DNA of 64,000 nt from Myxacorys almedinensis A. GTDB taxonomy: Bacteria > Cyanobacteriota > Cyanobacteriia > Leptolyngbyales > Leptolyngbyaceae. The notes beneath the pieces were generated by a model. That model was not told where the DNA came from. It was given only the letters and a program-made list of their open reading frames with translations, and made no database searches. Position 1 is the stretch's first letter; every line of letters starts with the position of its first letter. Positions 1 through 64,000 of this stretch are shown here, in pieces. The DNA is taken from contig NZ_WVIE01000006.1 in NCBI RefSeq assembly GCF_010091945.1, forward strand, positions 62,001 to 126,000, read 5' to 3'. Both the position numbers and the translations under genes were made by a program.

Positions 1-42
1 TTAATCTTAGTCGTTCTGTAGAAGAGTCGGGCGAAAGGTTGC

Positions 43-384
43 CTACCCTGCTGCGGTCAGCGTTTCGCCGCCAATCGTAATTGACTCGACCATCAACCGA
101 GTCAGTTCTTGACGATGACCTCGCTTTTTGCGGGTTTTCTTCTTGGGTTTCATCTTGTAAACCAGCACTTTGCGCCCGCGCAGATGACGCATGATCTTAA
201 ATTGCACCGAGGCTCCGTCTACGAGGGGTTCACCAATGCTGATGTCTCCTTCGTTGTTGACAAACAGCACTCGATCGATCGTAATTTGAGACTCTTCCTC
301 TCCAGCGATGCGGTTGAGGTCGTAAAATCGACCGTTTTCAACGCGCAGTTGCTGACCGCCTGCTTCGATAATTGCGTAAAGCAT
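43..384 (-). CDS. rplU: 50S ribosomal protein L21
   Basis: L21 binds 23S rRNA in the large ribosomal subunit. The 113-residue product opens with MLYAIIEAGGQQLRV, the family's N-terminal signature, and carries the basic KMKPKKKTRKKRGHRQ segment before the C-terminal strand, as in L21 proteins; length is normal. The gene reads leftward, so rpmA (L27), the usual downstream partner, would lie just beyond the left edge; only 42 bases of spacer are visible. Start ATG at 384. The family assignment is secure. Confidence 0.97.
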   Translation of the reverse strand: MLYAIIEAGGQQLRVENGRFYDLNRIAGEEESQITIDRVLFVNNEGDISIGEPLVDGASVQFKIMRHLRGRKVLVYKMKPKKKTRKKRGHRQELTRLMVESITIGGETLTAAG

Positions 385-609
385 GTATTTGCCCTTGATA
401 AAGCCGTACAGGTTAACTCGTGGGTACTGAGTTATTAGAGACCTGATCCGAGCAGGAAATAGTTAACCAGTCTACCATTGTGGCGAATTGATGGCTAAAC
501 TGTCAACCAATTTGCCAGCCAAAGATTACACTGAAGATCACCCTGACCGTAATTCAGAGTGATACTGATTAAAGGTTAGAGGCGTTTATTCACCCTTGAG
601 TCTCCGCTT

Positions 610-1491
610 ATGCCGCAACAACCAGATCCCACTAGGCACAGTGACGTGTTAAATCAGGTTGTCCTCGATCGGCGATCGCTGCAAGAGCTTGGGCAAGTTG
701 AGGTGCTATGGACTTATCCCCAAATGCACCGGGTGTTGGGCTTTATCTGTCGATCGGGGTGGCTTGGCGCAAAGAAGACGGCGTTTAACTTAGACCAGTT
801 GGATGCGATCGGGGTGAATGGAGTCTTAGTCAACTCGAAGCCTGTGGATACGGATGCGGACAAGGTTCGGCAAATCGAGTCGCTGGTTGGCTGGGAAGTT
901 TGGACAGATAACGGAGAACGAGCGGGTAAGATCATCGACTATCTCTTTGACCTTGAAACCGGTGACATTGAGCATTATTTGTTCACTTCTAACAGTTTAG
1001 GCGGCATGGCAGGCACTATTTTCATGCTGCCATCCAACTATATTCTCAGTTTCGGCAATCGCCGCGTGTTGGTGCCTGCGGGTGCGCTGCGATCGTTTGC
1101 GCTCTACCGAGAAGGCATCCAAGAGAAATTCTCGAAAGTGACAGAATTATTCAAAGAAGAGAAGAGCCAACTTACCCAGGACATGCGATCGCTGCTCGAC
1201 CAAGCTAGAGAACGAGCCAAACTGGTAGCCGAGCAAGCTAGAGAAAAGGCTAAAACCGTTGCTGAGCGGGTCGATGAATTTATTGACGACATCGATTTAG
1301 ACGAGACTCCCAGTGCCCCCGTTGCCACCCCCAGCACCGACCCTGCCCCGTGGGATGATTGGGATAGTGATCTTCCCAAACCCCCCGTTCAATCTCCCCC
1401 CCGAACCGTCCCCCAACCGCCGCGCTCTGCCGCTTCTGAGCAGTCTTCTGAAAAGTCTTCTGACGATCCGTGGGATGACGATTCTTGGTAG
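610..1491 (+). CDS. PRC-barrel domain protein with coiled-coil and acidic tail
   Basis: A 293-residue soluble protein. Two PRC-barrel-like modules cover about residues 10-85 and 90-165; the second contains VGWEVWTDNGERAGKI and a following DYLFDLETG strand, typical of PRC barrels. Residues about 170-225 form a charged helix with repeated Q-A-R-E-R/K-A-K units, a likely coiled coil. The tail is Pro/Ser-rich and ends in two short acidic Trp motifs (WDDWDSD, DPWDDDSW) that look like interaction peptides. PRC barrels occur in RNA-processing and photosynthetic-assembly factors; no specific role can be read here. It diverges from rplU over a 225-bp intergenic region. Confidence 0.8.
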   Translation: MPQQPDPTRHSDVLNQVVLDRRSLQELGQVEVLWTYPQMHRVLGFICRSGWLGAKKTAFNLDQLDAIGVNGVLVNSKPVDTDADKVRQIESLVGWEVWTDNGERAGKIIDYLFDLETGDIEHYLFTSNSLGGMAGTIFMLPSNYILSFGNRRVLVPAGALRSFALYREGIQEKFSKVTELFKEEKSQLTQDMRSLLDQARERAKLVAEQAREKAKTVAERVDEFIDDIDLDETPSAPVATPSTDPAPWDDWDSDLPKPPVQSPPRTVPQPPRSAASEQSSEKSSDDPWDDDSW

Positions 1492-1595
1492 CTATTTCTC
1501 ACCCCAAGGTCAGGGTCATCATCGCTGAGCGGTCATTCCTGATCGCCTATTTCTGACATACTGGTAAGTACCCGACGACATTCAGGAGACAGCCC

Positions 1596-2459
1596 TTGAA
1601 CAATACTGGTCTGCCGGGAAAACCTCCCAAAAATTCAAGTCCCTCGTTCGATGACATTCCGGTTGCTGAGCGCGAGACGGTAGAAGCCCCGCCAAAGCCC
1701 CGCCGCAATCTGGTGGGCTTGATTGGGGGAGTTGGTGCGATCGCCCTTGCCGTTGGGGGGTTCTCTGCCTATCAGGTTTACCGCTCAAGTCAGCCACCGA
1801 TCGCGGCTAGCCCTTCTGCACCGGCATCTCCCAGCGCCAGCCCAACCGATGGCAGGCTGCTAAACCACTATCCCTATGAAGAAGCGCCTCAGTCGGAATT
1901 GGAGCCGATTGGCGATGACGGGGACATGAAACTGCGATCGTCGGCGGCAAAAGCGTATCGCGAGATGGTAACGGCTGCCGCAGCCGAGGAGGTTGTGCTA
2001 GTTCCACTGTCTGCGTTTCGCTCGGTGGCACAGCAGGAAGACATTTATTTTGGGGTGAGAGCAGAGCGAAATCAGAGCCTTGAGCAACGAGCAGAGGTCA
2101 GCGCTCCTCCGGGACACAGTGAGCATCACACAGGCTATGCGATCGATATTGGCGATGGCAATACTCCTGCGACCCATCTTAGCCCCACGTTTGAAGAAAC
2201 AGCGGCTTACCAATGGCTGCAAGCCAATGCGGCGCGCTTTAGTTTCGAGCTTTCTTTTCCCAAAGATAACCAGCAAGGGGTGAGCTATGAACCATGGCAC
2301 TGGCGATTTGTGGGCGATCAACAGAGTTTAGAAACGTTCTATAAAACAGGACGAGAACAACCCGCTGCGAATGCAGAGCAGGGCAATGAAAGCCGACCGC
2401 CCTCACCCACCAGATCGGCTTCCCAAGAGAATCTCCAAGACGCCTCTGAAGCGAGGTAG
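1596..2459 (+). CDS. M15 family D-alanyl-D-alanine carboxypeptidase (VanY-like), membrane-anchored
   Basis: Predicted zinc peptidase that trims the terminal D-Ala of peptidoglycan stem peptides in the periplasm. An N-terminal cytoplasmic segment (residues 1-37) is followed by one membrane anchor (about 38-62) and a Pro/Ala/Ser linker. The M15B zinc site is visible: SEHHTGYAID holds the His and Asp ligands, and EPWHWRFVG the third ligand and base. The start is TTG at 1596, chosen because CAGGAGA lies about 8 bases upstream and the membrane segment follows. The next gene begins 31 bp after the stop and may be co-transcribed. Confidence 0.88.
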   Translation: MNNTGLPGKPPKNSSPSFDDIPVAERETVEAPPKPRRNLVGLIGGVGAIALAVGGFSAYQVYRSSQPPIAASPSAPASPSASPTDGRLLNHYPYEEAPQSELEPIGDDGDMKLRSSAAKAYREMVTAAAAEEVVLVPLSAFRSVAQQEDIYFGVRAERNQSLEQRAEVSAPPGHSEHHTGYAIDIGDGNTPATHLSPTFEETAAYQWLQANAARFSFELSFPKDNQQGVSYEPWHWRFVGDQQSLETFYKTGREQPAANAEQGNESRPPSPTRSASQENLQDASEAR

Positions 2460-2490
2460 ATTTAGGGTATTGCTCTCACGGTTGGTTTCT

Positions 2491-3174
2491 ATGAATCAAA
2501 CTGGATTAAATCTTGCTGCTATTTCCATTTTTGCAATGACCCTTTCAGTATTGCTGGGTCCGTTGCTGAATATTTCGCCGTTTGTTCCTGCGATCGCAGT
2601 TTTTGGTGTGTTGGGGGTCGCAACCTTAGATTCATTGCAGTGGCAAGGAAAGTTTGGCTCGGTGGCGCTCGATTGGTTTGCAAGTTTTTCCTCCGAACAC
2701 CGCGATCGCGTGATTCATCACGAAGCCGGACATTTTCTCGTGGCTCAGCAACTTGATATTCCAGTTGTCGGCTACACGCTCAGCGCGTGGGAAGCCCTTA
2801 AACAAGGGCAAGCCGGACAAGGCGGTGTGCAGTTTGATACGCAAGAACTTGATCAGCAACTGCAACACGGAAAACTTTCAGCGCAATGGCTCGATCGCTT
2901 TTGCACGGTTTGGATGGCAGGCATCGCTGCCGAGCAGATCACCTACGGCAACTCGGAAGGGGGAAACGACGATCGCACTAAGTTCCGGCAAACGTTGATG
3001 CAGCTAGGCATCACGGCGTCTGATGTAGCACAGCGAGAACGGTTAGCCGTGTTGAGAGCGAAGACGTTACTGCAAGATCATCAATCGGCTTACGAGGCGC
3101 TAGTTACCGCACTGCAAGAACGGCAGCCGATCGAATCGTGTTATCAAGCTATCAACGCCACAACAGGGACATAA
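2491..3174 (+). CDS. FtsH peptidase-domain (M41-like) membrane protein
   Basis: A 227-residue protein with two hydrophobic N-terminal segments (about residues 8-28 and 31-48) and the zinc motif HHEAGH, matching HExxH of M41 proteases. The AAA+ ATPase module of FtsH is absent, so this is a stand-alone peptidase-like domain, a recurring cyanobacterial/plastid family. The frame is open further upstream to an ATG at 2371, but that would overlap the preceding gene by 89 bp and add a charged non-conserved leader; I prefer ATG 2491, which begins just before the membrane segments. Whether it is catalytically active is not shown. Confidence 0.82.
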   Translation: MNQTGLNLAAISIFAMTLSVLLGPLLNISPFVPAIAVFGVLGVATLDSLQWQGKFGSVALDWFASFSSEHRDRVIHHEAGHFLVAQQLDIPVVGYTLSAWEALKQGQAGQGGVQFDTQELDQQLQHGKLSAQWLDRFCTVWMAGIAAEQITYGNSEGGNDDRTKFRQTLMQLGITASDVAQRERLAVLRAKTLLQDHQSAYEALVTALQERQPIESCYQAINATTGT

Positions 3175-3322
3175 ATACTTCTCAGGTACCTTGCTGACTC
3201 GATTGCTACCACTCCGAGAACGTGGGATCATCACCCATGCCGAGTGGTGAAGCATGCTTCTGTTGATTGGCGTCCGTTAGATTGGCGTCTGTTAGATTGG
3301 CGATCGTGCCTCTCCAGGTGAC

Positions 3323-5953
3323 TTAGAGAAAATATGCCGGAGGAGTCGATGGTACGATCGCCGGCAGAACAACGGTAAACGTTGCGCCTTGCCCTTCACC
3401 CTGGCTTTCTACCCAAATTTGCCCCTCATGTAACTCGACCAATTGCCGCACAATTGCCAGCCCCAAGCCTAGCCCTCCATAGTGGCGCGTGTTTGAACTG
3501 TCTGCCTGGCGAAAATAGTCAAAAATGTAGGGCAGAGCCTCCGCCCGAATCCCCTGCCCCGTATCGCTGACTTGCACCTTGACCTCGCCATGCTGTTGTT
3601 CTAGCCGGATCTCCACCTGTCCGCCTTCGGGGGTAAACTTGATCGCGTTGGAGAGCAGGTTCTCCACAATTTGCCGCAAGCGATCAGCATCTCCAGAAAT
3701 TGGATCGATCGGGTCGTCTAAAGCAGCGCTCAGCCGAATCGTCTTAGCCGTAGCTTGGGGTTGCACAGTTTGAACAGCAGTTTCTAAGAGCGATCGCAAG
3801 TCAACGGAGTGCCGATTGAGAAGCAGCTTTCCTCGCAGCAAGCGGGAAATGTCGAGCAGATTTTCGATCAGTTGGGTCTGTAACCTGGCATTGCGCTCAA
3901 TCGTTTCTAGGGCACGAGCCATGATCGTTTCGTTGAAGGTTCGAGTCCGGAGCGCTTCAGCCCACCCCAAAATAGAGTTGAGGGGCGTACGAAGCTCATG
4001 GGATACGATCGCTAAAAATTCGTCTTTCAAACGGTTGGCTTGCTCCAACTCTTCAGCCTGTCGCTGGAGGGCATTCAAGGCAATCTGTAGCTCTCGGCGG
4101 CGCAGGCTAACTTCTGTCATCATGGCTTCCAAATCGTGACTCTGGCTGGCAAGTTCTGCTTGCAAAAAATCTCGCACTCGTTTGACCGAAATCAAGTTGC
4201 CGACTCGTGCCTGTAGCTCTTCAGCAGAAAACGGTTTCATCAAGTAGTCCTGAGCGCCCTGGCGCAACAGTTGGACTCGCAACTCATCATCTGCTTTGGC
4301 CGTTAGCATCACCACAGGGATAGTGTCTAGCTCTGAATGAGTCCGGATCTGCTGGACGAGTTGATCGCCACTGAGGTAAGGCATCATCACATCGCTCACG
4401 ATCAGGTCGGGATGCAGCGCGATCGCTTGCTCTAGCCCTTCCTGCCCATTGGAGGCGGTGGCAGTGCGATACTCAGTTGCCAGCATTGTGGTGATGAACC
4501 GATTCATCTCCGGGTTGTCTTCTACGACCAGCACTAACGGTTTTTCGGGGGCGAGTTCCGGGTCAGGATCGTTGATGAGGTTGACCGTGCGGAGTTCTTC
4601 TACCAGCAAGCTGGCAACCTCTTCCCCCTGCCCCAAGACGGCAGGCGGAGCAGCAACGCTGGCATTAAAGCTGACATCGAACGGGGGCAACGGTAGCTCA
4701 ACGGTGAATTGTGCGCCTCCTGCGGGTGCATTGCTAACACTGATCGTGCCACCCTGTAGCTCGACAAATTCTTTCGCGATCGCTAACCCCAATCCTGTCC
4801 CTCCAAAGCGGCGGGTCGTTCCCCCTTCTCCTTGGCTAAACCGCTCGAAGATCGTTTTGCGTAGCCCAACCGGAACCCCCGAACCGCTATCTTCCACAGA
4901 GAGGATTGCCCGATGGATCTGGGCTGCCAAACTGGGTGAGTCATCCAAACCGGGTGAATGAGTAGACGGGATAGTTGAACGTTCCAACCTGCAACGAATG
5001 GTGCCACCATTGGGGGTAAATTTGAACGCATTGGAAATCAAGTTGAGGAGAATGCGCTGAACTTTTGCCGCATCGACTTGGGCAGGCAAAGATTCTGGTG
5101 CCTCAATGGCAAACGCGATTTGCTTTTCTTGGGCTAATCCATCAAAGTTGGCGGCGGTGAGGCGCACCAGTTGAGCCAGGTCAACTTGCGTGTAGTTTAG
5201 CGTCATCTTCCCGGCTTCTAGTTTAGAAATATCCAGGAGATCGTTAACTTGCTTGAGCAAGAGGCGGGCATTGCGGTCTACCAGTTCCAGGTTATAGCGT
5301 TGCTCTTGGCTCAGGTTTTTGAATTTGAGCAGTTTCTCTGTTGGACCTAGAATTAGGGCAAGCGGCGTTCGTAGCTCGTGGCTGACATTCGCAAAAAACT
5401 GCGTCTTGATCTGATCCGCCTCTTTGAGTTGCTGATTAAAGGCTTCTAACTTGTGGTTGGCGGTTTCTAGATGCGATCGCCGCTCCTCTGAAAGTTTGGC
5501 AGATTCAACCAGGGCTAAGGCTTTGGGAACTAACGCGGGCAAAACAACCGCCGTAACGACAGATGCGATCGCCGTTACAACCTTTAATGCACCGGAGAGC
5601 CAGTAGGTTGGGTGCCACAGCGTCCACACGTCCATAAAATGAGTACTGGCACAGGCAATAATGAAGGAACCAAATGCCAAAAACATCCAATGAAACGGAA
5701 TTTCCTGGCGAGTTTTGTAGACCAGGTATGCCAGGGTTGCTGAGATGGCAACATAGGCAAGGGCAATGAGTGAGTCTGAAATAACGTGCAGCCAAACTAG
5801 TCCGGGCTTCCACAAATAACAATGCCCGTGAGGAATAAAGCCGCTAACTGCTAACAGCGAATTCCACCACCCTGGAAACATCAGCATGGCGGTGAGTGCA
5901 ACAATAAGCGGCACTACACCATAGCTAAGATTATTTCGATTGATGCCTATCAT
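3323..5953 (-). CDS. Ethylene-receptor-like hybrid histidine kinase with two kinase cores
   Basis: Membrane sensor kinase. The N-terminus resembles the plant ETR1 / Synechocystis SynEtr1 ethylene-binding domain: in a numbering that begins at the TTG at 5992 it has ISDSLIALAY (Asp73) and CASTH (Cys114, His118), corresponding to ETR1 Asp25, Cys65 and His69, which bind the copper cofactor. Then follow HisKA/HATPase 1 (His205 in SHELRTPLALI), a receiver domain (VVEDN, phosphoacceptor Asp in SDVMMP, KPF) and a second HisKA/HATPase (SHELRTPLNSI, GLGLGLAIV). The order HK-REC-HK is unusual. Start ATG at 5953 is preferred; TTG 5992 would add 13 residues. A lone receiver gene lies 330 bp upstream on the same strand. 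Ethylene as ligand is inference from the three residues. Confidence 0.88.
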   Translation of the reverse strand: MIGINRNNLSYGVVPLIVALTAMLMFPGWWNSLLAVSGFIPHGHCYLWKPGLVWLHVISDSLIALAYVAISATLAYLVYKTRQEIPFHWMFLAFGSFIIACASTHFMDVWTLWHPTYWLSGALKVVTAIASVVTAVVLPALVPKALALVESAKLSEERRSHLETANHKLEAFNQQLKEADQIKTQFFANVSHELRTPLALILGPTEKLLKFKNLSQEQRYNLELVDRNARLLLKQVNDLLDISKLEAGKMTLNYTQVDLAQLVRLTAANFDGLAQEKQIAFAIEAPESLPAQVDAAKVQRILLNLISNAFKFTPNGGTIRCRLERSTIPSTHSPGLDDSPSLAAQIHRAILSVEDSGSGVPVGLRKTIFERFSQGEGGTTRRFGGTGLGLAIAKEFVELQGGTISVSNAPAGGAQFTVELPLPPFDVSFNASVAAPPAVLGQGEEVASLLVEELRTVNLINDPDPELAPEKPLVLVVEDNPEMNRFITTMLATEYRTATASNGQEGLEQAIALHPDLIVSDVMMPYLSGDQLVQQIRTHSELDTIPVVMLTAKADDELRVQLLRQGAQDYLMKPFSAEELQARVGNLISVKRVRDFLQAELASQSHDLEAMMTEVSLRRRELQIALNALQRQAEELEQANRLKDEFLAIVSHELRTPLNSILGWAEALRTRTFNETIMARALETIERNARLQTQLIENLLDISRLLRGKLLLNRHSVDLRSLLETAVQTVQPQATAKTIRLSAALDDPIDPISGDADRLRQIVENLLSNAIKFTPEGGQVEIRLEQQHGEVKVQVSDTGQGIRAEALPYIFDYFRQADSSNTRHYGGLGLGLAIVRQLVELHEGQIWVESQGEGQGATFTVVLPAIVPSTPPAYFL

Positions 5954-6167
5954 TACTGTCGTTAGATGGTGAGAGGTTAAATCTAGGAGCAAGAACTTGT
6001 ATCTACCCAGGAACTATTTTTACAGCCAGATCGATCCGGCAAATCTTAGGTACCAAAAACCTTAAAAGTGCTGCTACTGCTCTAATTACTATAAATATAC
6101 GATCCCCATCGCAGGTTAGAACCTTGAGTTCGACAGAGTTTCTGCGCTGCGATCGCAGATCCGGGAA

Positions 6168-6257
6168 GCCCCCTACATCCCGTAAAAAGGGGGACTTTGA
6201 GCCAGACTCTAAACGTCAATGTCACCCAGTATGAAGAAATTTAGGGGGCTAAAGCCG
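6168..6257. repeat. C/G-run inverted-repeat remnant in the 330-bp gap
   Basis: The gap between the hybrid kinase and the response regulator holds an AGCCCCCTA segment near 6169 and its inverted partner TTAGGGGGCT near 6241, with GTAAAAAGGGGGACTTTGA between them. This is the usual make-up of degenerate intergenic repeats in cyanobacterial genomes. No coding sequence is seen in the rest of the gap. Confidence 0.5.
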
Positions 6258-6282
6258 CAAACAACTCAACAGAGCAGGATTT

Positions 6283-6663
6283 TCACCTGAATCGCAAAAA
6301 CGCTTCGATTTTTGCCAATAGCTGATCAAACTCGATCGGCTTACGAATAAAGTCGTTAGCACCCAGCGCTAAGCCCTGAATGGCATCAGTATCGTCGTGG
6401 GCGGTCACCAGCAAAATGGGCATAAATGGCAAGCGTTGATTCTGACGAATGGACTGAGTTACCTCGTACCCATTCATGTCTGGCATCATCACATCCATCA
6501 AAATTAAGTCGGGTGGCGAGTGCTCAACCTTGGCTAAGGCGACACTACCCTTATCTGCCGTATCAACGTCGTATCCTTCTGCTTCTAGGATGGTTTGCAG
6601 CAGGAATAAGTTGTCGGTTAGGTCATCTACAACGAGAATACGGAAAGTTGGGGAGGCGCACAC
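6283..6663 (-). CDS. Single-domain response regulator (CheY-like)
   Basis: A 126-residue stand-alone receiver domain. The acidic pair is at Asp13-Asp14 (VVDD), the phosphoacceptor is Asp57 (LILMDVMMP), the switch Thr is at 87 (VTAHD) and the invariant Lys at 108 (RKP). No DNA-binding or other output domain follows, so it probably relays phosphate or binds a partner protein. It lies upstream of the ethylene-receptor-like kinase on the same strand, a natural but unproven partner. Confidence 0.92.
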   Translation of the reverse strand: MCASPTFRILVVDDLTDNLFLLQTILEAEGYDVDTADKGSVALAKVEHSPPDLILMDVMMPDMNGYEVTQSIRQNQRLPFMPILLVTAHDDTDAIQGLALGANDFIRKPIEFDQLLAKIEAFLRFR

Positions 6664-7045
6664 AGGAGAGAATCCAGAAGAACGATCGCAATTGGTTATG
6701 TCATGCCGCGACTAGCTGTACTCTTTTGTACCTCTTTAGTTGAAAGGTGACCTCTTACTTAAGATAGAACTTTATCTTCGCCACCTGAAAAGCGGGTCAC
6801 AGGTTTGATGCCAAGGTAGTAATACGGTTGTTTTGCAACTGTGTACTGTGTGAATAAGTTACAGCCGTGCTGCATCATGTCGTTTGTAGCCTCTAGCCGT
6901 TCATCTTTTGTGAGGTGATGAGGGGGACAGCAATTGGATGAGTCAGAGTCGCTTTACCTGAGAATTGCCGAAACAAATTGTTACATTTACCTCGCCTAGA
7001 CGGTAAAATGACCGAGCCATCTAATCGCTTGATCAAGAAAAATAC
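6664..7045. other. Intergenic region between response regulator and desB
   Basis: About 380 bp of divergent promoter space. No credible gene, RNA or terminator was recognised. It must contain the promoters for the leftward regulator and the rightward desaturase. Confidence 0.5.
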
Positions 7046-8110
7046 GTGCAAGTTTACCCGAATCCGTCCAATTTCCCGGTTATAGACTCTTCTGTTCGTC
7101 AAAATCTACCGTTTACGCTCAAAGACGTCCGCTCAGCGATTCCTGCTCACTGTTTTGAGCCTTCAACCGCGCGATCGCTCTCCTACTTCTGTTTCGATAT
7201 TGGGATCATTGCAGGACTCATTGCGATCGCGGCTTACCTTGATTCTTGGTTGTTTTTTCCTATTTTCTGGTTTGCTCAGGGCACAATGTTCTGGGCCTTA
7301 TTTGTGGTTGGGCATGACTGCGGACATGGCTCATTTTCCAAGCACAAGTGGCTGAACGCTTTGATTGGGCATATGTCGCATTCGCCGATTTTGGTGCCGT
7401 TTCATGGATGGAGAATTAGCCATCGGACGCATCATGCGAATACTGCAAACATCGATACCGATGAAAGCTGGTATCCGGTGACAGAGGCGCACTATGCAGA
7501 GATGGGTTTTTTGGAAAAGCTGATGCGGTTTTATTTACCATTGTTGGCGTATCCGCTGTATTTGTTTCGGCGATCGCCCGGTAAACAAGGCTCTCACTTT
7601 ATGCCGAGTAGCTCGCTGTTCAAGCCGTCCGAGCGCAATGACATTATTGTTAGTACAGTTTGTTGGCTAGCAATGGTGGGCTTCTTGGCTACATTGACGT
7701 ATCAATGCGGTTTTCTGTTTCTGCTGAAGTACTATCTGGGTGGATACGCAGTGTTTGTCATTTGGTTGGATTTAGTTACTTTCTTGCACCACACTGAAGA
7801 TGATATTCCCTGGTACCGTGGTGAAGATTGGTCTTTTCTGAAAGGCGCGTTGTCTACTATCGATCGCGATTACGGAATTTTCAATCTGATCCATCACCAT
7901 ATTGGAACGCACGTTGCTCATCATATTTTCTTGAATATGCCGCACTATCATTTAAAGGAAGCAACAGAAGCGATTAGACCTGTGTTGGGTGGATATTATC
8001 GCAAATCGAATGAGCCAATTTGGAAGAGCTTCTTTAAGTCTTACTTTGCCTGCCATTTTGTGGCAGACTCTGGCTCAGAGATTTACTATCAATCACCCCA
8101 TCTTCACTAA
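7046..8110 (+). CDS. desB: Acyl-lipid omega-3 fatty acid desaturase
   Basis: Integral membrane di-iron enzyme that inserts the omega-3 double bond into acyl chains of membrane glycerolipids, using ferredoxin. All three histidine boxes are visible: HDCGH, HRTHH and HVAHH. The stretches HTEDDIPWYR and GYYRKSNEP match DesB-type omega-3 desaturases better than delta-12 (DesA) enzymes. The 354-residue length is normal. The start is GTG at 7046. desB-type genes are commonly cold-induced; nothing in the sequence here tests that. A hairpin terminator follows. Confidence 0.92.
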   Translation: MQVYPNPSNFPVIDSSVRQNLPFTLKDVRSAIPAHCFEPSTARSLSYFCFDIGIIAGLIAIAAYLDSWLFFPIFWFAQGTMFWALFVVGHDCGHGSFSKHKWLNALIGHMSHSPILVPFHGWRISHRTHHANTANIDTDESWYPVTEAHYAEMGFLEKLMRFYLPLLAYPLYLFRRSPGKQGSHFMPSSSLFKPSERNDIIVSTVCWLAMVGFLATLTYQCGFLFLLKYYLGGYAVFVIWLDLVTFLHHTEDDIPWYRGEDWSFLKGALSTIDRDYGIFNLIHHHIGTHVAHHIFLNMPHYHLKEATEAIRPVLGGYYRKSNEPIWKSFFKSYFACHFVADSGSEIYYQSPHLH

Positions 8111-8152
8111 CTGATTCGATATAGTTATGCGATCGCATTTTTAGATCGCGCT

Positions 8153-8197
8153 GCGAGAACTCCACCTTTTCCAAAAGGGCGGAGTTCTCGCCTTTTT
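8153..8197 (+). terminator. Rho-independent terminator after desB
   Basis: GCGAGAACTCC (8153-8163) pairs perfectly with GGAGTTCTCGC (8181-8191), followed by CTTTTT. It lies 43 bp after the desB stop. Confidence 0.85.
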
Positions 8198-8651
8198 ATA
8201 GGTTCATCAATTGGCTGAGGAGAGGGGTGTGCTACTAGAGCAACCGAAAGGTTTCTATCGAAAGGCAAAGAATTCCCAATGGAAGATTTAGCGCGTTCGC
8301 TGACAATTAAAGAGACAATATTGATTACAACTTCCTATTAACTTAGAACAATTAATAGCCTGTACTGATTTCTTTCATTTGGCATTCCAATGTAAGTGTA
8401 AAGCTCTTTTTGGGCTTTCCCTGTTTGTGCTGCCTTAGCGCAATTGTTATGCAGACACAGCCCAGAGATTCTGGTGCAGATATCCTACTTGTACTGCACT
8501 GAAACAGTATCTCTATCAAGAAAAACTGTTGCTCTGTTGTTGAGGTTTATCTAACAACTGACTGTCAATGCAGTACGCCTTTGTTTTGCCAATTCCAAAG
8601 CGCTGAGCTTTTTACCCTGTTCGTTTCTAGTCGTCTACTTCATTCAAAGTA
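8198..8651. promoter_or_regulatory. Upstream region of bicA
   Basis: About 450 bp with no gene. It must contain the bicA promoter. I saw no well-scoring -35/-10 pair or operator that I could defend. Confidence 0.4.
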
Positions 8652-10313
8652 ATGGCAATTACCAATCAGATCCGTTTTAACAATTTGCGTGGCGATATTT
8701 TTGGCGGTGTTACTGCCGCGATCGTTTCACTACCCCTAGCTCTTGCTTTCGGGGTTGCTTCGGGGACGGGTGCGATCGCAGGCTTGTATGGGGCAGTTTG
8801 CGTTGGCTTTTTTGCTGCCCTGTTTGGCGGCACGCCAACCCTGATTTCTGAACCCACAGGACCAATGACCGTTGTCATGACTGCGATCGTGGCGGGTCTG
8901 ACAGCCAGCAATCCCGAAAATGGCTTGGCAATGGCATTTACCGTTGTCATGTTGGCAGGGCTGTTCCAAATCATCTTTGGCATTTTCAAGTTGGGTAAAT
9001 ACGTCACGCTGATGCCCTATAGCGTCATTTCCGGCTTCATGTCGGGGATTGGCGTGATTTTGGTGATTCTGCAAATTGCGCCTTTTTTGGGGCAGGCTGC
9101 TCCGAAAGGGGGCGTGTTGGGCACGGTTATCGCCATTCCTCAGCTTTTGGCAAATGTTAACCCGCCAGAGGCAATTTTAGGGGCGGTGACGCTCGCCATC
9201 ATTTTTTTCATGCCTAAAAAGCTGAAGCAATTGGTGCCGCCGCAGTTGGTCGCCCTAATCATCGGCACAATTATTTCCCTGACAATATTTGGAAATGTAG
9301 ACATTCGCCGGATTGGTGAAATTCCGATCGGTCTACCCACGGTGCAACTGCCCATTTTTACATCGGGTCAAGTCACCACAATGCTCGTGGATGGCGTGAT
9401 GCTAGGCATGTTGGGCTGTATTGATACGTTGTTAACTGCTGTGGTGGCAGACAGCCTCACCCGCACCGAACATAAATCCGATAAGGAACTGATCGGTCAG
9501 GGCATTGGCAACATTGCGTCTGGGCTGTGCGGCGGATTGCCAGGAGCAGGGGCGACCATGGGAACTGTAGTAAATATTCAAACAGGAGCAACGTCGGCGC
9601 TATCTGGGCTAACTCGCGCCTTGGTGCTGCTGGTCGTGGTGTTGGGGGCAGCCAGACTAACCCAACCGGTGCCGATGGCGGTGCTGGCGGGGATTGCGCT
9701 TAAAGTTGGAATTGATATTCTCGACTGGAGTTTCTTGAAGCGATCGCACAAAGTTTCCCTCAAAGGCTCCCTAATTATGTATGGGGTGTTGCTGCTAACG
9801 GTCTTCGTTGATTTGATTGTGGCGGTTGGGGTTGGGGTGTTTATTGCCAACATCTTGACGATTGAACGGCTGAGTAACCTGCAATCTCAGGAAATTAAGC
9901 TGATTACGGATACGGATGATGATGTGCGATTGAGTGCCGAAGACAAGCGGCTTCTGGATAAGGGCAATGGTCGAGTGCTGCTGTTTTACCTGAGTGGTCC
10001 GATGATTTTTGGCTTGTCAAAAGCGATCGCCCGTGAACACAATGCCATGCAGGAGGCAGATGCGCTGGTGATGGATCTGAGCGATGTGCCGATGTTGGGA
10101 GTCACGGCTTCGCTGGCGATTGAAAATGCGATTCGAGATGCCTATGACAAAGGGCTTCAGGTCTACCTCGTTGGAGCCAGCACAAAAATTCAGAAGCGCT
10201 TAGAACGGTTGGGGCTGTTTGATCTGGTAACGACCAAGCATATTTTAAGCGATCGCACCGAAGCCCTATGTCAAGCTGTTGACTATGTTCATGACAAAGG
10301 CGTTGTAACCTGA
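8652..10313 (+). CDS. bicA: Na+-dependent bicarbonate transporter BicA (SulP family)
   Basis: Plasma-membrane transporter that imports bicarbonate with Na+ as part of the CO2-concentrating mechanism. The 553-residue protein follows characterised BicA closely: N-terminal RGDIFGGVTAAIVSLPLALA, FFAALFGGTPTLISEPTGP, then GMLGCIDTLLTAVVADSLTRTEHKS-type core, and a cytoplasmic STAS domain from about residue 430 (LFYLSGPMIFGLSKAIAREH). About 12-14 membrane helices are expected. It is followed within 130 bp by an Mrp antiporter operon, which could recycle the Na+ brought in. ATG 8652 fits the BicA N-terminus. Confidence 0.95.
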   Translation: MAITNQIRFNNLRGDIFGGVTAAIVSLPLALAFGVASGTGAIAGLYGAVCVGFFAALFGGTPTLISEPTGPMTVVMTAIVAGLTASNPENGLAMAFTVVMLAGLFQIIFGIFKLGKYVTLMPYSVISGFMSGIGVILVILQIAPFLGQAAPKGGVLGTVIAIPQLLANVNPPEAILGAVTLAIIFFMPKKLKQLVPPQLVALIIGTIISLTIFGNVDIRRIGEIPIGLPTVQLPIFTSGQVTTMLVDGVMLGMLGCIDTLLTAVVADSLTRTEHKSDKELIGQGIGNIASGLCGGLPGAGATMGTVVNIQTGATSALSGLTRALVLLVVVLGAARLTQPVPMAVLAGIALKVGIDILDWSFLKRSHKVSLKGSLIMYGVLLLTVFVDLIVAVGVGVFIANILTIERLSNLQSQEIKLITDTDDDVRLSAEDKRLLDKGNGRVLLFYLSGPMIFGLSKAIAREHNAMQEADALVMDLSDVPMLGVTASLAIENAIRDAYDKGLQVYLVGASTKIQKRLERLGLFDLVTTKHILSDRTEALCQAVDYVHDKGVVT

Positions 10314-10341
10314 GTGTGTAACCTGATAGTCATTTCTGATC

Positions 10342-10362
10342 GGGGCGAAGGCTGTTCGCCCC
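10342..10362. repeat. Short hairpin between bicA and mrpC
   Basis: GGGGCGAA (10342-10349) pairs with TTCGCCCC (10355-10362) around a 5-base loop, with no T tract. It resembles a common cyanobacterial intergenic palindrome and could stabilise or partly separate the bicA and mrp transcripts. Confidence 0.55.
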
Positions 10363-10440
10363 AACGATTCCATCTCTGGCTTGTGGACTGAAAGTATGAT
10401 TTGTTTCCCTGCCCATCGTTCTTCCCCACCAGGCAATTCC

Positions 10441-10776
10441 ATGTTAAAAGCGTGCGTGTTTGCGACCATATTGTGCGGATTTTTCGGCATTATTTTCAAG
10501 AAAAATCTGGTGATGAAAATTATCTCGATGGATGTCATGAGTACGGGGGTGATTGCCTTCTATGTGCTGATTGCATCGCGAAATGGTTTGTTCACCCCTA
10601 TTTTTTCAGATGTCCGCAATGGGAATTACGCCGATCCAGTCCCTCAAGCAGTGATCTTAACTGCGATCGTGATTGGTTTCTCAATTCAGGCACTCATGCT
10701 GGTTGGTGTGATGAAGCTGGCGCGAGATAATCCTACTTTAGAAACCAACGAGATTGAGAAAAATAACGCGCCATGA
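10441..10776 (+). CDS. mrpC: Mrp antiporter subunit C (NuoK-like)
   Basis: Small membrane subunit of the multi-subunit Na+/H+ antiporter, homologous to NuoK of complex I. Three hydrophobic segments are visible in 111 residues, including FGIIFKKNLVMKIISMDVMS and VILTAIVIGFSIQALMLVG, the family's hallmarks. The frame is open to an ATG at 10381, but that adds a 20-residue polar leader; ATG 10441 gives the normal length. It overlaps mrpD by 4 bp. Confidence 0.85.
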   Translation: MLKACVFATILCGFFGIIFKKNLVMKIISMDVMSTGVIAFYVLIASRNGLFTPIFSDVRNGNYADPVPQAVILTAIVIGFSIQALMLVGVMKLARDNPTLETNEIEKNNAP

Positions 10777-12209
10777 TTACCCTGACGATCGCATGGATCG
10801 CACTACCGTTTTTTTTGGGGTTTGTGATTTATCTGCTTCCCAAGATAGATCGCTATTTCTCGTTAGGATGTGCGATCGCTTCGGTTAGCTACGCGCTATT
10901 CCTCTTTACCACCCCCCCGCTCACCCTGCAATTACTGGATAGCTTTGGCGTTACGTTACTGGTTGATCCGTTAAGCGGCTTCTTTATTCTCACCAACGCG
11001 CTGGTCACAGCCGCCGTCATTCTCTACTGTTGGCATCGGAGTAAGACTGCGTTCTTCTTCATGCAAATCATCATTTTGCATGGCAGTGTCAATGCTGCGT
11101 TCGTCTGTACAGATTTCATCAGTCTATACGTGGCGTTGGAGGTGATCAGCATTGCCGCCTTTCTGGTGATTGCCTACCCCCGCAGCGATCGCTCGATCTG
11201 GGTCGGCTTGCGCTATCTCTTTACCAGCAACGTTGCCATGCTGTTTTATCTCGTTGGCGCAGGGCTGGTCTATCAGGCAAACCATTCCTTTGCATTTATT
11301 GGGCTGCGCGGCGCACCACCAGAGGCACTTGCCCTGATCTTTTTAGGGCTTCTGGTTAAAGGTGGGATCTTTGTATCGGGGTTGTGGCTGCCGTTGACCC
11401 ATTCCGAATCGGAAACGCCTGTGTCAGCCATGCTGTCAGGGGTAGTAGTCAAAGCGGGGGTTTTGCCGCTAGTCCGTTGTGCTCTGCTAGTCGAAGAGGT
11501 TGACCCGATCATCCGGCTATTTGGTGTAGGAACGGCTCTGCTAGGAGTTGGGTATGCCGTTTTTGAGAAAGATACCAAGCGGATGCTGGCGTTTCACACC
11601 GTTTCGCAATTGGGCTTTATCCTTGCTGCACCTGAAGTAGGCGGCTTCTATGCGCTGACCCACGGTTTGGTAAAATCGGCACTTTTTCTCATCGCAGGAG
11701 TTCTACCTAGCCGCAATCTCAAAGAACTGCAAGATCAGCCCATCCACACTCCGATCTGGATTGCTCTAGCCATTGCCAGTTTTTCAATCTCAGGCTTTCC
11801 CCTGTTGTCTGGCTTTGGGGCAAAGGTATTGACCATGAAAAGTTTGTTGCCATGGCAAGTCATTGGCATGAACGTTGCAGCGTTGGGAACAGCAATCTCT
11901 TTTGCTAAATTTATTTTTCTGCCCTACCAAAAGCAAGAAGAACAAGGAAAAAACCTCCAGCCTGGTTTTTGGGCAGCGATAACTCTGTTAATTGGTGGCT
12001 TGGTTTTGGCAAATGTGGCGTATTACGAAGCTTATAGCATTGTGAATATTGTCAAACCTCTGGCAACGATCGGTCTGGGTTGGTTAGCATATTTTTTGGT
12101 TTTTCGACATACTATTTTCAAACTGCCGCGTTTACTAGAGCAGTTTGATCACCTGATCGGAATGATGAGTTTGATATTGATCCTACTGTTGTGGAGGGTG
12201 CTGATATGA
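10773..12209 (+). CDS. mrpD: Mrp antiporter subunit D (NuoL/M/N-like)
   Basis: Proton-channel subunit of the Mrp complex, 478 residues with about 14 membrane helices. Conserved elements include LYVALEVISIAAFLVIA (helix 5 Glu), LLVKGGIFVSGLWLP (helix 7 Lys), FHTVSQLGFI and THGLVKSALFLIAG. It overlaps mrpC and mrpE by 4 bp each, so the subunits are probably translationally coupled. Only one D-type gene is present, whereas several cyanobacterial clusters carry two. Confidence 0.9.
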   Translation: MITLTIAWIALPFFLGFVIYLLPKIDRYFSLGCAIASVSYALFLFTTPPLTLQLLDSFGVTLLVDPLSGFFILTNALVTAAVILYCWHRSKTAFFFMQIIILHGSVNAAFVCTDFISLYVALEVISIAAFLVIAYPRSDRSIWVGLRYLFTSNVAMLFYLVGAGLVYQANHSFAFIGLRGAPPEALALIFLGLLVKGGIFVSGLWLPLTHSESETPVSAMLSGVVVKAGVLPLVRCALLVEEVDPIIRLFGVGTALLGVGYAVFEKDTKRMLAFHTVSQLGFILAAPEVGGFYALTHGLVKSALFLIAGVLPSRNLKELQDQPIHTPIWIALAIASFSISGFPLLSGFGAKVLTMKSLLPWQVIGMNVAALGTAISFAKFIFLPYQKQEEQGKNLQPGFWAAITLLIGGLVLANVAYYEAYSIVNIVKPLATIGLGWLAYFLVFRHTIFKLPRLLEQFDHLIGMMSLILILLLWRVLI

Positions 12210-12595
12210 TCGGATCTCTTGACCTAATCTTGCGCCTGGTTATTTGGTTTTTGCTCACTGCCAACTTGAGCGTGGCAAATATCATCATTGGCATTTGTGT
12301 TGCCCTGCTATTGCCGCATGGAAAGACTGCCTTGGGTGCATTAAAAGATTGGCTGCGGGTGCTGTGGGAGATCATAGTCGCCATTCCTCAGGCGTATCTG
12401 GAGGCCTTTGAACTGATCTTCCGTCCCCATATGCAGGAGAATATCACGATGGAGCGAGCCAAACCCCGGCGATCGCCCGGTCTCGTTTTTCTAGATATCT
12501 TTCTGATTACGTTTACCCCCAAAACTATTGTTGTGAAATATCACGAAGAAGGCTGGTACGAAGTGCATCGGGTGCAACGGAGCAGAAAGAGATGA
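12206..12595 (+). CDS. mrpE: Mrp antiporter subunit E
   Basis: A 129-residue MnhE-family subunit: two or three N-terminal hydrophobic segments, then FRPHMQENITMERAKPRRSPGLVFLDIFLITFTPKTIVV, the conserved loop-and-strand region, split here as FRPHM...RAKPRRSPG...TFTPKT. ATG 12206 overlaps the mrpD stop as ATGA; a GTG at 12191 would add five residues and is less likely. Confidence 0.87.
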   Translation: MIGSLDLILRLVIWFLLTANLSVANIIIGICVALLLPHGKTALGALKDWLRVLWEIIVAIPQAYLEAFELIFRPHMQENITMERAKPRRSPGLVFLDIFLITFTPKTIVVKYHEEGWYEVHRVQRSRKR

Positions 12596-12843
12596 ACCTG
12601 GTTTTGATTGCCATGATTCTAGCGTTGCTCATTCCCATCTATGGGGCATGGCAGGATGACGATATCTGGCAAAAAATGCTGGCGTTTGCCAGTATTGCCA
12701 CCAAGACATCTGTGATGATTTTGGTGGTCTCTGTCTTGCGGGATGATTGGATGATTGGGGTTGTTGGGGTGATCATTTTAAGCGTGGGAAATGCCGGATT
12801 AATGCTGCTCGCACAGCTTATCAAACGGATGAACGACTCATGA
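12592..12843 (+). CDS. mrpF: Mrp antiporter subunit F
   Basis: An 83-residue three-helix membrane protein whose size and position match MnhF. It begins in an ATGA overlap with mrpE and ends in another with mrpG. Sequence similarity by eye is weaker than for the other subunits, so context carries much of the call. Confidence 0.75.
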   Translation: MNLVLIAMILALLIPIYGAWQDDDIWQKMLAFASIATKTSVMILVVSVLRDDWMIGVVGVIILSVGNAGLMLLAQLIKRMNDS

Positions 12844-13118
12844 TCAATGTCTTGAGCTATTTCTGCATCGGGCTGGGAATTGTCTTCTGGTTTTGGGGCA
12901 CCTTTCCTATGCTCAGCAAGCGATCGATCTTATTCAAACTGCACAGCCTTTCGGTTGCCGATACCCTCGGCTCAATGAGCATTATCTTTGGTCTGCTCCT
13001 CAAAATTCCTAATGAATGGTCGTTGCTTGTTCTTGCTCTCCTTTCCTTAGCGGTTTGGAATACGGTGCTGGGGTATGTGTTGGCATATTGTTCTAGCAGT
13101 GGAAGAAATGATGAATGA
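12840..13118 (+). CDS. mrpG: Mrp antiporter subunit G
   Basis: A 92-residue MnhG/PhaG-type subunit. ADTLGSMSIIFGLLL matches the family's G-D-x-x-G helix, preceded by GLGIVFWFWGTFPML and a KLHSL linker. ATG 12840 overlaps the mrpF stop as ATGA; the frame is open further upstream, but that region is inside mrpF. Confidence 0.85.
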   Translation: MINVLSYFCIGLGIVFWFWGTFPMLSKRSILFKLHSLSVADTLGSMSIIFGLLLKIPNEWSLLVLALLSLAVWNTVLGYVLAYCSSSGRNDE

Positions 13119-13710
13119 TAGCTATGTTTATTTCATTGTTGCCCTGCTGCCGTTGGCGGCGTTTATGCTAACCATCCAGATCAACCCTTATAATGCTCTG
13201 GTGATTCGTGGCATTTTGGGCGCGATCGCAGCATTGGTCTACGCCGTTTTGGGAGCGGCAGATGTAGCCTTGACCGAAGCATTGGTAGGAACAATGCTGG
13301 CGATTACGCTCTATGCAGTGGCGGTGCGATCGTCGCTAGTAATGCGGCTGGGCGTCCTAGAAGACGGGTTACTGAAAGCAGAAACGCAAGCAGAAAGCGG
13401 CGACCCTTCTGCACAACTCATCGCCGACCTCCGAACCATTGCCAACAAGTACCATCTGCGGCTTGAACTGATCCCCTATGCTGATCCAAAGTCTTTAGAT
13501 CAGGCATTACTGGAAAAAGAGATTCATGTAACCTGTATCGCGCGATCGCATCACGACACGCACGATCGCTCACTGCATAAGTCTGAAGGTCGCCCCTATT
13601 CCATCACAACTCGCATCCGTCGTCTTTATGACATCCTGCAAACTGATCTATCATCGCCCACAACCAGCCTGACCTACGTTACCGCACCAGATTCAGGGGA
13701 GAAGCATTAA
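13111..13710 (+). CDS. DUF4040/MbhD-type subunit (detached MrpA C-terminal module)
   Basis: The N-terminal 80 residues are three membrane helices with ALVIRGILGAIAALVYAVLG and ADVALTEALVGTML, the MbhD/DUF4040 signature that in most bacteria forms the C-terminal part of MrpA. A cytoplasmic extension of about 110 residues follows (LRTIANKYHLRLELIPYAD...) that I do not recognise. ATG 13111 follows GGAAGAA and overlaps the mrpG stop by 8 bp; ATG 13108 and ATG 13075 are alternatives. No large NuoL-like MrpA N-terminal half is present in this operon. Confidence 0.82.
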   Translation: MNDSYVYFIVALLPLAAFMLTIQINPYNALVIRGILGAIAALVYAVLGAADVALTEALVGTMLAITLYAVAVRSSLVMRLGVLEDGLLKAETQAESGDPSAQLIADLRTIANKYHLRLELIPYADPKSLDQALLEKEIHVTCIARSHHDTHDRSLHKSEGRPYSITTRIRRLYDILQTDLSSPTTSLTYVTAPDSGEKH

Positions 13711-14373
13711 ATGAAATGGCTCTACATTGCAGCAGGAATCGCCCTGTCTATCAAATTTGTGATCATGCCGTCTGCGATCGCAGACGTGCCAGATCTTTCA
13801 ATCGTCGAGGCTATTATTCACGATAGTGGAGTGCCCAATGCAGTTTCGGGCATCATTTTCAGAAATCGGCTGTATGACACGATTTTTGAAGTCATCGTAT
13901 TTACGATCGCTATCATGGGTGCCCAGTTTCTCCTAGCAAATGAACGACCGTTCTGCACCGTCTATCAGTTCAGTGATCAACCTTCAATCGTGCTGGCACG
14001 GCTAGGAGCAACCATTGCTGCGATCGTAGGTGTTGAACTGGCGATTCGGGGACACCTCAGCCCAGGTGGTGGGTTTGCGGCGGGGGTCGCGGGTGGAACT
14101 GCGATCGGGCTGGTGGCAATTACCTCATCCTCAGAGTGGATGGAGTCGATTTACCAACGCTGGCACGCTGCGACCTGGGAAAAAATTTCAGTGCTTCTTT
14201 TCATTGTGCTAGCAGCGATCACGTTGGTCGGTGTTGAATTGCCCCACGGCAAATTGGGCGCACTGATAAGTGGTGGAGTTGTTCCCCTGCTCAACATTTT
14301 GGTTGCCATCAAAGTTGCGTTGGGGTCTTGGGCGGCGATTTTGGTGTTTATCCGTTACCGAGGATTGTTATAG
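13711..14373 (+). CDS. mrpB: Mrp antiporter subunit B (MnhB domain)
   Basis: A 220-residue membrane protein that starts one base after the preceding stop. The MnhB core lies at about residues 95-205: RLGATIAAIVGVELAIRGHL, then SPGGGFAAGVAGGTAIG, the family's glycine-rich signature. The N-terminal 60 residues hold a further membrane segment and an external loop. It is the last gene of the antiporter operon. Confidence 0.88.
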   Translation: MKWLYIAAGIALSIKFVIMPSAIADVPDLSIVEAIIHDSGVPNAVSGIIFRNRLYDTIFEVIVFTIAIMGAQFLLANERPFCTVYQFSDQPSIVLARLGATIAAIVGVELAIRGHLSPGGGFAAGVAGGTAIGLVAITSSSEWMESIYQRWHAATWEKISVLLFIVLAAITLVGVELPHGKLGALISGGVVPLLNILVAIKVALGSWAAILVFIRYRGLL

Positions 14374-14574
14374 AAAAAGAGCTTGGCGATCGCCTGCCCT
14401 CCACCTGATTTTCACAACGTTCAGAACCGTTTCACTTGACGTAATACCAATTGTTCTAGTAGATTGTCAACTTCGAGTTGAGGGAGAGCTAAGTGCATGA
14501 GTCGATAAACCCGATTATTAAATTCCCCATCTTCCCATCGACTCCCAGTCCATCATTTCAAGCTTGACAGACCA

Positions 14575-15078
14575 CTAGGGCAAGTCTTTCAGCTTTTGTA
14601 ACCGGAGCGTTGCTTCTTGCACTTGGGTTTGCAGCAGGGCTAGATTCGCCTCGATCGTCTTCTTATTGGCTTCCAAAACCTCGGTCTCTGTGCGTAAGCG
14701 AGCCATGCGCGCCCGATGATCAGCAGAACGACCGGGTTGGTAAATAATGCCAAAAGAAACAGTGACGTTTGACGCATCCAATGTGTTTGCCCCTACAGAC
14801 AGATTCATCCCAAAATCATTTTCTGTATTCACATAAGCATTGGGTAGCTGTAACGGTTGAATTGGAATGCTAACCGACGTAGAAGCGTTGACGGGCACTT
14901 GAACTTGAGGATTTGATTGAACAATTTGATTAAACGTCGAGTTACTTCCGATCGCACTTGTTTGGTTACTGGTTGCCACTTGAGCCTGGGCAACATGAGT
15001 TGTGGCGACCTCAGCCCCGATCAATCCTATCGTAGAGAGAACGATCGCTTTAATTGTGAAATGTTTTAGAAATTGCAT
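14575..15078 (-). CDS. Secreted protein with C-terminal coiled coil (unknown)
   Basis: A 167-residue protein with a signal peptide (about residues 1-32, cleavage near AQA-QV). The mature N-terminus is Ser/Thr/Asn/Gln-rich (NQTSAIGSNSTFNQIVQ), followed by a Val/Pro stretch and a segment of beta strands (NVTVSFGIIYQPG). The last 50 residues are a predicted coiled coil (RMARLRTETEVLEANKKTIE...). No known family was recognised. It is the last of five leftward genes for secreted proteins. Five 13-bp tandem repeats lie just upstream of its start. Confidence 0.7.
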   Translation of the reverse strand: MQFLKHFTIKAIVLSTIGLIGAEVATTHVAQAQVATSNQTSAIGSNSTFNQIVQSNPQVQVPVNASTSVSIPIQPLQLPNAYVNTENDFGMNLSVGANTLDASNVTVSFGIIYQPGRSADHRARMARLRTETEVLEANKKTIEANLALLQTQVQEATLRLQKLKDLP

Positions 15079-15127
15079 AGTCCACCGTTAAGCCAATCAA
15101 GTGTGAGCAGTTGAATATTTAAAATTA

Positions 15128-15192
15128 AAAACCCATTATGAAAACCCATTATGAAAACCCATTATGAAAACCCATGGTAAAAACCCATGGTA
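15128..15192. repeat. Five 13-bp tandem repeats upstream of a secreted-protein gene
   Basis: Three copies of AAAACCCATTATG (15128-15166) are followed by two copies of AAAACCCATGGTA (15167-15192). They begin 50 bp upstream of the ATG of the leftward gene at 15078, in its promoter or 5' leader. Direct, exactly phased repeats of 13 bp could be binding sites for a multimeric regulator or a slippage tract. Confidence 0.9.
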
Positions 15193-15266
15193 AAACGGTA
15201 TCCACACAGGATTCACAATGGGCAAACTTCACTAAGAGCAATGCTTAAACTGCAATCTTTATCGCA

Positions 15267-15929
15267 TCAGCGAACTACGATCGCTAATATCTGGTTTAGT
15301 CTTCCATTCCCGCTTGTCTGGTGCAACACTCGCGTTCCAGTTCCCGAAAATTCAATCTTTACAGGTGCATTCATGGGCGAATAGTGACCGTTAATTTCAA
15401 CAATCTTTGTCCCCTTAGACAGATAGGGAGCAAGATTGAAAGACGTACGAGCACCCTTTAAAGTCTGAATGACTTGACCATTGACTTTTATTTGCCCGCT
15501 CAGTTGCAGTCCTGGAGCCGAAATGGTGAGTTGGTAAGGTTGCTTTAGAGCAGCAGCAGCAAGGGTAATTGATGTTCGTTGAGTGGACTGTTGGGTTGAG
15601 CTAACACGAGTTTGTGAAACCTGCGATGTTTGAGAAAGATTGACTTGCGAACGGTTTGAACTGAAGTTTGAACTAAAGTTTGAACTGGGGTTTTGCATCG
15701 GTTCCTCCGGGGTTCTTTGCACAAATCGCACCCGCCAATTTTCAAGCGTGCGATGGGGCGAACCCGCAGAAGGCTTACCAAAATTCATTAATCTGGGGGC
15801 AGATTCAGACCGCATCACTATTCCATTATGGCTGATTTGTAGTGAGGGCTGCGCGAACCCGCCTTGAGCAAAACACAAAAAAGTCGCCAGCGTTCCACAA
15901 GTAGCGTGAAGCAAGGGTTGAATGTTCAT
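15267..15929 (-). CDS. Secreted protein with beta-sandwich-like C-terminus (unknown)
   Basis: About 220 residues. A signal peptide (near GGFA-QPS) is followed by a short conserved-looking region, then a low-complexity Ser/Asn/Gln segment containing NFSSNFSSN and SQTSQVSQT, then about 100 residues of alternating strands (YQLTISAPGLQLSGQIKVNG... TRVLHQTSGNG). The last part could be an Ig-like or PEGA-like fold. ATG 15929 is preferred to GTG 15938. Function unknown; it lies within the secreted-protein island. Confidence 0.68.
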   Translation of the reverse strand: MNIQPLLHATCGTLATFLCFAQGGFAQPSLQISHNGIVMRSESAPRLMNFGKPSAGSPHRTLENWRVRFVQRTPEEPMQNPSSNFSSNFSSNRSQVNLSQTSQVSQTRVSSTQQSTQRTSITLAAAALKQPYQLTISAPGLQLSGQIKVNGQVIQTLKGARTSFNLAPYLSKGTKIVEINGHYSPMNAPVKIEFSGTGTRVLHQTSGNGRLNQILAIVVR

Positions 15930-16055
15930 GACGATCACAGTTAAGAATTGATCATTGCTAAAGCAAAAGCAGAATTCAGTGACCAGCGATGAATGAAATT
16001 TTTCTAATGTTGGCTCCCAAATTCTGCATTACGGAGATGAAGTCACAGGTCATCC

Positions 16056-16484
16056 TTAGCTTATGGTGGGCTTTGGCACTCCGCTAAAGATGCCATTCAA
16101 AAAGGTCGGATCCATGGCAGGGCTGTAGACATCAACCTGGGTATTCACCGGAATTTGAATTGTTGGGCCACCTAACCCAGGAAGATTTGGCACACCTTCC
16201 ATGCCGTTGGTAATGGTAGAGTTGCTGTTGCGAATTTGAGTTACATCACCAGTAGCCACACCCGTTTGGGCGTTGGTTGTTACGGCTGCGCCTCCTACAC
16301 ACCCGTCGGGTGCTGCCATATTAACTGTGTTTGCTTGAGTAGAGGGTGTATGAGACCCATGGATGGCGAGTTGATTCGATACATCTAGCATGACGCACTG
16401 AGCCGATGCCGCAGAAGTCAAAGACGGCAGAAAGGGCAAGCATACAGAAAGCGAGAGCAAGCCGAAGCCGAGAGGTTTGAACAT
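16056..16484 (-). CDS. Small secreted Thr/Asn/Gly-rich protein (unknown)
   Basis: A 142-residue protein with a clear signal peptide (residues about 1-28, SAASA-QC). Two Cys remain in the mature part (QCVMLD and DGCVGG) and could form a disulfide. The centre, TNAQTGVATGDVTQIRNSNS, faintly echoes the Q/N/G spacing of its two curlin-like neighbours without clear repeats. No family recognised. Confidence 0.65.
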   Translation of the reverse strand: MFKPLGFGLLSLSVCLPFLPSLTSAASAQCVMLDVSNQLAIHGSHTPSTQANTVNMAAPDGCVGGAAVTTNAQTGVATGDVTQIRNSNSTITNGMEGVPNLPGLGGPTIQIPVNTQVDVYSPAMDPTFLNGIFSGVPKPTIS

Positions 16485-16595
16485 GAGAGTAGACTCCAGA
16501 ATGTAAAGAAGATAGACGTGAGTTGCGATCGCAGGTAGGAAAAAGGAAAGCCGCGATCGCGTTGCAAACCGTTTGAACCTAAGAATCGAGAAGTT

Positions 16596-16638
16596 GCCGA
16601 TTTTTTTAGGGAGCGTAGTCAGGAAATCGGCAAAACCT
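16596..16638. repeat. Inverted-repeat element, copy 1
   Basis: GCCGATTT (16596-16603) pairs with AAATCGGC (16624-16631), followed by AAAACCT. It lies 34-76 bp downstream of the curlin-like gene at 16672-17178. A near-identical element lies downstream of the paralogous gene (17232-17264). The 21 bases from 16618 and from 17244 differ at one position. Confidence 0.8.
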
Positions 16639-16671
16639 AGCGCCTGATGACAGTTCAGGGTGGAAGTTCGA

Positions 16672-17178
16672 CTAGTGTTGCAATACGATCGCCTCGGCGG
16701 AGTTCCCTTGAATTGCTGTGTTACCTACACCACTTTGAGCCGCATCTTGGACATTGCCTTGCACAACTTGAGCACCGTTAATACCCGGAACACCATAGTA
16801 TGGGAAGGGATACCCGCCTGCACCTTGAAACACGCTTGCAGCGCTAGAATTTCCCTGAATCGCAGTGTTACCAACCCCAACTTGATGAATATTTTGATGA
16901 TTGCCCTGCACAACAGTTGCACCATTAATTCCAGAAACAGGGCAAGGAGCAACAAAGCACTGAATTCCAGGATAAGCAACACCATTACCAACCTGATTCA
17001 CAATCCCAGTCTGAACATTACCCTGAACAGCTACATTACCACTACCGTTTTGAACAATGTTTTGGTCGGAACTTTGAATCACAGAAGCCGCATCTTGAGC
17101 AAACGCAGGAGCAGCAGCAAATCCGCAGATCGATGTGAAAACAGCCAGAGCGCAAGATTTAACTAATTTAGCAGACAT
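16672..17178 (-). CDS. Secreted curlin-like repeat protein 1
   Basis: A 168-residue protein with a signal peptide (residues 1-27, APAFA-QDA). The mature chain holds three 31-residue repeats at residues 32-62, 88-118 and 138-168, joined by Gly/Pro/Tyr linkers (INGATVVQ and GGYPFPYY). Each repeat follows V-x-Q-x3-Q-x3-Q-x-G-x-G-N-x-A-x-Q-G-N-x4-A-x-V-x-Q, close in spacing to the curlin repeat of CsgA/CsgB (Q-x-G-x-x-N-x-A). This suggests stacked beta-strand units of a functional amyloid. Export through a CsgG-like pore would be expected, but no CsgG, CsgE or CsgF gene is in the window. A paralogue lies immediately upstream. Amyloid formation is inference. Confidence 0.8.
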   Translation of the reverse strand: MSAKLVKSCALAVFTSICGFAAAPAFAQDAASVIQSSDQNIVQNGSGNVAVQGNVQTGIVNQVGNGVAYPGIQCFVAPCPVSGINGATVVQGNHQNIHQVGVGNTAIQGNSSAASVFQGAGGYPFPYYGVPGINGAQVVQGNVQDAAQSGVGNTAIQGNSAEAIVLQH

Positions 17179-17231
17179 GATTGAACCTTCCTAAGTTGAA
17201 TGGTGAACGTTATTTTGTGAGAGTAGGTGTC

Positions 17232-17264
17232 CCGATTTTTGATGTCAGGAAATCGGTAAAACCT
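17232..17264. repeat. Inverted-repeat element, copy 2
   Basis: CCGATTT (17232-17238) pairs with AAATCGG (17250-17256), followed by TAAAACCT. It lies 90-122 bp downstream of curlin-like gene 2 and 54-86 bp upstream of curlin-like gene 1, so it could act as a 3' processing/termination element or as an upstream regulatory site. No T tract follows on the gene strand. Confidence 0.8.
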
Positions 17265-17353
17265 GATCGAACCGTTGTTCGCCTTATCGTTTACGTTGTG
17301 TTGGCATTATTGCCTACGCTAGATTTGATCCACTGTTGACCGTGCGATTGGTA

Positions 17354-17824
17354 CTAATGTTGGATAACCGTTGCATCTGTGGAATTACCTTGAACTGCGG
17401 CATTGCCCAACCCATGCTGTAGAACACCTTGGCTACCACTTTGCAGTACGGTAGCACCATTGATGTCAGGAGCCGGATAGTAGGGGAAAGGATAGACCGT
17501 CGAGCCTTGCAGCACCTCAGCCGTGGTCACATTTCCTTGAACCGCACTATTGCCTGCACCCACTTGAGTAACACCTTGAGCATTGCCTTGGTGTATCACT
17601 GCACCGTTGATATCTCCCACGGGGAAGAAGGGCGCTCCAGTTTGGGTGATGATCCCCGTTTGTTGGCTGCCTTGAATCGCGACATTGCCTAAACCAACTT
17701 GAGCGGCGCTTTGTTCAGAGGTTTGAACAACAGAAGCTGCGTTTTGGGCAAAGGCTGGAGTAGACACGAATGCAGCAGACAGAAGACCGAAGACTGATAG
17801 CTTGATTGCTTTTACAGATGACAT
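17354..17824 (-). CDS. Secreted curlin-like repeat protein 2 (paralogue of repeat protein 1)
   Basis: A 156-residue protein with signal peptide TPAFA-QNA and the same plan as its downstream paralogue: three 31-residue repeats at residues 31-61, 76-106 and 125-155, each with Q-x-G-x-G-N-x-A-x-Q-G, separated by linkers containing DINGA and YPFPYY. Both proteins end in a repeat followed by a single His (V-I/L-Q-H). ATG 17824 is chosen because AAAGGAAAT precedes it and the signal peptide starts there; the frame is open to 17893 but adds a polar leader. The pair looks like a gene duplication that included the downstream inverted repeat. Confidence 0.8.
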   Translation of the reverse strand: MSSVKAIKLSVFGLLSAAFVSTPAFAQNAASVVQTSEQSAAQVGLGNVAIQGSQQTGIITQTGAPFFPVGDINGAVIHQGNAQGVTQVGAGNSAVQGNVTTAEVLQGSTVYPFPYYPAPDINGATVLQSGSQGVLQHGLGNAAVQGNSTDATVIQH

Positions 17825-18374
17825 GGTGGTATTTCCTTTCACTGAATAAGGTTTGTTTTTGTTAGAGAAGATTCCGCTTCGCTGATTCGTCACAATTCGA
17901 TTTCTAACTTATGCACATTGCGTTGAGTTTTTCGTTTTCTTTTTCAACTCGTTCGCCATAAATGTGGTTGCGCTAGTGATGAATTTCGTGGTTTTGAATC
18001 TTGTGAGTTTGGATTGTTTTCTCTCACACTCAGCACTACGACTCCTCGATTGGGTTTATGCAGCGATCGCTAGGCTTTTTCTAAAATTCGGCTCTTGAAA
18101 ATGCTCATAATCCTTATATAATAGGGGTTTCTGAATTTCAGGAAAATTCTTAGTTGAGATTGATCTTGGCTCAAATAGCTGCTTTAGACGAGAGTATTTA
18201 AAAGCGATCAGCCTCAACGTTTGGTTGACCCCATCCCCGCAGCGATCGCTATGACCCGATCTGCATAATCTTCTTAAGTCAGTCTTATTAAAAATTGGAA
18301 GCGAAACCGTCATTTTATGGAAGCGATCGTTTCACCGCATCGGAGGATTAGAGAGCTAGTTATAGGAGGTTAAA
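17825..18374. promoter_or_regulatory. Divergent intergenic region, curlin-like genes / kinase
   Basis: About 550 bp between the leftward secreted-protein genes and the rightward kinase. It contains promoters for both directions and a strong ribosome site, TAGGAGGTT (18363-18371), just before the kinase ATG. An 85-codon leftward frame at 18056-18313 has no recognisable features and is not called. Confidence 0.55.
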
Positions 18375-19784
18375 ATGGTTGAGCATCAGTTAGGCGATGC
18401 CTTTGTCAAAATTGTTTATGCCAAGGTGCAATCTAACGGTAGAACCGAAATGGTTCCGCTTAAGCTTTATGTGGATGGGTCACTAGAACACATTACCCAT
18501 TCTTTGTTTGCCTCAGATTCGGGAGTTTCTCCGCAGGCAATGCTGGGCAATCGATATCTGGTGCAACGAATTCTCGGTCAAGGGGGCTTTGGGCGAACCT
18601 ATTTAGCCGCCGATCAATACCGCTTTGACGAACTCTGCGTGTTGAAGGAGTTTTTGCCTCATAAAATAGGCGATTATGAAACGCAAAAGTCGCGCGATTT
18701 GTTTGAGCAAGAAGCTAAAATTTTGCACCAACTTGAACACGCTCAAATCCCCAAGTTTCTCGCTTATTTCGAGGAAGACGAGCGCCTCTTTTTGGTGCAA
18801 GAATTTGTCAAAGGTCGCACCTATTCATCGTTGCTGAGAGAGCGCCAGCAGCGAGGAGAAGCCTTCTCTGAGCTTGAGATTGTTGAATGGTTGCAGCAGT
18901 TGCTTCCGGTGTTAACTTACATTCACGATCGCGGCATCATTCATCGCGATATTTCCCCTGACAACATCATGCTCCATCAAGATCACAATGTTCCAATGTT
19001 GATCGATTTTGGGGTTGGCAAATGGACAATTAATATGCCGTATAACGGTGACGAAACCAAGCCGGAACCAGAAACAAAACCTATTTATTCGCGCAAGCAT
19101 TCTGTCGTGGGTAAGATTGGCTACGCGCCCCATGAACAGCTTTGGATGGGTCAATGTTTTCCCAACAGTGACTTATATTCCCTGGCAGTAACTGCGGTTG
19201 TGTTGCTCACTGGAAAAGCACCTCAAGCCTTGATTGATCCGCGATCGCTAGAGTGGCAATGGCGCAATTTTGCAACCGTTAGCGATCGCTTTGCTGACAT
19301 GCTTAACACTATGCTGGAAAATAAGCCCAGTGAACGGTATTCCTCAGCCCAGGATATTTTGGCAGTGTTGGAGGAGCGATCGTTGCGCGATCTAACCGAT
19401 GGCAGCCAGTCTGCTGATCCAGTCACTGTTGTGAGCCGTCCGGCTTTGCCAATTAATCAAGCCAACACTAATCAAGCCAACACCAATCGAGCCAACACGA
19501 AGCAAACCAATATTGAGCAGACCGCACCGCCGCTGCGGGTAAGTCCGCCTGCGGCGTTGTCGTTAAACCCGATATTTATCAACCGTTGCGAACAGGAACT
19601 GATGAATTATATTGGACCAATCGCCGCTTTTTTAGTGAATCAAGTGATTCGTGAGTGGCGCGATCGCAACGGCAACCCAGAGCAAATGTCTCTTACCTCC
19701 GAAGCATTGGTCACAGCATTGGCAGAAAAGATTCCCAATCAACATCAAGCGATTGAATTTCAACGTCAATTGTTACGACTCTAA
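18375..19784 (+). CDS. Serine/threonine protein kinase with shared C-terminal domain
   Basis: A Hanks-type kinase of 469 residues with no membrane segment. The kinase domain spans about 61-335: glycine loop GQGGFG (68-73), catalytic Lys91 (VLKEF), HRDISPDN with Asp192, and DFG at 211-213. A low-complexity linker (361-382) repeats N-Q-A-N-T, encoded by 15-bp tandem units. The last 70 residues (400-469) form a small helical domain with YIGPIAAFLV and F-Q-R-Q-L-L, also found in triplicate at the end of the caspase protein at 23253-25838. The FHA-domain transporter gene between them could read its phosphothreonine products. ATG 18375 follows TAGGAGGTT. Confidence 0.93.
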   Translation: MVEHQLGDAFVKIVYAKVQSNGRTEMVPLKLYVDGSLEHITHSLFASDSGVSPQAMLGNRYLVQRILGQGGFGRTYLAADQYRFDELCVLKEFLPHKIGDYETQKSRDLFEQEAKILHQLEHAQIPKFLAYFEEDERLFLVQEFVKGRTYSSLLRERQQRGEAFSELEIVEWLQQLLPVLTYIHDRGIIHRDISPDNIMLHQDHNVPMLIDFGVGKWTINMPYNGDETKPEPETKPIYSRKHSVVGKIGYAPHEQLWMGQCFPNSDLYSLAVTAVVLLTGKAPQALIDPRSLEWQWRNFATVSDRFADMLNTMLENKPSERYSSAQDILAVLEERSLRDLTDGSQSADPVTVVSRPALPINQANTNQANTNRANTKQTNIEQTAPPLRVSPPAALSLNPIFINRCEQELMNYIGPIAAFLVNQVIREWRDRNGNPEQMSLTSEALVTALAEKIPNQHQAIEFQRQLLRL

Positions 19785-19903
19785 TTTCAGAATAGATTGC
19801 ATAAAAGATTTAAAGCAGTCGTATCAATCAATAGAACAATTAAAAAGCAAACCAGTTCTCTAACGTAATTATCACTATCTTACAACGCTAAAGAGGTCAT
19901 ACC

Positions 19904-20440
19904 ATGTCTCATTCAATTCAACGCATCGTTAAACTTAGTGGAATGCTTCCTATTTTACTAGGAATGATGGCATTTAGCCCAACCAAAGCTTCTGCGCTTG
20001 ATGTTTCACAGATTCCGCTCTTGGGTTCAGTGCTTCAGCGCGGCTTGTCGATAGAACCAAGCGTACGACTTTTAGATCAAGGCTTAAGCCGAAATAATGT
20101 GCAGCTTTGCGTTTTATCTTGCTCGCCGTTGCCCAATGGTATACCTCCTATCTCCTCTCCGCCAGCAGGTCGAGTTCTCGCACCCGGAACCGGAGCCGTT
20201 GGGGGGTCGCTTCCTCAGCAAATGATGCAGCTTCCCGCTCATGTGTTGCAGCAGGGAATGCAGATCCCAAATCAAATTTTGCCGTCCCAGTCGATGCCGC
20301 AACCGTTACCGCAAGGCGTTCCTGGCTTACCTCAACCGGGGCTTTCTCAACCGGGTCAAGTTCGGGCAGGGCAGGCTCCTGTGCTCCAGCAGTTGGGGCA
20401 AACATTGCAGCCACAAATTAGGCAAGCGATCGGGCGATAA
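19904..20440 (+). CDS. Secreted Pro/Gln-rich protein (unknown)
   Basis: A 178-residue protein with a signal peptide (about residues 1-31, TKASA-LD). The N-terminal mature part (LLGSVLQRGLSIEPSVRLLDQ) looks folded and includes two nearby Cys (LCVLSC); the remainder is low-complexity Pro/Gln/Gly (MPQPLPQGVPGLPQPG). The AAAGAGGTC before the ATG is a reasonable ribosome site. It lies between the kinase and the ABC transporter on the same strand and is closed by a terminator. It could be a cell-wall or matrix protein; no family recognised. Confidence 0.7.
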   Translation: MSHSIQRIVKLSGMLPILLGMMAFSPTKASALDVSQIPLLGSVLQRGLSIEPSVRLLDQGLSRNNVQLCVLSCSPLPNGIPPISSPPAGRVLAPGTGAVGGSLPQQMMQLPAHVLQQGMQIPNQILPSQSMPQPLPQGVPGLPQPGLSQPGQVRAGQAPVLQQLGQTLQPQIRQAIGR

Positions 20441-20470
20441 ATACAATTCATAACCTTGGGTTTCCTCCTT

Positions 20471-20504
20471 AGCCTCTCTTTTGACCTAGAAGAGAGGCTT
20501 TTTT
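20471..20504 (+). terminator. Rho-independent terminator
   Basis: AGCCTCTCTT (20471-20480) pairs with AAGAGAGGCT (20490-20499) and is followed by a run of T. It ends the transcript of the secreted Pro/Gln-rich gene before the ABC transporter. Confidence 0.9.
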
Positions 20505-20583
20505 CAGCCCTAATGGGCGATCGCACCTTGCATAACGCCCTGATCCTTGTCGTAGAGACAGATGAAGGCATTTTCAGCACGCC

Positions 20584-23043
20584 ATGTTTGGGAGTATTGC
20601 CATGATTGAGACCTTGCACAACGCCACCCTGATCAGCCAAGCTCAGCCCTTTATTGAATTAGACAATCACGGAGAGGTGTTGCGCTTTCAGTTGCAAGAA
20701 GCCCGGTATTTTTTGGGGCGCGATCGCACCTGGTCAGACTTGGAAATTCCCGAACAAGGATGGGATGTGCTATCAAGAAGGCAAGCCGTTTTACAACGGG
20801 AAGGCGATCACTATCGGATCTATGATGGTGATGGTCATAGTACTAGTCGAAATGGCATTTTTATTCGCCATACTCAAATTTCTGAACAGGGCTATGTGCT
20901 CAAGCATGGAACACAATTAGAAATCGGGCAAGATGCCAGTAATCAGATCAAATTGACGTACATTGATCCGGCAAGTAGCCCCACCGTCACGCCCAGTAAT
21001 CTACGGTTGGATTTGAAACGGCTACGAGAAACCCCGGTAGAACTTGGGCGAGAACCTGATGCGACTCGCTATGCCTCAATGACGTTAGAATCGCCGGTGG
21101 TGTCTCGTCGCCATGCCACCGTTTACGCTACACCAGATGGTGGGTTTACCCTGCAAGATCACAGCACCAATGGCACCTTTGTGAATGGGCAACGGGTCGA
21201 GCGGTTTGCAAAACTGCATGAGAGCGATCGCATTCGGATTGGTCCGTTTACGCTGGTCTATCAGCACGGGATCTTGGAACTTGCCGATCGCGGTAATCAG
21301 ATTCGTCTCGACGCCGCGCATCTCGTTCGCAAAGTGACGGATAAACTCAACACCGAACGAGTGATTTTAGACGATGTTTCCCTCTCAATCGAGCCGGGGC
21401 AGTTGGTCGCATTGGTGGGGGGCAGTGGTGCTGGAAAATCTACACTGATGAAAACGCTATTGGGAATAGAACCGACAACATCTGGAAAAGTTTATTTGAA
21501 TGGTGATGATCTACGGCAACACTTTGATTTGTATCGCTCTCAGTTGGGCTATGTGCCGCAAGATGATATTGTGCATTGCGACTTAACGGTAGAAGAAGTT
21601 TTACTGTATGCGTGCAAACTTCGATTGCCAGCAGATACCAATGCTAAGCAAATTGTGCAGAAAACGTTAGAGCAAATCAAACTCCACCATGTTAAACATA
21701 CGTTTATTCGTGACTTAAGCGGTGGGCAGCGAAAACGAGTTAGCATTGGCGTCGAACTGCTTGCCGATCCAAAACTGTTCTTTCTCGATGAACCGACTTC
21801 TGGACTCGACCCAGGGCTTGACAAAGAAATGATGAATCTGCTGCGCGAGTTGGCAGACCAAGGACGTACGGTGATTTTGGTGACTCACGCCACGGCAAAT
21901 TTAGAAGCGTGCGATCGCATTGCCTTTATGGGTCGAGGCGGCAAACTTTGCTATTTTGGGTCGCCTCAAGGCGCGCTCGACTTTTTCGAGATGCCAGAGG
22001 CTGATTTAAAGTATTTTGCAGACATTTACATCAAGCTTGATCAGGGCAAAACCAAGCAAGACGTTCACGCAACCGTGCAGCACTGGGCAACCAAATTTCA
22101 TCAGTCTCAGTCTCACCATTTAGCGCTAAATCCGGTTGGGAGGGAGTCTTCTAACCGATCTGCGCCATCAAACATGGGATCTCAACGACGCTATTCTCCG
22201 GTTCAGCAACTGAGATTGCTGAGCCAGCGCTATGGGCAATTGGTGATGCGCGATCGCATGAGTTTAGGCTTGGCACTGCTCACTGGGCCAATTGGCATCG
22301 CACTCATTTATCTGGCAGTGCAGACCCGCGATCCGTTGATCCCCGTTACGCCGCAAGACGCCATGCACGCCTCGCTCAGCTTGCGAACGCTCCTTGTGAT
22401 TAGCTGCATTGCGATTTGGGTCGGCATTTCCTGTTCTGCCCAAGAGATTGTCAAAGAAGCTCCTATCTACGCCCGCGAGCGCTTGGTCAATTTGGGGTTA
22501 CTGCCTTACCTCGGCTCAAAAGTGCTGATTCGCTCTGGCATTGCCGCTGTGCAAACCCTGTTGCTGATCGCTGCAATTTTGCTCAGCCTTCACTCGCCTG
22601 CCCCCGACCTGTTGCCCTGGGTTTTTGGGCTAGGCATGACCAACTTTCTCACCCTCTTTAGTAGCCTCTGCTTAGGATTGCTCCTCTCTACGGTTGTTAA
22701 AACTGAAAACCAGGCGAACAATGCTCTGCCGCTGATTATGATTCCTCAACTGATTTTTTCTGGCATTTTATTCGAGCTACAAGGCTTGCCAACCCAGCTA
22801 TCTTGGCTGATGGTGAGTCGATGGTCTGTCGGCGCGTATGGCGCATTGGTAGACGTGAATCAGATGATCCCTGAAGCGATTCAGATTCCGGGTAGAGCGC
22901 CGATCGCTCAACCACTTCAGGTTAATGCTGTGTATGATGCTACTTGGCAAAACTTGGGGTTGAATTGGGCAATGTTGGGCGCAAGTGCGATCGCCTATCT
23001 TGCGATCGCACTCTACCTCCAAAAACGCAAAGACGTGATCTGA
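20584..23043 (+). CDS. ABC transporter with two N-terminal FHA domains (ABCG-like half transporter)
   Basis: An 819-residue fusion. FHA domain 1 (about 39-115) has GRD and SRNG but Gln in place of the usual His in S-x-x-H. FHA domain 2 (151-225) is complete: GRE, SRRH (174-177), TNG (195-197), so it should bind phosphothreonine. The ATPase follows: Walker A GGSGAGKST (279-287), signature LSGGQRKR (378-385), Walker B FFLDEP (399-404). An ABC2-type membrane domain with about six helices occupies 555-815. The order ATPase-membrane matches ABCG-type exporters. The substrate is unknown. ATG 20602 is an alternative start. The kinase gene upstream is a plausible source of the phosphorylated ligand. 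Confidence 0.9.
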   Translation: MFGSIAMIETLHNATLISQAQPFIELDNHGEVLRFQLQEARYFLGRDRTWSDLEIPEQGWDVLSRRQAVLQREGDHYRIYDGDGHSTSRNGIFIRHTQISEQGYVLKHGTQLEIGQDASNQIKLTYIDPASSPTVTPSNLRLDLKRLRETPVELGREPDATRYASMTLESPVVSRRHATVYATPDGGFTLQDHSTNGTFVNGQRVERFAKLHESDRIRIGPFTLVYQHGILELADRGNQIRLDAAHLVRKVTDKLNTERVILDDVSLSIEPGQLVALVGGSGAGKSTLMKTLLGIEPTTSGKVYLNGDDLRQHFDLYRSQLGYVPQDDIVHCDLTVEEVLLYACKLRLPADTNAKQIVQKTLEQIKLHHVKHTFIRDLSGGQRKRVSIGVELLADPKLFFLDEPTSGLDPGLDKEMMNLLRELADQGRTVILVTHATANLEACDRIAFMGRGGKLCYFGSPQGALDFFEMPEADLKYFADIYIKLDQGKTKQDVHATVQHWATKFHQSQSHHLALNPVGRESSNRSAPSNMGSQRRYSPVQQLRLLSQRYGQLVMRDRMSLGLALLTGPIGIALIYLAVQTRDPLIPVTPQDAMHASLSLRTLLVISCIAIWVGISCSAQEIVKEAPIYARERLVNLGLLPYLGSKVLIRSGIAAVQTLLLIAAILLSLHSPAPDLLPWVFGLGMTNFLTLFSSLCLGLLLSTVVKTENQANNALPLIMIPQLIFSGILFELQGLPTQLSWLMVSRWSVGAYGALVDVNQMIPEAIQIPGRAPIAQPLQVNAVYDATWQNLGLNWAMLGASAIAYLAIALYLQKRKDVI

Positions 23044-23252
23044 CGCCTACGTGATCGTTTTGAACGTGTAAATCATAAAATTTGAGAAGTTTAATTTATA
23101 ACTACGGTTGCCGCATCTCGGCGGTTTGAGATGTAATGTTAACTGTAAAGCTCTGTACTCTGAACCCCTAGGTTGGAACGAAAGGTTAGAACGAAATGTC
23201 AAATGCTTCGGAGTCGATGGACTGTTCTTTAGTGTGTTGAGCGGGTTAAGAA

Positions 23253-25838
23253 ATGCCTCCAGTGGGTGTCGGTGCTAGTCGATTTGCGTTTGCCCTAGAA
23301 ACGGGCAGAGCAAAACTGTGGGTGCTCCTGATTGGGGTCAATCATTACGACGACGAAACTCTGCCCACCTTGCGGTACGCTGCTCTAGATTGCCAAGGGC
23401 TAGGCGAAGCCCTAACCGCCGCAACTCAGGCATTTCCCCAAAAAGAATTTCTGATTCATCACGATTTAGTCTCCAACAAGCCAACATTAGACGCCGTTCA
23501 AGCCAGTTTGCAGCGACTGGTGACAGAAGCCAAAGCAGAAGACACCATCCTCACTTATTTTTCAGGACATGGCATCGTAGATCCCGCCAGCCATCAGACG
23601 GTGCTGTGTCTTGCAAATACCCAAAAACAGAATGCGCCATCGACAGGGTTATGTCTTCAAAACATGCTACAGCAGCTAGGAGACTGTAGCGCCCACAGCC
23701 AGATCGTTTGGCTCGATGCCTGTCATAGTGGCAATATCACCTTACAAGGTGCGAAAGGGCAGGCGGTTGATCCGGCATTGCTGAATCCGACGCCACAATT
23801 GCTAGACCTGCTGAGACAGCGCGCCGCTAAAAGTCGCGGGTTTTATGCGCTGCTGTCGTGCGATCAAGGGCAGCAATCCTGGGAATTTCCTGACTTGGGT
23901 CATGGGGTGTTTAGCTATTACCTGATGCGCGGGTTGCGAGGCGAGGCGGCAGATGCCCACGGCGTGATCGATGCGGATGGACTCTACCGCTATGTTTATC
24001 ACCAGACACTTCAGTATGTAGAGCAAACCAATCAGCAGTTGCGGTTGGTCAACCAGCAAAAGCGCAACAAAGGCGACTCGCAGTTTCATTCAGAATATTC
24101 GTTGCAGACCCCGAAGCGGATTGTTGAAGGAGTCGGCGAAACGATTTTGGGACTCAAGCCTAAAACGACCCAGTTTTGGCAAGAACGACAGGCACTCTTG
24201 ATTAACGGATTGACGCACTATCCGCTCAGCATGGCATTTGCAGACGTGCTGCACCACAACGGTAGCTTTGATTTAGAGTGCTTTCCACCGGCTGATCGCC
24301 CAAGTTTTGATTGTTCGTGGTTGGAGGTGAGAACTGCGATCGCGCGCTTTCTCCAGTCTGATCCCGCTTTGCCAAAGCCTCAGATCAGTGCGGGAATGCA
24401 GCAGATTGCCACCCGGTTGCTTTACCTGCGGGGCAGCATTGCCACCTCGGCAGATGGCGATTCTTGGCTCGTGTTGGGCGATGGTGTTCAGATTAGCCGA
24501 GCGTGGCTCCGGCAGGAATTGCGGCGATCGCCCACGGCGCAACAAATTGTGATTCTCGATTGTCCGGGGGCGGTAGGGCTAGAAGATTGGCTGGAAGATC
24601 TCAAAATTGCTTCAGATTATGGGCAGTGTATTCTTGCCTGCGCCTCTCCGTTAGATGAGCCAGAACTATTTGCTCAGGTGCTGTTAGAAGCCTTGATTGC
24701 CGCAAATCCTCGTACGGGATTGTCGATCGCAAGCCTGCTCGCCAAGCTGCAAACAAATCTCGATGGATTGGGGTTAATGTGCCATCTTTGGCTGTCAGGA
24801 ACCCAAGGCTTGATCGAAGTGTTGCCCTCGACGTTGGGAATCGATGGTTCTTCGACTCCGCCAGAGCGCGAGAGTGCTGCGCCCCTAGAGGTTACTGCGG
24901 CTTTGTTAGAGATGCCCAAAGCACCCGCCCAGCCGTTGCTTGAGATCGGCACACCTGCGATCGAGATCGCCGAGACAACTCTGCCGGTTTCTGACCTAGC
25001 AGAACGTTTGACACCGATTCTGCTCTCTTTGGTGGGCCCTGTCGCGCCCCTGGTTATGGCTCAAGCTGCTGCCCAAGCCGATGATCCGCAGGGGTTGATT
25101 GAGGAGTTGTTACTGCTCGTACCCGCCGCCCAACGCGCCACGTTTGAGCAGCAAGCCCAATTTGCGATCCAGCAAGCCGCGCGATCGCGCATAGCCGAAC
25201 CCAGCGAATCCTCGCCAGAGCCACTTGCCGATGCCTCCGGTTCTCCCACTCACCCATCACCGGCTCTTTCGCACCCTAGCTCAGAGCACACGCCGCCCCA
25301 TGAGTCTGCGCCAGACATCGTATTATCTGCCGAATCGTTAGCAATTGTTGAGTCTGTTTTGCTCGATGTAGTGGGGCCGATCACCCCGGTTTTGCTCAGC
25401 CATCTTCCGCCGCACATCTCCAGCGTTGCGGGACTCGTAGCAACGCTGTCAGATTATCTTTCTCCTCAGCAATGCGCGGTGGTTGAGCAACGGTTGAGTG
25501 CGGCAGTTCCAACGGCTACACCCCCGACTGTATCTCAGCCCCCGGCGCTGGTAGAGTCGCTCAATCCTCCTTCTGAGGGGCACGGGCGTGGCATTGCAGA
25601 CTCGCGCGATCGCCAAGGCATTGATGAGAAATTTATTCAAACCTGTGAGTATGAGTTGACGCTGGTAATTGGGCCGATCGCAAAATGGATGGTGACTGGG
25701 CAGCGAGAAGCGATCCGTGCTTGCCCTACGGGAACTGCGTCATGGTCGTCTGAGGCCTTTGTTGAGGCGTTGGCATCTAGCATTCCGGATGCCCGTAAAG
25801 CGGCTGAGTTTCGGCAGCGAGTGCTAAAGTCTGCTTGA
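23253..25838 (+). CDS. Caspase-family (C14) protein with pseudo-caspase and three C-terminal repeat domains
   Basis: An 861-residue protein. Residues about 20-285 form a caspase/metacaspase domain with catalytic His106 (FSGHG) and Cys157 (LDACHSG). Residues about 310-525 look like a degenerate second copy: LYLRGS stands where YFSGHG is expected and VILDCPGA where LDACHSG is. Three small domains follow, each with a V/I-G-P-I/V helix: 583-645, 696-753 and 793-861, separated by Pro/Ser linkers. The last is plainly homologous to the kinase C-terminus (400-469 there). Such sharing suggests homotypic docking between kinase and protease. ATG 23253 precedes the first strand by about 20 residues. Confidence 0.88.
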   Translation: MPPVGVGASRFAFALETGRAKLWVLLIGVNHYDDETLPTLRYAALDCQGLGEALTAATQAFPQKEFLIHHDLVSNKPTLDAVQASLQRLVTEAKAEDTILTYFSGHGIVDPASHQTVLCLANTQKQNAPSTGLCLQNMLQQLGDCSAHSQIVWLDACHSGNITLQGAKGQAVDPALLNPTPQLLDLLRQRAAKSRGFYALLSCDQGQQSWEFPDLGHGVFSYYLMRGLRGEAADAHGVIDADGLYRYVYHQTLQYVEQTNQQLRLVNQQKRNKGDSQFHSEYSLQTPKRIVEGVGETILGLKPKTTQFWQERQALLINGLTHYPLSMAFADVLHHNGSFDLECFPPADRPSFDCSWLEVRTAIARFLQSDPALPKPQISAGMQQIATRLLYLRGSIATSADGDSWLVLGDGVQISRAWLRQELRRSPTAQQIVILDCPGAVGLEDWLEDLKIASDYGQCILACASPLDEPELFAQVLLEALIAANPRTGLSIASLLAKLQTNLDGLGLMCHLWLSGTQGLIEVLPSTLGIDGSSTPPERESAAPLEVTAALLEMPKAPAQPLLEIGTPAIEIAETTLPVSDLAERLTPILLSLVGPVAPLVMAQAAAQADDPQGLIEELLLLVPAAQRATFEQQAQFAIQQAARSRIAEPSESSPEPLADASGSPTHPSPALSHPSSEHTPPHESAPDIVLSAESLAIVESVLLDVVGPITPVLLSHLPPHISSVAGLVATLSDYLSPQQCAVVEQRLSAAVPTATPPTVSQPPALVESLNPPSEGHGRGIADSRDRQGIDEKFIQTCEYELTLVIGPIAKWMVTGQREAIRACPTGTASWSSEAFVEALASSIPDARKAAEFRQRVLKSA

Positions 25839-26262
25839 CTCCTGCATTAGGGTTTACAGCATTGATTTTTGTGATTTAACTTTTTGATCTAACTCTCTTT
25901 TGCAGTGTTGTTATTTCTATTCCTGTTTTCATTGAAAATTCTTTTTATATAATGGACAAAAGTTTTCCTGTCGAAACAATGCTTGATACCAAATTAATCT
26001 GTAAATGCTACAGCCCTGCGACCTCCCTCAACCCGCCCTGAGTCAGGAGAGGAGTCGGAAAGTCTTTCCTGACCAAGGGGGGATGCCGTAGGCAGGGGGG
26101 TCGAGGATCTGTCGCCGTGAAAAATCAATTGGATATGAGATACCATTATGGCTATTCGTTGCGCTAATGATGCTCCTCCGAAGGTGTTCACGTTACCTTT
26201 CAGGCGCGATCGCAAATGTGACCTGAACGTGACGGTTGTTCCCCAGGGTTAGATGGGTCAAA
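25839..26262. repeat. Intergenic region with degenerate inverted-repeat element (about 25985-26143)
   Basis: No gene. The stretch starting GATACCAAATTAATCTG near 25985 and the inverse of AATCAATTGGATATGAG near 26126-26142 are loosely complementary, and the interior is rich in C/G runs (AAGGGGGGATGCC). This looks like a decayed non-autonomous element. The limits are approximate. Confidence 0.4.
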
Positions 26263-27342
26263 TCAGTACTCAGCAGGGGTTACACGACGCGGCTCATAGA
26301 CCATATACTTCATCAGCTTTGCCAGGTAGGGTGCCCATTGATGGCGCATCGAAATGTAGGAGTCAGCGCCTGCTTCTGGGTCATTAGTTGTTTTGATTCC
26401 CTCTGCCCTTAACCTTTCTAGCGCCTGGTAGTAATGCTCTCGCCACCTGGGTTCGTTGGGTTCCTGAGACTGAATCCTAACCTTGGGCAAGAGGGTCTGA
26501 CACAATTCCTCTAGTAGGTGAATCCCCCCAAACCAGAGTTCTGCTGTGCCAGAAGATTCTGTAACTGAGCGATACTGCTTTTGATCTAGAGCGCTCCTAA
26601 TTAGGGTAGCAGTGTCCATGGTTAGATAAGCAATGCGAGGCAAAGCGTAGTAAGCCTGACGGTAGCGGAAATAAAGTAGCACCGGGTAGGAATTGTTCGA
26701 CTCCAGAAGACCCGTCAAATTCCGGGCAATTTCTGAAATATCCTGATGCAGAGTAGTAATATTGTTATCGGCTGCTAAACGAGCCAAAAGCTCTGCTGAG
26801 TCTGCGGTATCGGCTGTACGGTGGTGCAAACTTAGAGCAACAGTATTGCGGCTAGTAAGGTTGTTATAAACCGACACAAAATAGGACAAAGTTAAGGTAA
26901 ATACCGAAAATCCCAAAATGCTCTTCAACACTATCAGTAATCGATACACTGTCGTTTGAGGAACTAGGTCGCCGGTGCCTAGGGTGGCCAGGGAAAAGCC
27001 GACGTAGTAGATGGCAGTCGCGAAATCTGTTGGGGTTTCCCCTTGTTCAGCTTGAATAGCGGTGCCTAGCCCAGTCCAAATAATCAGAGCAAACCCTAAT
27101 AGAAGCAGCACAACCCATACCCCAATGAGGGTGACAATAATAGTTGATCCTGCATATGAAAGGAAGCGATCGCGGCGCTTTGGTAAGCCTTGGGTGGCAG
27201 AGCAAAAAAGCCACCACATGCCTCTAGCTACAGCAATGCTCAGCAAACTGCTTTCAGCGCGGGGGTGCAATACAGTGAGGTAAATGTCTGCGAGAGCAAT
27301 CACCACAAGTACGGTGCCAATAATCTGCAACAGAACTGGCAT
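26263..27342 (-). CDS. Two-TM potassium channel family protein
   Basis: A 359-residue membrane protein with an N-terminal hydrophobic helix, a second at about 63-92, a pore helix and filter near 108-128 (FSLATLGTGDLVP) and a further helix near 135-160. The filter TLGTGDL differs from canonical TVGYGDL (Thr for Tyr), a variant seen in some bacterial channels, so strict K+ selectivity is uncertain. The 200-residue cytoplasmic C-terminus is not an RCK/TrkA domain I recognise. It stands alone, leftward. Confidence 0.8.
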   Translation of the reverse strand: MPVLLQIIGTVLVVIALADIYLTVLHPRAESSLLSIAVARGMWWLFCSATQGLPKRRDRFLSYAGSTIIVTLIGVWVVLLLLGFALIIWTGLGTAIQAEQGETPTDFATAIYYVGFSLATLGTGDLVPQTTVYRLLIVLKSILGFSVFTLTLSYFVSVYNNLTSRNTVALSLHHRTADTADSAELLARLAADNNITTLHQDISEIARNLTGLLESNNSYPVLLYFRYRQAYYALPRIAYLTMDTATLIRSALDQKQYRSVTESSGTAELWFGGIHLLEELCQTLLPKVRIQSQEPNEPRWREHYYQALERLRAEGIKTTNDPEAGADSYISMRHQWAPYLAKLMKYMVYEPRRVTPAEY

Positions 27343-27503
27343 TTCATTCCTCTATCTTATTAATTAGCCCAAGCCAAGATATTGCCTACATTCTCGTAAG
27401 AAGGCAGGCAATTCTCTAATTATTCAAGCTTGCTGCAGAAGGGTATTCAACTTCCTAAATGTAGAGACTTGCAATATCAAGTTTTAGATGCGGTGATCAA
27501 ATT

Positions 27504-28739
27504 CTACTCGATCGGAAAACCAGGAATCAGTTGATCAATTTCTTGCATGATCTGCCTGGTTTCTTTGAGGGCAACAACAACTTTTTGATAGTGCAAGACA
27601 TCATCAAAAGATAAAGTACGTTTGGCTTTTTTACGATCTTTTAGCCATTTGTCTAACACTTGATAACCGCCGATCTTAAACTCCCAAACTTCGGGGGCGA
27701 TGCCTTCAAAGTAGCGATCGCCATTAATATAAACTCGCTGCTCTGTCGGTTTATAAGTCACTTCAGTAACGGCATTGTCGCCATTGCCGCCCATTTTAGT
27801 AATGAGCTTGTTGAGTTTTTTCGATTTCATCAGGTGCAGTTCTACCAACGCCTGACCTTTTGTGCCCAGATCTTTGAACAGGTGATCGCTGCTGGTTAAC
27901 GGCACACGGGGAAAGTCACTTTTTAGGAATTTGGCATAGCGATCGCGATAGGTGGGACTGTGGAAGATGGCGTAGATGTAGTAAAAGATGGCTTCTGGAG
28001 TGGGGACATAGCCAAGCTTTTCTCGAATTGCTGTGATGAAATCTGAAGACAAATTTGGAGATTTTTCAACAAACAATTGACTTTGTTGATTGGCAATATC
28101 AGGATAGAGGTAAAGAGGAAAAGCATTACTGCCATCTTTTAATTCAACATACAGTGCAGGAGTTGGAGTATTAGCTACAAATGCATGTCGCCAGTCATCA
28201 GCTTTAGTTTGTCTGACAACATTCAGAAAAATGTTCTCTTCAGTAAAATGTTGTTGAAAAATAACTCTGGGATAATCCATTGCAATTGTGCTGAAGTAGC
28301 AAGAACGCAAATCGAAAGGTCGGTAGAAAAATTTGATCAACCACCTTTTCCAGTCTTGTATCTGCCGTATTCTCTGCCTTGCCTTGGTTAAGCTCCAATC
28401 TCGATTATCCTTAAGAGCATATTTACTTCTAATTTCCTCGTCAGAAAATCGTGTATCTCTAAATTCTTGAAGTCTCTGTTGAAGTTGTTCTTGACTATAT
28501 GCGATCGCAAAATCATCTCGGTGACTTTGGAATCCAAGAGTGTTAATAGGAAATATTTTATTAATTTGCCAACCTGGATCGTATTCTAGCCGTAAGTCTT
28601 GATCTTGTGGAGCAAAAAGGTAGAGTGGAGATTTTGGAAAGATTTCTGTCCACTCAACTGTAGTAATATCATGCTCCTGAAGATAACGATCTTTATCTTC
28701 TCGTGAACCCCAGAGATCAGTGTGATAAAACTTGGTCAT
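27504..28739 (-). CDS. Restriction-modification protein, C-terminal part (specificity/helical region)
   Basis: A 411-residue protein that corresponds to the C-terminal half of type IIG/ISP-like single-chain restriction-methylation enzymes. It begins MTKFYHTDLWGSREDK, a motif normally internal, following the methyltransferase and helicase-independent core, and continues with KFFYRPFDLR and a region that would hold target recognition. The N-terminal half is encoded by 29324-31177; about 580 bp with HicB-type genes separate them. ATG 28739 is preceded by GTGAAG. The split is clean: neither half has lost obvious sequence. Whether the halves reassemble is unknown. Confidence 0.82.
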   Translation of the reverse strand: MTKFYHTDLWGSREDKDRYLQEHDITTVEWTEIFPKSPLYLFAPQDQDLRLEYDPGWQINKIFPINTLGFQSHRDDFAIAYSQEQLQQRLQEFRDTRFSDEEIRSKYALKDNRDWSLTKARQRIRQIQDWKRWLIKFFYRPFDLRSCYFSTIAMDYPRVIFQQHFTEENIFLNVVRQTKADDWRHAFVANTPTPALYVELKDGSNAFPLYLYPDIANQQSQLFVEKSPNLSSDFITAIREKLGYVPTPEAIFYYIYAIFHSPTYRDRYAKFLKSDFPRVPLTSSDHLFKDLGTKGQALVELHLMKSKKLNKLITKMGGNGDNAVTEVTYKPTEQRVYINGDRYFEGIAPEVWEFKIGGYQVLDKWLKDRKKAKRTLSFDDVLHYQKVVVALKETRQIMQEIDQLIPGFPIE

Positions 28740-28747
28740 AAATTACT

Positions 28748-28855
28748 TCACTCAGTTTTCCATTCGGTTTCTGGAATGTCAGCACCCATCATAATGTTGC
28801 GGAGTGTCCCAATCGGTAAATCGCGCCCCTTGTGGTAGGGCACAATCACTTGAAG
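28748..28855 (-). pseudogene. hicA toxin remnant (C-terminal fragment)
   Basis: In a frame different from the overlapping hicB gene, the leftward strand encodes LQVIVPYHKGRDLPIGTL, then RNIMMGADIPETEWKTE and a stop at 28748-28750. This is the C-terminal third of a HicA mRNA-interferase. The N-terminal part with the catalytic His is missing, so the toxin is dead. The upstream limit is approximate. Confidence 0.7.
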
Positions 28856-29021
28856 CTGGCGATTGAGATTTCGCCGGTTCAAGATAAAGAGCGATCGCTT
28901 CACGAATATTCTCTAACGCTTCTTCTGTTTCTCCAGCCAAAACACAACCTGGCAATTCTGGACACCAAACAGACCAATCTCCCATTTCAAAATCGGTTTC
29001 AAGCACAACGCACCATTTCAT
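28779..29021 (-). CDS. hicB: HicB-family antitoxin, fused out of frame to hicA remnant
   Basis: Residues 1-50 match HicB antitoxins closely: MKWCVVLETDFEMGDW, VWCPELPGC, ETEEALENIREAI, LYLEP. From about residue 51 the chain (AKSQSPASSDCALPQG...) is translated from the wrong frame of a hicA 3' end. The simplest history is a deletion that removed the end of hicB and the beginning of hicA. The N-terminal RNase-H-like fold may survive, but a toxin partner does not. Confidence 0.78.
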   Translation of the reverse strand: MKWCVVLETDFEMGDWSVWCPELPGCVLAGETEEALENIREAIALYLEPAKSQSPASSDCALPQGARFTDWDTPQHYDGC

Positions 29022-29099
29022 TACGGTTTCTCCTTAGAACATTTTTCCACTTAGCTATCATAATCATGCTCTAGAAAATAGCCTGACAAAACTCGCAGC

Positions 29100-29327
29100 T
29101 TACCCAATAGCAACCTCCAATCGAGTCACAAAAACTTCTGTATGCAAGCGATTCTGTATTTCTAAAGAATCAGCTACTTCAAAAAAAAGTTGCAGAGCTT
29201 CAATCAAATTGTTTTTTGCTTCTTCTACCGAATTCCCCTGACTGGCAATGTCCAGTTCTGGACACAGTGATACGTAACCATTCCCTCCACGCTCAATAAT
29301 TGCTGTGAATTGTTGAACTCGTTTCAT
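29100..29327 (-). CDS. Second HicB-like protein, orphan
   Basis: A 75-residue protein with the HicB-type fold: FTAIIERGGNGYVSLCPELD, then QGNSVEEAKNNLIEALQLFFE. Its ATG overlaps the stop of the restriction-modification N-terminal gene as ATGA, indicating translational coupling. No hicA follows; 78 bp later the other hicB begins. It may be an orphan antitoxin or a regulator. Confidence 0.8.
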   Translation of the reverse strand: MKRVQQFTAIIERGGNGYVSLCPELDIASQGNSVEEAKNNLIEALQLFFEVADSLEIQNRLHTEVFVTRLEVAIG

Positions 29328-31177
29328 GCTGCTTTCTCCTTGGAATATTTAACCATCAAACAAACTGCTACCCCTTGCTGAATATCAAATACATTTTTAT
29401 CCGGGGAGCCATCGGGAGAAACTTCTTTTTTTCTGCTGTTGCCGTGCAAATCCATCAGGTAAATCTCATCAAAGGTTTGCTCTAAACTCTGGCGCATTCC
29501 TCGAAAGGTTGGGTTATCAAGATAGCCGTGATTGGTGATGAATGCCAGAATGCCAGAACCCGTCCTGTCAATTCGCCATTGCCCAAACCGAATAAATTTC
29601 ACATAGTCATCTTGTAACCATTTGGAATTTCGCTCTCCTAATGGCATCCCGTCTACTTGATAATAGTCGCGCAACAAACCCTCGATCCACTGACTTTTGT
29701 TTGCCGAATGTCCTGAATAAGGGGGATTGCCCAACACCACCATTACCGGGGCATCGCGTTTAATTTCTGAGGCTTCGTTTGCTTCCTGTGCGACAAACTG
29801 ACCAAACAAAATCTCTGATTTTTTGAGTGCTTCATCTAACGTATTCGTGAGGTAAATGCCTAGTCGTTGTTTGCCCTTAAATTGGTAGCCGAGTTCCTGA
29901 AGTGCTAGACCGAGTTTGAGGTGAGCGATCGCATAAGGAGCCATCAATAACTCAAACCCAAACAACCGATTTAGCAAATTATCTTTCACATAGCTATCCC
30001 ACTGATTCGCCATACCAATGTCTTCCAGATTGCGATAAATCTGCTTGATCACCTCATACAAAAACGTGCCCGTCCCCGTTGCCGGATCAAGAATTTGCAC
30101 TCTGGGCTTTTGCGTCACCGGATCTTTAGCGTTATCAGCTAAACCCAACGGCAAATCAAAGCGATCTTTCAAAATCGCATCTACCGATCGCACAATAAAA
30201 GACACCACAGGTTCAGGCGTATAATAAACGCCCCGACTCTTCCGCAAAGCCGCATTATACGCCGCCAAAAACGTCTCATAAAAATGCACAACCGGATCTT
30301 CTTGACGAGTTCGCTGCCCAAAATTTTCTAAAATGCTGCCCATCTCCACCTGAGACAGCACCTCCACCAAGTCATCAATCGCCCAATCAATCTGACTCAC
30401 CGCATCGGTTTCTACGATCGTATTAAACAACCGCTTCAAAAAAGGATTGGTTGCCGGAATATACGTGCCAGCTGTCCGCCGAGTAAACGCCTCACCTCCC
30501 GGCTTTTGCACATGACCCACCCTTGCCGCAAACAACCCATAAGAAATCGTCTGAGCATACATATCCGCAAAATCTGCATCATTCAAATCGGGCAACAACA
30601 CCTCAATAAAGCCCTGCTTCAGTTGATGCAAATCGCCCCCAATTTCTTCCCCATCAAGAGCCGTTGTTGTTGCCAACCGAATCGCCTTTGTCAACCTCGC
30701 CATCTGCCGCGCTAGGTCTTCAGGGCTGCTGATAATTTCGCCCGTATAGTTGAGAAACTGATCCAACAGAGCAGAAATTTTGTCAGCATTCTTAGCTTGC
30801 AGATTGCTACCATTGCGCTCTGCTAAAACCTCCTTCTGCCTGCGCTTCCCATCTACATACCAACGAAACTCTAGATAATTGGTCAACACCAAGTTGGGAA
30901 ACGATTCTAGATATCGTTGCAACTGCTCCGTCTTTTCAACCTGATCTAGGTCTAACCCCACATCTTTAGCCTCTACATAACCCGTCAACAACTCTCGCCG
31001 CCTTACCGTAAAGTCTGGAATCCCGGCTTTGTTGCCTTTTTCTTCAATTACTGCATCTAGTCCTACAGCAGGATCATCCAACAAATCTTTTAATGCTGGG
31101 TAATGGCTGCGCTCACTACCTTTTTGCAGATTCTTTTGAATCGACTTGAGATAAGCATCAAACGCGAGAGATGGCAT
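29324..31177 (-). CDS. Restriction-modification protein, N-terminal part (nuclease + N6-adenine methyltransferase)
   Basis: A 617-residue protein. The N-terminus carries a PD-(D/E)xK nuclease signature: Pro54-Asp55 (GIPDF) and E69-A-K71 (YVEAK). A helical linker leads to an N6-adenine methyltransferase with SAM motif DPATGTGTF (about 360) and catalytic NPPY (about 479). The chain stops after QQGVAVCLMVKYSKEKAA, where related single-chain enzymes continue into the part encoded at 27504-28739. The frame is open upstream to 31306; ATG 31177 is chosen because MPSLAFDAYL is the natural N-terminus. The order on the transcript is N-part, hicB-like, hicB/hicA remnant, C-part. Confidence 0.88.
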   Translation of the reverse strand: MPSLAFDAYLKSIQKNLQKGSERSHYPALKDLLDDPAVGLDAVIEEKGNKAGIPDFTVRRRELLTGYVEAKDVGLDLDQVEKTEQLQRYLESFPNLVLTNYLEFRWYVDGKRRQKEVLAERNGSNLQAKNADKISALLDQFLNYTGEIISSPEDLARQMARLTKAIRLATTTALDGEEIGGDLHQLKQGFIEVLLPDLNDADFADMYAQTISYGLFAARVGHVQKPGGEAFTRRTAGTYIPATNPFLKRLFNTIVETDAVSQIDWAIDDLVEVLSQVEMGSILENFGQRTRQEDPVVHFYETFLAAYNAALRKSRGVYYTPEPVVSFIVRSVDAILKDRFDLPLGLADNAKDPVTQKPRVQILDPATGTGTFLYEVIKQIYRNLEDIGMANQWDSYVKDNLLNRLFGFELLMAPYAIAHLKLGLALQELGYQFKGKQRLGIYLTNTLDEALKKSEILFGQFVAQEANEASEIKRDAPVMVVLGNPPYSGHSANKSQWIEGLLRDYYQVDGMPLGERNSKWLQDDYVKFIRFGQWRIDRTGSGILAFITNHGYLDNPTFRGMRQSLEQTFDEIYLMDLHGNSRKKEVSPDGSPDKNVFDIQQGVAVCLMVKYSKEKAA

Positions 31178-31400
31178 TGTGGTTTTGGCTCCAGTGCGAT
31201 CGTTAGAGGTTTGGGGGTTGCATAATGCGAGGAGGGCAAATCCGAGAGTCCTGCTCGCATTATGCAAGATCGAATCACAATCAGTGCGATCGCAATTCGA
31301 TCCCATCGAAGCCCATCAATTTCAAGTCGTCAATCCCAATGTCACCATCATCAGCACGCTCCTGGGCTGATACTCCACCTATCACCAGACCCCCAACCTA

Positions 31401-31562
31401 ACTTTTTCGGCGTTGCTGAAGACAAGTATGATTTGCCCTTCTTTCCAACTCTTCTCCTTGGGGAGAAGAGAGCTAAAATTCTTGTTTCCTCGCCTTTTGG
31501 GAGAAGGCTAGGGAGAGGGCAGATCTGCGATGCATACTTAGATTCAGCAACGCCACTTTTTC
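31401..31562. mobile_element. MITE with 8-bp target-site duplication
   Basis: The 570-bp gap before panC contains a 146-bp element (31409-31554). Its ends are inverted repeats: GGCGTTGCTGAA...AAGTATG on the left and CATACTTAGATTCAGCAACGCC's inverse on the right (two blocks of 12 and 7 matching bases separated by 3 mismatches). It is flanked by exact direct repeats ACTTTTTC at 31401-31408 and 31555-31562. No transposase is encoded; the interior has TCTCCTTGGGGAGA and GGGAGAAGGCTAGGG runs. The rest of the gap shows no gene. Confidence 0.88.
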
Positions 31563-31747
31563 TTGGTCAGAGGGGCGCGATAGCGATAGGTTCCGGCGTT
31601 AGCGCTCTCTATTCATCGCTCAGGCTCTTTGCTCCAGAGGGTGTCACCATGCGCCCATAAAATCTTTGGACAAAAATTCCATTGTTTTCGGTCAGTGGGA
31701 AGCGAATTCTATACACTTGAGAAGGCGACGGTAGGGGATTCCTGGGG

Positions 31748-33355
31748 GTGGCGGTGCGGCTGTTTTCGACTGTGGCGGGACTGCGGTGTTACTTAGATCT
31801 CAGTTGGGGTAAACAGCCTCGATCGAGCGATTCGCCCTCCAATCCGATGCCGATCCCCGCCCTTGAAATCGGCTTTGTGCCAACGATGGGAGCGCTGCAC
31901 ACCGGGCACTTGAGCCTCATCGAGCGAGCCAGACGAGAAAATAAACTGGTGGTGGTGAGTATTTTTGTCAACCCGCTCCAGTTTGCGCCGGGCGAAGATT
32001 TTAGTCGCTATCCTCGGCAACTAGAGCGCGATCGCAGCCTCTGCGAAGGCGCAGGTGTCGATGTCCTCTTCACCCCAACCCCTGAAGAAATGGGCGTTAC
32101 AGCCTCGGATCAGACCCACATTCAGCCCCCCCAAGCCCTGGTGTCTGGGTTATGCGGTCGATCTCGCCCTGGTCACTTTGAAGGCGTCGCCACAATTGTG
32201 ACAAAACTCTTAAATTTGGTGCAGCCCGATCGCAGCTATTTTGGGCAAAAAGATGCTCAGCAAGTCGCGATCATTCGGCGGTTGGTGCAAGATCTGAAGC
32301 TGCCTGTGGAGATTATTGCGTGCCCTATTATACGAGAAGCAAACGGTCTGGCTCTGAGTTCCCGAAATCAATATCTTTCTGATGAAGAAAAGATACAAGC
32401 CACTGCCTTATATCAAGGATTAGCTAACGCTCAAAACCTGTTTCGCACAGGGGAGCGATCGAGTGCTACCTTAGTGCAGGCAGTAAAACTAGAACTTGCG
32501 AACGTACCCGTGATTCACCCCGAATACATTGAACTTGTTGATCCGATGACTCTCAAACCGCTAGAAACCGTAACTGATGAAGGCTTGTTAGCCCTAGCCG
32601 CCCGGATTGGCTCGACGCGGCTGATCGATAACTGTGTGTTGCGCGGCTCCTACGGCGTTGCGCCCAATGCCAACCGTCAGCCGATGATTGCGATCGATGG
32701 CCCGGCGGGTGCCGGAAAATCGACCGTGGCGCGAAAAGTGGCGGAGGTTTTGGGTCTGTTTTATCTAGATACGGGCGCCATGTATCGGGCATTAACGTGG
32801 TTTATTTTAAAGTCGGGCGTCGATCTGGGCGATGAACCCACGGTTGCCGAACTCGCCAGCCAATGCCAGATCGATTTTGTGAATACGCCGAGTCCTTCGG
32901 TGTTTGTCAATGGCGAGGATGTGACGCAAGCCATCCGCACACCCGAAGTGACGGCGCGAGTGTCTGCGATCGCGGCTCAAGGGGCGGTGCGGGCAGTGCT
33001 GGTGAGACAACAGCAACATTATGGGCAGCGCGGGGGCATCGTGATCGATGGGCGCGACATTGGAACTCATGTTTTCCCCGATGCTGAAGTGAAAATTTTT
33101 CTGACCGCTTCGATTGCAGAACGAGCACGACGGAGGCAAGTAGACCTGAAGAATTTGGGTCAGTCGGATGTGACATTGGGTGATTTAGAACGGGCGATCG
33201 CAGAGCGCGATCGCCAAGATAGCACCCGCGCAATCTCACCGCTAAGAAAAGCAGACGATGCGATCGAGATTAAGAGCGACAATCTCACCATTGAGGAAGT
33301 ATTAGGTGCGATCGTCACCCTCTATCAAGCAAAAACAGCCAGCCTCCTGGTCTAG
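31748..33355 (+). CDS. panC/cmk: Bifunctional pantoate-beta-alanine ligase / cytidylate kinase
   Basis: A cyanobacteria-specific fusion. Residues 1-299 are PanC, which joins pantoate and beta-alanine using ATP in coenzyme A synthesis (MGALHTGHLSLIERA, FVNPLQFAPGEDF, GQKDAQQVA). Residues from about 312 are cytidylate kinase, which phosphorylates CMP/dCMP (GPAGAGKSTVARKV, DTGAMYRAL, GRDIGTHVFPDA). The linker contains an extra GSYGVAPNANR (300-310) that is encoded by a short repeat also found at 56545-56578. The start is GTG at 31748. Confidence 0.95.
   Translation: MAVRLFSTVAGLRCYLDLSWGKQPRSSDSPSNPMPIPALEIGFVPTMGALHTGHLSLIERARRENKLVVVSIFVNPLQFAPGEDFSRYPRQLERDRSLCEGAGVDVLFTPTPEEMGVTASDQTHIQPPQALVSGLCGRSRPGHFEGVATIVTKLLNLVQPDRSYFGQKDAQQVAIIRRLVQDLKLPVEIIACPIIREANGLALSSRNQYLSDEEKIQATALYQGLANAQNLFRTGERSSATLVQAVKLELANVPVIHPEYIELVDPMTLKPLETVTDEGLLALAARIGSTRLIDNCVLRGSYGVAPNANRQPMIAIDGPAGAGKSTVARKVAEVLGLFYLDTGAMYRALTWFILKSGVDLGDEPTVAELASQCQIDFVNTPSPSVFVNGEDVTQAIRTPEVTARVSAIAAQGAVRAVLVRQQQHYGQRGGIVIDGRDIGTHVFPDAEVKIFLTASIAERARRRQVDLKNLGQSDVTLGDLERAIAERDRQDSTRAISPLRKADDAIEIKSDNLTIEEVLGAIVTLYQAKTASLLV
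32643..32676. repeat. Short dispersed repeat, copy A, inside panC-cmk linker
   Basis: A 34-base segment (starts GCGGCTCCTACGG, continues through GTTGCGCCC, ends AACCG) matches 28 of 34 bases at 56545-56578. It keeps the reading frame and encodes GSYGVAPNAN between the two enzyme domains. Confidence 0.65.
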
Positions 33356-33393
33356 CAAACGGCGGGATTAGAAGCCAGCGACACTAGTGCGGA

Positions 33394-33426
33394 AAAGCAG
33401 AGACTCAAAGGGTACCTCTGCTTTTG
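33394..33426. terminator. Bidirectional terminator between panC-cmk and glutamate synthase
   Basis: AAAAGCAGAG (33394-33403) pairs with CTCTGCTTTT (33417-33426). A-rich and T-rich ends on both sides allow termination in both directions between two convergent genes. Confidence 0.88.
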
Positions 33427-33444
33427 GGGTTTGGTGCGAGGGCA

Positions 33445-36400
33445 TTATACCGACATTGCAACTTTAACCACATCCGGGTTTGCTTCTGGTGTATCTGTTT
33501 CAGACGGTGGAACAACTTGCCAAAACTTCGGCAGATAGGTTGACCAGTTCGCCAAGATGACTTCTGCCTTGGGGCTACCCGTGCGATCGCAGTGGGCTTG
33601 AATCAACGCCTTCAACTGTTGCTCACCAGCAGGCGCAGTCACCCGTTGCACTTTCACAATTTCAGAATTCACTTTGGCTTGGAAGGTGTCATTTTCATCC
33701 AAGAAATACGCCAGTCCGCCGGTCATGCCTGCGCCAACGTTGCGCCCTGCCCGACCGAGAACTACCACAACGCCGCCCGTCATGTATTCGCAGCAGTGAT
33801 CCCCAACCCCTTCGACCACCGCTTCGGCTAAGGAATTGCGAACGGCAAACCGTTCTCCTGCCTGACCATTGGCGAAAAGGCGACCCCCGGTCGCACCATA
33901 GAGACAGGTGTTGCCGATGATCACATTTCGCGATGGATCATAGGTTGCATCGGATGACGGTTTGATGGCAAGCTCGCCGCCGTGCATGCCCTTGCCCACA
34001 TAATCATTTGCTTCACCGACCAGGTTTAGCGTCATGCAGGGCAAGTTGAACGCGCCAAAGCTTTGACCGACGCTGCCCCTGTAATTTAGCGTGACCTGAG
34101 CGCCAAACCCAGAGTTGCCGTATTTTGCCGCGATCGCACCTGCAATTCTAGTGGCGACCGTCCGATCTGTGTTCACCACCACCACGTCTTTAGTCAGGTT
34201 AGACTGGCTCGCGATCGCAGCTTGCACCTCAGCCTCCGCCAGCAGATCATCATCCACACCATGATCATTGCTGTGAACGGTTTCATGATCGAGCCAACTG
34301 CGATCGCGGCGAGTATCCGGTAGCTGTGTCAGACAGTCTAAATTCAGCGTTTTGGTTTTGGTCAGTTCGATGCCTTCGCGCCGCTTCAGCAGATCCGCGC
34401 GTCCGATCAGATCCCGAAGAGAAGCGTAACCGAGCCGAGCCAACAGCGATCGCACTTCCTCAGCGATAAACAAAAAGAAGTTAACGACATGCTCCGGAGT
34501 GCCGGGGAACCGCTTTCGCAGTTCTTCTTTTTGGCTAGCAACCCCAACGGGACAGTTGTTGGTGTGGCAAATCCGAGCCATGATGCAGCCTTCAGCAATC
34601 ATGGCGATCGAGCCAAAGCCAAATTCTTCACCGCCCATCAGCGCCGCCATCATCACATCCCAGCCCGTTTTGATGCCGCCATCGACGCGCAGCACAACGC
34701 GATCGCGCAACTGGTTGTTCATCAAAGCGCGATGTACCTCGGTTAGCCCCAGTTCCCACGGGCTACCAGCGTGTTTGATCGAGCTAAGCGGCGATGCACC
34801 CGTGCCGCCATCGTGTCCAGAGATTTGAATGATGTCGGCATTTGCCTTGGCAACCCCGGCAGCGATCGTGCCGATTCCCACTTCTGCCACCAACTTGACC
34901 GAGACCTGTGCCTTTGGGTTTATTTGGTGCAGGTCGAAAATCAGTTGAGATAGGTCTTCGATGGAGTAAATATCATGGTGAGGCGGCGGCGAGATCAGAG
35001 TTACTCCGGGCTTTGAGCGACGCAGCATGGCAATGTAAGGACTCACTTTAGGACCAGGCAATTGACCGCCTTCCCCTGGTTTTGCCCCTTGAGCAATTTT
35101 GATCTCGATTTGCTTGGCGCTCATCAAATATTCTGGCGTGACGCCAAATCGCCCGGAGGCAACTTGCTTGATCGATGAGTTTGCCGTGTCGCCATTCTTC
35201 AAGCCGTTGAGATGGGGCAACATGGGCGAAAGCCCCTGCTCTACATCGTTGAGGATTTTGAACCGAACCGGATCTTCGCCGCCTTCGCCAGAGTTAGATT
35301 TGCCGTTGAGCCGATTCATGGCGATCGCCAGGACTTCGTGAGCTTCACGGGAGAGCGCCCCAAGCGACATGCCTCCTGTGCAAAAGCGCTTCACAATTTC
35401 GCTGGCAGGTTCGACTTGATCCATCGAAATTGACGATCGATCGCTCGTAAAATCGAGCAAATCTCGCAGCGCTGTCAATGGGCGATTGGCTAAATGCTGC
35501 TGATACAGCGTGTAGTGATCAACGCTTTTCGTGGCGACGGCTTTATGCAGGTGCTTTGCCAATTCTGGGCTGTTCATGTGATACTCACCCCCAGGACGGT
35601 ACTGCACAAACCCGTAGTTTTCCAATTTTTTCACCGTTAGTTCAGGGAAAGCGCGGCTGTGGAACGACAAAATTTCTTGCGCCAATTCGTCGAGGCTCAA
35701 GCCACCCAAGCGCGACGCTGTGCCAGAAAATCCTATATTGAGCAGATCGCCGCCAATGCCGATCGCTTCAAAAATTTGGGCACCCTGATAGCTCGATAGC
35801 AGTGAAATTCCCATTTTCGAGAGAATTTTGAGCAGTCCATCTTCAACAGCTTTGCGATAATTTGCCTGCACGGCTGTGACGCTTGCTGGTTTGAGTTTGC
35901 CGCGCTCCATCATGGCTTGGGTCTTAGCATCTGACCACCACGATCGCACAGTTTCTAGCGCTAAATACGGGCAAACGGCACTCGCGCCATAGCCCACCAA
36001 ACAGGCAAAGTGATGCGTACTCCACGCTTGCGCCGTATCCACGATGAGCGAGGCTTTCATCCGCAACCCTTGACGAATCAGATGATGGTGGACGGCACCC
36101 ACCGCAAGCAAGGGGGGAATGTAGCTCTGTTCATCGGTCAGCCGAGCCGAGTCGCCCGTTTTGTCTAAGCGATCGCTCAAAATCAAAATCTTTTTGCCAG
36201 AACGCACCGCCTCTGCCGCCACTTGACACAGTTGGCTCACAGCGCGGTTGAGTCCTTCCGGGCCTTCTACCACCGCAAATAAGGTTGACAAACTCGCGGT
36301 CTCAAACCCCGATTGCCGAATGTGATCGAGTTCAGGTTCGCTCAAAACCGGAGACTCTAGGCGCAGCAAATTGGCATACTCTGGCTTTGCCTCTAGCAGG

Positions 36401-38109
36401 TTGTCCCGTTCGCCCAATTGCATCGTGAGAGACATCACCAGCTTTTCGCGCAAGGGATCGATCGCCGGGTTGGTCACCTGGGCAAAGCGTTGTTTGAAAT
36501 AGTCGTAGAGCAGGTGCGGACGCTCTGACAGCACAGCCAGCGGAATATCATCCCCCATACAGAACGTCGGCTCTTTGCCTTGCGCTGCCATTTCGTGAAT
36601 GGTCATCTCCACATCTTCAGAACTGTAGCCAAAAGCAGTTTGAGCCGTCAGCAGCGCTGGAGTCTTGGTTTCGGCGGTGTCGATAAAAGTTTGAGAGGGC
36701 AGCGATCGCCGATATTGACGCACCCATTCCCCGTAAGGATGCGTAGTCGCCACCCGCTGCTTCAGTTCCCAGTTTTTCAAGATCTCGTGAGACTCTAAAT
36801 CAAACGCGATCATCTGACCCGGACCCAGCCGCCCTTTTTCAATAATCTCGGATTCGGGCAGGTCTACCACGCCCACTTCAGACGCTACAACCAGATAGCC
36901 ATCGCGAGTGATGCTATAGCGAGCAGGGCGCAACCCATTGCGATCGAGGCTAGCCCCCACTCGCTTGCCATCGCTAAACACCAGCAGCGCCGGCCCATCC
37001 CACGGCTCCTGAATACCACTGTAGTATTCGTAGAAATCTACAATTTCAGGATGCGCGGCTAAGTCGGGCTGATTTTTGTACGCCTCTGGAACCATGATCA
37101 TCAGCGCTTCCATCGGCGTCCGCCCCGATCGCACCAGCAATTCTAGAACGTTGTCTAAGCTGGCAGAATCACTGTTTTCTGGATTTACCGTTGGCTTGAG
37201 GGCTTCGATCTGCTCACCCCAGCAAGGATGCGCCAAGTCCTCTTGTCTGGCTAACATCCAGTTGACGTTGCCCAACTGAGTATTGATTTCACCATTGTGA
37301 CCGAGCAAGCGCATTGGTTGAGCGAGCGGCCATTTGGGAAGCGTATTGGTGCTAAAGCGACGGTGGTAGACCGCAAACGCACTTTTGTAAGCCGGATTTT
37401 TGAAGTCTTGATAAAACTCACCTAAAACCTCGCCGCGCACCATGCCCTTATAAACAATTGTGCGATTAGAGAACGAACAGACGTAAAATTCTTCCAACCT
37501 GGAAGCGGCGCTGGGCGTTTCAGAGGCGTTGCGCTCGGCACAAATTGCGTTCTCAATCTTCTTACGAAGCAGATACAGCTTTCCTTCTAGTGCGTCACCA
37601 CGAAGTTGCCCTGAGTGAACCAAGATTTGCTCAATCTGTGGTAAATTTTCTCGGGCTTGGCTGCCTAACACATCAGGATTGGAGGGAAGAACGCGCCATC
37701 CCAAAACGGATAGATTTTCTTCGGCGGCAATCTGCTCTACCATCTGACGAGCCGTTGCTGCGATCGCGCTGCTTTGCGGCAAAAACACCATGCCTACACC
37801 AACCTGTTCCGGCTGTAACAACACCCCGGTCGCCCCTGCCCACTCGCTTAAAATTGCCCACGGAATCGCCGTCATCACTCCCGCACCATCACCCGAATCT
37901 TGATCAGCACTACACCCGCCCCGATGCTCCATGCAAGCTAGTGCACTCAGCGATTTCAAGACCAGATCATGACTTTCGCGCCCCTGCTGATCGGCGATAA
38001 AGCCCACGCCACAGGCATCGCGCTCTTCTACGAGCCACCGTTGACCTGCGTATCCAGCATTGATCGGTTGCTGCACTTGATTCTCAGACGTTGCACTTGC
38101 CTTAGTCAT
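33445..38109 (-). CDS. gltS: Ferredoxin-dependent glutamate synthase (large, single subunit)
   Basis: Makes two glutamates from glutamine and 2-oxoglutarate with electrons from ferredoxin. The 1554-residue chain begins with a propeptide; removal before Cys33 (DACGVGF) exposes the N-terminal glutaminase nucleophile. The amidotransferase (about 33-430), central, FMN-binding synthase ([36 protein letters not shown]) and GXGXG beta-helix domains are all present. The iron-sulfur motif [11 protein letters not shown] gives Cys ligands. No NADPH-binding small subunit is adjacent, consistent with ferredoxin use. ATG 38109 gives the usual length; ATG 38121 is possible and the frame is open to 38283. 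Confidence 0.95.
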
Positions 38110-38885
38110 GGGATGATTCATTCCGCTCAATGAAATGGTGTGATTGAAATGGTGTAAGTGGTAGCTAGAAAGGGGATGGGTAGCACGCTCACGCTGGTTC
38201 AGCGTAAACGATCGGATAAAAACGGGTTTGGGGAGAAACTTTTGGATGGAAATTTTTGCAGGGAGAGCGCTGATCCAGATCACATAAACTTAACAATCGA
38301 GTAAAAAAATCTGCTAGTCAAGCCCTATGCCCTACACGCTTGTCAACTTGCAAAAACTCACTTGGCTTTAAGCGTTTTAAACTTTCAGGGCTGATTTACC
38401 GAAGACAACGAAGTGGTTGCCGTGATTGCTTTGCAGGCTCTTCAGAGCGTGAGCAAAGTTCAATAGCCCCTGCGAGCCGGATCGGCAGTGCCCATAATGG
38501 CTACCGCTATCGAACTCTAATAAACCTAATCTTGGCAGGTCGTGAAAAAGGAAAAGGCGAGCAACTCTCGCGAACGTCAGTCTTTGTAAAGGTTGAATTA
38601 AGAATATTATAGAAAATTTGTAGGTATAGCAATCCCTATCTGCTCAAAAGGATGTGACGCTCTCTTGACAATTCTTGAAGGGCTGACTTGCCTAAAAGTG
38701 TAAATTTGACAGTGCAAAAATTGGGTGCAATCCGTTAAAGCTCCAATTGGCGGAGAGCCAACCTCTGAAGGAAATGCCTAGCTGGAACTTCCTGTCCCCC
38801 ACCTTCGACAGCACTAAAACCGATGACTTCAAGTAAAATACGCTGCGGCAGTCATTAAACGAGTTTCAAGATTTTAGGACACGCT
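38110..38885. promoter_or_regulatory. Divergent region between gltS and the phosphodiester glycosidase
   Basis: About 770 bp. A 90-codon rightward frame at 38340-38612 has no recognisable features and is not called. The segment 38690-38880 before the glycosidase has several short self-complementary stretches (CCAATTGG, GGAACTTCC) and could be a structured leader, but I match it to no known riboswitch. No NtcA box (GTA-N8-TAC) was found by eye. Confidence 0.4.
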
Positions 38886-40760
38886 GTGATTAAAATTGGC
38901 ATTCCCGGACAGGCTCAGTTGAACCGTTTCAATCCCCCCCCAAAAATTTTGAGGGCAGCGATCGCACTTTTTTCGCTTCCTTTAGGGGTCACACCCTTGG
39001 CACTCATCGCTCTCCTCAGTCCGCTCCCTAGTCGAGCCAATTCCCCTAACCCAACTCCGCAGCCCACAGTTAGCCCCAGACCTCTTCCCCCACGTCCCGT
39101 GCTTCCTCTGGCACCGTTTGGCAATCGTCAGATTGTTCTAAATGGTCAGCCATTCTACGGGGCGTGGACTCAATGGCAAGTCGGTAATAGCTCCCGCATT
39201 GGCATTAGCGATGCTGCCCTCACTCAGCTTTTCGGCGTTCAGCTTCTCAGCACAGCAAATGTGAGTCAGCAGCCAGTCCAGTGGTTTTCAGACTCAGTTT
39301 CGGTGCTCCCCACTCGGCTAGATTCAACCTCCCGATACTTAGACATTACAGAGTTTGCTCAGAAAAACGGCTGGCAGTTGCAAATTGAAGGCAATCAACT
39401 CCAGGTCTCCACTCAGCCTGCAAAGGTGCGATTGATTCGCCAAGAACAGCAATCGTGGGGCGATCGCATCACAATTGACCTCGATCGTCCGACGCCTTGG
39501 CAAGCTGATCCCCAAAGTCTTGAATTTCTACTCACCCTCAATGCTCAACTGGGTTCCCCTGCGGCTCAAGTCTTCAAACCCACTCCTGCCAGTAAAATCC
39601 GCACCTTCCAACTTGAAACTTTACCCAGCCAAACGCGGCTAAAAATTGGGATTCCGTGGCGGGTTCGTCCCCAAATTACAACTCAAGCCAATCGCATCAT
39701 AATTGAGGTTGGAACGCCCTATCTCCCCGCTAGAGATATCGCTTGGATGCCTGGATTACGCTGGCGACAGCAGTACATTACGGTTGGCAATGCCCAATTT
39801 CCTGCTGTTTGGCTAGAGGTCGATCCCAAGCAACCTCAGCTAAGCGTCCGTCCCCTGTTGTCCAACACCTCTAGAGTTCCGGGGACTGCGCCCTTGTTCA
39901 GAACGGCTCAGCAAGGAGGCGCGATCGCGGCAATTAACGGCGGCTTTTTCAATCGCATCAATCAACTGCCCCTCGGCGCGATTCGCCTCAACAACCAATG
40001 GCTATCAAGTCCCATTCTCACCCGTGGCGTCGTTGCCTGGAATAACGACGGAAATTTGCGAGTCGATCGGTTAGTGCTTCAAGAAACAGCGATCGCGCTA
40101 AACCAGCGGTTTGGGTTAACTGCTCTAAACAGTGGCTATGTCCAAGCCGGCATTGCCCGCTATACGCCCGATTGGGGAACACTCTACACGACGCTTTCAG
40201 ATAACGAAGTTCTAGTCACGGTTCAGAATAACCAAGTCACTCAACAAACCACTGTAGAGAAAGCTGGAAGTGCAGTTCCCATGCCAACGAGCGGCTACTT
40301 ACTAGTTTTGCGATCAAATCGTAGCGCTGCTAGTTCTTTTGCGATCGGCACTGCCGTTCAACTCGAAGCTACCCTTACCCCTCCTGACCTCGCCAACTAC
40401 TCGACAATTTTAGGCGCAGGTCCTTTACTAATTCAAAATGGGCAAACGGTATTAGATGCCACAGCAGAACGATTTAGTCGTGCTTTTATTGAAGAGCAAG
40501 CGGCTCGAAGCGCGATCGGGCAAGCCCCCAACGGTACAATTCTCATCGTCGCCGTTCACGATCGCCTCGGCGGACTCGGCGCAACCCTAAGCGACATTGC
40601 CAGCATCATGAAGCAGCTTGGTGCAACTAACGCCTTAAACCTAGATGGTGGAAGCTCAACAACCCTATATTTGGGTGGGCAGATCCTTGATCGTCCACCT
40701 AACTTTACAACCAGTGTCCACAATGGCATTGGTATCTTTTTTCAGCCCTCATCCTTTTGA
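38886..40760 (+). CDS. Exported phosphodiester glycosidase (DUF2233/NAGPA) family protein
   Basis: A 624-residue protein with an N-terminal hydrophobic export segment (about 20-50), a Pro-rich linker, a region resembling copper-amine-oxidase N-terminal repeats (about 80-160), an AMIN-like beta region (about 180-280) that in other proteins binds cell wall, and a C-terminal NAGPA domain. Key motifs of that domain are visible: AAINGGFFNR (about 345) and NLDGGSSTTLY (about 584). NAGPA enzymes cleave sugar phosphodiesters; the bacterial substrate is probably an envelope polymer. The start is GTG 38886. Confidence 0.85.
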   Translation: MIKIGIPGQAQLNRFNPPPKILRAAIALFSLPLGVTPLALIALLSPLPSRANSPNPTPQPTVSPRPLPPRPVLPLAPFGNRQIVLNGQPFYGAWTQWQVGNSSRIGISDAALTQLFGVQLLSTANVSQQPVQWFSDSVSVLPTRLDSTSRYLDITEFAQKNGWQLQIEGNQLQVSTQPAKVRLIRQEQQSWGDRITIDLDRPTPWQADPQSLEFLLTLNAQLGSPAAQVFKPTPASKIRTFQLETLPSQTRLKIGIPWRVRPQITTQANRIIIEVGTPYLPARDIAWMPGLRWRQQYITVGNAQFPAVWLEVDPKQPQLSVRPLLSNTSRVPGTAPLFRTAQQGGAIAAINGGFFNRINQLPLGAIRLNNQWLSSPILTRGVVAWNNDGNLRVDRLVLQETAIALNQRFGLTALNSGYVQAGIARYTPDWGTLYTTLSDNEVLVTVQNNQVTQQTTVEKAGSAVPMPTSGYLLVLRSNRSAASSFAIGTAVQLEATLTPPDLANYSTILGAGPLLIQNGQTVLDATAERFSRAFIEEQAARSAIGQAPNGTILIVAVHDRLGGLGATLSDIASIMKQLGATNALNLDGGSSTTLYLGGQILDRPPNFTTSVHNGIGIFFQPSSF

Positions 40761-40906
40761 TACATGAGAATAAAGGCGATTTGAAGATCAATAAAGACTT
40801 AGTGAAATTCTACTAAAACTGCCCTTTTTGCGGTGGTCGTCATCAAGAGCGTCTGTTAGTCTTGGTGGGTGGAAAAAATGAATCCAACACATGGAGGAGA
40901 GGAACG

Positions 40907-41326
40907 GTGGTACAAGCTAAAGAAATAGCGCAGGCTCCTACACTGACGCTGTCGCCGTCTACAGTCAAAGGCGCGATCGCAACGGAGTTACGTCCCTGGG
41001 GTTCATTCACAATCTTAGAAGAAGGGCGCGGCTACAAAATCAAGCGAATTGATGTTAATCCCGGTCATCGCCTCAGCCTTCAAATGCATCATCACCGGAG
41101 CGAACATTGGATCGTGGTTTCAGGAACCGCCAAAGTCTTTTGTGGGGATCAAGAATTGACCCTTAGTAGCAATCAATCTACGTACGTACCCCAATGTACC
41201 GCTCACCGGCTAGAAAATCCTGGAGTTATTCCTCTCGTGCTGATCGAAGTTCAAAACGGTGAATACCTTGGAGAAGATGATATTGTTCGGTTCCAAGATG
41301 ACTATTTCCGTGCGGATAAGGCATAG
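40907..41326 (+). CDS. Cupin protein, mannose-6-phosphate isomerase type II-like
   Basis: A 139-residue single-cupin protein. RPWGSFTILEEGRGYKIKRI, LQMHHHRSEHW and QCTAHRLENPG carry the metal-binding His/Glu and match the isomerase domain normally found at the C-terminus of bifunctional GDP-mannose pyrophosphorylase/mannose-6-phosphate isomerase. Here it stands alone. GTG 40907 is chosen because GGAGGAGAGG lies directly upstream; an ATG-like frame from 40862 would add 15 residues. Confidence 0.85.
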   Translation: MVQAKEIAQAPTLTLSPSTVKGAIATELRPWGSFTILEEGRGYKIKRIDVNPGHRLSLQMHHHRSEHWIVVSGTAKVFCGDQELTLSSNQSTYVPQCTAHRLENPGVIPLVLIEVQNGEYLGEDDIVRFQDDYFRADKA

Positions 41327-41361
41327 TAGCGACACGTTAGCCTTTCATTTTTAGCCTTGCA

Positions 41362-41391
41362 AAGGGGCAGTCAGCCGTCTGATTGCCCCTT
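41362..41391 (+). terminator. Hairpin after the cupin gene
   Basis: AAGGGGCA pairs with TGCCCCTT, with an inner TCAG/CTGA stem. Its T tract is poor, so termination may be incomplete. Confidence 0.65.
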
Positions 41392-41499
41392 GTCCTTGTT
41401 AGCTTGTAAAGTAAGGAGCGATCGCTTCACCAAGATCCAAAAAAGCGCCGCGAGATAAGATAACCCCTGGACATACTATCGATACGATTGACAATTTTT

Positions 41500-41847
41500 A
41501 TGATTCAAGTAAGCGAATCAGCTATTGAAGAAATTATTCGATTAAAAACCAAGCAATCGATTACCGATGCCTTTCTGCGGCTCAAAGTTGCAGCAGGTGG
41601 CTGCTCTGGGTTCCTCTATCTCACTCAGTTCGATCAGACTTTGCAGCCAGATGACTATGTGCATAATTGCGTGGGAAGTAAGGGTCAAGGTGTTAAAGTC
41701 GCGATCGATGCTCAGAGCTTAACCCACCTCAACAGCCTTTCCCTTGACTTTGCAGAAGACCTGATGGGTGGCAGTTTTCGGTTCCACAATCCGCAAGCGA
41801 CGAAAACCTGTGGCTGCGGTGTCTCATTTGGGGTAACTGAGCGCTAG
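41500..41847 (+). CDS. HesB/IscA/SufA-type iron-sulfur carrier
   Basis: A 115-residue A-type Fe-S assembly protein. The three conserved Cys are present: GGCSGF and the C-terminal CGCG pair (KTCGCGVSFG). ATG 41500 is preferred to TTG 41488. Cyanobacteria have several such paralogues (SufA, IscA, HesB); which one this is cannot be decided here. It lies directly before the str operon. Confidence 0.88.
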   Translation: MIQVSESAIEEIIRLKTKQSITDAFLRLKVAAGGCSGFLYLTQFDQTLQPDDYVHNCVGSKGQGVKVAIDAQSLTHLNSLSLDFAEDLMGGSFRFHNPQATKTCGCGVSFGVTER

Positions 41848-41932
41848 AATAAAGAATCTGCCATCTTAATTTTCAAGCACCGCGATTCTTCCCAGAAGCG
41901 ATCGCACCAAAGGTTACCGCTTAAAAAAGTGG

Positions 41933-41962
41933 TTGACAGGCGTGCTGATAGATTGGTATGGT
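41933..41962 (+). promoter_or_regulatory. Candidate sigma-70-type promoter of the str operon
   Basis: TTGACA (41933-41938) and TATGGT (41957-41962) are spaced by 18 bases, about 48 bp upstream of the rpsL start. Confidence 0.6.
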
Positions 41963-42010
41963 TAGTATTTGTTAAAAGTTGGAACAGGTAAAAACTGCGT
42001 ACTCCATAAC

Positions 42011-42391
42011 ATGCCCACTATCCAGCAACTCATCCGCGATGAGCGTTTCAACGCTCGCAAGAAAACTAAATCACCGGCTCTCAAGAGTTGCCCTCAACGT
42101 CGTGGCGTTTGCACAAGGGTTTATACGACAACGCCGAAAAAGCCTAACTCTGCCTTGCGTAAAGTTGCGCGGGTACGGCTGACTTCTGGGTTTGAAGTAA
42201 CTGCCTACATTCCCGGCATTGGGCACAACTTGCAAGAACACTCTGTAGTTATGATTCGTGGCGGTCGTGTGAAAGATCTCCCTGGGGTTCGCTATCATAT
42301 TATCCGCGGCACGCTTGATACAGCTGGGGTCAAAGACCGCAAGCAAGGTCGCTCTAAGTACGGTGCAAAGCGTCCGAAAGCAGCATCTTAA
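42011..42391 (+). CDS. rpsL: 30S ribosomal protein S12
   Basis: First gene of the str operon. The 126-residue protein begins [12 protein letters not shown] and contains [19 protein letters not shown], the decoding-centre loop with the Lys where streptomycin-resistance changes occur (PKKPNS). The upstream in-frame TTG at 41969 would add 14 non-conserved residues, so ATG 42011 is chosen. Confidence 0.97.
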
Positions 42392-42562
42392 TTTTGACGG
42401 TTGACTGTCTCGTTTGACAAGAGCCTCTTACTCTGGAAGGGTTTTCCAGGTGCTGAGGTTCTGTTTATTGGCGACAAATCAAAACTCGAAAATGACTCTA
42501 AACGATCGATCCTTGAAACCTCGTAAATAACTGTTCAATTTCTTTTGAAGTGAAGGCTCACT

Positions 42563-43033
42563 ATGTCTCGTCGCGTCGTAATCAAAAAGCGTCCTATTCC
42601 TGCCGATCCGGTTCACAATTCTCGTCTCGTCACCATGATGGTTCGCAGAATCATGAAGAGTGGTAAAAAGTCTCTGGCGTCTCGCATCGTTTACGATGCC
42701 TTTGAAACTATCAAAGAGCGCACTGGTGGCGAACCGCTAGAAGTATTTGAGCGAGCAGTAAGAAACGCAACACCTTTAGTGGAGGTAAAGGCGCGCCGGG
42801 TCGGTGGTGCAACCTATCAAGTCCCGATGGAAGTGCGAACCGATCGCGGGGTTGCCTTGGCCTTGCGATGGCTAATTCAGTACGCCCGTGCCCGTGCTGG
42901 TAAATCAATGGCAGCCCGGCTCGCCAACGAGTTGATGGATGCTGCAAATGAAACCGGGAGCGCTATTCGCAAGCGTGAAGAAACGCACCGAATGGCGGAG
43001 GCGAATAAAGCCTTCGCGCACTATCGGTATTAA
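42563..43033 (+). CDS. rpsG: 30S ribosomal protein S7
   Basis: A 156-residue S7, the primary binder of the 16S rRNA 3' major domain. [20 protein letters not shown] at the start and the terminal [20 protein letters not shown] fit the family. It lies 171 bp after rpsL, a longer gap than in many bacteria, and 67 bp before fusA. Confidence 0.97.
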
Positions 43034-43100
43034 AAAGTATAGAATCTTAATAGAACGGTAGTGTGATTTTGACTATGCAACAGAGGCTAAGGAGGTAGCT

Positions 43101-45224
43101 GTGGCTCGTACCGTCCCGCTCGAAAGAGTACGGAATATCGGAATTGCCGCGCATATTGATGCAGGCAAGACAACAACAACAGAACGGATTTTATTTTATT
43201 CCGGCATCGTCCATAAAATCGGTGAGGTGCACGAAGGTACTGCCACCACAGACTGGATGGAGCAGGAGCGGGAGCGGGGAATTACCATTACTGCTGCTGC
43301 TATTAGTACCCAGTGGACTCGCCGTGATGCGGAACTGCCAAATCAGCCGGGTGAAGGAGAGCTTGAACACAAAATTAATATCATCGATACACCTGGGCAC
43401 GTAGATTTCACCATTGAGGTGGAGCGTTCTATGCGAGTTTTAGATGGTGTGATTGCTGTTTTCTGCTCCGTTGGTGGCGTGCAGCCTCAATCTGAAACGG
43501 TCTGGAAACAAGCGAATCGCTATAACGTGCCTCGCATGGTGTTTGTGAATAAAATGGATCGAACGGGTGCAGACTTTTATAAAGTCTACGATCAGATCCG
43601 CGATCGCTTGCAAGCAAATGCAGTTCCCATTCAAATTCCCATTGGTGCTGAAGATCAGTTCAAGGGTATCGTCGATTTGGTGCGAATGAAGGCATACATC
43701 CACAAGGACGATCTTGGTCGTGAAATTGAAGTCACCGATATTCCTGCTGACTTGAAAGACAAAGCAGAAGAATTTCGGATTCAAATGATCGAAGCGGTCG
43801 CTGAAACCAGTGAAGACTTGATGGAAAAGTACTTTGCTGGAGAAGAGTTCACAGAAGCTGACATCAAAGCAGCGCTTCGCCAAGGCGTTATTGACAATAC
43901 GATTGTGCCGATGCTCTGTGGGTCTGCCTTTAAAAACAAAGGTGTTCAGCAGATGCTGGATGCAGTGATCGACTATCTACCGGCTCCGATTGATGTTAAG
44001 CCTATCCAAGGCATCTTGCCATCTGGTGAAACGGCGGAGCGCCCACCTAGAGATGATGCTCCATTTGCTGCTCTCGCCTTTAAGGTGATGACTGACAAGT
44101 TTGTAGGTCGCTTAACCTTCGTGCGAGTTTATTCCGGTGTGCTTGCGAAGGGGAGCTACATTTATAACTCTACTAAAGGGAAAAAAGAGCGCGTTTCTCG
44201 CCTGATCATCCTAAAGGCAGACGATCGCATCGACGTAGATGAGCTTAGAGCGGGCGATTTAGGTGCCATTCCAGGTCTGTCTGATACTCTGACTGGGGAC
44301 ACTCTTTGCCCAGAAAATGAGAGCATCATTCTAGAATCACTGTTTATTCCTGAGCCAGTGATTTCGGTGGCGGTTGAGCCGAAAACCAAGGGTGATATGG
44401 AAAAACTCTCCAAAGCCCTTAAGGCACTGTCTGAAGAAGATCCGACCTTCCGCGTTAGCATCGATCAAGAGACTAACCAAACCGTGATTGCAGGAATGGG
44501 TGAACTCCACCTCGAAATTCTTGTCGATCGGATGTTGCGAGAGTTCAAGGTCGAGGCAAATGTTGGTGCGCCCCAGGTTGCTTACCGAGAAACCATTCGT
44601 CAGGCTGTCAAAGCGGAAGGCAGATTTGTTCGTCAGAGTGGTGGTAAAGGTCAATATGGTCACGTTGTGGTCGAGATTGAACCTGGTGAAACGGGGAGCG
44701 GCTTCGAGTTTGTCTCAAAGATTGTCGGTGGTTCGGTTCCCAAGGAATACGTGGGTCCGGCGGAAGCAGGAATGCGTGAAGCCTGTGAATCTGGCATCAT
44801 TGCCGGATATCCGCTCATCGACGTTAAGGCAACGTTGGTTGATGGCTCTTATCACGATGTAGACTCCAACGAAATGGCATTTAAGATTGCCGGATCGATG
44901 GCGATGAAGAACGGCGTGATGAAAGCGTCACCCGTGCTGCTCGAACCAATGATGAAAGTCGAGGTTGAAGCACCAGAAGACTTCCTTGGAAGCGTTATGG
45001 GTAACCTCATCTCCCGTAGAGGTCAGATCGAAGCTCAGGGGGTAGAGCGAGGCATCGCTAAAGTAACGACCAAGGTTCCGTTAGCAGAGATGTTCGGATA
45101 TGCTACGGATATTCGGTCTATGACTCAGGGACGAGGAACCTTCACAATGGAATTTAGCCATTATGATGAAGTACCCCGTAATGTTGCTGAGACGATCATT
45201 GCAAAAAACAAAGGGAACGCTTAA
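43101..45224 (+). CDS. fusA: Translation elongation factor G
   Basis: Ribosomal translocase GTPase, 707 residues. G1 [18 protein letters not shown]3 DTPGHVDFT and G4 [10 protein letters not shown] are present, followed by domains II-V. A short insert ([18 protein letters not shown]) precedes G3, as in other cyanobacterial EF-G proteins. GTG 43101 follows AAGGAGGT, a strong ribosome site. Confidence 0.97.
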
Positions 45225-45246
45225 TCAGGAAGAGGAACTGTAACTC

Positions 45247-46476
45247 ATGGCACGCGCAAAATTTGAACGGACAAAGCCCCACGTTAACATTGGAACCATT
45301 GGTCACGTTGATCACGGTAAGACTACGCTGACAGCGGCAATCACAATGACCCTTTCTGCACTGGGTCAAGCGGCTGCCCGGAAATACGAAGATATCGATG
45401 CGGCTCCTGAAGAGAAGGCGCGGGGTATCACGATTAATACGGCTCACGTAGAGTATGAAACCGAGGCTCGTCACTACGCTCATGTGGACTGCCCTGGTCA
45501 CGCTGACTATGTGAAAAATATGATCACGGGAGCCGCTCAGATGGACGGCGCTATCCTTGTGGTGTCTGCGGCAGATGGTCCGATGCCGCAAACCCGTGAA
45601 CATATTTTGTTGGCTCGTCAGGTTGGCGTCCCTCGTCTAGTTGTCTTTTTGAACAAGAAAGATATGGTGGACGATGAAGAGTTGCTAGAGCTTGTTGAAC
45701 TTGAAGTCCGCGAACTGTTGAGTTCTTATGAGTTCCCTGGCGATGATATTCCGATTACGGCTGGTTCTGCGCTGCAAGCAGTAGAAACCATGACCGCAAA
45801 TCCGAAGACGAAGAAGGGCGAAAATGAGTGGGTTGACTGCATCTACGCGCTGATGGATTCGGTTGATGAATACATTCCTACTCCTGAGCGCGATGTTGAC
45901 AAACCGTTCTTGATGGCAGTGGAGGACGTTTTCTCTATCACGGGTCGTGGTACGGTTGCAACCGGTCGGATCGAGCGGGGTACGGTGAAGGTGCAAGACG
46001 AAGTCGAGCTAGTGGGTATTAGAAAAACCCAGAAGACGACTGTGACAGGGATTGAGATGTTTAAGAAGAGTCTCGATCAGGGGATGGCAGGAGACAACGC
46101 AGGTATCTTACTTCGCGGTCTCAAGAAGGAAGATATTGAACGCGGTATGGTTTTGGCTAAGCCTGGTTCGATCACCCCTCACACTAAGTTTGAGTCTGAA
46201 GTTTACATTCTTAAGAAAGAAGAAGGGGGTCGTCATACTCCGTTTTTCCCTGGCTATCGTCCCCAGTTCTATGTGCGTACAACTGACGTAACGGGAACTA
46301 TTAGCGACTTTACCACTGATGAAGGTGGAGCGGCGGAGATGGTGATGCCGGGCGATCGCATCAAAATGACCGTGGAACTGATCAACCCGATCGCCATTGA
46401 GCAAGGAATGCGTTTTGCCATCCGTGAAGGCGGTCGTACCGTGGGTGCGGGTGTCGTTGCGAAGATCCTGAAGTAG
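45247..46476 (+). CDS. tuf: Translation elongation factor Tu
   Basis: A 409-residue EF-Tu with [14 protein letters not shown] (G1), [12 protein letters not shown] (G3) and NKKDMVDD (G4). It follows fusA by 22 bp. The single copy here is in the classical str operon order; an AGGAAGAGG site precedes the ATG. Confidence 0.98.
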
Positions 46477-46494
46477 GTATTTGTCGCCCGTTTG

Positions 46495-46534
46495 AAGCTA
46501 TCGGCAGTTGGTTTATTCTGGCTGTTGATAGCTT
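46495..46534 (+). terminator. Weak hairpin between tuf and rpsJ
   Basis: AAGCTATC (46495-46502) pairs with GATAGCTT (46527-46534) across a long loop that contains a further CAG/CTG pairing. Without a strong T tract it probably attenuates rather than ends transcription. Confidence 0.5.
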
Positions 46535-46636
46535 TATCATGAGTAGCGCACTTAACGCAGTACAATATTTTGTCTGATTAAGTTAAGTGCAGTTTGCTTT
46601 TCATTCTGAACCACGAAAACCTGAGTATTAATTCTA

Positions 46637-46954
46637 ATGGCAACTATTCAGCAGCAGAAGATCCGAATTCGCCTCAAAGCGTTTGACCGTCGCCTCCTTG
46701 ATACATCTTGCGAAAAGATTGTAGATACTGCAAACCGCACCAACGCTACAGCGATCGGTCCAATTCCTCTACCTACTCGCCGCCGCATTTATTGTGTTTT
46801 GCGGTCTCCCCATGTTGACAAAGACTCGCGGGAGCACTTTGAAACGCGCACTCATAAGCGGATTATTGATATTTACCAGCCATCTTCAAAAACGATCGAT
46901 GCGTTGATGAAGCTGGATTTGCCGGCAGGTGTGGATATTGAAGTGAAACTGTAA
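46637..46954 (+). CDS. rpsJ: 30S ribosomal protein S10
   Basis: A 105-residue S10, also NusE in antitermination. [18 protein letters not shown] and [20 protein letters not shown] are diagnostic. In cyanobacteria rpsJ commonly sits at the end of the str operon, as here, 160 bp after tuf. Confidence 0.97.
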
Positions 46955-46977
46955 GAGTTGAAAGCAATTTTGGCGCG

Positions 46978-47016
46978 AAGGACGGGATTGATCCATTGTG
47001 ACTCAACCCGTCCTTT
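46978..47016 (+). terminator. Rho-independent terminator after rpsJ
   Basis: AAGGACGGGATTGA pairs with TCAACCCGTCCTT (one bulge), followed by TTT. It marks the end of the str operon. Confidence 0.82.
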
Positions 47017-47108
47017 TCGATCTTTTGTCAGGAAAGCTTCGAGCGCCTCAATTTCTAGAAGCGGATGGGCTACAGTAGAGGCAGAGGACACTGTTTAACG
47101 CGTAGGTA

Positions 47109-47765
47109 ATGACTTCTTTTTCATCGATCGCGGTTCGCGAGCTTCCAATATTTCCCTTGCCTGAAGTTGTTCTGTTTCCGGGGCGACCGTTACCGCTTCA
47201 CATCTTTGAATTTCGCTATCGCATCATGATGAACACGATCCTAGAAGCGGATCGCCGGTTTGGCGTTTTGATGTGGGACCCGGTGAAAGGTGAGCCTGCA
47301 ACGGTAGGATGCTGCGCTGAGATTGTGCAGTTTCATCGGTTGCCCGACGATCGCATGAAAGTTTTAACCCTTGGGCAGCAGCGCTTTCGAGTTTTGGAGT
47401 ATGTGCGAGAAAAACCCTATCGGGTTGGGTTAGTGGAATGGATCGAAGACGAACCACCCATAGAAGATCTTAGACCTAGAGCGAAGGAGATCAGTCAACT
47501 GCTTCAAGATGTGGTGCGCCTCTCTGCAAAACTCACTGGTCAAGAAATTGAACTGCCAGAACAGATTCCCGACTTGCCGACCGAATTATCATACTGGATT
47601 GCCAGCAATTTATACGGCGTTGCAGATGAGCAGCAGGCGCTTCTAGAACTACAAGACACTGCCGCTAGACTTGAACGCGAATCTGAAATTTTGACGTCTA
47701 CTCGCAACCATCTTGCAGCGCGGACGGTTTTGAAAGATACGCTTGGACATGTAGCTGACGAATAG
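47109..47765 (+). CDS. LON substrate-binding-domain protein
   Basis: A 218-residue protein consisting of the Lon protease N-terminal (PUA-like) domain without ATPase or peptidase: RELPIFPLPEVVLFPGRPLPLHIFEFRYR is the family opening, split here as ELPIFPLPEVVLFPG and PLPLHIFEFRYR. A C-terminal helical part follows. Cyanobacteria and plants keep such stand-alone proteins; the role is unknown. Its stop is 2 bp from the convergent pheA stop. Confidence 0.88.
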   Translation: MTSFSSIAVRELPIFPLPEVVLFPGRPLPLHIFEFRYRIMMNTILEADRRFGVLMWDPVKGEPATVGCCAEIVQFHRLPDDRMKVLTLGQQRFRVLEYVREKPYRVGLVEWIEDEPPIEDLRPRAKEISQLLQDVVRLSAKLTGQEIELPEQIPDLPTELSYWIASNLYGVADEQQALLELQDTAARLERESEILTSTRNHLAARTVLKDTLGHVADE

Positions 47766-47767
47766 AA

Positions 47768-48607
47768 TTACGGAGATACAACATTGTAGCTGCCGAACGT
47801 TTTGAGGGTTTCTGTGCAGGTTGATAGTTCTGCCAAAGCGGCTTGGGTTTTGGCGAGCCGCGCGTCGGCTTCTAGATCTACGAAAAAGACATAATCGCCT
47901 AGCGATCGCTTGGTTGGGCGCGATTCGATGCGGCTCATGTTGATACTGCGTTCGGCAAAGACTTGTAAGGGTTTGAGAAGGACTCCGGGTTGATTAGCCT
48001 GCACACTGAATGCCAGTGAGGTATGGGTTCCGCCCGGAGAGGGGTCTAAGCCTAGAACGAGGAAACGGGTGCAGTTGTCGGGATAATCGTTAAGCGGACA
48101 GTTCAAAATCGGAAGATTATAGAGTTGGGCAGCCCGTTGAGACGCGATCGCGGCGATCGTTGAATCTTCATCTAAATGTTGTAAGGCTTCTGTAGTTGAA
48201 TGGGTAGCAATACGCTGAGCCTTGGGAAGATGTATATCCAGCCATTGCTGGCATTGAGCTAATGCTTGAGGATGGGAATAGACCCTGCGAATAGCCTCTA
48301 ATTGCGAGGCTTGAGATAGCAAAGCATGGTCGATCGGTAAAACCAGGGACTGCCGGATTTGCAGCTTGTCGAGCCGCCAAAGGGCATCCATAGTCATGGT
48401 GACGCTGCCTTCAATCGAATTTTCAATCGGAACAACGGCTAATTGAGCTTCACCTTGGGCTACCGCTTCCATGGTCTGAGCAATGCTGGGGTAGGGGCAT
48501 AATATCGCCTCTTGGGCAGTTTCGGTCACAAACCCTTTGGTAAAGATGAGCGCGGCGGCTTCTGCATAGGTGCCGCTCGGTCCTAAATGAGCGATCGCAG
48601 TTGTCAT
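47768..48607 (-). CDS. pheA: Prephenate dehydratase
   Basis: Converts prephenate to phenylpyruvate in phenylalanine synthesis. The 279-residue protein has HLGPSGTYAEAAAL at the start, VVPIENSIEGSVT, the catalytic-site Thr-containing DNCTRFLVLG, and a C-terminal ACT domain (LKPLQVFAERSINMSRIESRPTK segment; E-S-R-P motif) for feedback by phenylalanine. The chorismate mutase domain of the enterobacterial fusion is absent. Confidence 0.95.
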   Translation of the reverse strand: MTTAIAHLGPSGTYAEAAALIFTKGFVTETAQEAILCPYPSIAQTMEAVAQGEAQLAVVPIENSIEGSVTMTMDALWRLDKLQIRQSLVLPIDHALLSQASQLEAIRRVYSHPQALAQCQQWLDIHLPKAQRIATHSTTEALQHLDEDSTIAAIASQRAAQLYNLPILNCPLNDYPDNCTRFLVLGLDPSPGGTHTSLAFSVQANQPGVLLKPLQVFAERSINMSRIESRPTKRSLGDYVFFVDLEADARLAKTQAALAELSTCTETLKTFGSYNVVSP

Positions 48608-48867
48608 TGTAGTAAATCGTTGTTAAGCAACATATCGCAAACTTATGCCAGTTTAACCGGCAATTTCTACAAACTCTACTGCCTCCGGCGCTTGCAGTGG
48701 GGCAAGAAGAGATTGGGAGGAGCCAGATATGTTGCGCTCACAAATTGAATTGGTATCGCTTGAATTGGTATCACAAAGTGAAAGTATGTGCTTTTAGCAA
48801 AGTTTATAAGGGTTTTCAAACCGTAAATTTAACTAATTGTGTTTATCTTTCAAAAGATTGACTTGAA

Positions 48868-49515
48868 ATGATGAGAAGACCTTTAAGATTAGTGAATAGT
48901 TTCACACGTTTCGTCTCCTCACAACACCCCATGGATATCCGGTTTACTGCCTGTCAAGCGGTCGAACTTATTGTTCCAGAACAGCCCATTCACATTGCAA
49001 ATTATCTCAGCCAACCGCAGAGAGTTGTCAATGCTTTAGCGGCATCTAGCTCAATTAAAAGATTGGCAGACGATCGCTATCGGTTGGAGATGAAACCACT
49101 CACCTTTATGGCATTCAGCCTTAAGCCTGTCGTTGAATTGCAGGTTTGGGCAGATGACGCGGCGCGGGTCAATGTTCACTCTAACAACTGCGAACTCCAA
49201 GGCATAGAGTATATCAACGAACGGTTTATGCTCAACCTCGAAGGTCAGCTTTATTCAACCCAGAAGCACGGCACAACTTACTTGCAGGGAAAAGCAGACT
49301 TAGTAGTTGAAGTTGATTTGCCGCCTGCGTTGGCATTGACCCCGCGATCGCTGATCGAGGCGGCAGGCAATCGCTTGTTGGCTAGCGTCTTAAACGGGTT
49401 TAAACAGCGCCTCTTGCGCCAACTCCTATCAGATTATCAAGCGTGGGTTACTTCGCAACTTCAAGCTAACTCAGTTAAAACTACGAGCGCACCCATCTCT
49501 GCCAAGTTCTCCTGA
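48868..49515 (+). CDS. DUF1997 family protein
   Basis: A 215-residue soluble protein of a family shared by cyanobacteria and plastids, recognised from the SQPQRVVNAL / RYRLEMKPLTFMAFSLKPVVELQV / VDLPPALALTPRSLIEAAGN arrangement. No catalytic motif is evident. Function unknown. ATG 48868 or the adjacent ATG 48871 can start it. Confidence 0.78.
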   Translation: MMRRPLRLVNSFTRFVSSQHPMDIRFTACQAVELIVPEQPIHIANYLSQPQRVVNALAASSSIKRLADDRYRLEMKPLTFMAFSLKPVVELQVWADDAARVNVHSNNCELQGIEYINERFMLNLEGQLYSTQKHGTTYLQGKADLVVEVDLPPALALTPRSLIEAAGNRLLASVLNGFKQRLLRQLLSDYQAWVTSQLQANSVKTTSAPISAKFS

Positions 49516-49622
49516 TGTAAGGAATTCGCGTCCTCAATGGGGATAATTGCATTTTTCTGATGAAGTGCGTGAACCCTAAAGGGTAACTATATATACTCTT
49601 TTAGTGGACATGGTGAAAGATA

Positions 49623-50564
49623 ATGAACGTTTATTCGCGGGAAGACTTCGTAGAGGCATTTTGTGCTGCTTACTACCCTAAAGGAAATGTGAAGCCCACG
49701 CTTTTTAAGCTAGGCGATCGCGTTTGGAGGCTGCCTGCGCTAGACTCTACTCGACCAATCGTGCTGGACTCTTTTGAAACCTCGTTTATCGACTTCTACG
49801 AACCTTACCGCGCACACCTTTCCGGCGAAGATACCATCCGTGAGGTAAAACATTTACCATCTATTTCTCAGGGTATTGTCACTACAACTGAATGGTTTGA
49901 GAGAAACCTGAAGCAAACCTATGAAGCTTCACCGACCATTTTGTGGGAAACCTTCCCGACCTGGCACAATTTCGTTACCCATGTTCATCAAAATCGCTCT
50001 GGTCTTTTTGCTGACTCCCGAAGGCGGCATCGCAAACTAGAAAAGCAGGTGGGGACGCTATCATTCATTTTTGACGATCGCAGACCCGAAATTTTGCTCA
50101 AGGGCATGAAGCTAAAATCTGCTCAATATCAGCGATCGCAATGTACGGATCACTTCGCCTATCCACAACATGTCCATTTCTTTCAAGAGTTAGCAAAGAA
50201 AAATCTTTTGTTGGTTTCTAGTCTTAGCGCCGGAGACCAATTGATCGCAGTGCATCTGGGGCTTTTTGCAGAAGGGCGGTTATATTTCTGGATTCCGAGT
50301 TATGACGCCAATTTTTCAAATTACTCTCCAGGACGTCTACTCCTCGAAATGCTGATCGAGGAAAGCTTCAACCAGCAGCATACAGAGTTTGATTTTATGA
50401 TTGGTGGAGAATCGTATAAGTGGCACTATGCCACCCATTCACGGCTTATTTCAGAGCTAGGGTCGCGTCCGCTGTCCCTCAGAGCCAGCTTGGCAGCGCG
50501 GAACTTCAAGCACAGCGTCAAGCGATCGCTCAAATCGATCCTGCGGGAGGAAGCCGTTGTTTAG
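49623..50564 (+). CDS. GNAT-fold acetyltransferase of the CelD/BcsL type
   Basis: A 313-residue protein with a C-terminal Acetyltransf_6-like half: LLVSSLSAGDQLIAVHLGLF, then YFWIPSYDANFSNYSPGRLLLEMLIEES and FDFMIGGESYKWHYATHSR, typical of CelD/FemAB-like proteins involved in polysaccharide or peptidoglycan modification. The substrate is unknown. It converges with rnhB, with 5 bp between stops. Confidence 0.82.
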   Translation: MNVYSREDFVEAFCAAYYPKGNVKPTLFKLGDRVWRLPALDSTRPIVLDSFETSFIDFYEPYRAHLSGEDTIREVKHLPSISQGIVTTTEWFERNLKQTYEASPTILWETFPTWHNFVTHVHQNRSGLFADSRRRHRKLEKQVGTLSFIFDDRRPEILLKGMKLKSAQYQRSQCTDHFAYPQHVHFFQELAKKNLLLVSSLSAGDQLIAVHLGLFAEGRLYFWIPSYDANFSNYSPGRLLLEMLIEESFNQQHTEFDFMIGGESYKWHYATHSRLISELGSRPLSLRASLAARNFKHSVKRSLKSILREEAVV

Positions 50565-50569
50565 AAACG

Positions 50570-51205
50570 CTACTGAACCTGAGAGCGGATCTCTATCACG
50601 CGCTTGACGGGCGCATAGGTCTGGCGATGATGGGGAGTAATGCCTAGGGTTTGAAGCGCTTGAAGATGCTGCTTTGTCCCATATCCCGCATTTTTCTCCC
50701 AACCATAGCCAGGAAAGCGTACTGCTAGACGTTTCATAAAGCGATCGCGTCTCACTTTCGCAATGATTGAAGCACACGCGATCGCATAGGAGGTGGCATC
50801 GCCATTAATGATCGTCGTGTGGGAAGCTAAATTGGCTTGCTGAATAGGGCGTCCATCGATCAGGGCATGATCGTAGGGCGAAACGCGAGAGAGGGAGCGC
50901 CCCATTGCCAGATAGGATGCCCGAAGCACATTGAGGCATTCGACCTCGCGAACGGTAGCCATTCCAACCCCAACTGCGATCGCGTGGTTAACAATGCGAT
51001 CAAACAATTGTTCTCGCTGCGCCAAAGACAGCAATTTCGAGTCTTTGACTCCCTCGATCGGCTGGCAGAATGCCGGAATCACAACCGCTGCTGCTACGAC
51101 CGGGCCTGCAAGACAGCCTAATCCTGCCTCGTCCACTCCTGCAACGCGGAGTAGCCCTTGTTGCCAAAGGGTAGACTCCGCAGCAAGGGTAGGCAACAGA
51201 TTCAC
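50570..51205 (-). CDS. rnhB: Ribonuclease HII with altered GRG motif
   Basis: Removes ribonucleotides and RNA primers from DNA. The 211-residue protein has the catalytic Asp25-Glu26 (VAGVDEAG), Asp in HALIDG and the later Asp (KVRRDRFM), plus the C-terminal [11 protein letters not shown] helix. The motif following Asp-Glu, usually GRG, reads Gly28-Leu29-Gly30 (codon TTA). In characterised enzymes the Arg region contacts the ribonucleotide junction. The gene sits 3 bp downstream of rne and is probably co-transcribed with it. Confidence 0.93.
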
Positions 51206-51208
51206 GAT

Positions 51209-53380
51209 TTAGTCAGCGACTGTCGCAGAAGAACGACGGCGACGGCGACGGGGCGGCTCTTTGTCATCGGCAGGGGCAGCTAGCTCTTGGTCTTGGGATG
51301 GCTCACTCTTGAAAGAAGGGGGTGCACTAAACTCAACTTCAGTGAGACTATCGTTGGGATTGGAAGCATCATCAATCGCGATGTTGTCTCCTTCGTAGCT
51401 GTCTTCAGAACCAGTATCTTCAGACCCGTTATCTTCAGAAATGTCTTCTGTGCCGTTTGCCACCGCCGGGGCAACCAGGGCTTCTGGAGGCGCTTCACCG
51501 GGAAGCGTTACTGCCACGATCGCAGACTTAGGATTCTTCAGTTCTCTATCAGTCAAAATCAGCGGAGAAACCCCCATCCAGGCGTAAACATCTTGCTCTT
51601 CTGGCGTCATCTCGATATGGACGACTTCCGGCGGATCAAGCACAGGCTTCATGCTGCCGCGCCGCGATCGCCCACGCCGTTCTTCAGAAAATCGAGGTTC
51701 GCGCTCTCGAGGCGTAAACGTTTCCTCTGCCGGAGCCGACTCTTCCTCTACCTCTAAATCATATTCTGCACGGGCTGGATACTCTGTTCTGGTGGGGGCT
51801 GGGGTCGGAGCGCTGTACCGATTTGGCTCTTCCCAGGGAGACGCCTTGGAAGGCGCTTCGCGAGTAAATCCTTCCCGACGGTTGCTGCCATTACGACGGC
51901 GACGGCTGTTTCCAGAGCGATTGCGCTCTTGGTAACTTGGGTGATGCAGAATGTCTAAGTCTTGATCATTACCATCAAACTCTGACTCTTCCCCCCCATC
52001 CCACAGTGGCTCGGTGGCAGCAGGGATGTCTCGACTGATTCTGCCAAGCTCCGGCGGATCGCGACGTGGTTCTGCCCGACGTGGTTCTCGCTCTCGAGGT
52101 GCGATCGCAGAGCGTTCGGTGCCCTCGCCCTCGTCATCATGGGATTCGCCAGGGAGATGAACCAGATGCCCCAACCCACTACAGGTTGGGCAAGGACGCC
52201 CAAATAACTCGTAAATGTTTTTCCCCTGACGTTTGCGAGTTAGCTCGATCAGCCCAAGTTCCGACAGTTGAGAAATCTGCGGTTTTGCCTTGTCAGTGCG
52301 GAGGGCTTTGTTAAAGTGTTCAAGCACCTGCAACTGATCACGGCGAGCATCCATGTCGATGAAGTCAACAATAATCACGCCTGCAATGTTTCGGAGCCTC
52401 AGTTGACGGGCAATCTCTGTTGCGGCTTCGCAGTTAGTCCACAGCACCGTTTCTCGTGCCGTTGCAGACCGGGTGAACGATCCAGAGTTGACGTCAATCA
52501 CCGTGAGCGCTTCGGTACGCTCAATAATAATGTAGCCGCCAGACGGTAGGTCAACTCTAGGTTTGAGGGCTTCACGAATTGCCGCATTTACCCGAAAGTA
52601 TTCGAGAATGGGAACGCGATCGCGGTGATGATCGATCAGGACACCTTGCGGCAGTTTGCCTGCCCCCCAATTCATTAGCTGCTGCTTAACCCGCTTTAAC
52701 CCAGTATGAGAATCAACGACGATCCGGTTGACATCAGCGCTATAAACGTCGCGCAGGACTCGCTGAATAAAGTCATCGTCGCGGTTGAGCAAGGCAGGGG
52801 CGCGCGTCGAGTTTGCTTCTTGAAGAATTGATTCCCACTGTCGCTGGAGGTTTTCCAAATCCTCCATGATCGCTTCTTCGGGCATTCCTTCAGCTTCAGT
52901 GCGAATCACAATGCCCATGCCCGCAGGCTTAACCAAAATTGCCAAGGCGCGCAGGCGGTTGCGCTCGTTTTCACTGCGAATTCTACGAGATAGATTGACC
53001 CCGCGACCAAAAGGCATCAAAACCAGGTAGCGCCCAGGCATCGAAATATTGCCGGTCAACCGAGGTCCTTTATTGCCCGTCGGCTCTTTCATCACCTGGA
53101 CTAAGACTTTCTGCTGAGGCGCTAATAGCTCAGTGATAGACCCGGCAGAACGCTTTAATCTTAAAGGCCCTAAATCAGAAACATGAATAAATCCGTTGCG
53201 TTCAGAATCACCGATATTGACAAATGCGGCATCGATTCCGGGCAAAACGTTTTCTACAACCCCTAGATAAATATCACTCACTTGATGGCTGCCTGTGGCA
53301 ACGATCAGTTCTTGAGTTTGGTCTTCTGAAAAAACGGCAGCGATTCGATGCTGTTCTGCGATAACAATCTGCTTTGGCAT
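51209..53380 (-). CDS. rne: Ribonuclease E/G, cyanobacterial type
   Basis: Endoribonuclease of mRNA turnover and rRNA processing, 723 residues. An S1-like domain ([23 protein letters not shown] region) is followed by the RNase H and DNase I-like catalytic core: VIDVNSGSF and VDFIDM carry the Mg2+ Asp residues, and CPTCSGLGH is the Zn-link. The C-terminal 300 residues are low-complexity and acidic, and the protein ends in [13 protein letters not shown], matching the Arg-rich nonapeptide that binds PNPase in cyanobacteria. A leader of about 420 bp precedes it. Confidence 0.95.
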
Positions 53381-53802
53381 TCAATTTCCTCAAAATTTGG
53401 TTGCGATCGAGCCAGTGAGGTTTTTGCTCTTCTCGCAGAGAATTTGGGGGGTGAGATTATTCAGCTAAACCTCGACCACCCTCTAAACCTGGGCGACCCA
53501 TCGCTTGAGATGCTTAGAAAGCCACCATCAAGGAAGCTACCGCCTTAACAGACGAGTCAATTCGTGAGCTTCGGTCAGTACAACAGTGCATTCCTACCCA
53601 GGAGCAAACACTGTACGTTATGAAGAATGCGCGAAAAGTCTAACAAGAAAGCTGAGGATTCTAAGAACGGAGCTTCCGACGGCAACCACGGAGAACGTTC
53701 AGTCCATACCAGCTTCTGATGCGTTGTATTATAGCGCGCAGACCTGGTTCTGCACAAACTTTACGGATTTTATAGAAATTGCTTCAGCCTGCGGTGGGTT
53801 TG
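53381..53802 (-). promoter_or_regulatory. Long leader/promoter region of rne
   Basis: About 420 bp with no convincing gene on either strand, between rne and the radical SAM gene that reads the same way. RNase E genes often have long 5' UTRs through which the enzyme limits its own expression; the length here fits that, but no specific structure is claimed. Confidence 0.5.
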
Positions 53803-56433
53803 TCAACTTGGGGTGGCAAGCAAAAGTTGGCTGCGATGAATCGAAAGGAGCCGAAGCTCGCAGTGAGCGACTTGTTCTAGCATACTGATAACCTGCTCAG
53901 GGCGAAGCATTGTGCCGTCGTTACGGCAACTTCCGATGTAGCGGAGCGTGGCTTTGGAGGAGTGGGGTAATATTTCGCGCAGAGAAAGTGCGAATAAGCG
54001 ATCGCGCCCATTGATCGGATGCACCTTGCCTGATTTTGTTTTTTGCTCTAACCAAATTTCGCTCTGCGATAGAACAGCATCGATCCAAGGTTGCCAGTTC
54101 GCAGATAAAGGTTGATCCGCCACATCTATGGTGAGTTCGTATTCTGCTTTTTCTAATAGCTGAGTTGCAGCAGGGGTTTTGAGGCTAACCTCTTCGACCT
54201 CATAGATTGGCAAATTAGCGGGAAGTTGAGCGACGAGTTTTTGGCGGAAGTCTTCGAGGTCTAGCGATCGCGTCAACTCAAAATCCACGATTTCGCCCGA
54301 ACTCGTGACTCCAAGCGGCAGAGCATTTGCTACCACAATCCGAGGACTCGGATGAAACCCTTGGGTAAATGCAATGGGAATTGACGCACGCCGCACAGCG
54401 CGATCGAACACTCGCATCAAATCTAAATGACTGAGTAGCGCCATGTCCCCTTTCTTGCCCAATTGCACCCGCAACCGTTGCACTCGATCGGGATTCGGCT
54501 TGAAATGTCCCTCAAATTGAGGAATCGGCAGAGGCGGAACGATAACATTATGACCAAAATCAGTGCTACAAACGCCGCAGTGAGAACAGCCTTCAAACGA
54601 GCAATCTGGAACCGTTGCCGCTTCTAGCGCTTTTTGAAGATCGTCTTTTAGCCACTGCTTATCGATGCCAGTGTCTAAGTGATCCCACGGTAACGGCGCA
54701 TCCAAGGTCGCCGCACCTTCTGCCTGCTCAAAAACATTCCACTCGCCGCTTTCAACTTGGCGATATTTCCAGCCAACACCCGATTCTTCAATCGCTTGCG
54801 TCCATGCACCGTAGGCGCGATCGAGACTTTCCCACCACGCATCCATGCCTGCGCCTAATTCCCAAGCTCGGCGAATGACAGGCGCTAACCTGCGATCGCC
54901 GCGACCCACAAAATCCTCCATCGCAGAAATTCGGACATCGGTAAAGTTAATCTTGACGCCTCGAACCGAACGGAAAGCTTCTTTTAATAGCGTTTGTTTG
55001 CGCTTGAATTCGGCGGTTGAAACAGAATGCCATTGAAACGGCGTATGAGGTTTGGGCGTGAAGTTAGAGATTGTGACATTAAAATCTAGGCGTCGTCTGC
55101 CTTGCTTGCTGCATTCTCGACGCAACCACCGAAGCGTGTCAGCAATGCCCAACACATCTTCATCCGTCTCACCGGGCAACCCAATCATAAAGTAGAGCTT
55201 CACCTTATCCCAACCTTGCTCATGGGCAGTTTTGATACCGCGCAGCAGTTCTTCGTTGGTCAAGCCTTTATTAATGATGTCTCGCATTCGTTGAGTCCCG
55301 GCTTCTGGCGCAAAGGTGACTCCGATCGGGCGAGTTCCACCAATGATATGAGCGATGTTTTCGTCAAAGCGATCGACGCGCTGACTCGGCAACGACAGGG
55401 ATATATTGTCGTCTTTGAGGCGGTTTTTAATCTCAACTCCAACCGCAGGCAACGCTAAATAATCTGAACAACTGAGCGACAATAGCGAGAATTCGTTGTA
55501 TCCCGTTGCTTGCATTCCGTGTTCGATCGCATCGATTACCTTGTCTGGCTCAACATCGCGCGCGGGGCGAGTCAGCATTCCCGGTTGGCAAAACCGACAG
55601 CCGCGAGTGCAGCCCCGACGAATTTCGATAGTCAAGCGATCGTGAACCGTCTCGACATAGGGAACCAATCCAATCGAGTAAGCCGGAATCGGATCGGCAA
55701 CCCGTCGCAAAATCCGAGGGGGAACATCCCGATGGTTGGGATGCACCGAGCCATCGGTTGCCATGTCGTAGAACTGCGGTACATAGACGCCCGGAACTTG
55801 GGCTAAATCCAGCAGAATTTCTTCGCGGCTTAGCCCTGCTGTCTTGCCTTCTTCGAGCACTAGCCCAATTTCGGGGAGAAGTTCTTCACCATCACCGAGC
55901 GCGATGAAATCGAAAAAGTCGGCGTAGGGTTCAGGATTAGAGGTTGCCGTCTGTCCGCCTGCAAAGATCAAGGGGTAGGCAGTCCCCGATCGCGCTTGCC
56001 ACGTCAACGGAATTCTCGCTAGGTCAAGCATTTCTAGAATATTCGTTGCGCCTAGCTCGTAGCTAAGACTAAATCCTAGAATGTCAAAATCGGTTAAGGG
56101 TCGGCGGGATTCAACAGCGAATAAGGGAGTGGTTGTAGAGCGCAGCTTTGCAGCAAAGTCGGAAGCGGGAAGATAGGCGCGATCGCACAGTTGCCGAGGT
56201 TGGGCATTCAAAATGCTGTAGAGAATGATATGCCCTAAGTTAGATGCACCAACTTCATACACTTCCGGGTAGGTCAAGACCCAGCGAATGGTGCTGTCTT
56301 GCCACGGTTTATGCACCGCGCCTAGCTCATTTCCCAGATACCGAGCCGGACGAAGAATATCTGAAGTGAGGAGTTCTTCGACAGCGATCGCTACATCGCG
56401 CTTTGTAGAAGGAGCATCTGTTGAAATCGCCAC
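53803..56433 (-). CDS. B12-binding radical SAM protein (TIGR03960-type) with C-terminal DUF2344 domain
   Basis: An 876-residue protein. An N-terminal B12-binding-like region (LGHIILYSILN) leads to the radical SAM core with the cluster motif RGCTRGCRFCQPG (CxxxCxxC) and SAM-binding segments. A second cysteine group, SFEGCSHCGVCS, lies near residue 620. The last 230 residues (LRVQLGKKGDMALLSHLDLMRVFDRAVRR) are the TIGR03936/DUF2344 domain. Genes of this pair of families often neighbour RNase E/G and rplU-rpmA in bacteria, as rne does here, suggesting a link to RNA or ribosome modification; the reaction is unknown. Confidence 0.9.
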   Translation of the reverse strand: MAISTDAPSTKRDVAIAVEELLTSDILRPARYLGNELGAVHKPWQDSTIRWVLTYPEVYEVGASNLGHIILYSILNAQPRQLCDRAYLPASDFAAKLRSTTTPLFAVESRRPLTDFDILGFSLSYELGATNILEMLDLARIPLTWQARSGTAYPLIFAGGQTATSNPEPYADFFDFIALGDGEELLPEIGLVLEEGKTAGLSREEILLDLAQVPGVYVPQFYDMATDGSVHPNHRDVPPRILRRVADPIPAYSIGLVPYVETVHDRLTIEIRRGCTRGCRFCQPGMLTRPARDVEPDKVIDAIEHGMQATGYNEFSLLSLSCSDYLALPAVGVEIKNRLKDDNISLSLPSQRVDRFDENIAHIIGGTRPIGVTFAPEAGTQRMRDIINKGLTNEELLRGIKTAHEQGWDKVKLYFMIGLPGETDEDVLGIADTLRWLRRECSKQGRRRLDFNVTISNFTPKPHTPFQWHSVSTAEFKRKQTLLKEAFRSVRGVKINFTDVRISAMEDFVGRGDRRLAPVIRRAWELGAGMDAWWESLDRAYGAWTQAIEESGVGWKYRQVESGEWNVFEQAEGAATLDAPLPWDHLDTGIDKQWLKDDLQKALEAATVPDCSFEGCSHCGVCSTDFGHNVIVPPLPIPQFEGHFKPNPDRVQRLRVQLGKKGDMALLSHLDLMRVFDRAVRRASIPIAFTQGFHPSPRIVVANALPLGVTSSGEIVDFELTRSLDLEDFRQKLVAQLPANLPIYEVEEVSLKTPAATQLLEKAEYELTIDVADQPLSANWQPWIDAVLSQSEIWLEQKTKSGKVHPINGRDRLFALSLREILPHSSKATLRYIGSCRNDGTMLRPEQVISMLEQVAHCELRLLSIHRSQLLLATPS

Positions 56434-56537
56434 AATTACTTTGCCTAACAGAGTGGATCATAGACTATCAGTATACTGATTCACCCATTCTATTGCGGAC
56501 GACCGTGAAGCGATTCAGCAGCGATTCAACAGATAAA

Positions 56538-56900
56538 CTAAGCTGCGGTTCCTATGGAGTTGCGCCCTATGCTAATCGCTTGAAAGGCAGCAAAGTTCTC
56601 AAAGATTTCAAAGACGCGATCGAGTTGAGTCAATTCAAAAATAATATGAATCGAGGCAGAAACAGAACATAAACTCAGGCGCTTGTTTCTACGCTGCGCC
56701 AGTCGGAGAGAAGAGACTAAGACCATCAAACCGGCGCTATCGAGCGCTTCAGCTTGGCTCAGGTCAACCAAAACCGCAGAATGCTGCTCAGATAGAATTG
56801 CTGCCGTTAGCTGAGCCTGAAACTCAGTAGCGTTGGTAGCATTCAAACAACCACAAGGACGAACAACAGCCGTTTGAGGACGGATAAGTACATTCTGCAT
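56538..56900 (-). CDS. STAS-domain protein (anti-sigma factor antagonist type)
   Basis: A 120-residue single STAS domain: VDLSQAEALDSAGLMVLVSSLR carries the phosphorylatable Ser55 in DSAGL, and the chain ends with the usual FELTQLDRVFEIFENF helix. The last 13 or so residues (ISIGRNSIGTAA) are not STAS sequence but come from a short repeat (copy B) read backwards. ATG 56900 follows AGGTAAC; a longer frame to 56930 exists. Confidence 0.88.
   Translation of the reverse strand: MQNVLIRPQTAVVRPCGCLNATNATEFQAQLTAAILSEQHSAVLVDLSQAEALDSAGLMVLVSSLRLAQRRNKRLSLCSVSASIHIIFELTQLDRVFEIFENFAAFQAISIGRNSIGTAA
56545..56578. repeat. Short dispersed repeat, copy B, at the 3' end of the STAS gene
   Basis: Starts GCGGTTCCTATGG, continues GTTGCGCCC and ends AATCG; 28 of 34 bases equal the copy inside panC-cmk (32643-32676). 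Read rightward it encodes the same peptide type, GSYGVAPYANR; read leftward it supplies the STAS C-terminus. Confidence 0.65.
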
Positions 56901-57552
56901 AACGTTACCTTTAACTAATTCCAAAACCAAGAATCTTGATACCGACGCCTCTGACGATAGCTATGTATCCTAAGTAATGCCTAGAGCAGTTCTTAGGTTT
57001 CGCAGAATCTTTACTGGAGAAAGGCTGTTGTATAAATTTTTCAGTAAGGAGTTAAATATAAACTGTAGTAAATTACACATCTCCCGCATCTCAAACTTTA
57101 ATCTCACTAGAATTGCTGAGATGAATCAACATCAAATAGAATTAATCGCGTTTTTAGCAACTTTATGCTCAATATATTCTTGGTGCTATATAAAGCCCCA
57201 ACCTCAAATCGGTTGAGCGTGGGTCAATGCTTGCAGTTCATCTGCCACACAGCAATAGATTGCAATGATGAATTCCTCGATCCATTGCACTCGTCCCGCC
57301 TGCCTTTGGCGTTTTTTCTAGCAACTGCATGAGGATGGGGCTTCCCTTTCTCAAAGTCGCACATTAACCTATTGATGCGAATTTAAATAATTGATTTTAA
57401 ATAATTGATACGATCGCTAGCCAACCTAAAAAATATTCTTCATAATTAAAGCAGTTTCAGAATTCGCTCTACATCTGAATCTGAAAATCGCTTCAACGTT
57501 CAAAGTTTCAAACTTAACTTAGTGTTCAAACCTAGATTCAAAGGTGGTACGT
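56901..57552. other. 650-bp A/T-rich intergenic region
   Basis: A 79-codon rightward frame at 56977-57216 is open; its last part (MNQHQIELIAFLATLCSIYSW) could be a tiny one-helix membrane protein starting near 57121, but no ribosome site supports it. Otherwise nothing is recognised. Confidence 0.4.
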
Positions 57553-57702
57553 ATGGGCATTCCTAAAGTCATTGATAATGTCATTGTCTACTTCTCAGGA
57601 GCAATCAGCCGAATCTTCGCCCTAGATGACAATCACTATCCAAACACTGGTGTTCAGCCCTATAGCGGCGATCCTTACGATGAAAAGCATTCTTCAGATT
57701 AG
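57553..57702 (+). CDS. Small conserved-looking protein of 49 residues
   Basis: ATG 57553 follows AAAGGTGG at a good distance. The peptide MGIPKVIDNVIVYFSGAISR is amphipathic and helical, followed by an acidic turn and Y-P-N-T-G-V-Q-P-Y, ending in DEKHSSD. The Pro/Gly-rich second half and the clean ribosome site suggest a real gene. I recall similar short proteins in cyanobacteria but cannot name a family. It stands alone, rightward. Confidence 0.6.
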   Translation: MGIPKVIDNVIVYFSGAISRIFALDDNHYPNTGVQPYSGDPYDEKHSSD

Positions 57703-57750
57703 CTAAGTTAGCTTTAGTCAAGAGATTTTTTCTACTTGACTAACCGTCTC

Positions 57751-57966
57751 CTAGCATGTGCTAAAAGGCTGGCAGATGAGCCAGGTTTGTCTGCCAGTTT
57801 TCATTGCAACTAGAAGAAATAAAAACCATATTTTTGACACTACAACTACCATTACAACAAAAGCAAAAATTAAATCATGCTCATCATTTGGAAAATCGGT
57901 ATTTAGACTCATATAGATGAGCAAAATTAAAGTTGTTTGTAGCAATTTGGTAAAGAACTCTATCAA
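57751..57966 (-). CDS. Possible small two-helix membrane protein
   Basis: A 71-residue frame from TTG 57966 (or an internal ATG at residue 19) with two hydrophobic segments (LLQTTLILLIYM and LIFAFVVMVVVVSKIWFLFLLV). There is no clear ribosome site, and A/T-rich sequence often yields such frames. It lies in the 480-bp gap 57703-58184, which otherwise shows only A/T-rich sequence. Confidence 0.3.
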   Translation of the reverse strand: MIEFFTKLLQTTLILLIYMSLNTDFPNDEHDLIFAFVVMVVVVSKIWFLFLLVAMKTGRQTWLICQPFSTC

Positions 57967-58184
57967 TAAGCATTAACAAATTAACAGAAAGTTAACCTTT
58001 TTAAGGGCAAGATCTACGGAATGGAGCGCCTCTGAGCAACAATTAATGTGTCCTAAATCGCGATGTGCCCTAAATCGATTTGAGATATATTACTAGATCA
58101 ATTCTTACAAATAACTCGAACGCAAAGCAAGCATGGTATAAGGTCTAGAGATTATGCTATTCCCTCGCTTGCCCAAGGTCTAGG

Positions 58185-58877
58185 ATGACTGAACTTGATT
58201 TTGTACTGCTAACGGTTTATTTTCTAGGCGTTAGCTATGTGCTGTATCAGATCGTTGACTCATTTAACGATGAATTTACCATTCGCCTCGAACAAGACGA
58301 GCTAGATCAGCAGCTTGAAGCTCTTAATGTGAAAGACACGATCGGCGTTAGCTTCAGATTTGATAATCGCTACGAGTTCAACAAGCTTAAGCAACTCGCC
58401 ATTCGGATTCAAAACAAGTCGGAAAGTTACCCGATTTATGTTGACTGGGATCATTGCGTCCTCACAAACTTAGACGGACGATCGCGCCGCGTCGCTCGCT
58501 TTTCCTCAGGCGGCACATTAGATGCGTTTCAAAATCAAGTCTTCAGTATTATTGCTCCAAAGCGAACGTTGCAAGAACTTATCTCTGGCGAAGATCAGCT
58601 ATCGCGCACAGGAACTGAGGGCTTTCTAGAAGTCTCGAAAACCGTCATCGATTTGAACAAACCTGACCCTAAAAAATCGACCGAAGCCCAGCGAAAACGC
58701 TATCGAGACTTCATGGCAAGTAAAATTACGCTGGAGTTTGAATTACACCTGGCGATTCGATTAGTGGGGGCAAATACTCCTCCAACGGGCGATCGCACTC
58801 GCATCATCTGCAAACTGACGATGATCAAACTCGACTGGACAGCCGGACTGCCTTGGAATCCCAAGAAACCCTTCTAA
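58185..58877 (+). CDS. Membrane-anchored hypothetical protein
   Basis: A 230-residue protein with one N-terminal hydrophobic helix (LDFVLLTVYFLGVSYVLYQIV) and a soluble beta-rich part. IQNKSESYPIYVDWDHCVLTN and RVARFSSGG resemble an immunoglobulin-like fold region. No catalytic motif; I recognise no named family. It ends 43 bp before rnpB. Confidence 0.72.
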   Translation: MTELDFVLLTVYFLGVSYVLYQIVDSFNDEFTIRLEQDELDQQLEALNVKDTIGVSFRFDNRYEFNKLKQLAIRIQNKSESYPIYVDWDHCVLTNLDGRSRRVARFSSGGTLDAFQNQVFSIIAPKRTLQELISGEDQLSRTGTEGFLEVSKTVIDLNKPDPKKSTEAQRKRYRDFMASKITLEFELHLAIRLVGANTPPTGDRTRIICKLTMIKLDWTAGLPWNPKKPF

Positions 58878-58920
58878 TTCATAGTTCTAAACTTCCTGCT
58901 TCTCCGACTACACTAAACTA

Positions 58921-59382
58921 TGGAGAAGAGGTGGCAAGGCGATTGCGAGCAACTCTTTATATTGAGGAAATGCTTGAGGAAAGTCCGGGCTTCCGAAAGA
59001 CCAAACTTGCTGGATAACGTCCAGTGCGAGCGATCGTGAGGAGAGTGCCACAGAAACATACCGCCTTTAGAAGCCAGAAGAATAAATAATGAAGAGGAAG
59101 TTAAATTCCACCTTCAGCGTTTATTTGCGCTTAGAGGTAAGGGTGCAAAGGTGCGGTAAGAGCGCACCAGCAGCATCGAGAGGTGCTGGCTCGGTAAACC
59201 CCGGTTGGATGCAAGGCAGATGGGGCAACGGTTGGTCTTTTTCCCGTCCCGTGTTGCTGGTGAAATACCCAGCAAAGAGCCGCTTGAGGCATTTGGTAAC
59301 AGGTGTCCCAGATAGATAATCGCCCTCTTAGAGCGTTGCTCGTAAGAGAACAGAACCCGGCTTACGTCCACCTCTTCTTCCC
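58921..59382 (+). ncRNA. rnpB: RNase P RNA
   Basis: Catalytic RNA that matures tRNA 5' ends. GAGGAAAGTCCGGGC (starts near 58975) is the universal P4-proximal signature; AGAGTGCCACAGAAACATACCGCC and GGTAAACCCC follow in order; GAACCCGGCTTACG closes the molecule. The ends pair: GGAGAAGAGGTGG near 58922 with CCACCTCTTCTTCC near 59368. That gives about 460 nt, within the cyanobacterial type A range. Exact ends are estimated from this pairing. Confidence 0.93.
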
Positions 59383-59783
59383 CTACCTGCAATATGTCCT
59401 CTCCTTCTTCACTTAACTCTCTTTCACCTACAGCAATTTTCAGATGAATAAAGCACAGGAGGGTAGGATGGGGAGATGGCTCGGCATGTGGCTCAAGCCA
59501 GTGAGAACGCCTTTAATTATTGATGAACTCTCATTCGTGAACTAATGTTTCGTTATTCTTTAAACTGAGCCTAGCAATATGTAGATTACGCAAAGTCGTC
59601 TTCGTGAATGAAAGTGACAATTTCAACCTGGACTACTATAAAAGCGCTTAAGGTAAAAACGCTTCAGGGTGACGGGCTAATCTGATGATCGACTGATCTT
59701 AGGTTGCTTGCTCGAAAGCCAGATCCGATTGAGATGATTGCTCCGAAACGAATTGTGTTCCTACAGAAGTGTAGGGTAGGTCT
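59383..59783. other. Intergenic region after rnpB
   Basis: 400 bp with no gene, tRNA or terminator recognised. It must contain the promoter for the following hypothetical gene. Confidence 0.45.
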
Positions 59784-60398
59784 GTGAATAGCCAACTTTC
59801 CACGCTTGATCTCTCTGACTCTGTAGAAGTTCTTCCCCCGACTGAGCAGCTTTTAGCTATCAGCGAGCAAAAGAAGAGCGGACTTATTCTCTGCAAAGAC
59901 TATCACGCTGAATTTGCAGGTCCTGGAGCCGCCGTTAGCTGTTTGGTTGAGCCTGCCTATCGAGCGGTCATTGCCATTGGCTCTCCTACATTGGCACCTA
60001 TGGTCACGGTAGAAGACCGTCGGCGAGCTTATGGGCGACGCATTCAGTGGGGGCGTTGGCTTCAGAGGATTGTAGAGCACCCGGAATCGGTGGTGAGAGC
60101 CGAAAAGTTGTTAGCAGGCTTTGAAGAATTTTTTGGGCGGCAGGTAGTTGTGAGCTTGCCGAGCGAGGTGTTGGCATTGTTGGCAGGCGTGTTTCCAGGC
60201 ACGATTGAAATGGCGCGATCGCAGCATTGGCGAACCACCCGCTTTGACACGGCAGCCCACCTTATTTGCTCAGACCAACTCAAGGTGACGACGATTTCCC
60301 TGAGTTCTGAAAAACAAGAGGTTCACTCTGTTCCACTCCTCACTACCGCAACGGTTAGTGAAATCGAGCAGACTTACGCTGTCCTTCGATCTGCCTAA
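59784..60398 (+). CDS. Hypothetical protein
   Basis: A 204-residue soluble protein with no membrane segment. VEDRRRAYGRRIQWGRWLQRIVE is a basic helix-rich region in the middle; the rest shows no motif I can name. Codon use matches its neighbours. It precedes rnc by 75 bp on the same strand and may share its transcript. ATG 59784 (read from GTGAATAG context) is the only sensible start. Confidence 0.65.
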   Translation: MNSQLSTLDLSDSVEVLPPTEQLLAISEQKKSGLILCKDYHAEFAGPGAAVSCLVEPAYRAVIAIGSPTLAPMVTVEDRRRAYGRRIQWGRWLQRIVEHPESVVRAEKLLAGFEEFFGRQVVVSLPSEVLALLAGVFPGTIEMARSQHWRTTRFDTAAHLICSDQLKVTTISLSSEKQEVHSVPLLTTATVSEIEQTYAVLRSA

Positions 60399-60473
60399 AG
60401 GGTCAGAGTATACAGAGGAGGGCTTCTCCCCGTAGGATGAGAAGCAACATACCTAAAAGCTAGTCTAAACTGC

Positions 60474-61187
60474 ATGACCCTTGCATATCCTCGTCGCCAG
60501 CAAGAACTTGAGTCGCTGGTGCAGCGATTGGGCTTACCGCCGCACCCATCGCTCCGATGGGACTTGTTAGATTTGTCGCTGACCCACGCCACCTTCTCGG
60601 CGGAAAAGAACTATGAACAGCTAGAGTTTGTGGGTGATGCGGTCGTCAAACTTGCCTCCGCAGAGTTTCTGCTCGAAGCGTATTCCGAACTCAATGTTGG
60701 AGAATTTACAGCCCTGCGATCGGTGTTAGTTAGTGATCATATTCTTTCCCAAATTGCTGATGCGTATGGCTTTGAGCGCTACCTCCTGGTTGCCTCCAGT
60801 GCCAAATTTGACAGCGCTGGGCGCGAATCGCGGCTGGCAGATTCGTTAGAAGCTGTGTTAGCCGCGCTCTACTTTAGCACTCATAATCTCTCGCTGATTC
60901 GCCCATGGCTCGATGGGCACTTTCAAACGTTAGCTAAAGAAATTTTGGCTGACCCTGCTCGACAAAACTACAAAGCCGCGCTGCAAAATTGGACGCAAGC
61001 CCACCAAAAAACGCTGCCTGACTACCGCACAACAGAAACTGGGCATACTCACAATGATCCTCATCGTTTTACCTCAGAAGTGTGGATTCAAGGACGGTGT
61101 TTGGGTCAGGGCACAGGGCGATCGCGCAAAGCTGCCGAACAAGTCGCTGCCCAAGCTGCCTTTTTAGTGCTTACGGGTCAGTCGTAA
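60474..61187 (+). CDS. rnc: Ribonuclease III
   Basis: Double-strand-specific endoribonuclease, 237 residues. The signature is YEQLEFVGDAVVKLASAEFL, with metal-binding Glu51 and Asp55 and a second acidic site near RLADSLEAVLAALYF. A C-terminal dsRNA-binding domain spans about 160-235 (NYKAALQNWTQAHQKTLPDY ... RSRKAAEQVAAQAAF). The next gene begins 16 bp later. Confidence 0.95.
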   Translation: MTLAYPRRQQELESLVQRLGLPPHPSLRWDLLDLSLTHATFSAEKNYEQLEFVGDAVVKLASAEFLLEAYSELNVGEFTALRSVLVSDHILSQIADAYGFERYLLVASSAKFDSAGRESRLADSLEAVLAALYFSTHNLSLIRPWLDGHFQTLAKEILADPARQNYKAALQNWTQAHQKTLPDYRTTETGHTHNDPHRFTSEVWIQGRCLGQGTGRSRKAAEQVAAQAAFLVLTGQS

Positions 61188-61202
61188 AGGAAGGAACGCC
61201 CA

Positions 61203-62261
61203 GTGAAAAAACCCATCAAGATTGCAGTGTTTGGAGTGGGGCGCTGGGGCACTCATTTGCTGAGACAGTTTCTAGCGCATCCCCAAGCCAAGGTGATTGG
61301 GGTTGTAGACCCAAATGGCGAGAATCTTGCGATCGCAACGCAACGATTTAAGCTCGATGACCGGGTATTTATCACGACGCAGTGGCAAGACGCCCTGGAA
61401 CTTAGTGGCTTAGAAGCCGTTGCGATCGCGACTCCTGCCGCAACCCATTACGCTTTAATCACAGCCGCGCTCAAGCAAGGACTGCACGTTCTCGCAGAAA
61501 AACCCCTCACGCTCAGCCGCGCCGAATCGATTCAGCTTTGCCATCTTGCGGCTGAACGCGATCGCCAACTCGTTATCGATCACACCTACTTGTTTCATCC
61601 CGCTGTTTTACGAGCGAAAGCCTTGGTGGGGGTTCTGGGAGGCTTGCGCTACGGCTACACTGCTCGCACCCACCTCGGCCCTGTTCGCCAAGATGTCGAT
61701 GCCCTGTGGGACTTAGCCATTCATGACATTGCCATTCTCAACTATTGGCTCGGTGAAACGCCGCGGGAAGTGCAGGCAAGGGGGCAGGTTTGGCTGCAAC
61801 CCAAAGCACGATCGTTCCCCTCTTGCCCAAACGCGCCCAGCCTATTTTCCAACGGTTTGGCAGATACGATTTGGGCAACGCTAAGTTACCCCAGCGGGTT
61901 TGAAGCCACGTTGCATCTGAGTTGGCTCAATCCAGATAAGCAGCGCCGCCTGTGCGTTGTAGGTGAGCACGGCAGCCTCGTGTTTGATGAACTGGCATCT
62001 GAGCCGCTCACCGTTCAGTGGGGGCAACTTGAGCGGCAAGGAGAGCGGTTTAACCCAATCAATCAGCGTTGTGAAATCGTTACTCCATCGCCCGAAGAAC
62101 CTTTACACCAGGTTTGCCACCATTTTTTGACCTGCGTACAGCACAATCAACCGTCTGAGCGGTCTCCAGGGTGGCTAGGGGCTGAACTCGTTGAAATTTT
62201 GGGGGCGCTATCTACCTCCATGCAGCAAGGAGGACAGGCAATTGGGATTGCCAGACCTTAG
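61203..62261 (+). CDS. Gfo/Idh/MocA family oxidoreductase
   Basis: NAD(P)-dependent sugar-type dehydrogenase, 352 residues. The Rossmann start IAVFGVGRWGTHLLRQF, the EKP motif (VLAEKPLTLS) with catalytic Lys, and HDIAILNYWLG with the active-site His are visible. The substrate is unknown. GTG 61203 follows AAAGGAAGGAACG, 16 bp after rnc, so it is probably co-transcribed. Confidence 0.9.
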   Translation: MKKPIKIAVFGVGRWGTHLLRQFLAHPQAKVIGVVDPNGENLAIATQRFKLDDRVFITTQWQDALELSGLEAVAIATPAATHYALITAALKQGLHVLAEKPLTLSRAESIQLCHLAAERDRQLVIDHTYLFHPAVLRAKALVGVLGGLRYGYTARTHLGPVRQDVDALWDLAIHDIAILNYWLGETPREVQARGQVWLQPKARSFPSCPNAPSLFSNGLADTIWATLSYPSGFEATLHLSWLNPDKQRRLCVVGEHGSLVFDELASEPLTVQWGQLERQGERFNPINQRCEIVTPSPEEPLHQVCHHFLTCVQHNQPSERSPGWLGAELVEILGALSTSMQQGGQAIGIARP

Positions 62262-62279
62262 GCGAGTTGCGATCGTTTG

Positions 62280-64000
62280 TTAGCTATTTGGCACACTTAC
62301 GGGATGTTTAGCTTCGGGTTGAGTGCCCTCGATATCAGAAGACTCAGGTTTGCTCATCTCAATTAAGGGCAGCCAAATCCGAAAAATGCTGCCCTTATTA
62401 GCGGCAGAACTAAACGATAGCGTTCCTCCATGTAGCTCTGCCAGGCGTTTGGTTAGGGCAAGTCCAAGCCCGGTTCCTTCGTGCTTGCGCGTCAGAGAAG
62501 AATCAATTTGCTGGAAGGGGCGGAACAGCAGATGCCAGCGCTCTTGAGGAATGCCGATGCCTGAGTCTGAAATTTCTAAACACAGATAAGCTGTTTCGGG
62601 ATTGATGGGGCTGCGATCGGGGCGAGGATCGAGTTGCAGTTGATGCCCATATCCCAGCCACGCACTGAGCTTGACATGCCCTCCTTCCGGCGTAAACTTT
62701 ACCGCATTAGAGAGCAGGTTAATCACCATTTGGCTGACGCGCCGCTCGTCTATCAAGACCCGTTCAATCAGGGGGTCTAGATCTAGCGTCAACGTTAGGC
62801 GTTTCATCTCTGCTCTGGGTTGAACCATTTTCAGGCACTGATGACAGAGATCTTGGATCGGAACCGACTGAAGATTGAGTTCTACTTTTCCGGCTTCGAC
62901 TTTAGCGATATCGAGTAAATCGTTGATGATTTGGAGGAGGTGAATTGCCGCATCATCGGCTTGCTGAAGAAACTCAAGCTCTTCGTCGCGATCGTCGCAG
63001 CAGCCATCGCGCACCAGCCGAACACAGCCAATGATGGCATTGAGCGGCGTCCGCAATTCGTGGGAGGTAGTTGCCAAAAATTCGCTCTTCATCTGATTGG
63101 CTTCTTGTGCCTCTTGCCAAGCCGTTTCGAGTTCTTTGGCGCGATCTTCTAGCCGCTCAACCATGTTGTCGAGGGCTTCTGCCAGCAGATTAAGTTCTCG
63201 AACTTTGAAATCTTTGGGCGCGCGATCGCTGGCATAGCGTTGGCGAATCCGCAGGGCATAGTCGCTCAACTGCTCGATCGGGCGTGCCAAATCCCGCGTC
63301 AGGTAGAGCGTCGATAGCAAAATTGCGGTGAGCAGCCCCAACGTCAAAATAATCAGGACTTGCTTAATTTCACCTAAGCTATAAAGTGCCGTATCGAGAG
63401 ATGTGGTTGCCAACACCACCCACGTCTGGGTTTCAGTATCGCTTAGAGTAATCGGAATTGTGCTGTATCCGGCGAGCCATTCTGCCCCTCGTTCTTCAAA
63501 CGCAAAGAGAGGAAATGCATCTTGTCTCCCTGCGATCGCATTATCCACCAAATTTTTCAACCGCGCTGCATCAGCTTCCTGGTTAATATTTCGCCCAACG
63601 CGCTCAGCGATCGGGTGGGCTAGAATTTCGCCTGCTTGATCAATCACCACCGTATAGCCCGTAATGCTGTTTGATTCGGGTTCTGGCTGCGGATAGAGAG
63701 CGGTTCTGGCGCTGAGGGCATAGCGGATATTCGAGCCAACCTGAACCGGAGCGCTAAACACCAAATTAAGCTGGCTATCTAATGGCAGTTGGGTCTGCGG
63801 CGATCGAGACAAAGAGATATGTACAGCGTTGGGTTTGGCAAACTCGCGCCCACCCATCACCGACCAATCGTTGACAGATAGCTGAACAATCGGAGTTTTG
63901 CCGCAGGTGCTCGCCCTAATTTCCTGAGTCTGCAAGTCGGTCAACTGAACGCACTTCAGCGCGACCGGCGACGCCTGCTGAAATTGGTCTAGAAATTCGT
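62280..64000 (-). CDS. Sensor histidine kinase, N-terminus cut by the window edge
   Basis: Membrane sensor kinase. The visible part starts inside a periplasmic dCache/PAS-like sensor (GYTVVIDQAGEILAHP), then a membrane helix (VLIILTLGLLTAILLSTLYL), a HAMP-like region, a HisKA motif SHELRTPLNAIIG with the phospho-His, and HATPase boxes NLLSNAVKFTPEGG, DSGIGIP and GTGLGLALTKR. The frame stays open past the TTG at 63944 to position 64000 (EFLDQFQQASPVAL...), so the true start lies outside. Confidence 0.9.
   Translation of the reverse strand, partial: EFLDQFQQASPVALKCVQLTDLQTQEIRASTCGKTPIVQLSVNDWSVMGGREFAKPNAVHISLSRSPQTQLPLDSQLNLVFSAPVQVGSNIRYALSARTALYPQPEPESNSITGYTVVIDQAGEILAHPIAERVGRNINQEADAARLKNLVDNAIAGRQDAFPLFAFEERGAEWLAGYSTIPITLSDTETQTWVVLATTSLDTALYSLGEIKQVLIILTLGLLTAILLSTLYLTRDLARPIEQLSDYALRIRQRYASDRAPKDFKVRELNLLAEALDNMVERLEDRAKELETAWQEAQEANQMKSEFLATTSHELRTPLNAIIGCVRLVRDGCCDDRDEELEFLQQADDAAIHLLQIINDLLDIAKVEAGKVELNLQSVPIQDLCHQCLKMVQPRAEMKRLTLTLDLDPLIERVLIDERRVSQMVINLLSNAVKFTPEGGHVKLSAWLGYGHQLQLDPRPDRSPINPETAYLCLEISDSGIGIPQERWHLLFRPFQQIDSSLTRKHEGTGLGLALTKRLAELHGGTLSFSSAANKGSIFRIWLPLIEMSKPESSDIEGTQPEAKHPVSVPNS

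Follow-up and report, generated by a model that had tools for sequence, protein, structure and literature searches.

A STAC-like tail shared by a Ser/Thr kinase and a caspase-family protein of Myxacorys almedinensis goes with HAMP-only receptors

The Ser/Thr kinase and the caspase-family protein encoded in the window (the whole stretch of 64,000 nucleotides of Myxacorys almedinensis A DNA that was analysed) end in a shared tail which, as judged from its sequence, is a STAC-like domain with a similar predicted helical plan, and this tail goes with, and co-diverges with, membrane receptors whose cytosolic part is limited to HAMP. It is probable that the tail serves as a plug by which soluble effectors attach to membrane receptors equipped with a sensor and HAMP but lacking an output domain. 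A 2017 paper calls the role of STAC unknown, and with this tail a single domain would label the outputs that HAMP-only receptors themselves lack. Through such a STAC-like plug, outside signals may come to control bacterial kinases and possibly a protease of cell death.

Genes of the locus and copies of the tail

The open reading frames that a preliminary description had assigned to a kinase, an FHA-ABC transporter and a caspase lie where it had placed them, all on the plus strand. A fourth gene, absent from that description, encodes a 178-aa protein and lies between those of the kinase and the transporter. The features are as follows.

18375-19784, plus strand: Ser/Thr kinase gene (469 aa; open reading frame check and Pfam)
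19563-19778, plus strand: kinase tail (residues 397-468; motif YIGPIA)
19904-20440, plus strand: gene of the 178-aa protein (signal-peptide-like N-terminus; P/Q-rich)
20471-20499, plus strand: terminator-like stem-loop with a T run (13 pairs; consensus match only)
20584-23043, plus strand: FHA-ABC transporter gene (819 aa; two N-terminal FHA domains; Rv1747-like architecture)
23253-25838, plus strand: caspase-family protein gene (861 aa)
23322-24005, plus strand: caspase catalytic region (residues 24-251; dyad H106 and C157)
24186-24824, plus strand: second alpha/beta domain of the caspase (residues 312-524; His/Cys dyad lacking)
24984-25163, plus strand: caspase tail copy 1 (residues 578-637; LVGPVA)
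25323-25502, plus strand: caspase tail copy 2 (residues 691-750; VVGPIT)
25620-25829, plus strand: caspase tail copy 3 (residues 790-859; VIGPIA)

The terminator-like stem follows the 178-aa gene and precedes that of the transporter, and the locus may therefore consist of two transcription units, one with the kinase and the 178-aa gene and one with the transporter and the caspase. A homologue of the 178-aa protein (34% identity) occupies the equivalent position in P. tanganyikae. The kinase matches Pkinase of Pfam over residues 62-328 (E 3e-36), HRDISPDN and DFG motifs can be read directly in it, and a hydropathy analysis of the protein found no TM-like segment. Pfam also confirms an FHA-bearing transporter between the kinase and the caspase, with two FHA stretches (7e-28), ABC_tran and ABC2_membrane.

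The 861-aa protein is, by its His/Cys dyad and fold, a caspase-family protease with predicted activity. H106 and C157 are invariant across 12 tail-caspase orthologues, and a fold search with the caspase gave matches to the MALT1 paracaspase and to metacaspases. Against the NCBIfam model of EACC1-associated caspases (NF047832), the protein scores 136.3 bits and so falls slightly below the 140-bit cut-off, and general Pfam scans of the adjacent genes named no EACC1. The second alpha/beta domain, which is common to WD40 and GUN4 caspases, is possibly a degenerate caspase-like domain.

Homology between kinase and caspase over their last ~70 residues, as proposed in the preliminary description, is upheld by alignment of the kinase tail with the last caspase tail (39% identity over 73 columns), which has a BLOSUM62 score of 99 versus a shuffled mean of 21.7 (z 21.5; 0/500 shuffles as high). 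Two further, divergent copies had been seen in the caspase, and these are likewise accepted, given that the iterated family profile takes in both as members and that close caspase orthologues keep both, although pairwise comparisons give weaker values: z 7.1 for copy 1 versus copy 2, z 5.0 and 4.1 (2/500) for copies 1 and 2 versus the kinase tail, and z 0.5 for copy 2 versus copy 3, which is not significant alone. The kinase tail is all-helical in its AlphaFold2 model (pLDDT 91). In the caspase model, copy 3 has four separate predicted helices (792-806, 810-822, 833-842 and 847-860) with GPIA at 807-810 between the first two, whereas helices 1 and 2 run together in the 72-aa tail model.

Relationship of the tail to STAC and its carriers

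No matching family for the tail was found in Pfam, NCBIfam or PHROG. When a 40-sequence tail profile was searched against 177,635 PDB sequences, the only significant one was Af1502 (5a1q; E 0.0014, next 1.8), in an alignment of 26 residues that lies in the first half of the tail only, and a 23-sequence profile likewise ranked Af1502 first (E 0.12). Af1502 was also the top Foldseek match of the tail model (TM 0.52/0.55, but E 2.4), and VIA aligned the two with a Z of 5.8 over 63 residues, a weak value in that Z <13 is common among helical bundles. Other helical proteins that Foldseek and VIA brought up, 3ddh among them, were discarded as common bundle geometry.

Af1502 is the STAC structure of A. 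fulgidus, and published STACs consist of two hairpins joined by a nine-residue linker, with an LGPx(x)A motif separating helix 1 from helix 2 (PMC4834066). In the 40 tail sequences the G of the corresponding motif is invariant and the P nearly so, and xGPx(x)A sits at a helix break in the model of caspase copy 3. The STACs of the Af1502 type are coupled to, or encoded beside, receptors with HAMP as the sole cytosolic part (PMC4834066). The tail resembles STAC (Af1502, CbrA, CrbS) in its motif and, as far as the models go, in its helical plan, and also in its apparent coupling to HAMP-only receptors. Known STACs, however, are stand-alone proteins of 60-90 aa or connect SLC5 transporters to signalling domains, whereas the STAC here is a C-terminal tag on proteins of several kinds, often in 2-3 copies, and an insert in MscS channels. 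Deletion of STAC from CbrA/CrbS gave no obvious phenotype (PMC5715377), a result that speaks against the plug reading.

The tail is present in 32/386 cyanobacterial genomes (45 tail genes). Its carriers are Ser/Thr kinases, caspases, cyclases, a histidine kinase and Roadblock-like proteins, as well as the MscS channels. Of the preliminary description, the shared tail is supported as a real and reusable coupling domain, present on kinases, on caspases and on further signalling enzymes. The tail is widespread but not detached from kinases and caspases, which would have counted against that description: its carriers are mainly kinases, and linkage of tail kinase and tail caspase recurs. WD40 kinases beside DUF3365 genes were considered as carriers and rejected, as they have WD40 repeats and lack the tail. 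A search of phages for the tail gave none, plasmids carry it only in Acaryochloris and Rippkaea, and it is found also in six loci of Myxococcota.

Pairing with HAMP-only receptors

All 32 tail-bearing genomes have a DUF3365 gene, versus 96/386 genomes overall (hypergeometric 5e-22, phylogeny uncorrected). The DUF3365 genes concerned have the size of HAMP-only receptors (290-350 aa, ~305 aa), and such a gene lies within 2 kb of 29/45 tail genes, where 0.14 would be expected within 5 kb, while 0/17 longer DUF3365 genes are near a tail gene. For several tail genes, L042, L043, L044, L072 and L075 among them, no receptor was found nearby. DUF3365 occurs within 10 kb of 19/22 tail caspases versus 0/31 tail-less caspases (Fisher 1.3e-11). 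The six Myxococcota loci, which were found by the tail only, all have a HAMP-only receptor close by; in five of them it directly adjoins the tail gene or lies within 1.3 kb of it, and sensors of three kinds occur among these receptors. Five genomes contain two receptor-tail pairs each, and there a pair matches its same-type counterpart in other species at 85% (receptor) and 79% (tail), versus only 46% and 33% for the other pair within the genome. Receptor and tail distance matrices correlate at 0.73-0.74, which is in part species phylogeny.

The genome of M. almedinensis encodes such a receptor on contig C3 (at about 63.6-64.5 kb), which has matches to PF11845 (1.9e-44) and HAMP (9e-13) and a CxxCH motif, and in which HAMP, by Pfam, stops 10 residues short of the C-terminus. 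Genes for a PhnD-like periplasmic binding protein, a sigma factor and DUF1822 accompany it. Sister taxa have these genes next to the caspase, while the kinase and caspase of the window do not adjoin the receptor. The C3 receptor is most likely the partner of both tails in this genome.

In its PF11845 match, CxxCH and HAMP, the receptor resembles the sCache_heme (DUF3365/Tll0287) sensors, which are present in about 30% of cyanobacteria (preprint). The text of that preprint names neither caspases nor PhnD, and the link of DUF3365 receptors to tail effectors appears to be new. Like the Af1503-type receptors, those described here have an N-terminal extracytoplasmic sensor, HAMP only in the cytosol and a STAC partner gene nearby, but the sensor is a c-type-heme Cache (or, in Myxococcota, of another kind) and the STAC gene encodes an enzyme as well.

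Proposed mechanism and alternatives

In the plug mechanism, an output-less heme receptor would switch a kinase, caspase, cyclase, histidine kinase or channel. A heme ligand or the redox state, perhaps together with the PhnD-like protein, would alter the periplasmic sensor; NO seems the best candidate signal, and NO binding with slow release is shown for a HAMP-bearing heme Cache protein of Pseudomonas only (PMC12889525). The change would cross the membrane to HAMP, which would bind or release the STAC tails of kinase and caspase and so cluster or free both. Clients of the kinase, of which the FHA-ABC transporter is probably one, would then be phosphorylated, while the caspase, activated by proximity, would cleave targets that are possibly the cell's own. 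A membrane heme sensor is offered as an upstream trigger for a family of cyanobacterial caspases, and what activates this family is a matter of debate. A broader proposal, put forward tentatively, is that the sensors of HAMP-only receptors are exchangeable and that such receptors can act on any STAC-tagged effector; with a caspase among these effectors in cyanobacteria, this would amount to a heme/NO-gated counterpart of a death receptor in bacteria.

The preliminary description had the tails of kinase and caspase bind each other, such that an activated kinase recruits the caspase in the manner of effector-associated or death-fold domains. The tail is indeed on both proteins, 11/22 tail-caspase loci have another tail gene, mostly that of a kinase, within 2-8 kb, and caspases and many kinases hold 2-3 copies, as often in oligomerising modules. 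This linkage is, however, weaker than that to receptors, most tail kinases are in genomes for which no tail caspase was found, and Af1502 is monomeric (PMC4834066). Co-divergence of kinase and caspase tails was sought and not found, as a caspase tail is no closer to the kinase tail of its own genome than to those from elsewhere (mean rank 4.9 of 11, expected 6, with 63-residue domains that give little resolution), whereas the tail does co-diverge with receptors. Homotypic contact is consequently considered unlikely. As in EADs and EACC1-caspases, one small helical domain is swapped among effectors that include caspases, but no Pfam family matches the tail, EADs included as far as Pfam holds them, and its partner appears to be a receptor.

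Equally unlikely is a tail for oligomerisation or localisation that has no receptor partner and is linked to DUF3365 through a shared island or regulon with the sigma factor and DUF1822. Sigma factor and DUF1822 genes adjoin tail-less caspases in 6/31 loci, and neighbours can therefore be inherited as islands, but neither DUF3365 nor PhnD was found beside any of the 31, and the receptor pairing persists where effector, gene order and orientation differ, and recurs with other sensors in a second phylum.

A phospho-cascade in which the kinase phosphorylates regions of the transporter and caspase, FHA binds them, the transporter exports a product and the caspase is controlled mainly via FHA-phosphothreonine is highly improbable: Ser/Thr kinases are near FHA-ABC relatives in 8/20 loci examined, the order kinase, 178-aa gene, FHA-ABC is kept in P. 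tanganyikae, and PknF/Rv1747 is an established kinase-FHA transporter pair (PMC3908365, PMC5549992), but nearly all tail-caspase loci lack FHA-ABC, which is frequent in genomes that have no tails, and the tail is left unexplained. Of the cascade proposed earlier, the pairing of kinase and transporter is retained on the PknF/Rv1747 precedent, while the FHA transporter as a constant part is not, with most orthologues (relatives occur in 58/377 cyanobacterial genomes) lying away from tail genes. Under the plug mechanism the transporter is, by analogy, probably a client of the tail kinase, since in both systems the gene of a Ser/Thr kinase lies close to that of an ABCG-type transporter with two FHA domains. 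Unlike PknF, which is a membrane kinase, the kinase here is soluble and STAC-tailed and has a caspase alongside.

The tail shared by the kinase and the caspase

The window holds four genes of the system, and a terminator-like stem between the second and third suggests two transcription units.

18375-19784, + strand, soluble Ser/Thr kinase
19904-20440, + strand, 178-aa protein with a signal-peptide-like start
20584-23043, + strand, ABC transporter with two FHA domains (FHA-ABC)
23253-25838, + strand, caspase-family protein

Alignment of the final ~70 residues of the kinase and caspase (the tail) gave a z-score of 21.5, with 0 of 500 shuffled sequences as good, and places the homology noted in the preliminary description beyond doubt. 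The two additional divergent copies that it reported in the caspase are also borne out, giving this protein three, the remaining one closely resembling the kinase's tail. The caspase dyad is intact in the sequence. Residues 1 to ~530 of the caspase are common to other cyanobacterial caspases, which bear WD40 repeats or a GUN4 domain in the tail's place, and the tail is thus one among several interchangeable C-terminal modules. Residues 312-524 (window 24186-24824) form a second alpha/beta domain lacking the dyad, which follows the caspase domain in all relatives, WD40 and GUN4 forms included, and may be a degenerate caspase-like regulator.

Profile searches of the kind proposed in the preliminary description found the tail in 32 of 386 cyanobacterial genomes, an undercount since only the best candidates per genome were scored. 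Ser/Thr kinases (one or two copies) are the commonest carriers and caspases (two or three copies) the next, joined by cyclase-kinase fusions (loci L046, L047, L050), one histidine kinase (L074), mechanosensitive channels containing a cyclic-nucleotide domain (L078-L080), a caspase of another type (L042) and small proteins (L054, L125, L126). In the MscS channels (L078 6647-8269, L079 6822-8462, L080 6169-7812) a tail-like insert precedes the cyclic-nucleotide-binding domain and a DUF3365 gene lies ~1.8 kb away; these are possibly heme-gated channels.

A profile of 40 tails matches Archaeoglobus fulgidus Af1502 (E 0.0014), any other PDB sequence being more than a thousandfold worse, and a structure search also ranked Af1502 first, as a weak match. 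Af1502 provides the STAC family's structure, which has four helices, the first and second separated by an LGPx(x)A motif, and the Af1502 gene adjoins receptors having HAMP as their sole cytosolic part (PMC4834066). The tail resembles it in motif, predicted helices and genomic partner, and its homology to STAC is shown at the sequence level. In the cryo-EM structure of CbrA, STAC docks against the membrane transporter domain (PMC13022988), which is consistent with a receptor-reading role.

Association of the tail with HAMP-only receptors

Cyanobacterial tail genes adjoin a gene whose ~300-aa product has a periplasmic DUF3365 domain bearing a CxxCH heme motif, followed by two membrane segments in all and a HAMP domain at its very end, and often also a gene for a PhnD-like periplasmic binding protein. 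DUF3365 occurs in 32/32 tail genomes, a short DUF3365 gene lies within 2 kb of 29/45 tail genes, and DUF3365 is found within 10 kb of tail caspases at 19/22 loci versus 0/31 for tail-less caspases (Fisher 1.3e-11), counts that are uncorrected for shared ancestry and from which some neighbours are missing where contigs end. A sigma factor and DUF1822 neighbour most tail caspases. In several genomes a tail-less Ser/Thr kinase with WD40 repeats is a second kinase flanking DUF3365-HAMP, on the side opposite the tail kinase (L052, L055, L056, L057, L069, L070, L071, L077, L105).

The preliminary description had proposed homotypic contact between the kinase and caspase tails. Five cyanobacterial genomes each contain two receptor-tail pairs, and within a pair type identity across species is 85% for receptors and 79% for tails, versus 46% and 33% within one genome. 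Both the pairing and the co-divergence of tails with HAMP-only receptors are shown at the sequence level. No comparable matching was found between kinase and caspase tails, in a comparison of short domains that offers limited resolution. Together these results favour a receptor-tail partnership over tail-tail contact.

A second phylum served as an independent test: among 97 Myxococcota genomes six were positive with the tail profile, and a receptor ending in HAMP is near all six loci, directly adjoining or at most 1.3 kb away in five and with one intervening gene in L185. Two loci have double-tail kinases beside DUF3365-HAMP, while four (L182, L183, L185, L186) have tail-fused proteins, Roadblock/LC7-like by reading of their sequences rather than by profile match, near HAMP-only receptors with other sensors. 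Across phyla, sensor and effector vary and HAMP plus tail are constant.

In the receptor-tail partnership, the receptor HAMP would bind the tail and the receptor state would control both kinase and caspase. FHA-ABC would be the kinase's client, by analogy with PknF/Rv1747, and the signal may be NO, as suggested by an analogous heme Cache protein with a HAMP domain, from which NO is released slowly (PMC12889525). The outcome may be death, defence, an adaptation to stress or a change of the envelope.

A split super-locus and neighbouring genes

A single 16.7-kb contig of Phormidium tanganyikae FI6-MK23 carries genes for the caspase, DUF3365-HAMP, PhnD, sigma, DUF1822, curlin-like proteins, tail kinase, 178-aa protein and FHA-ABC, and Myxacorys californica has FHA-ABC and caspase followed by DUF3365-HAMP, PhnD, sigma and DUF1822. 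The genome that contains the window has DUF1822, sigma, PhnD and DUF3365-HAMP grouped on a separate contig (C3, 59.9-64.5 kb), the receptor being 85% identical to that of M. californica. These arrangements indicate that the window holds half of a split super-locus. The region upstream of the kinase (14575-17893, - strand) encodes five exported proteins of small size, some of which contain N/Q-rich repeats resembling those of curlin (e.g., 16672-17178, 17354-17893); their P. tanganyikae homologues lie between DUF1822 and the kinase (L162 5743-8512), which places them in the ancestral super-locus.

Elsewhere in the window, an ORF for a type ISP restriction-modification C-terminal specificity region adjoins an N6-methyltransferase ORF (27504-28739 and 29324-31306, - strand), representing either a split gene or a frameshifted single gene, and a hybrid histidine kinase (3323-5992, - strand) has an ethylene-receptor-like N-terminus (ETR1_N).
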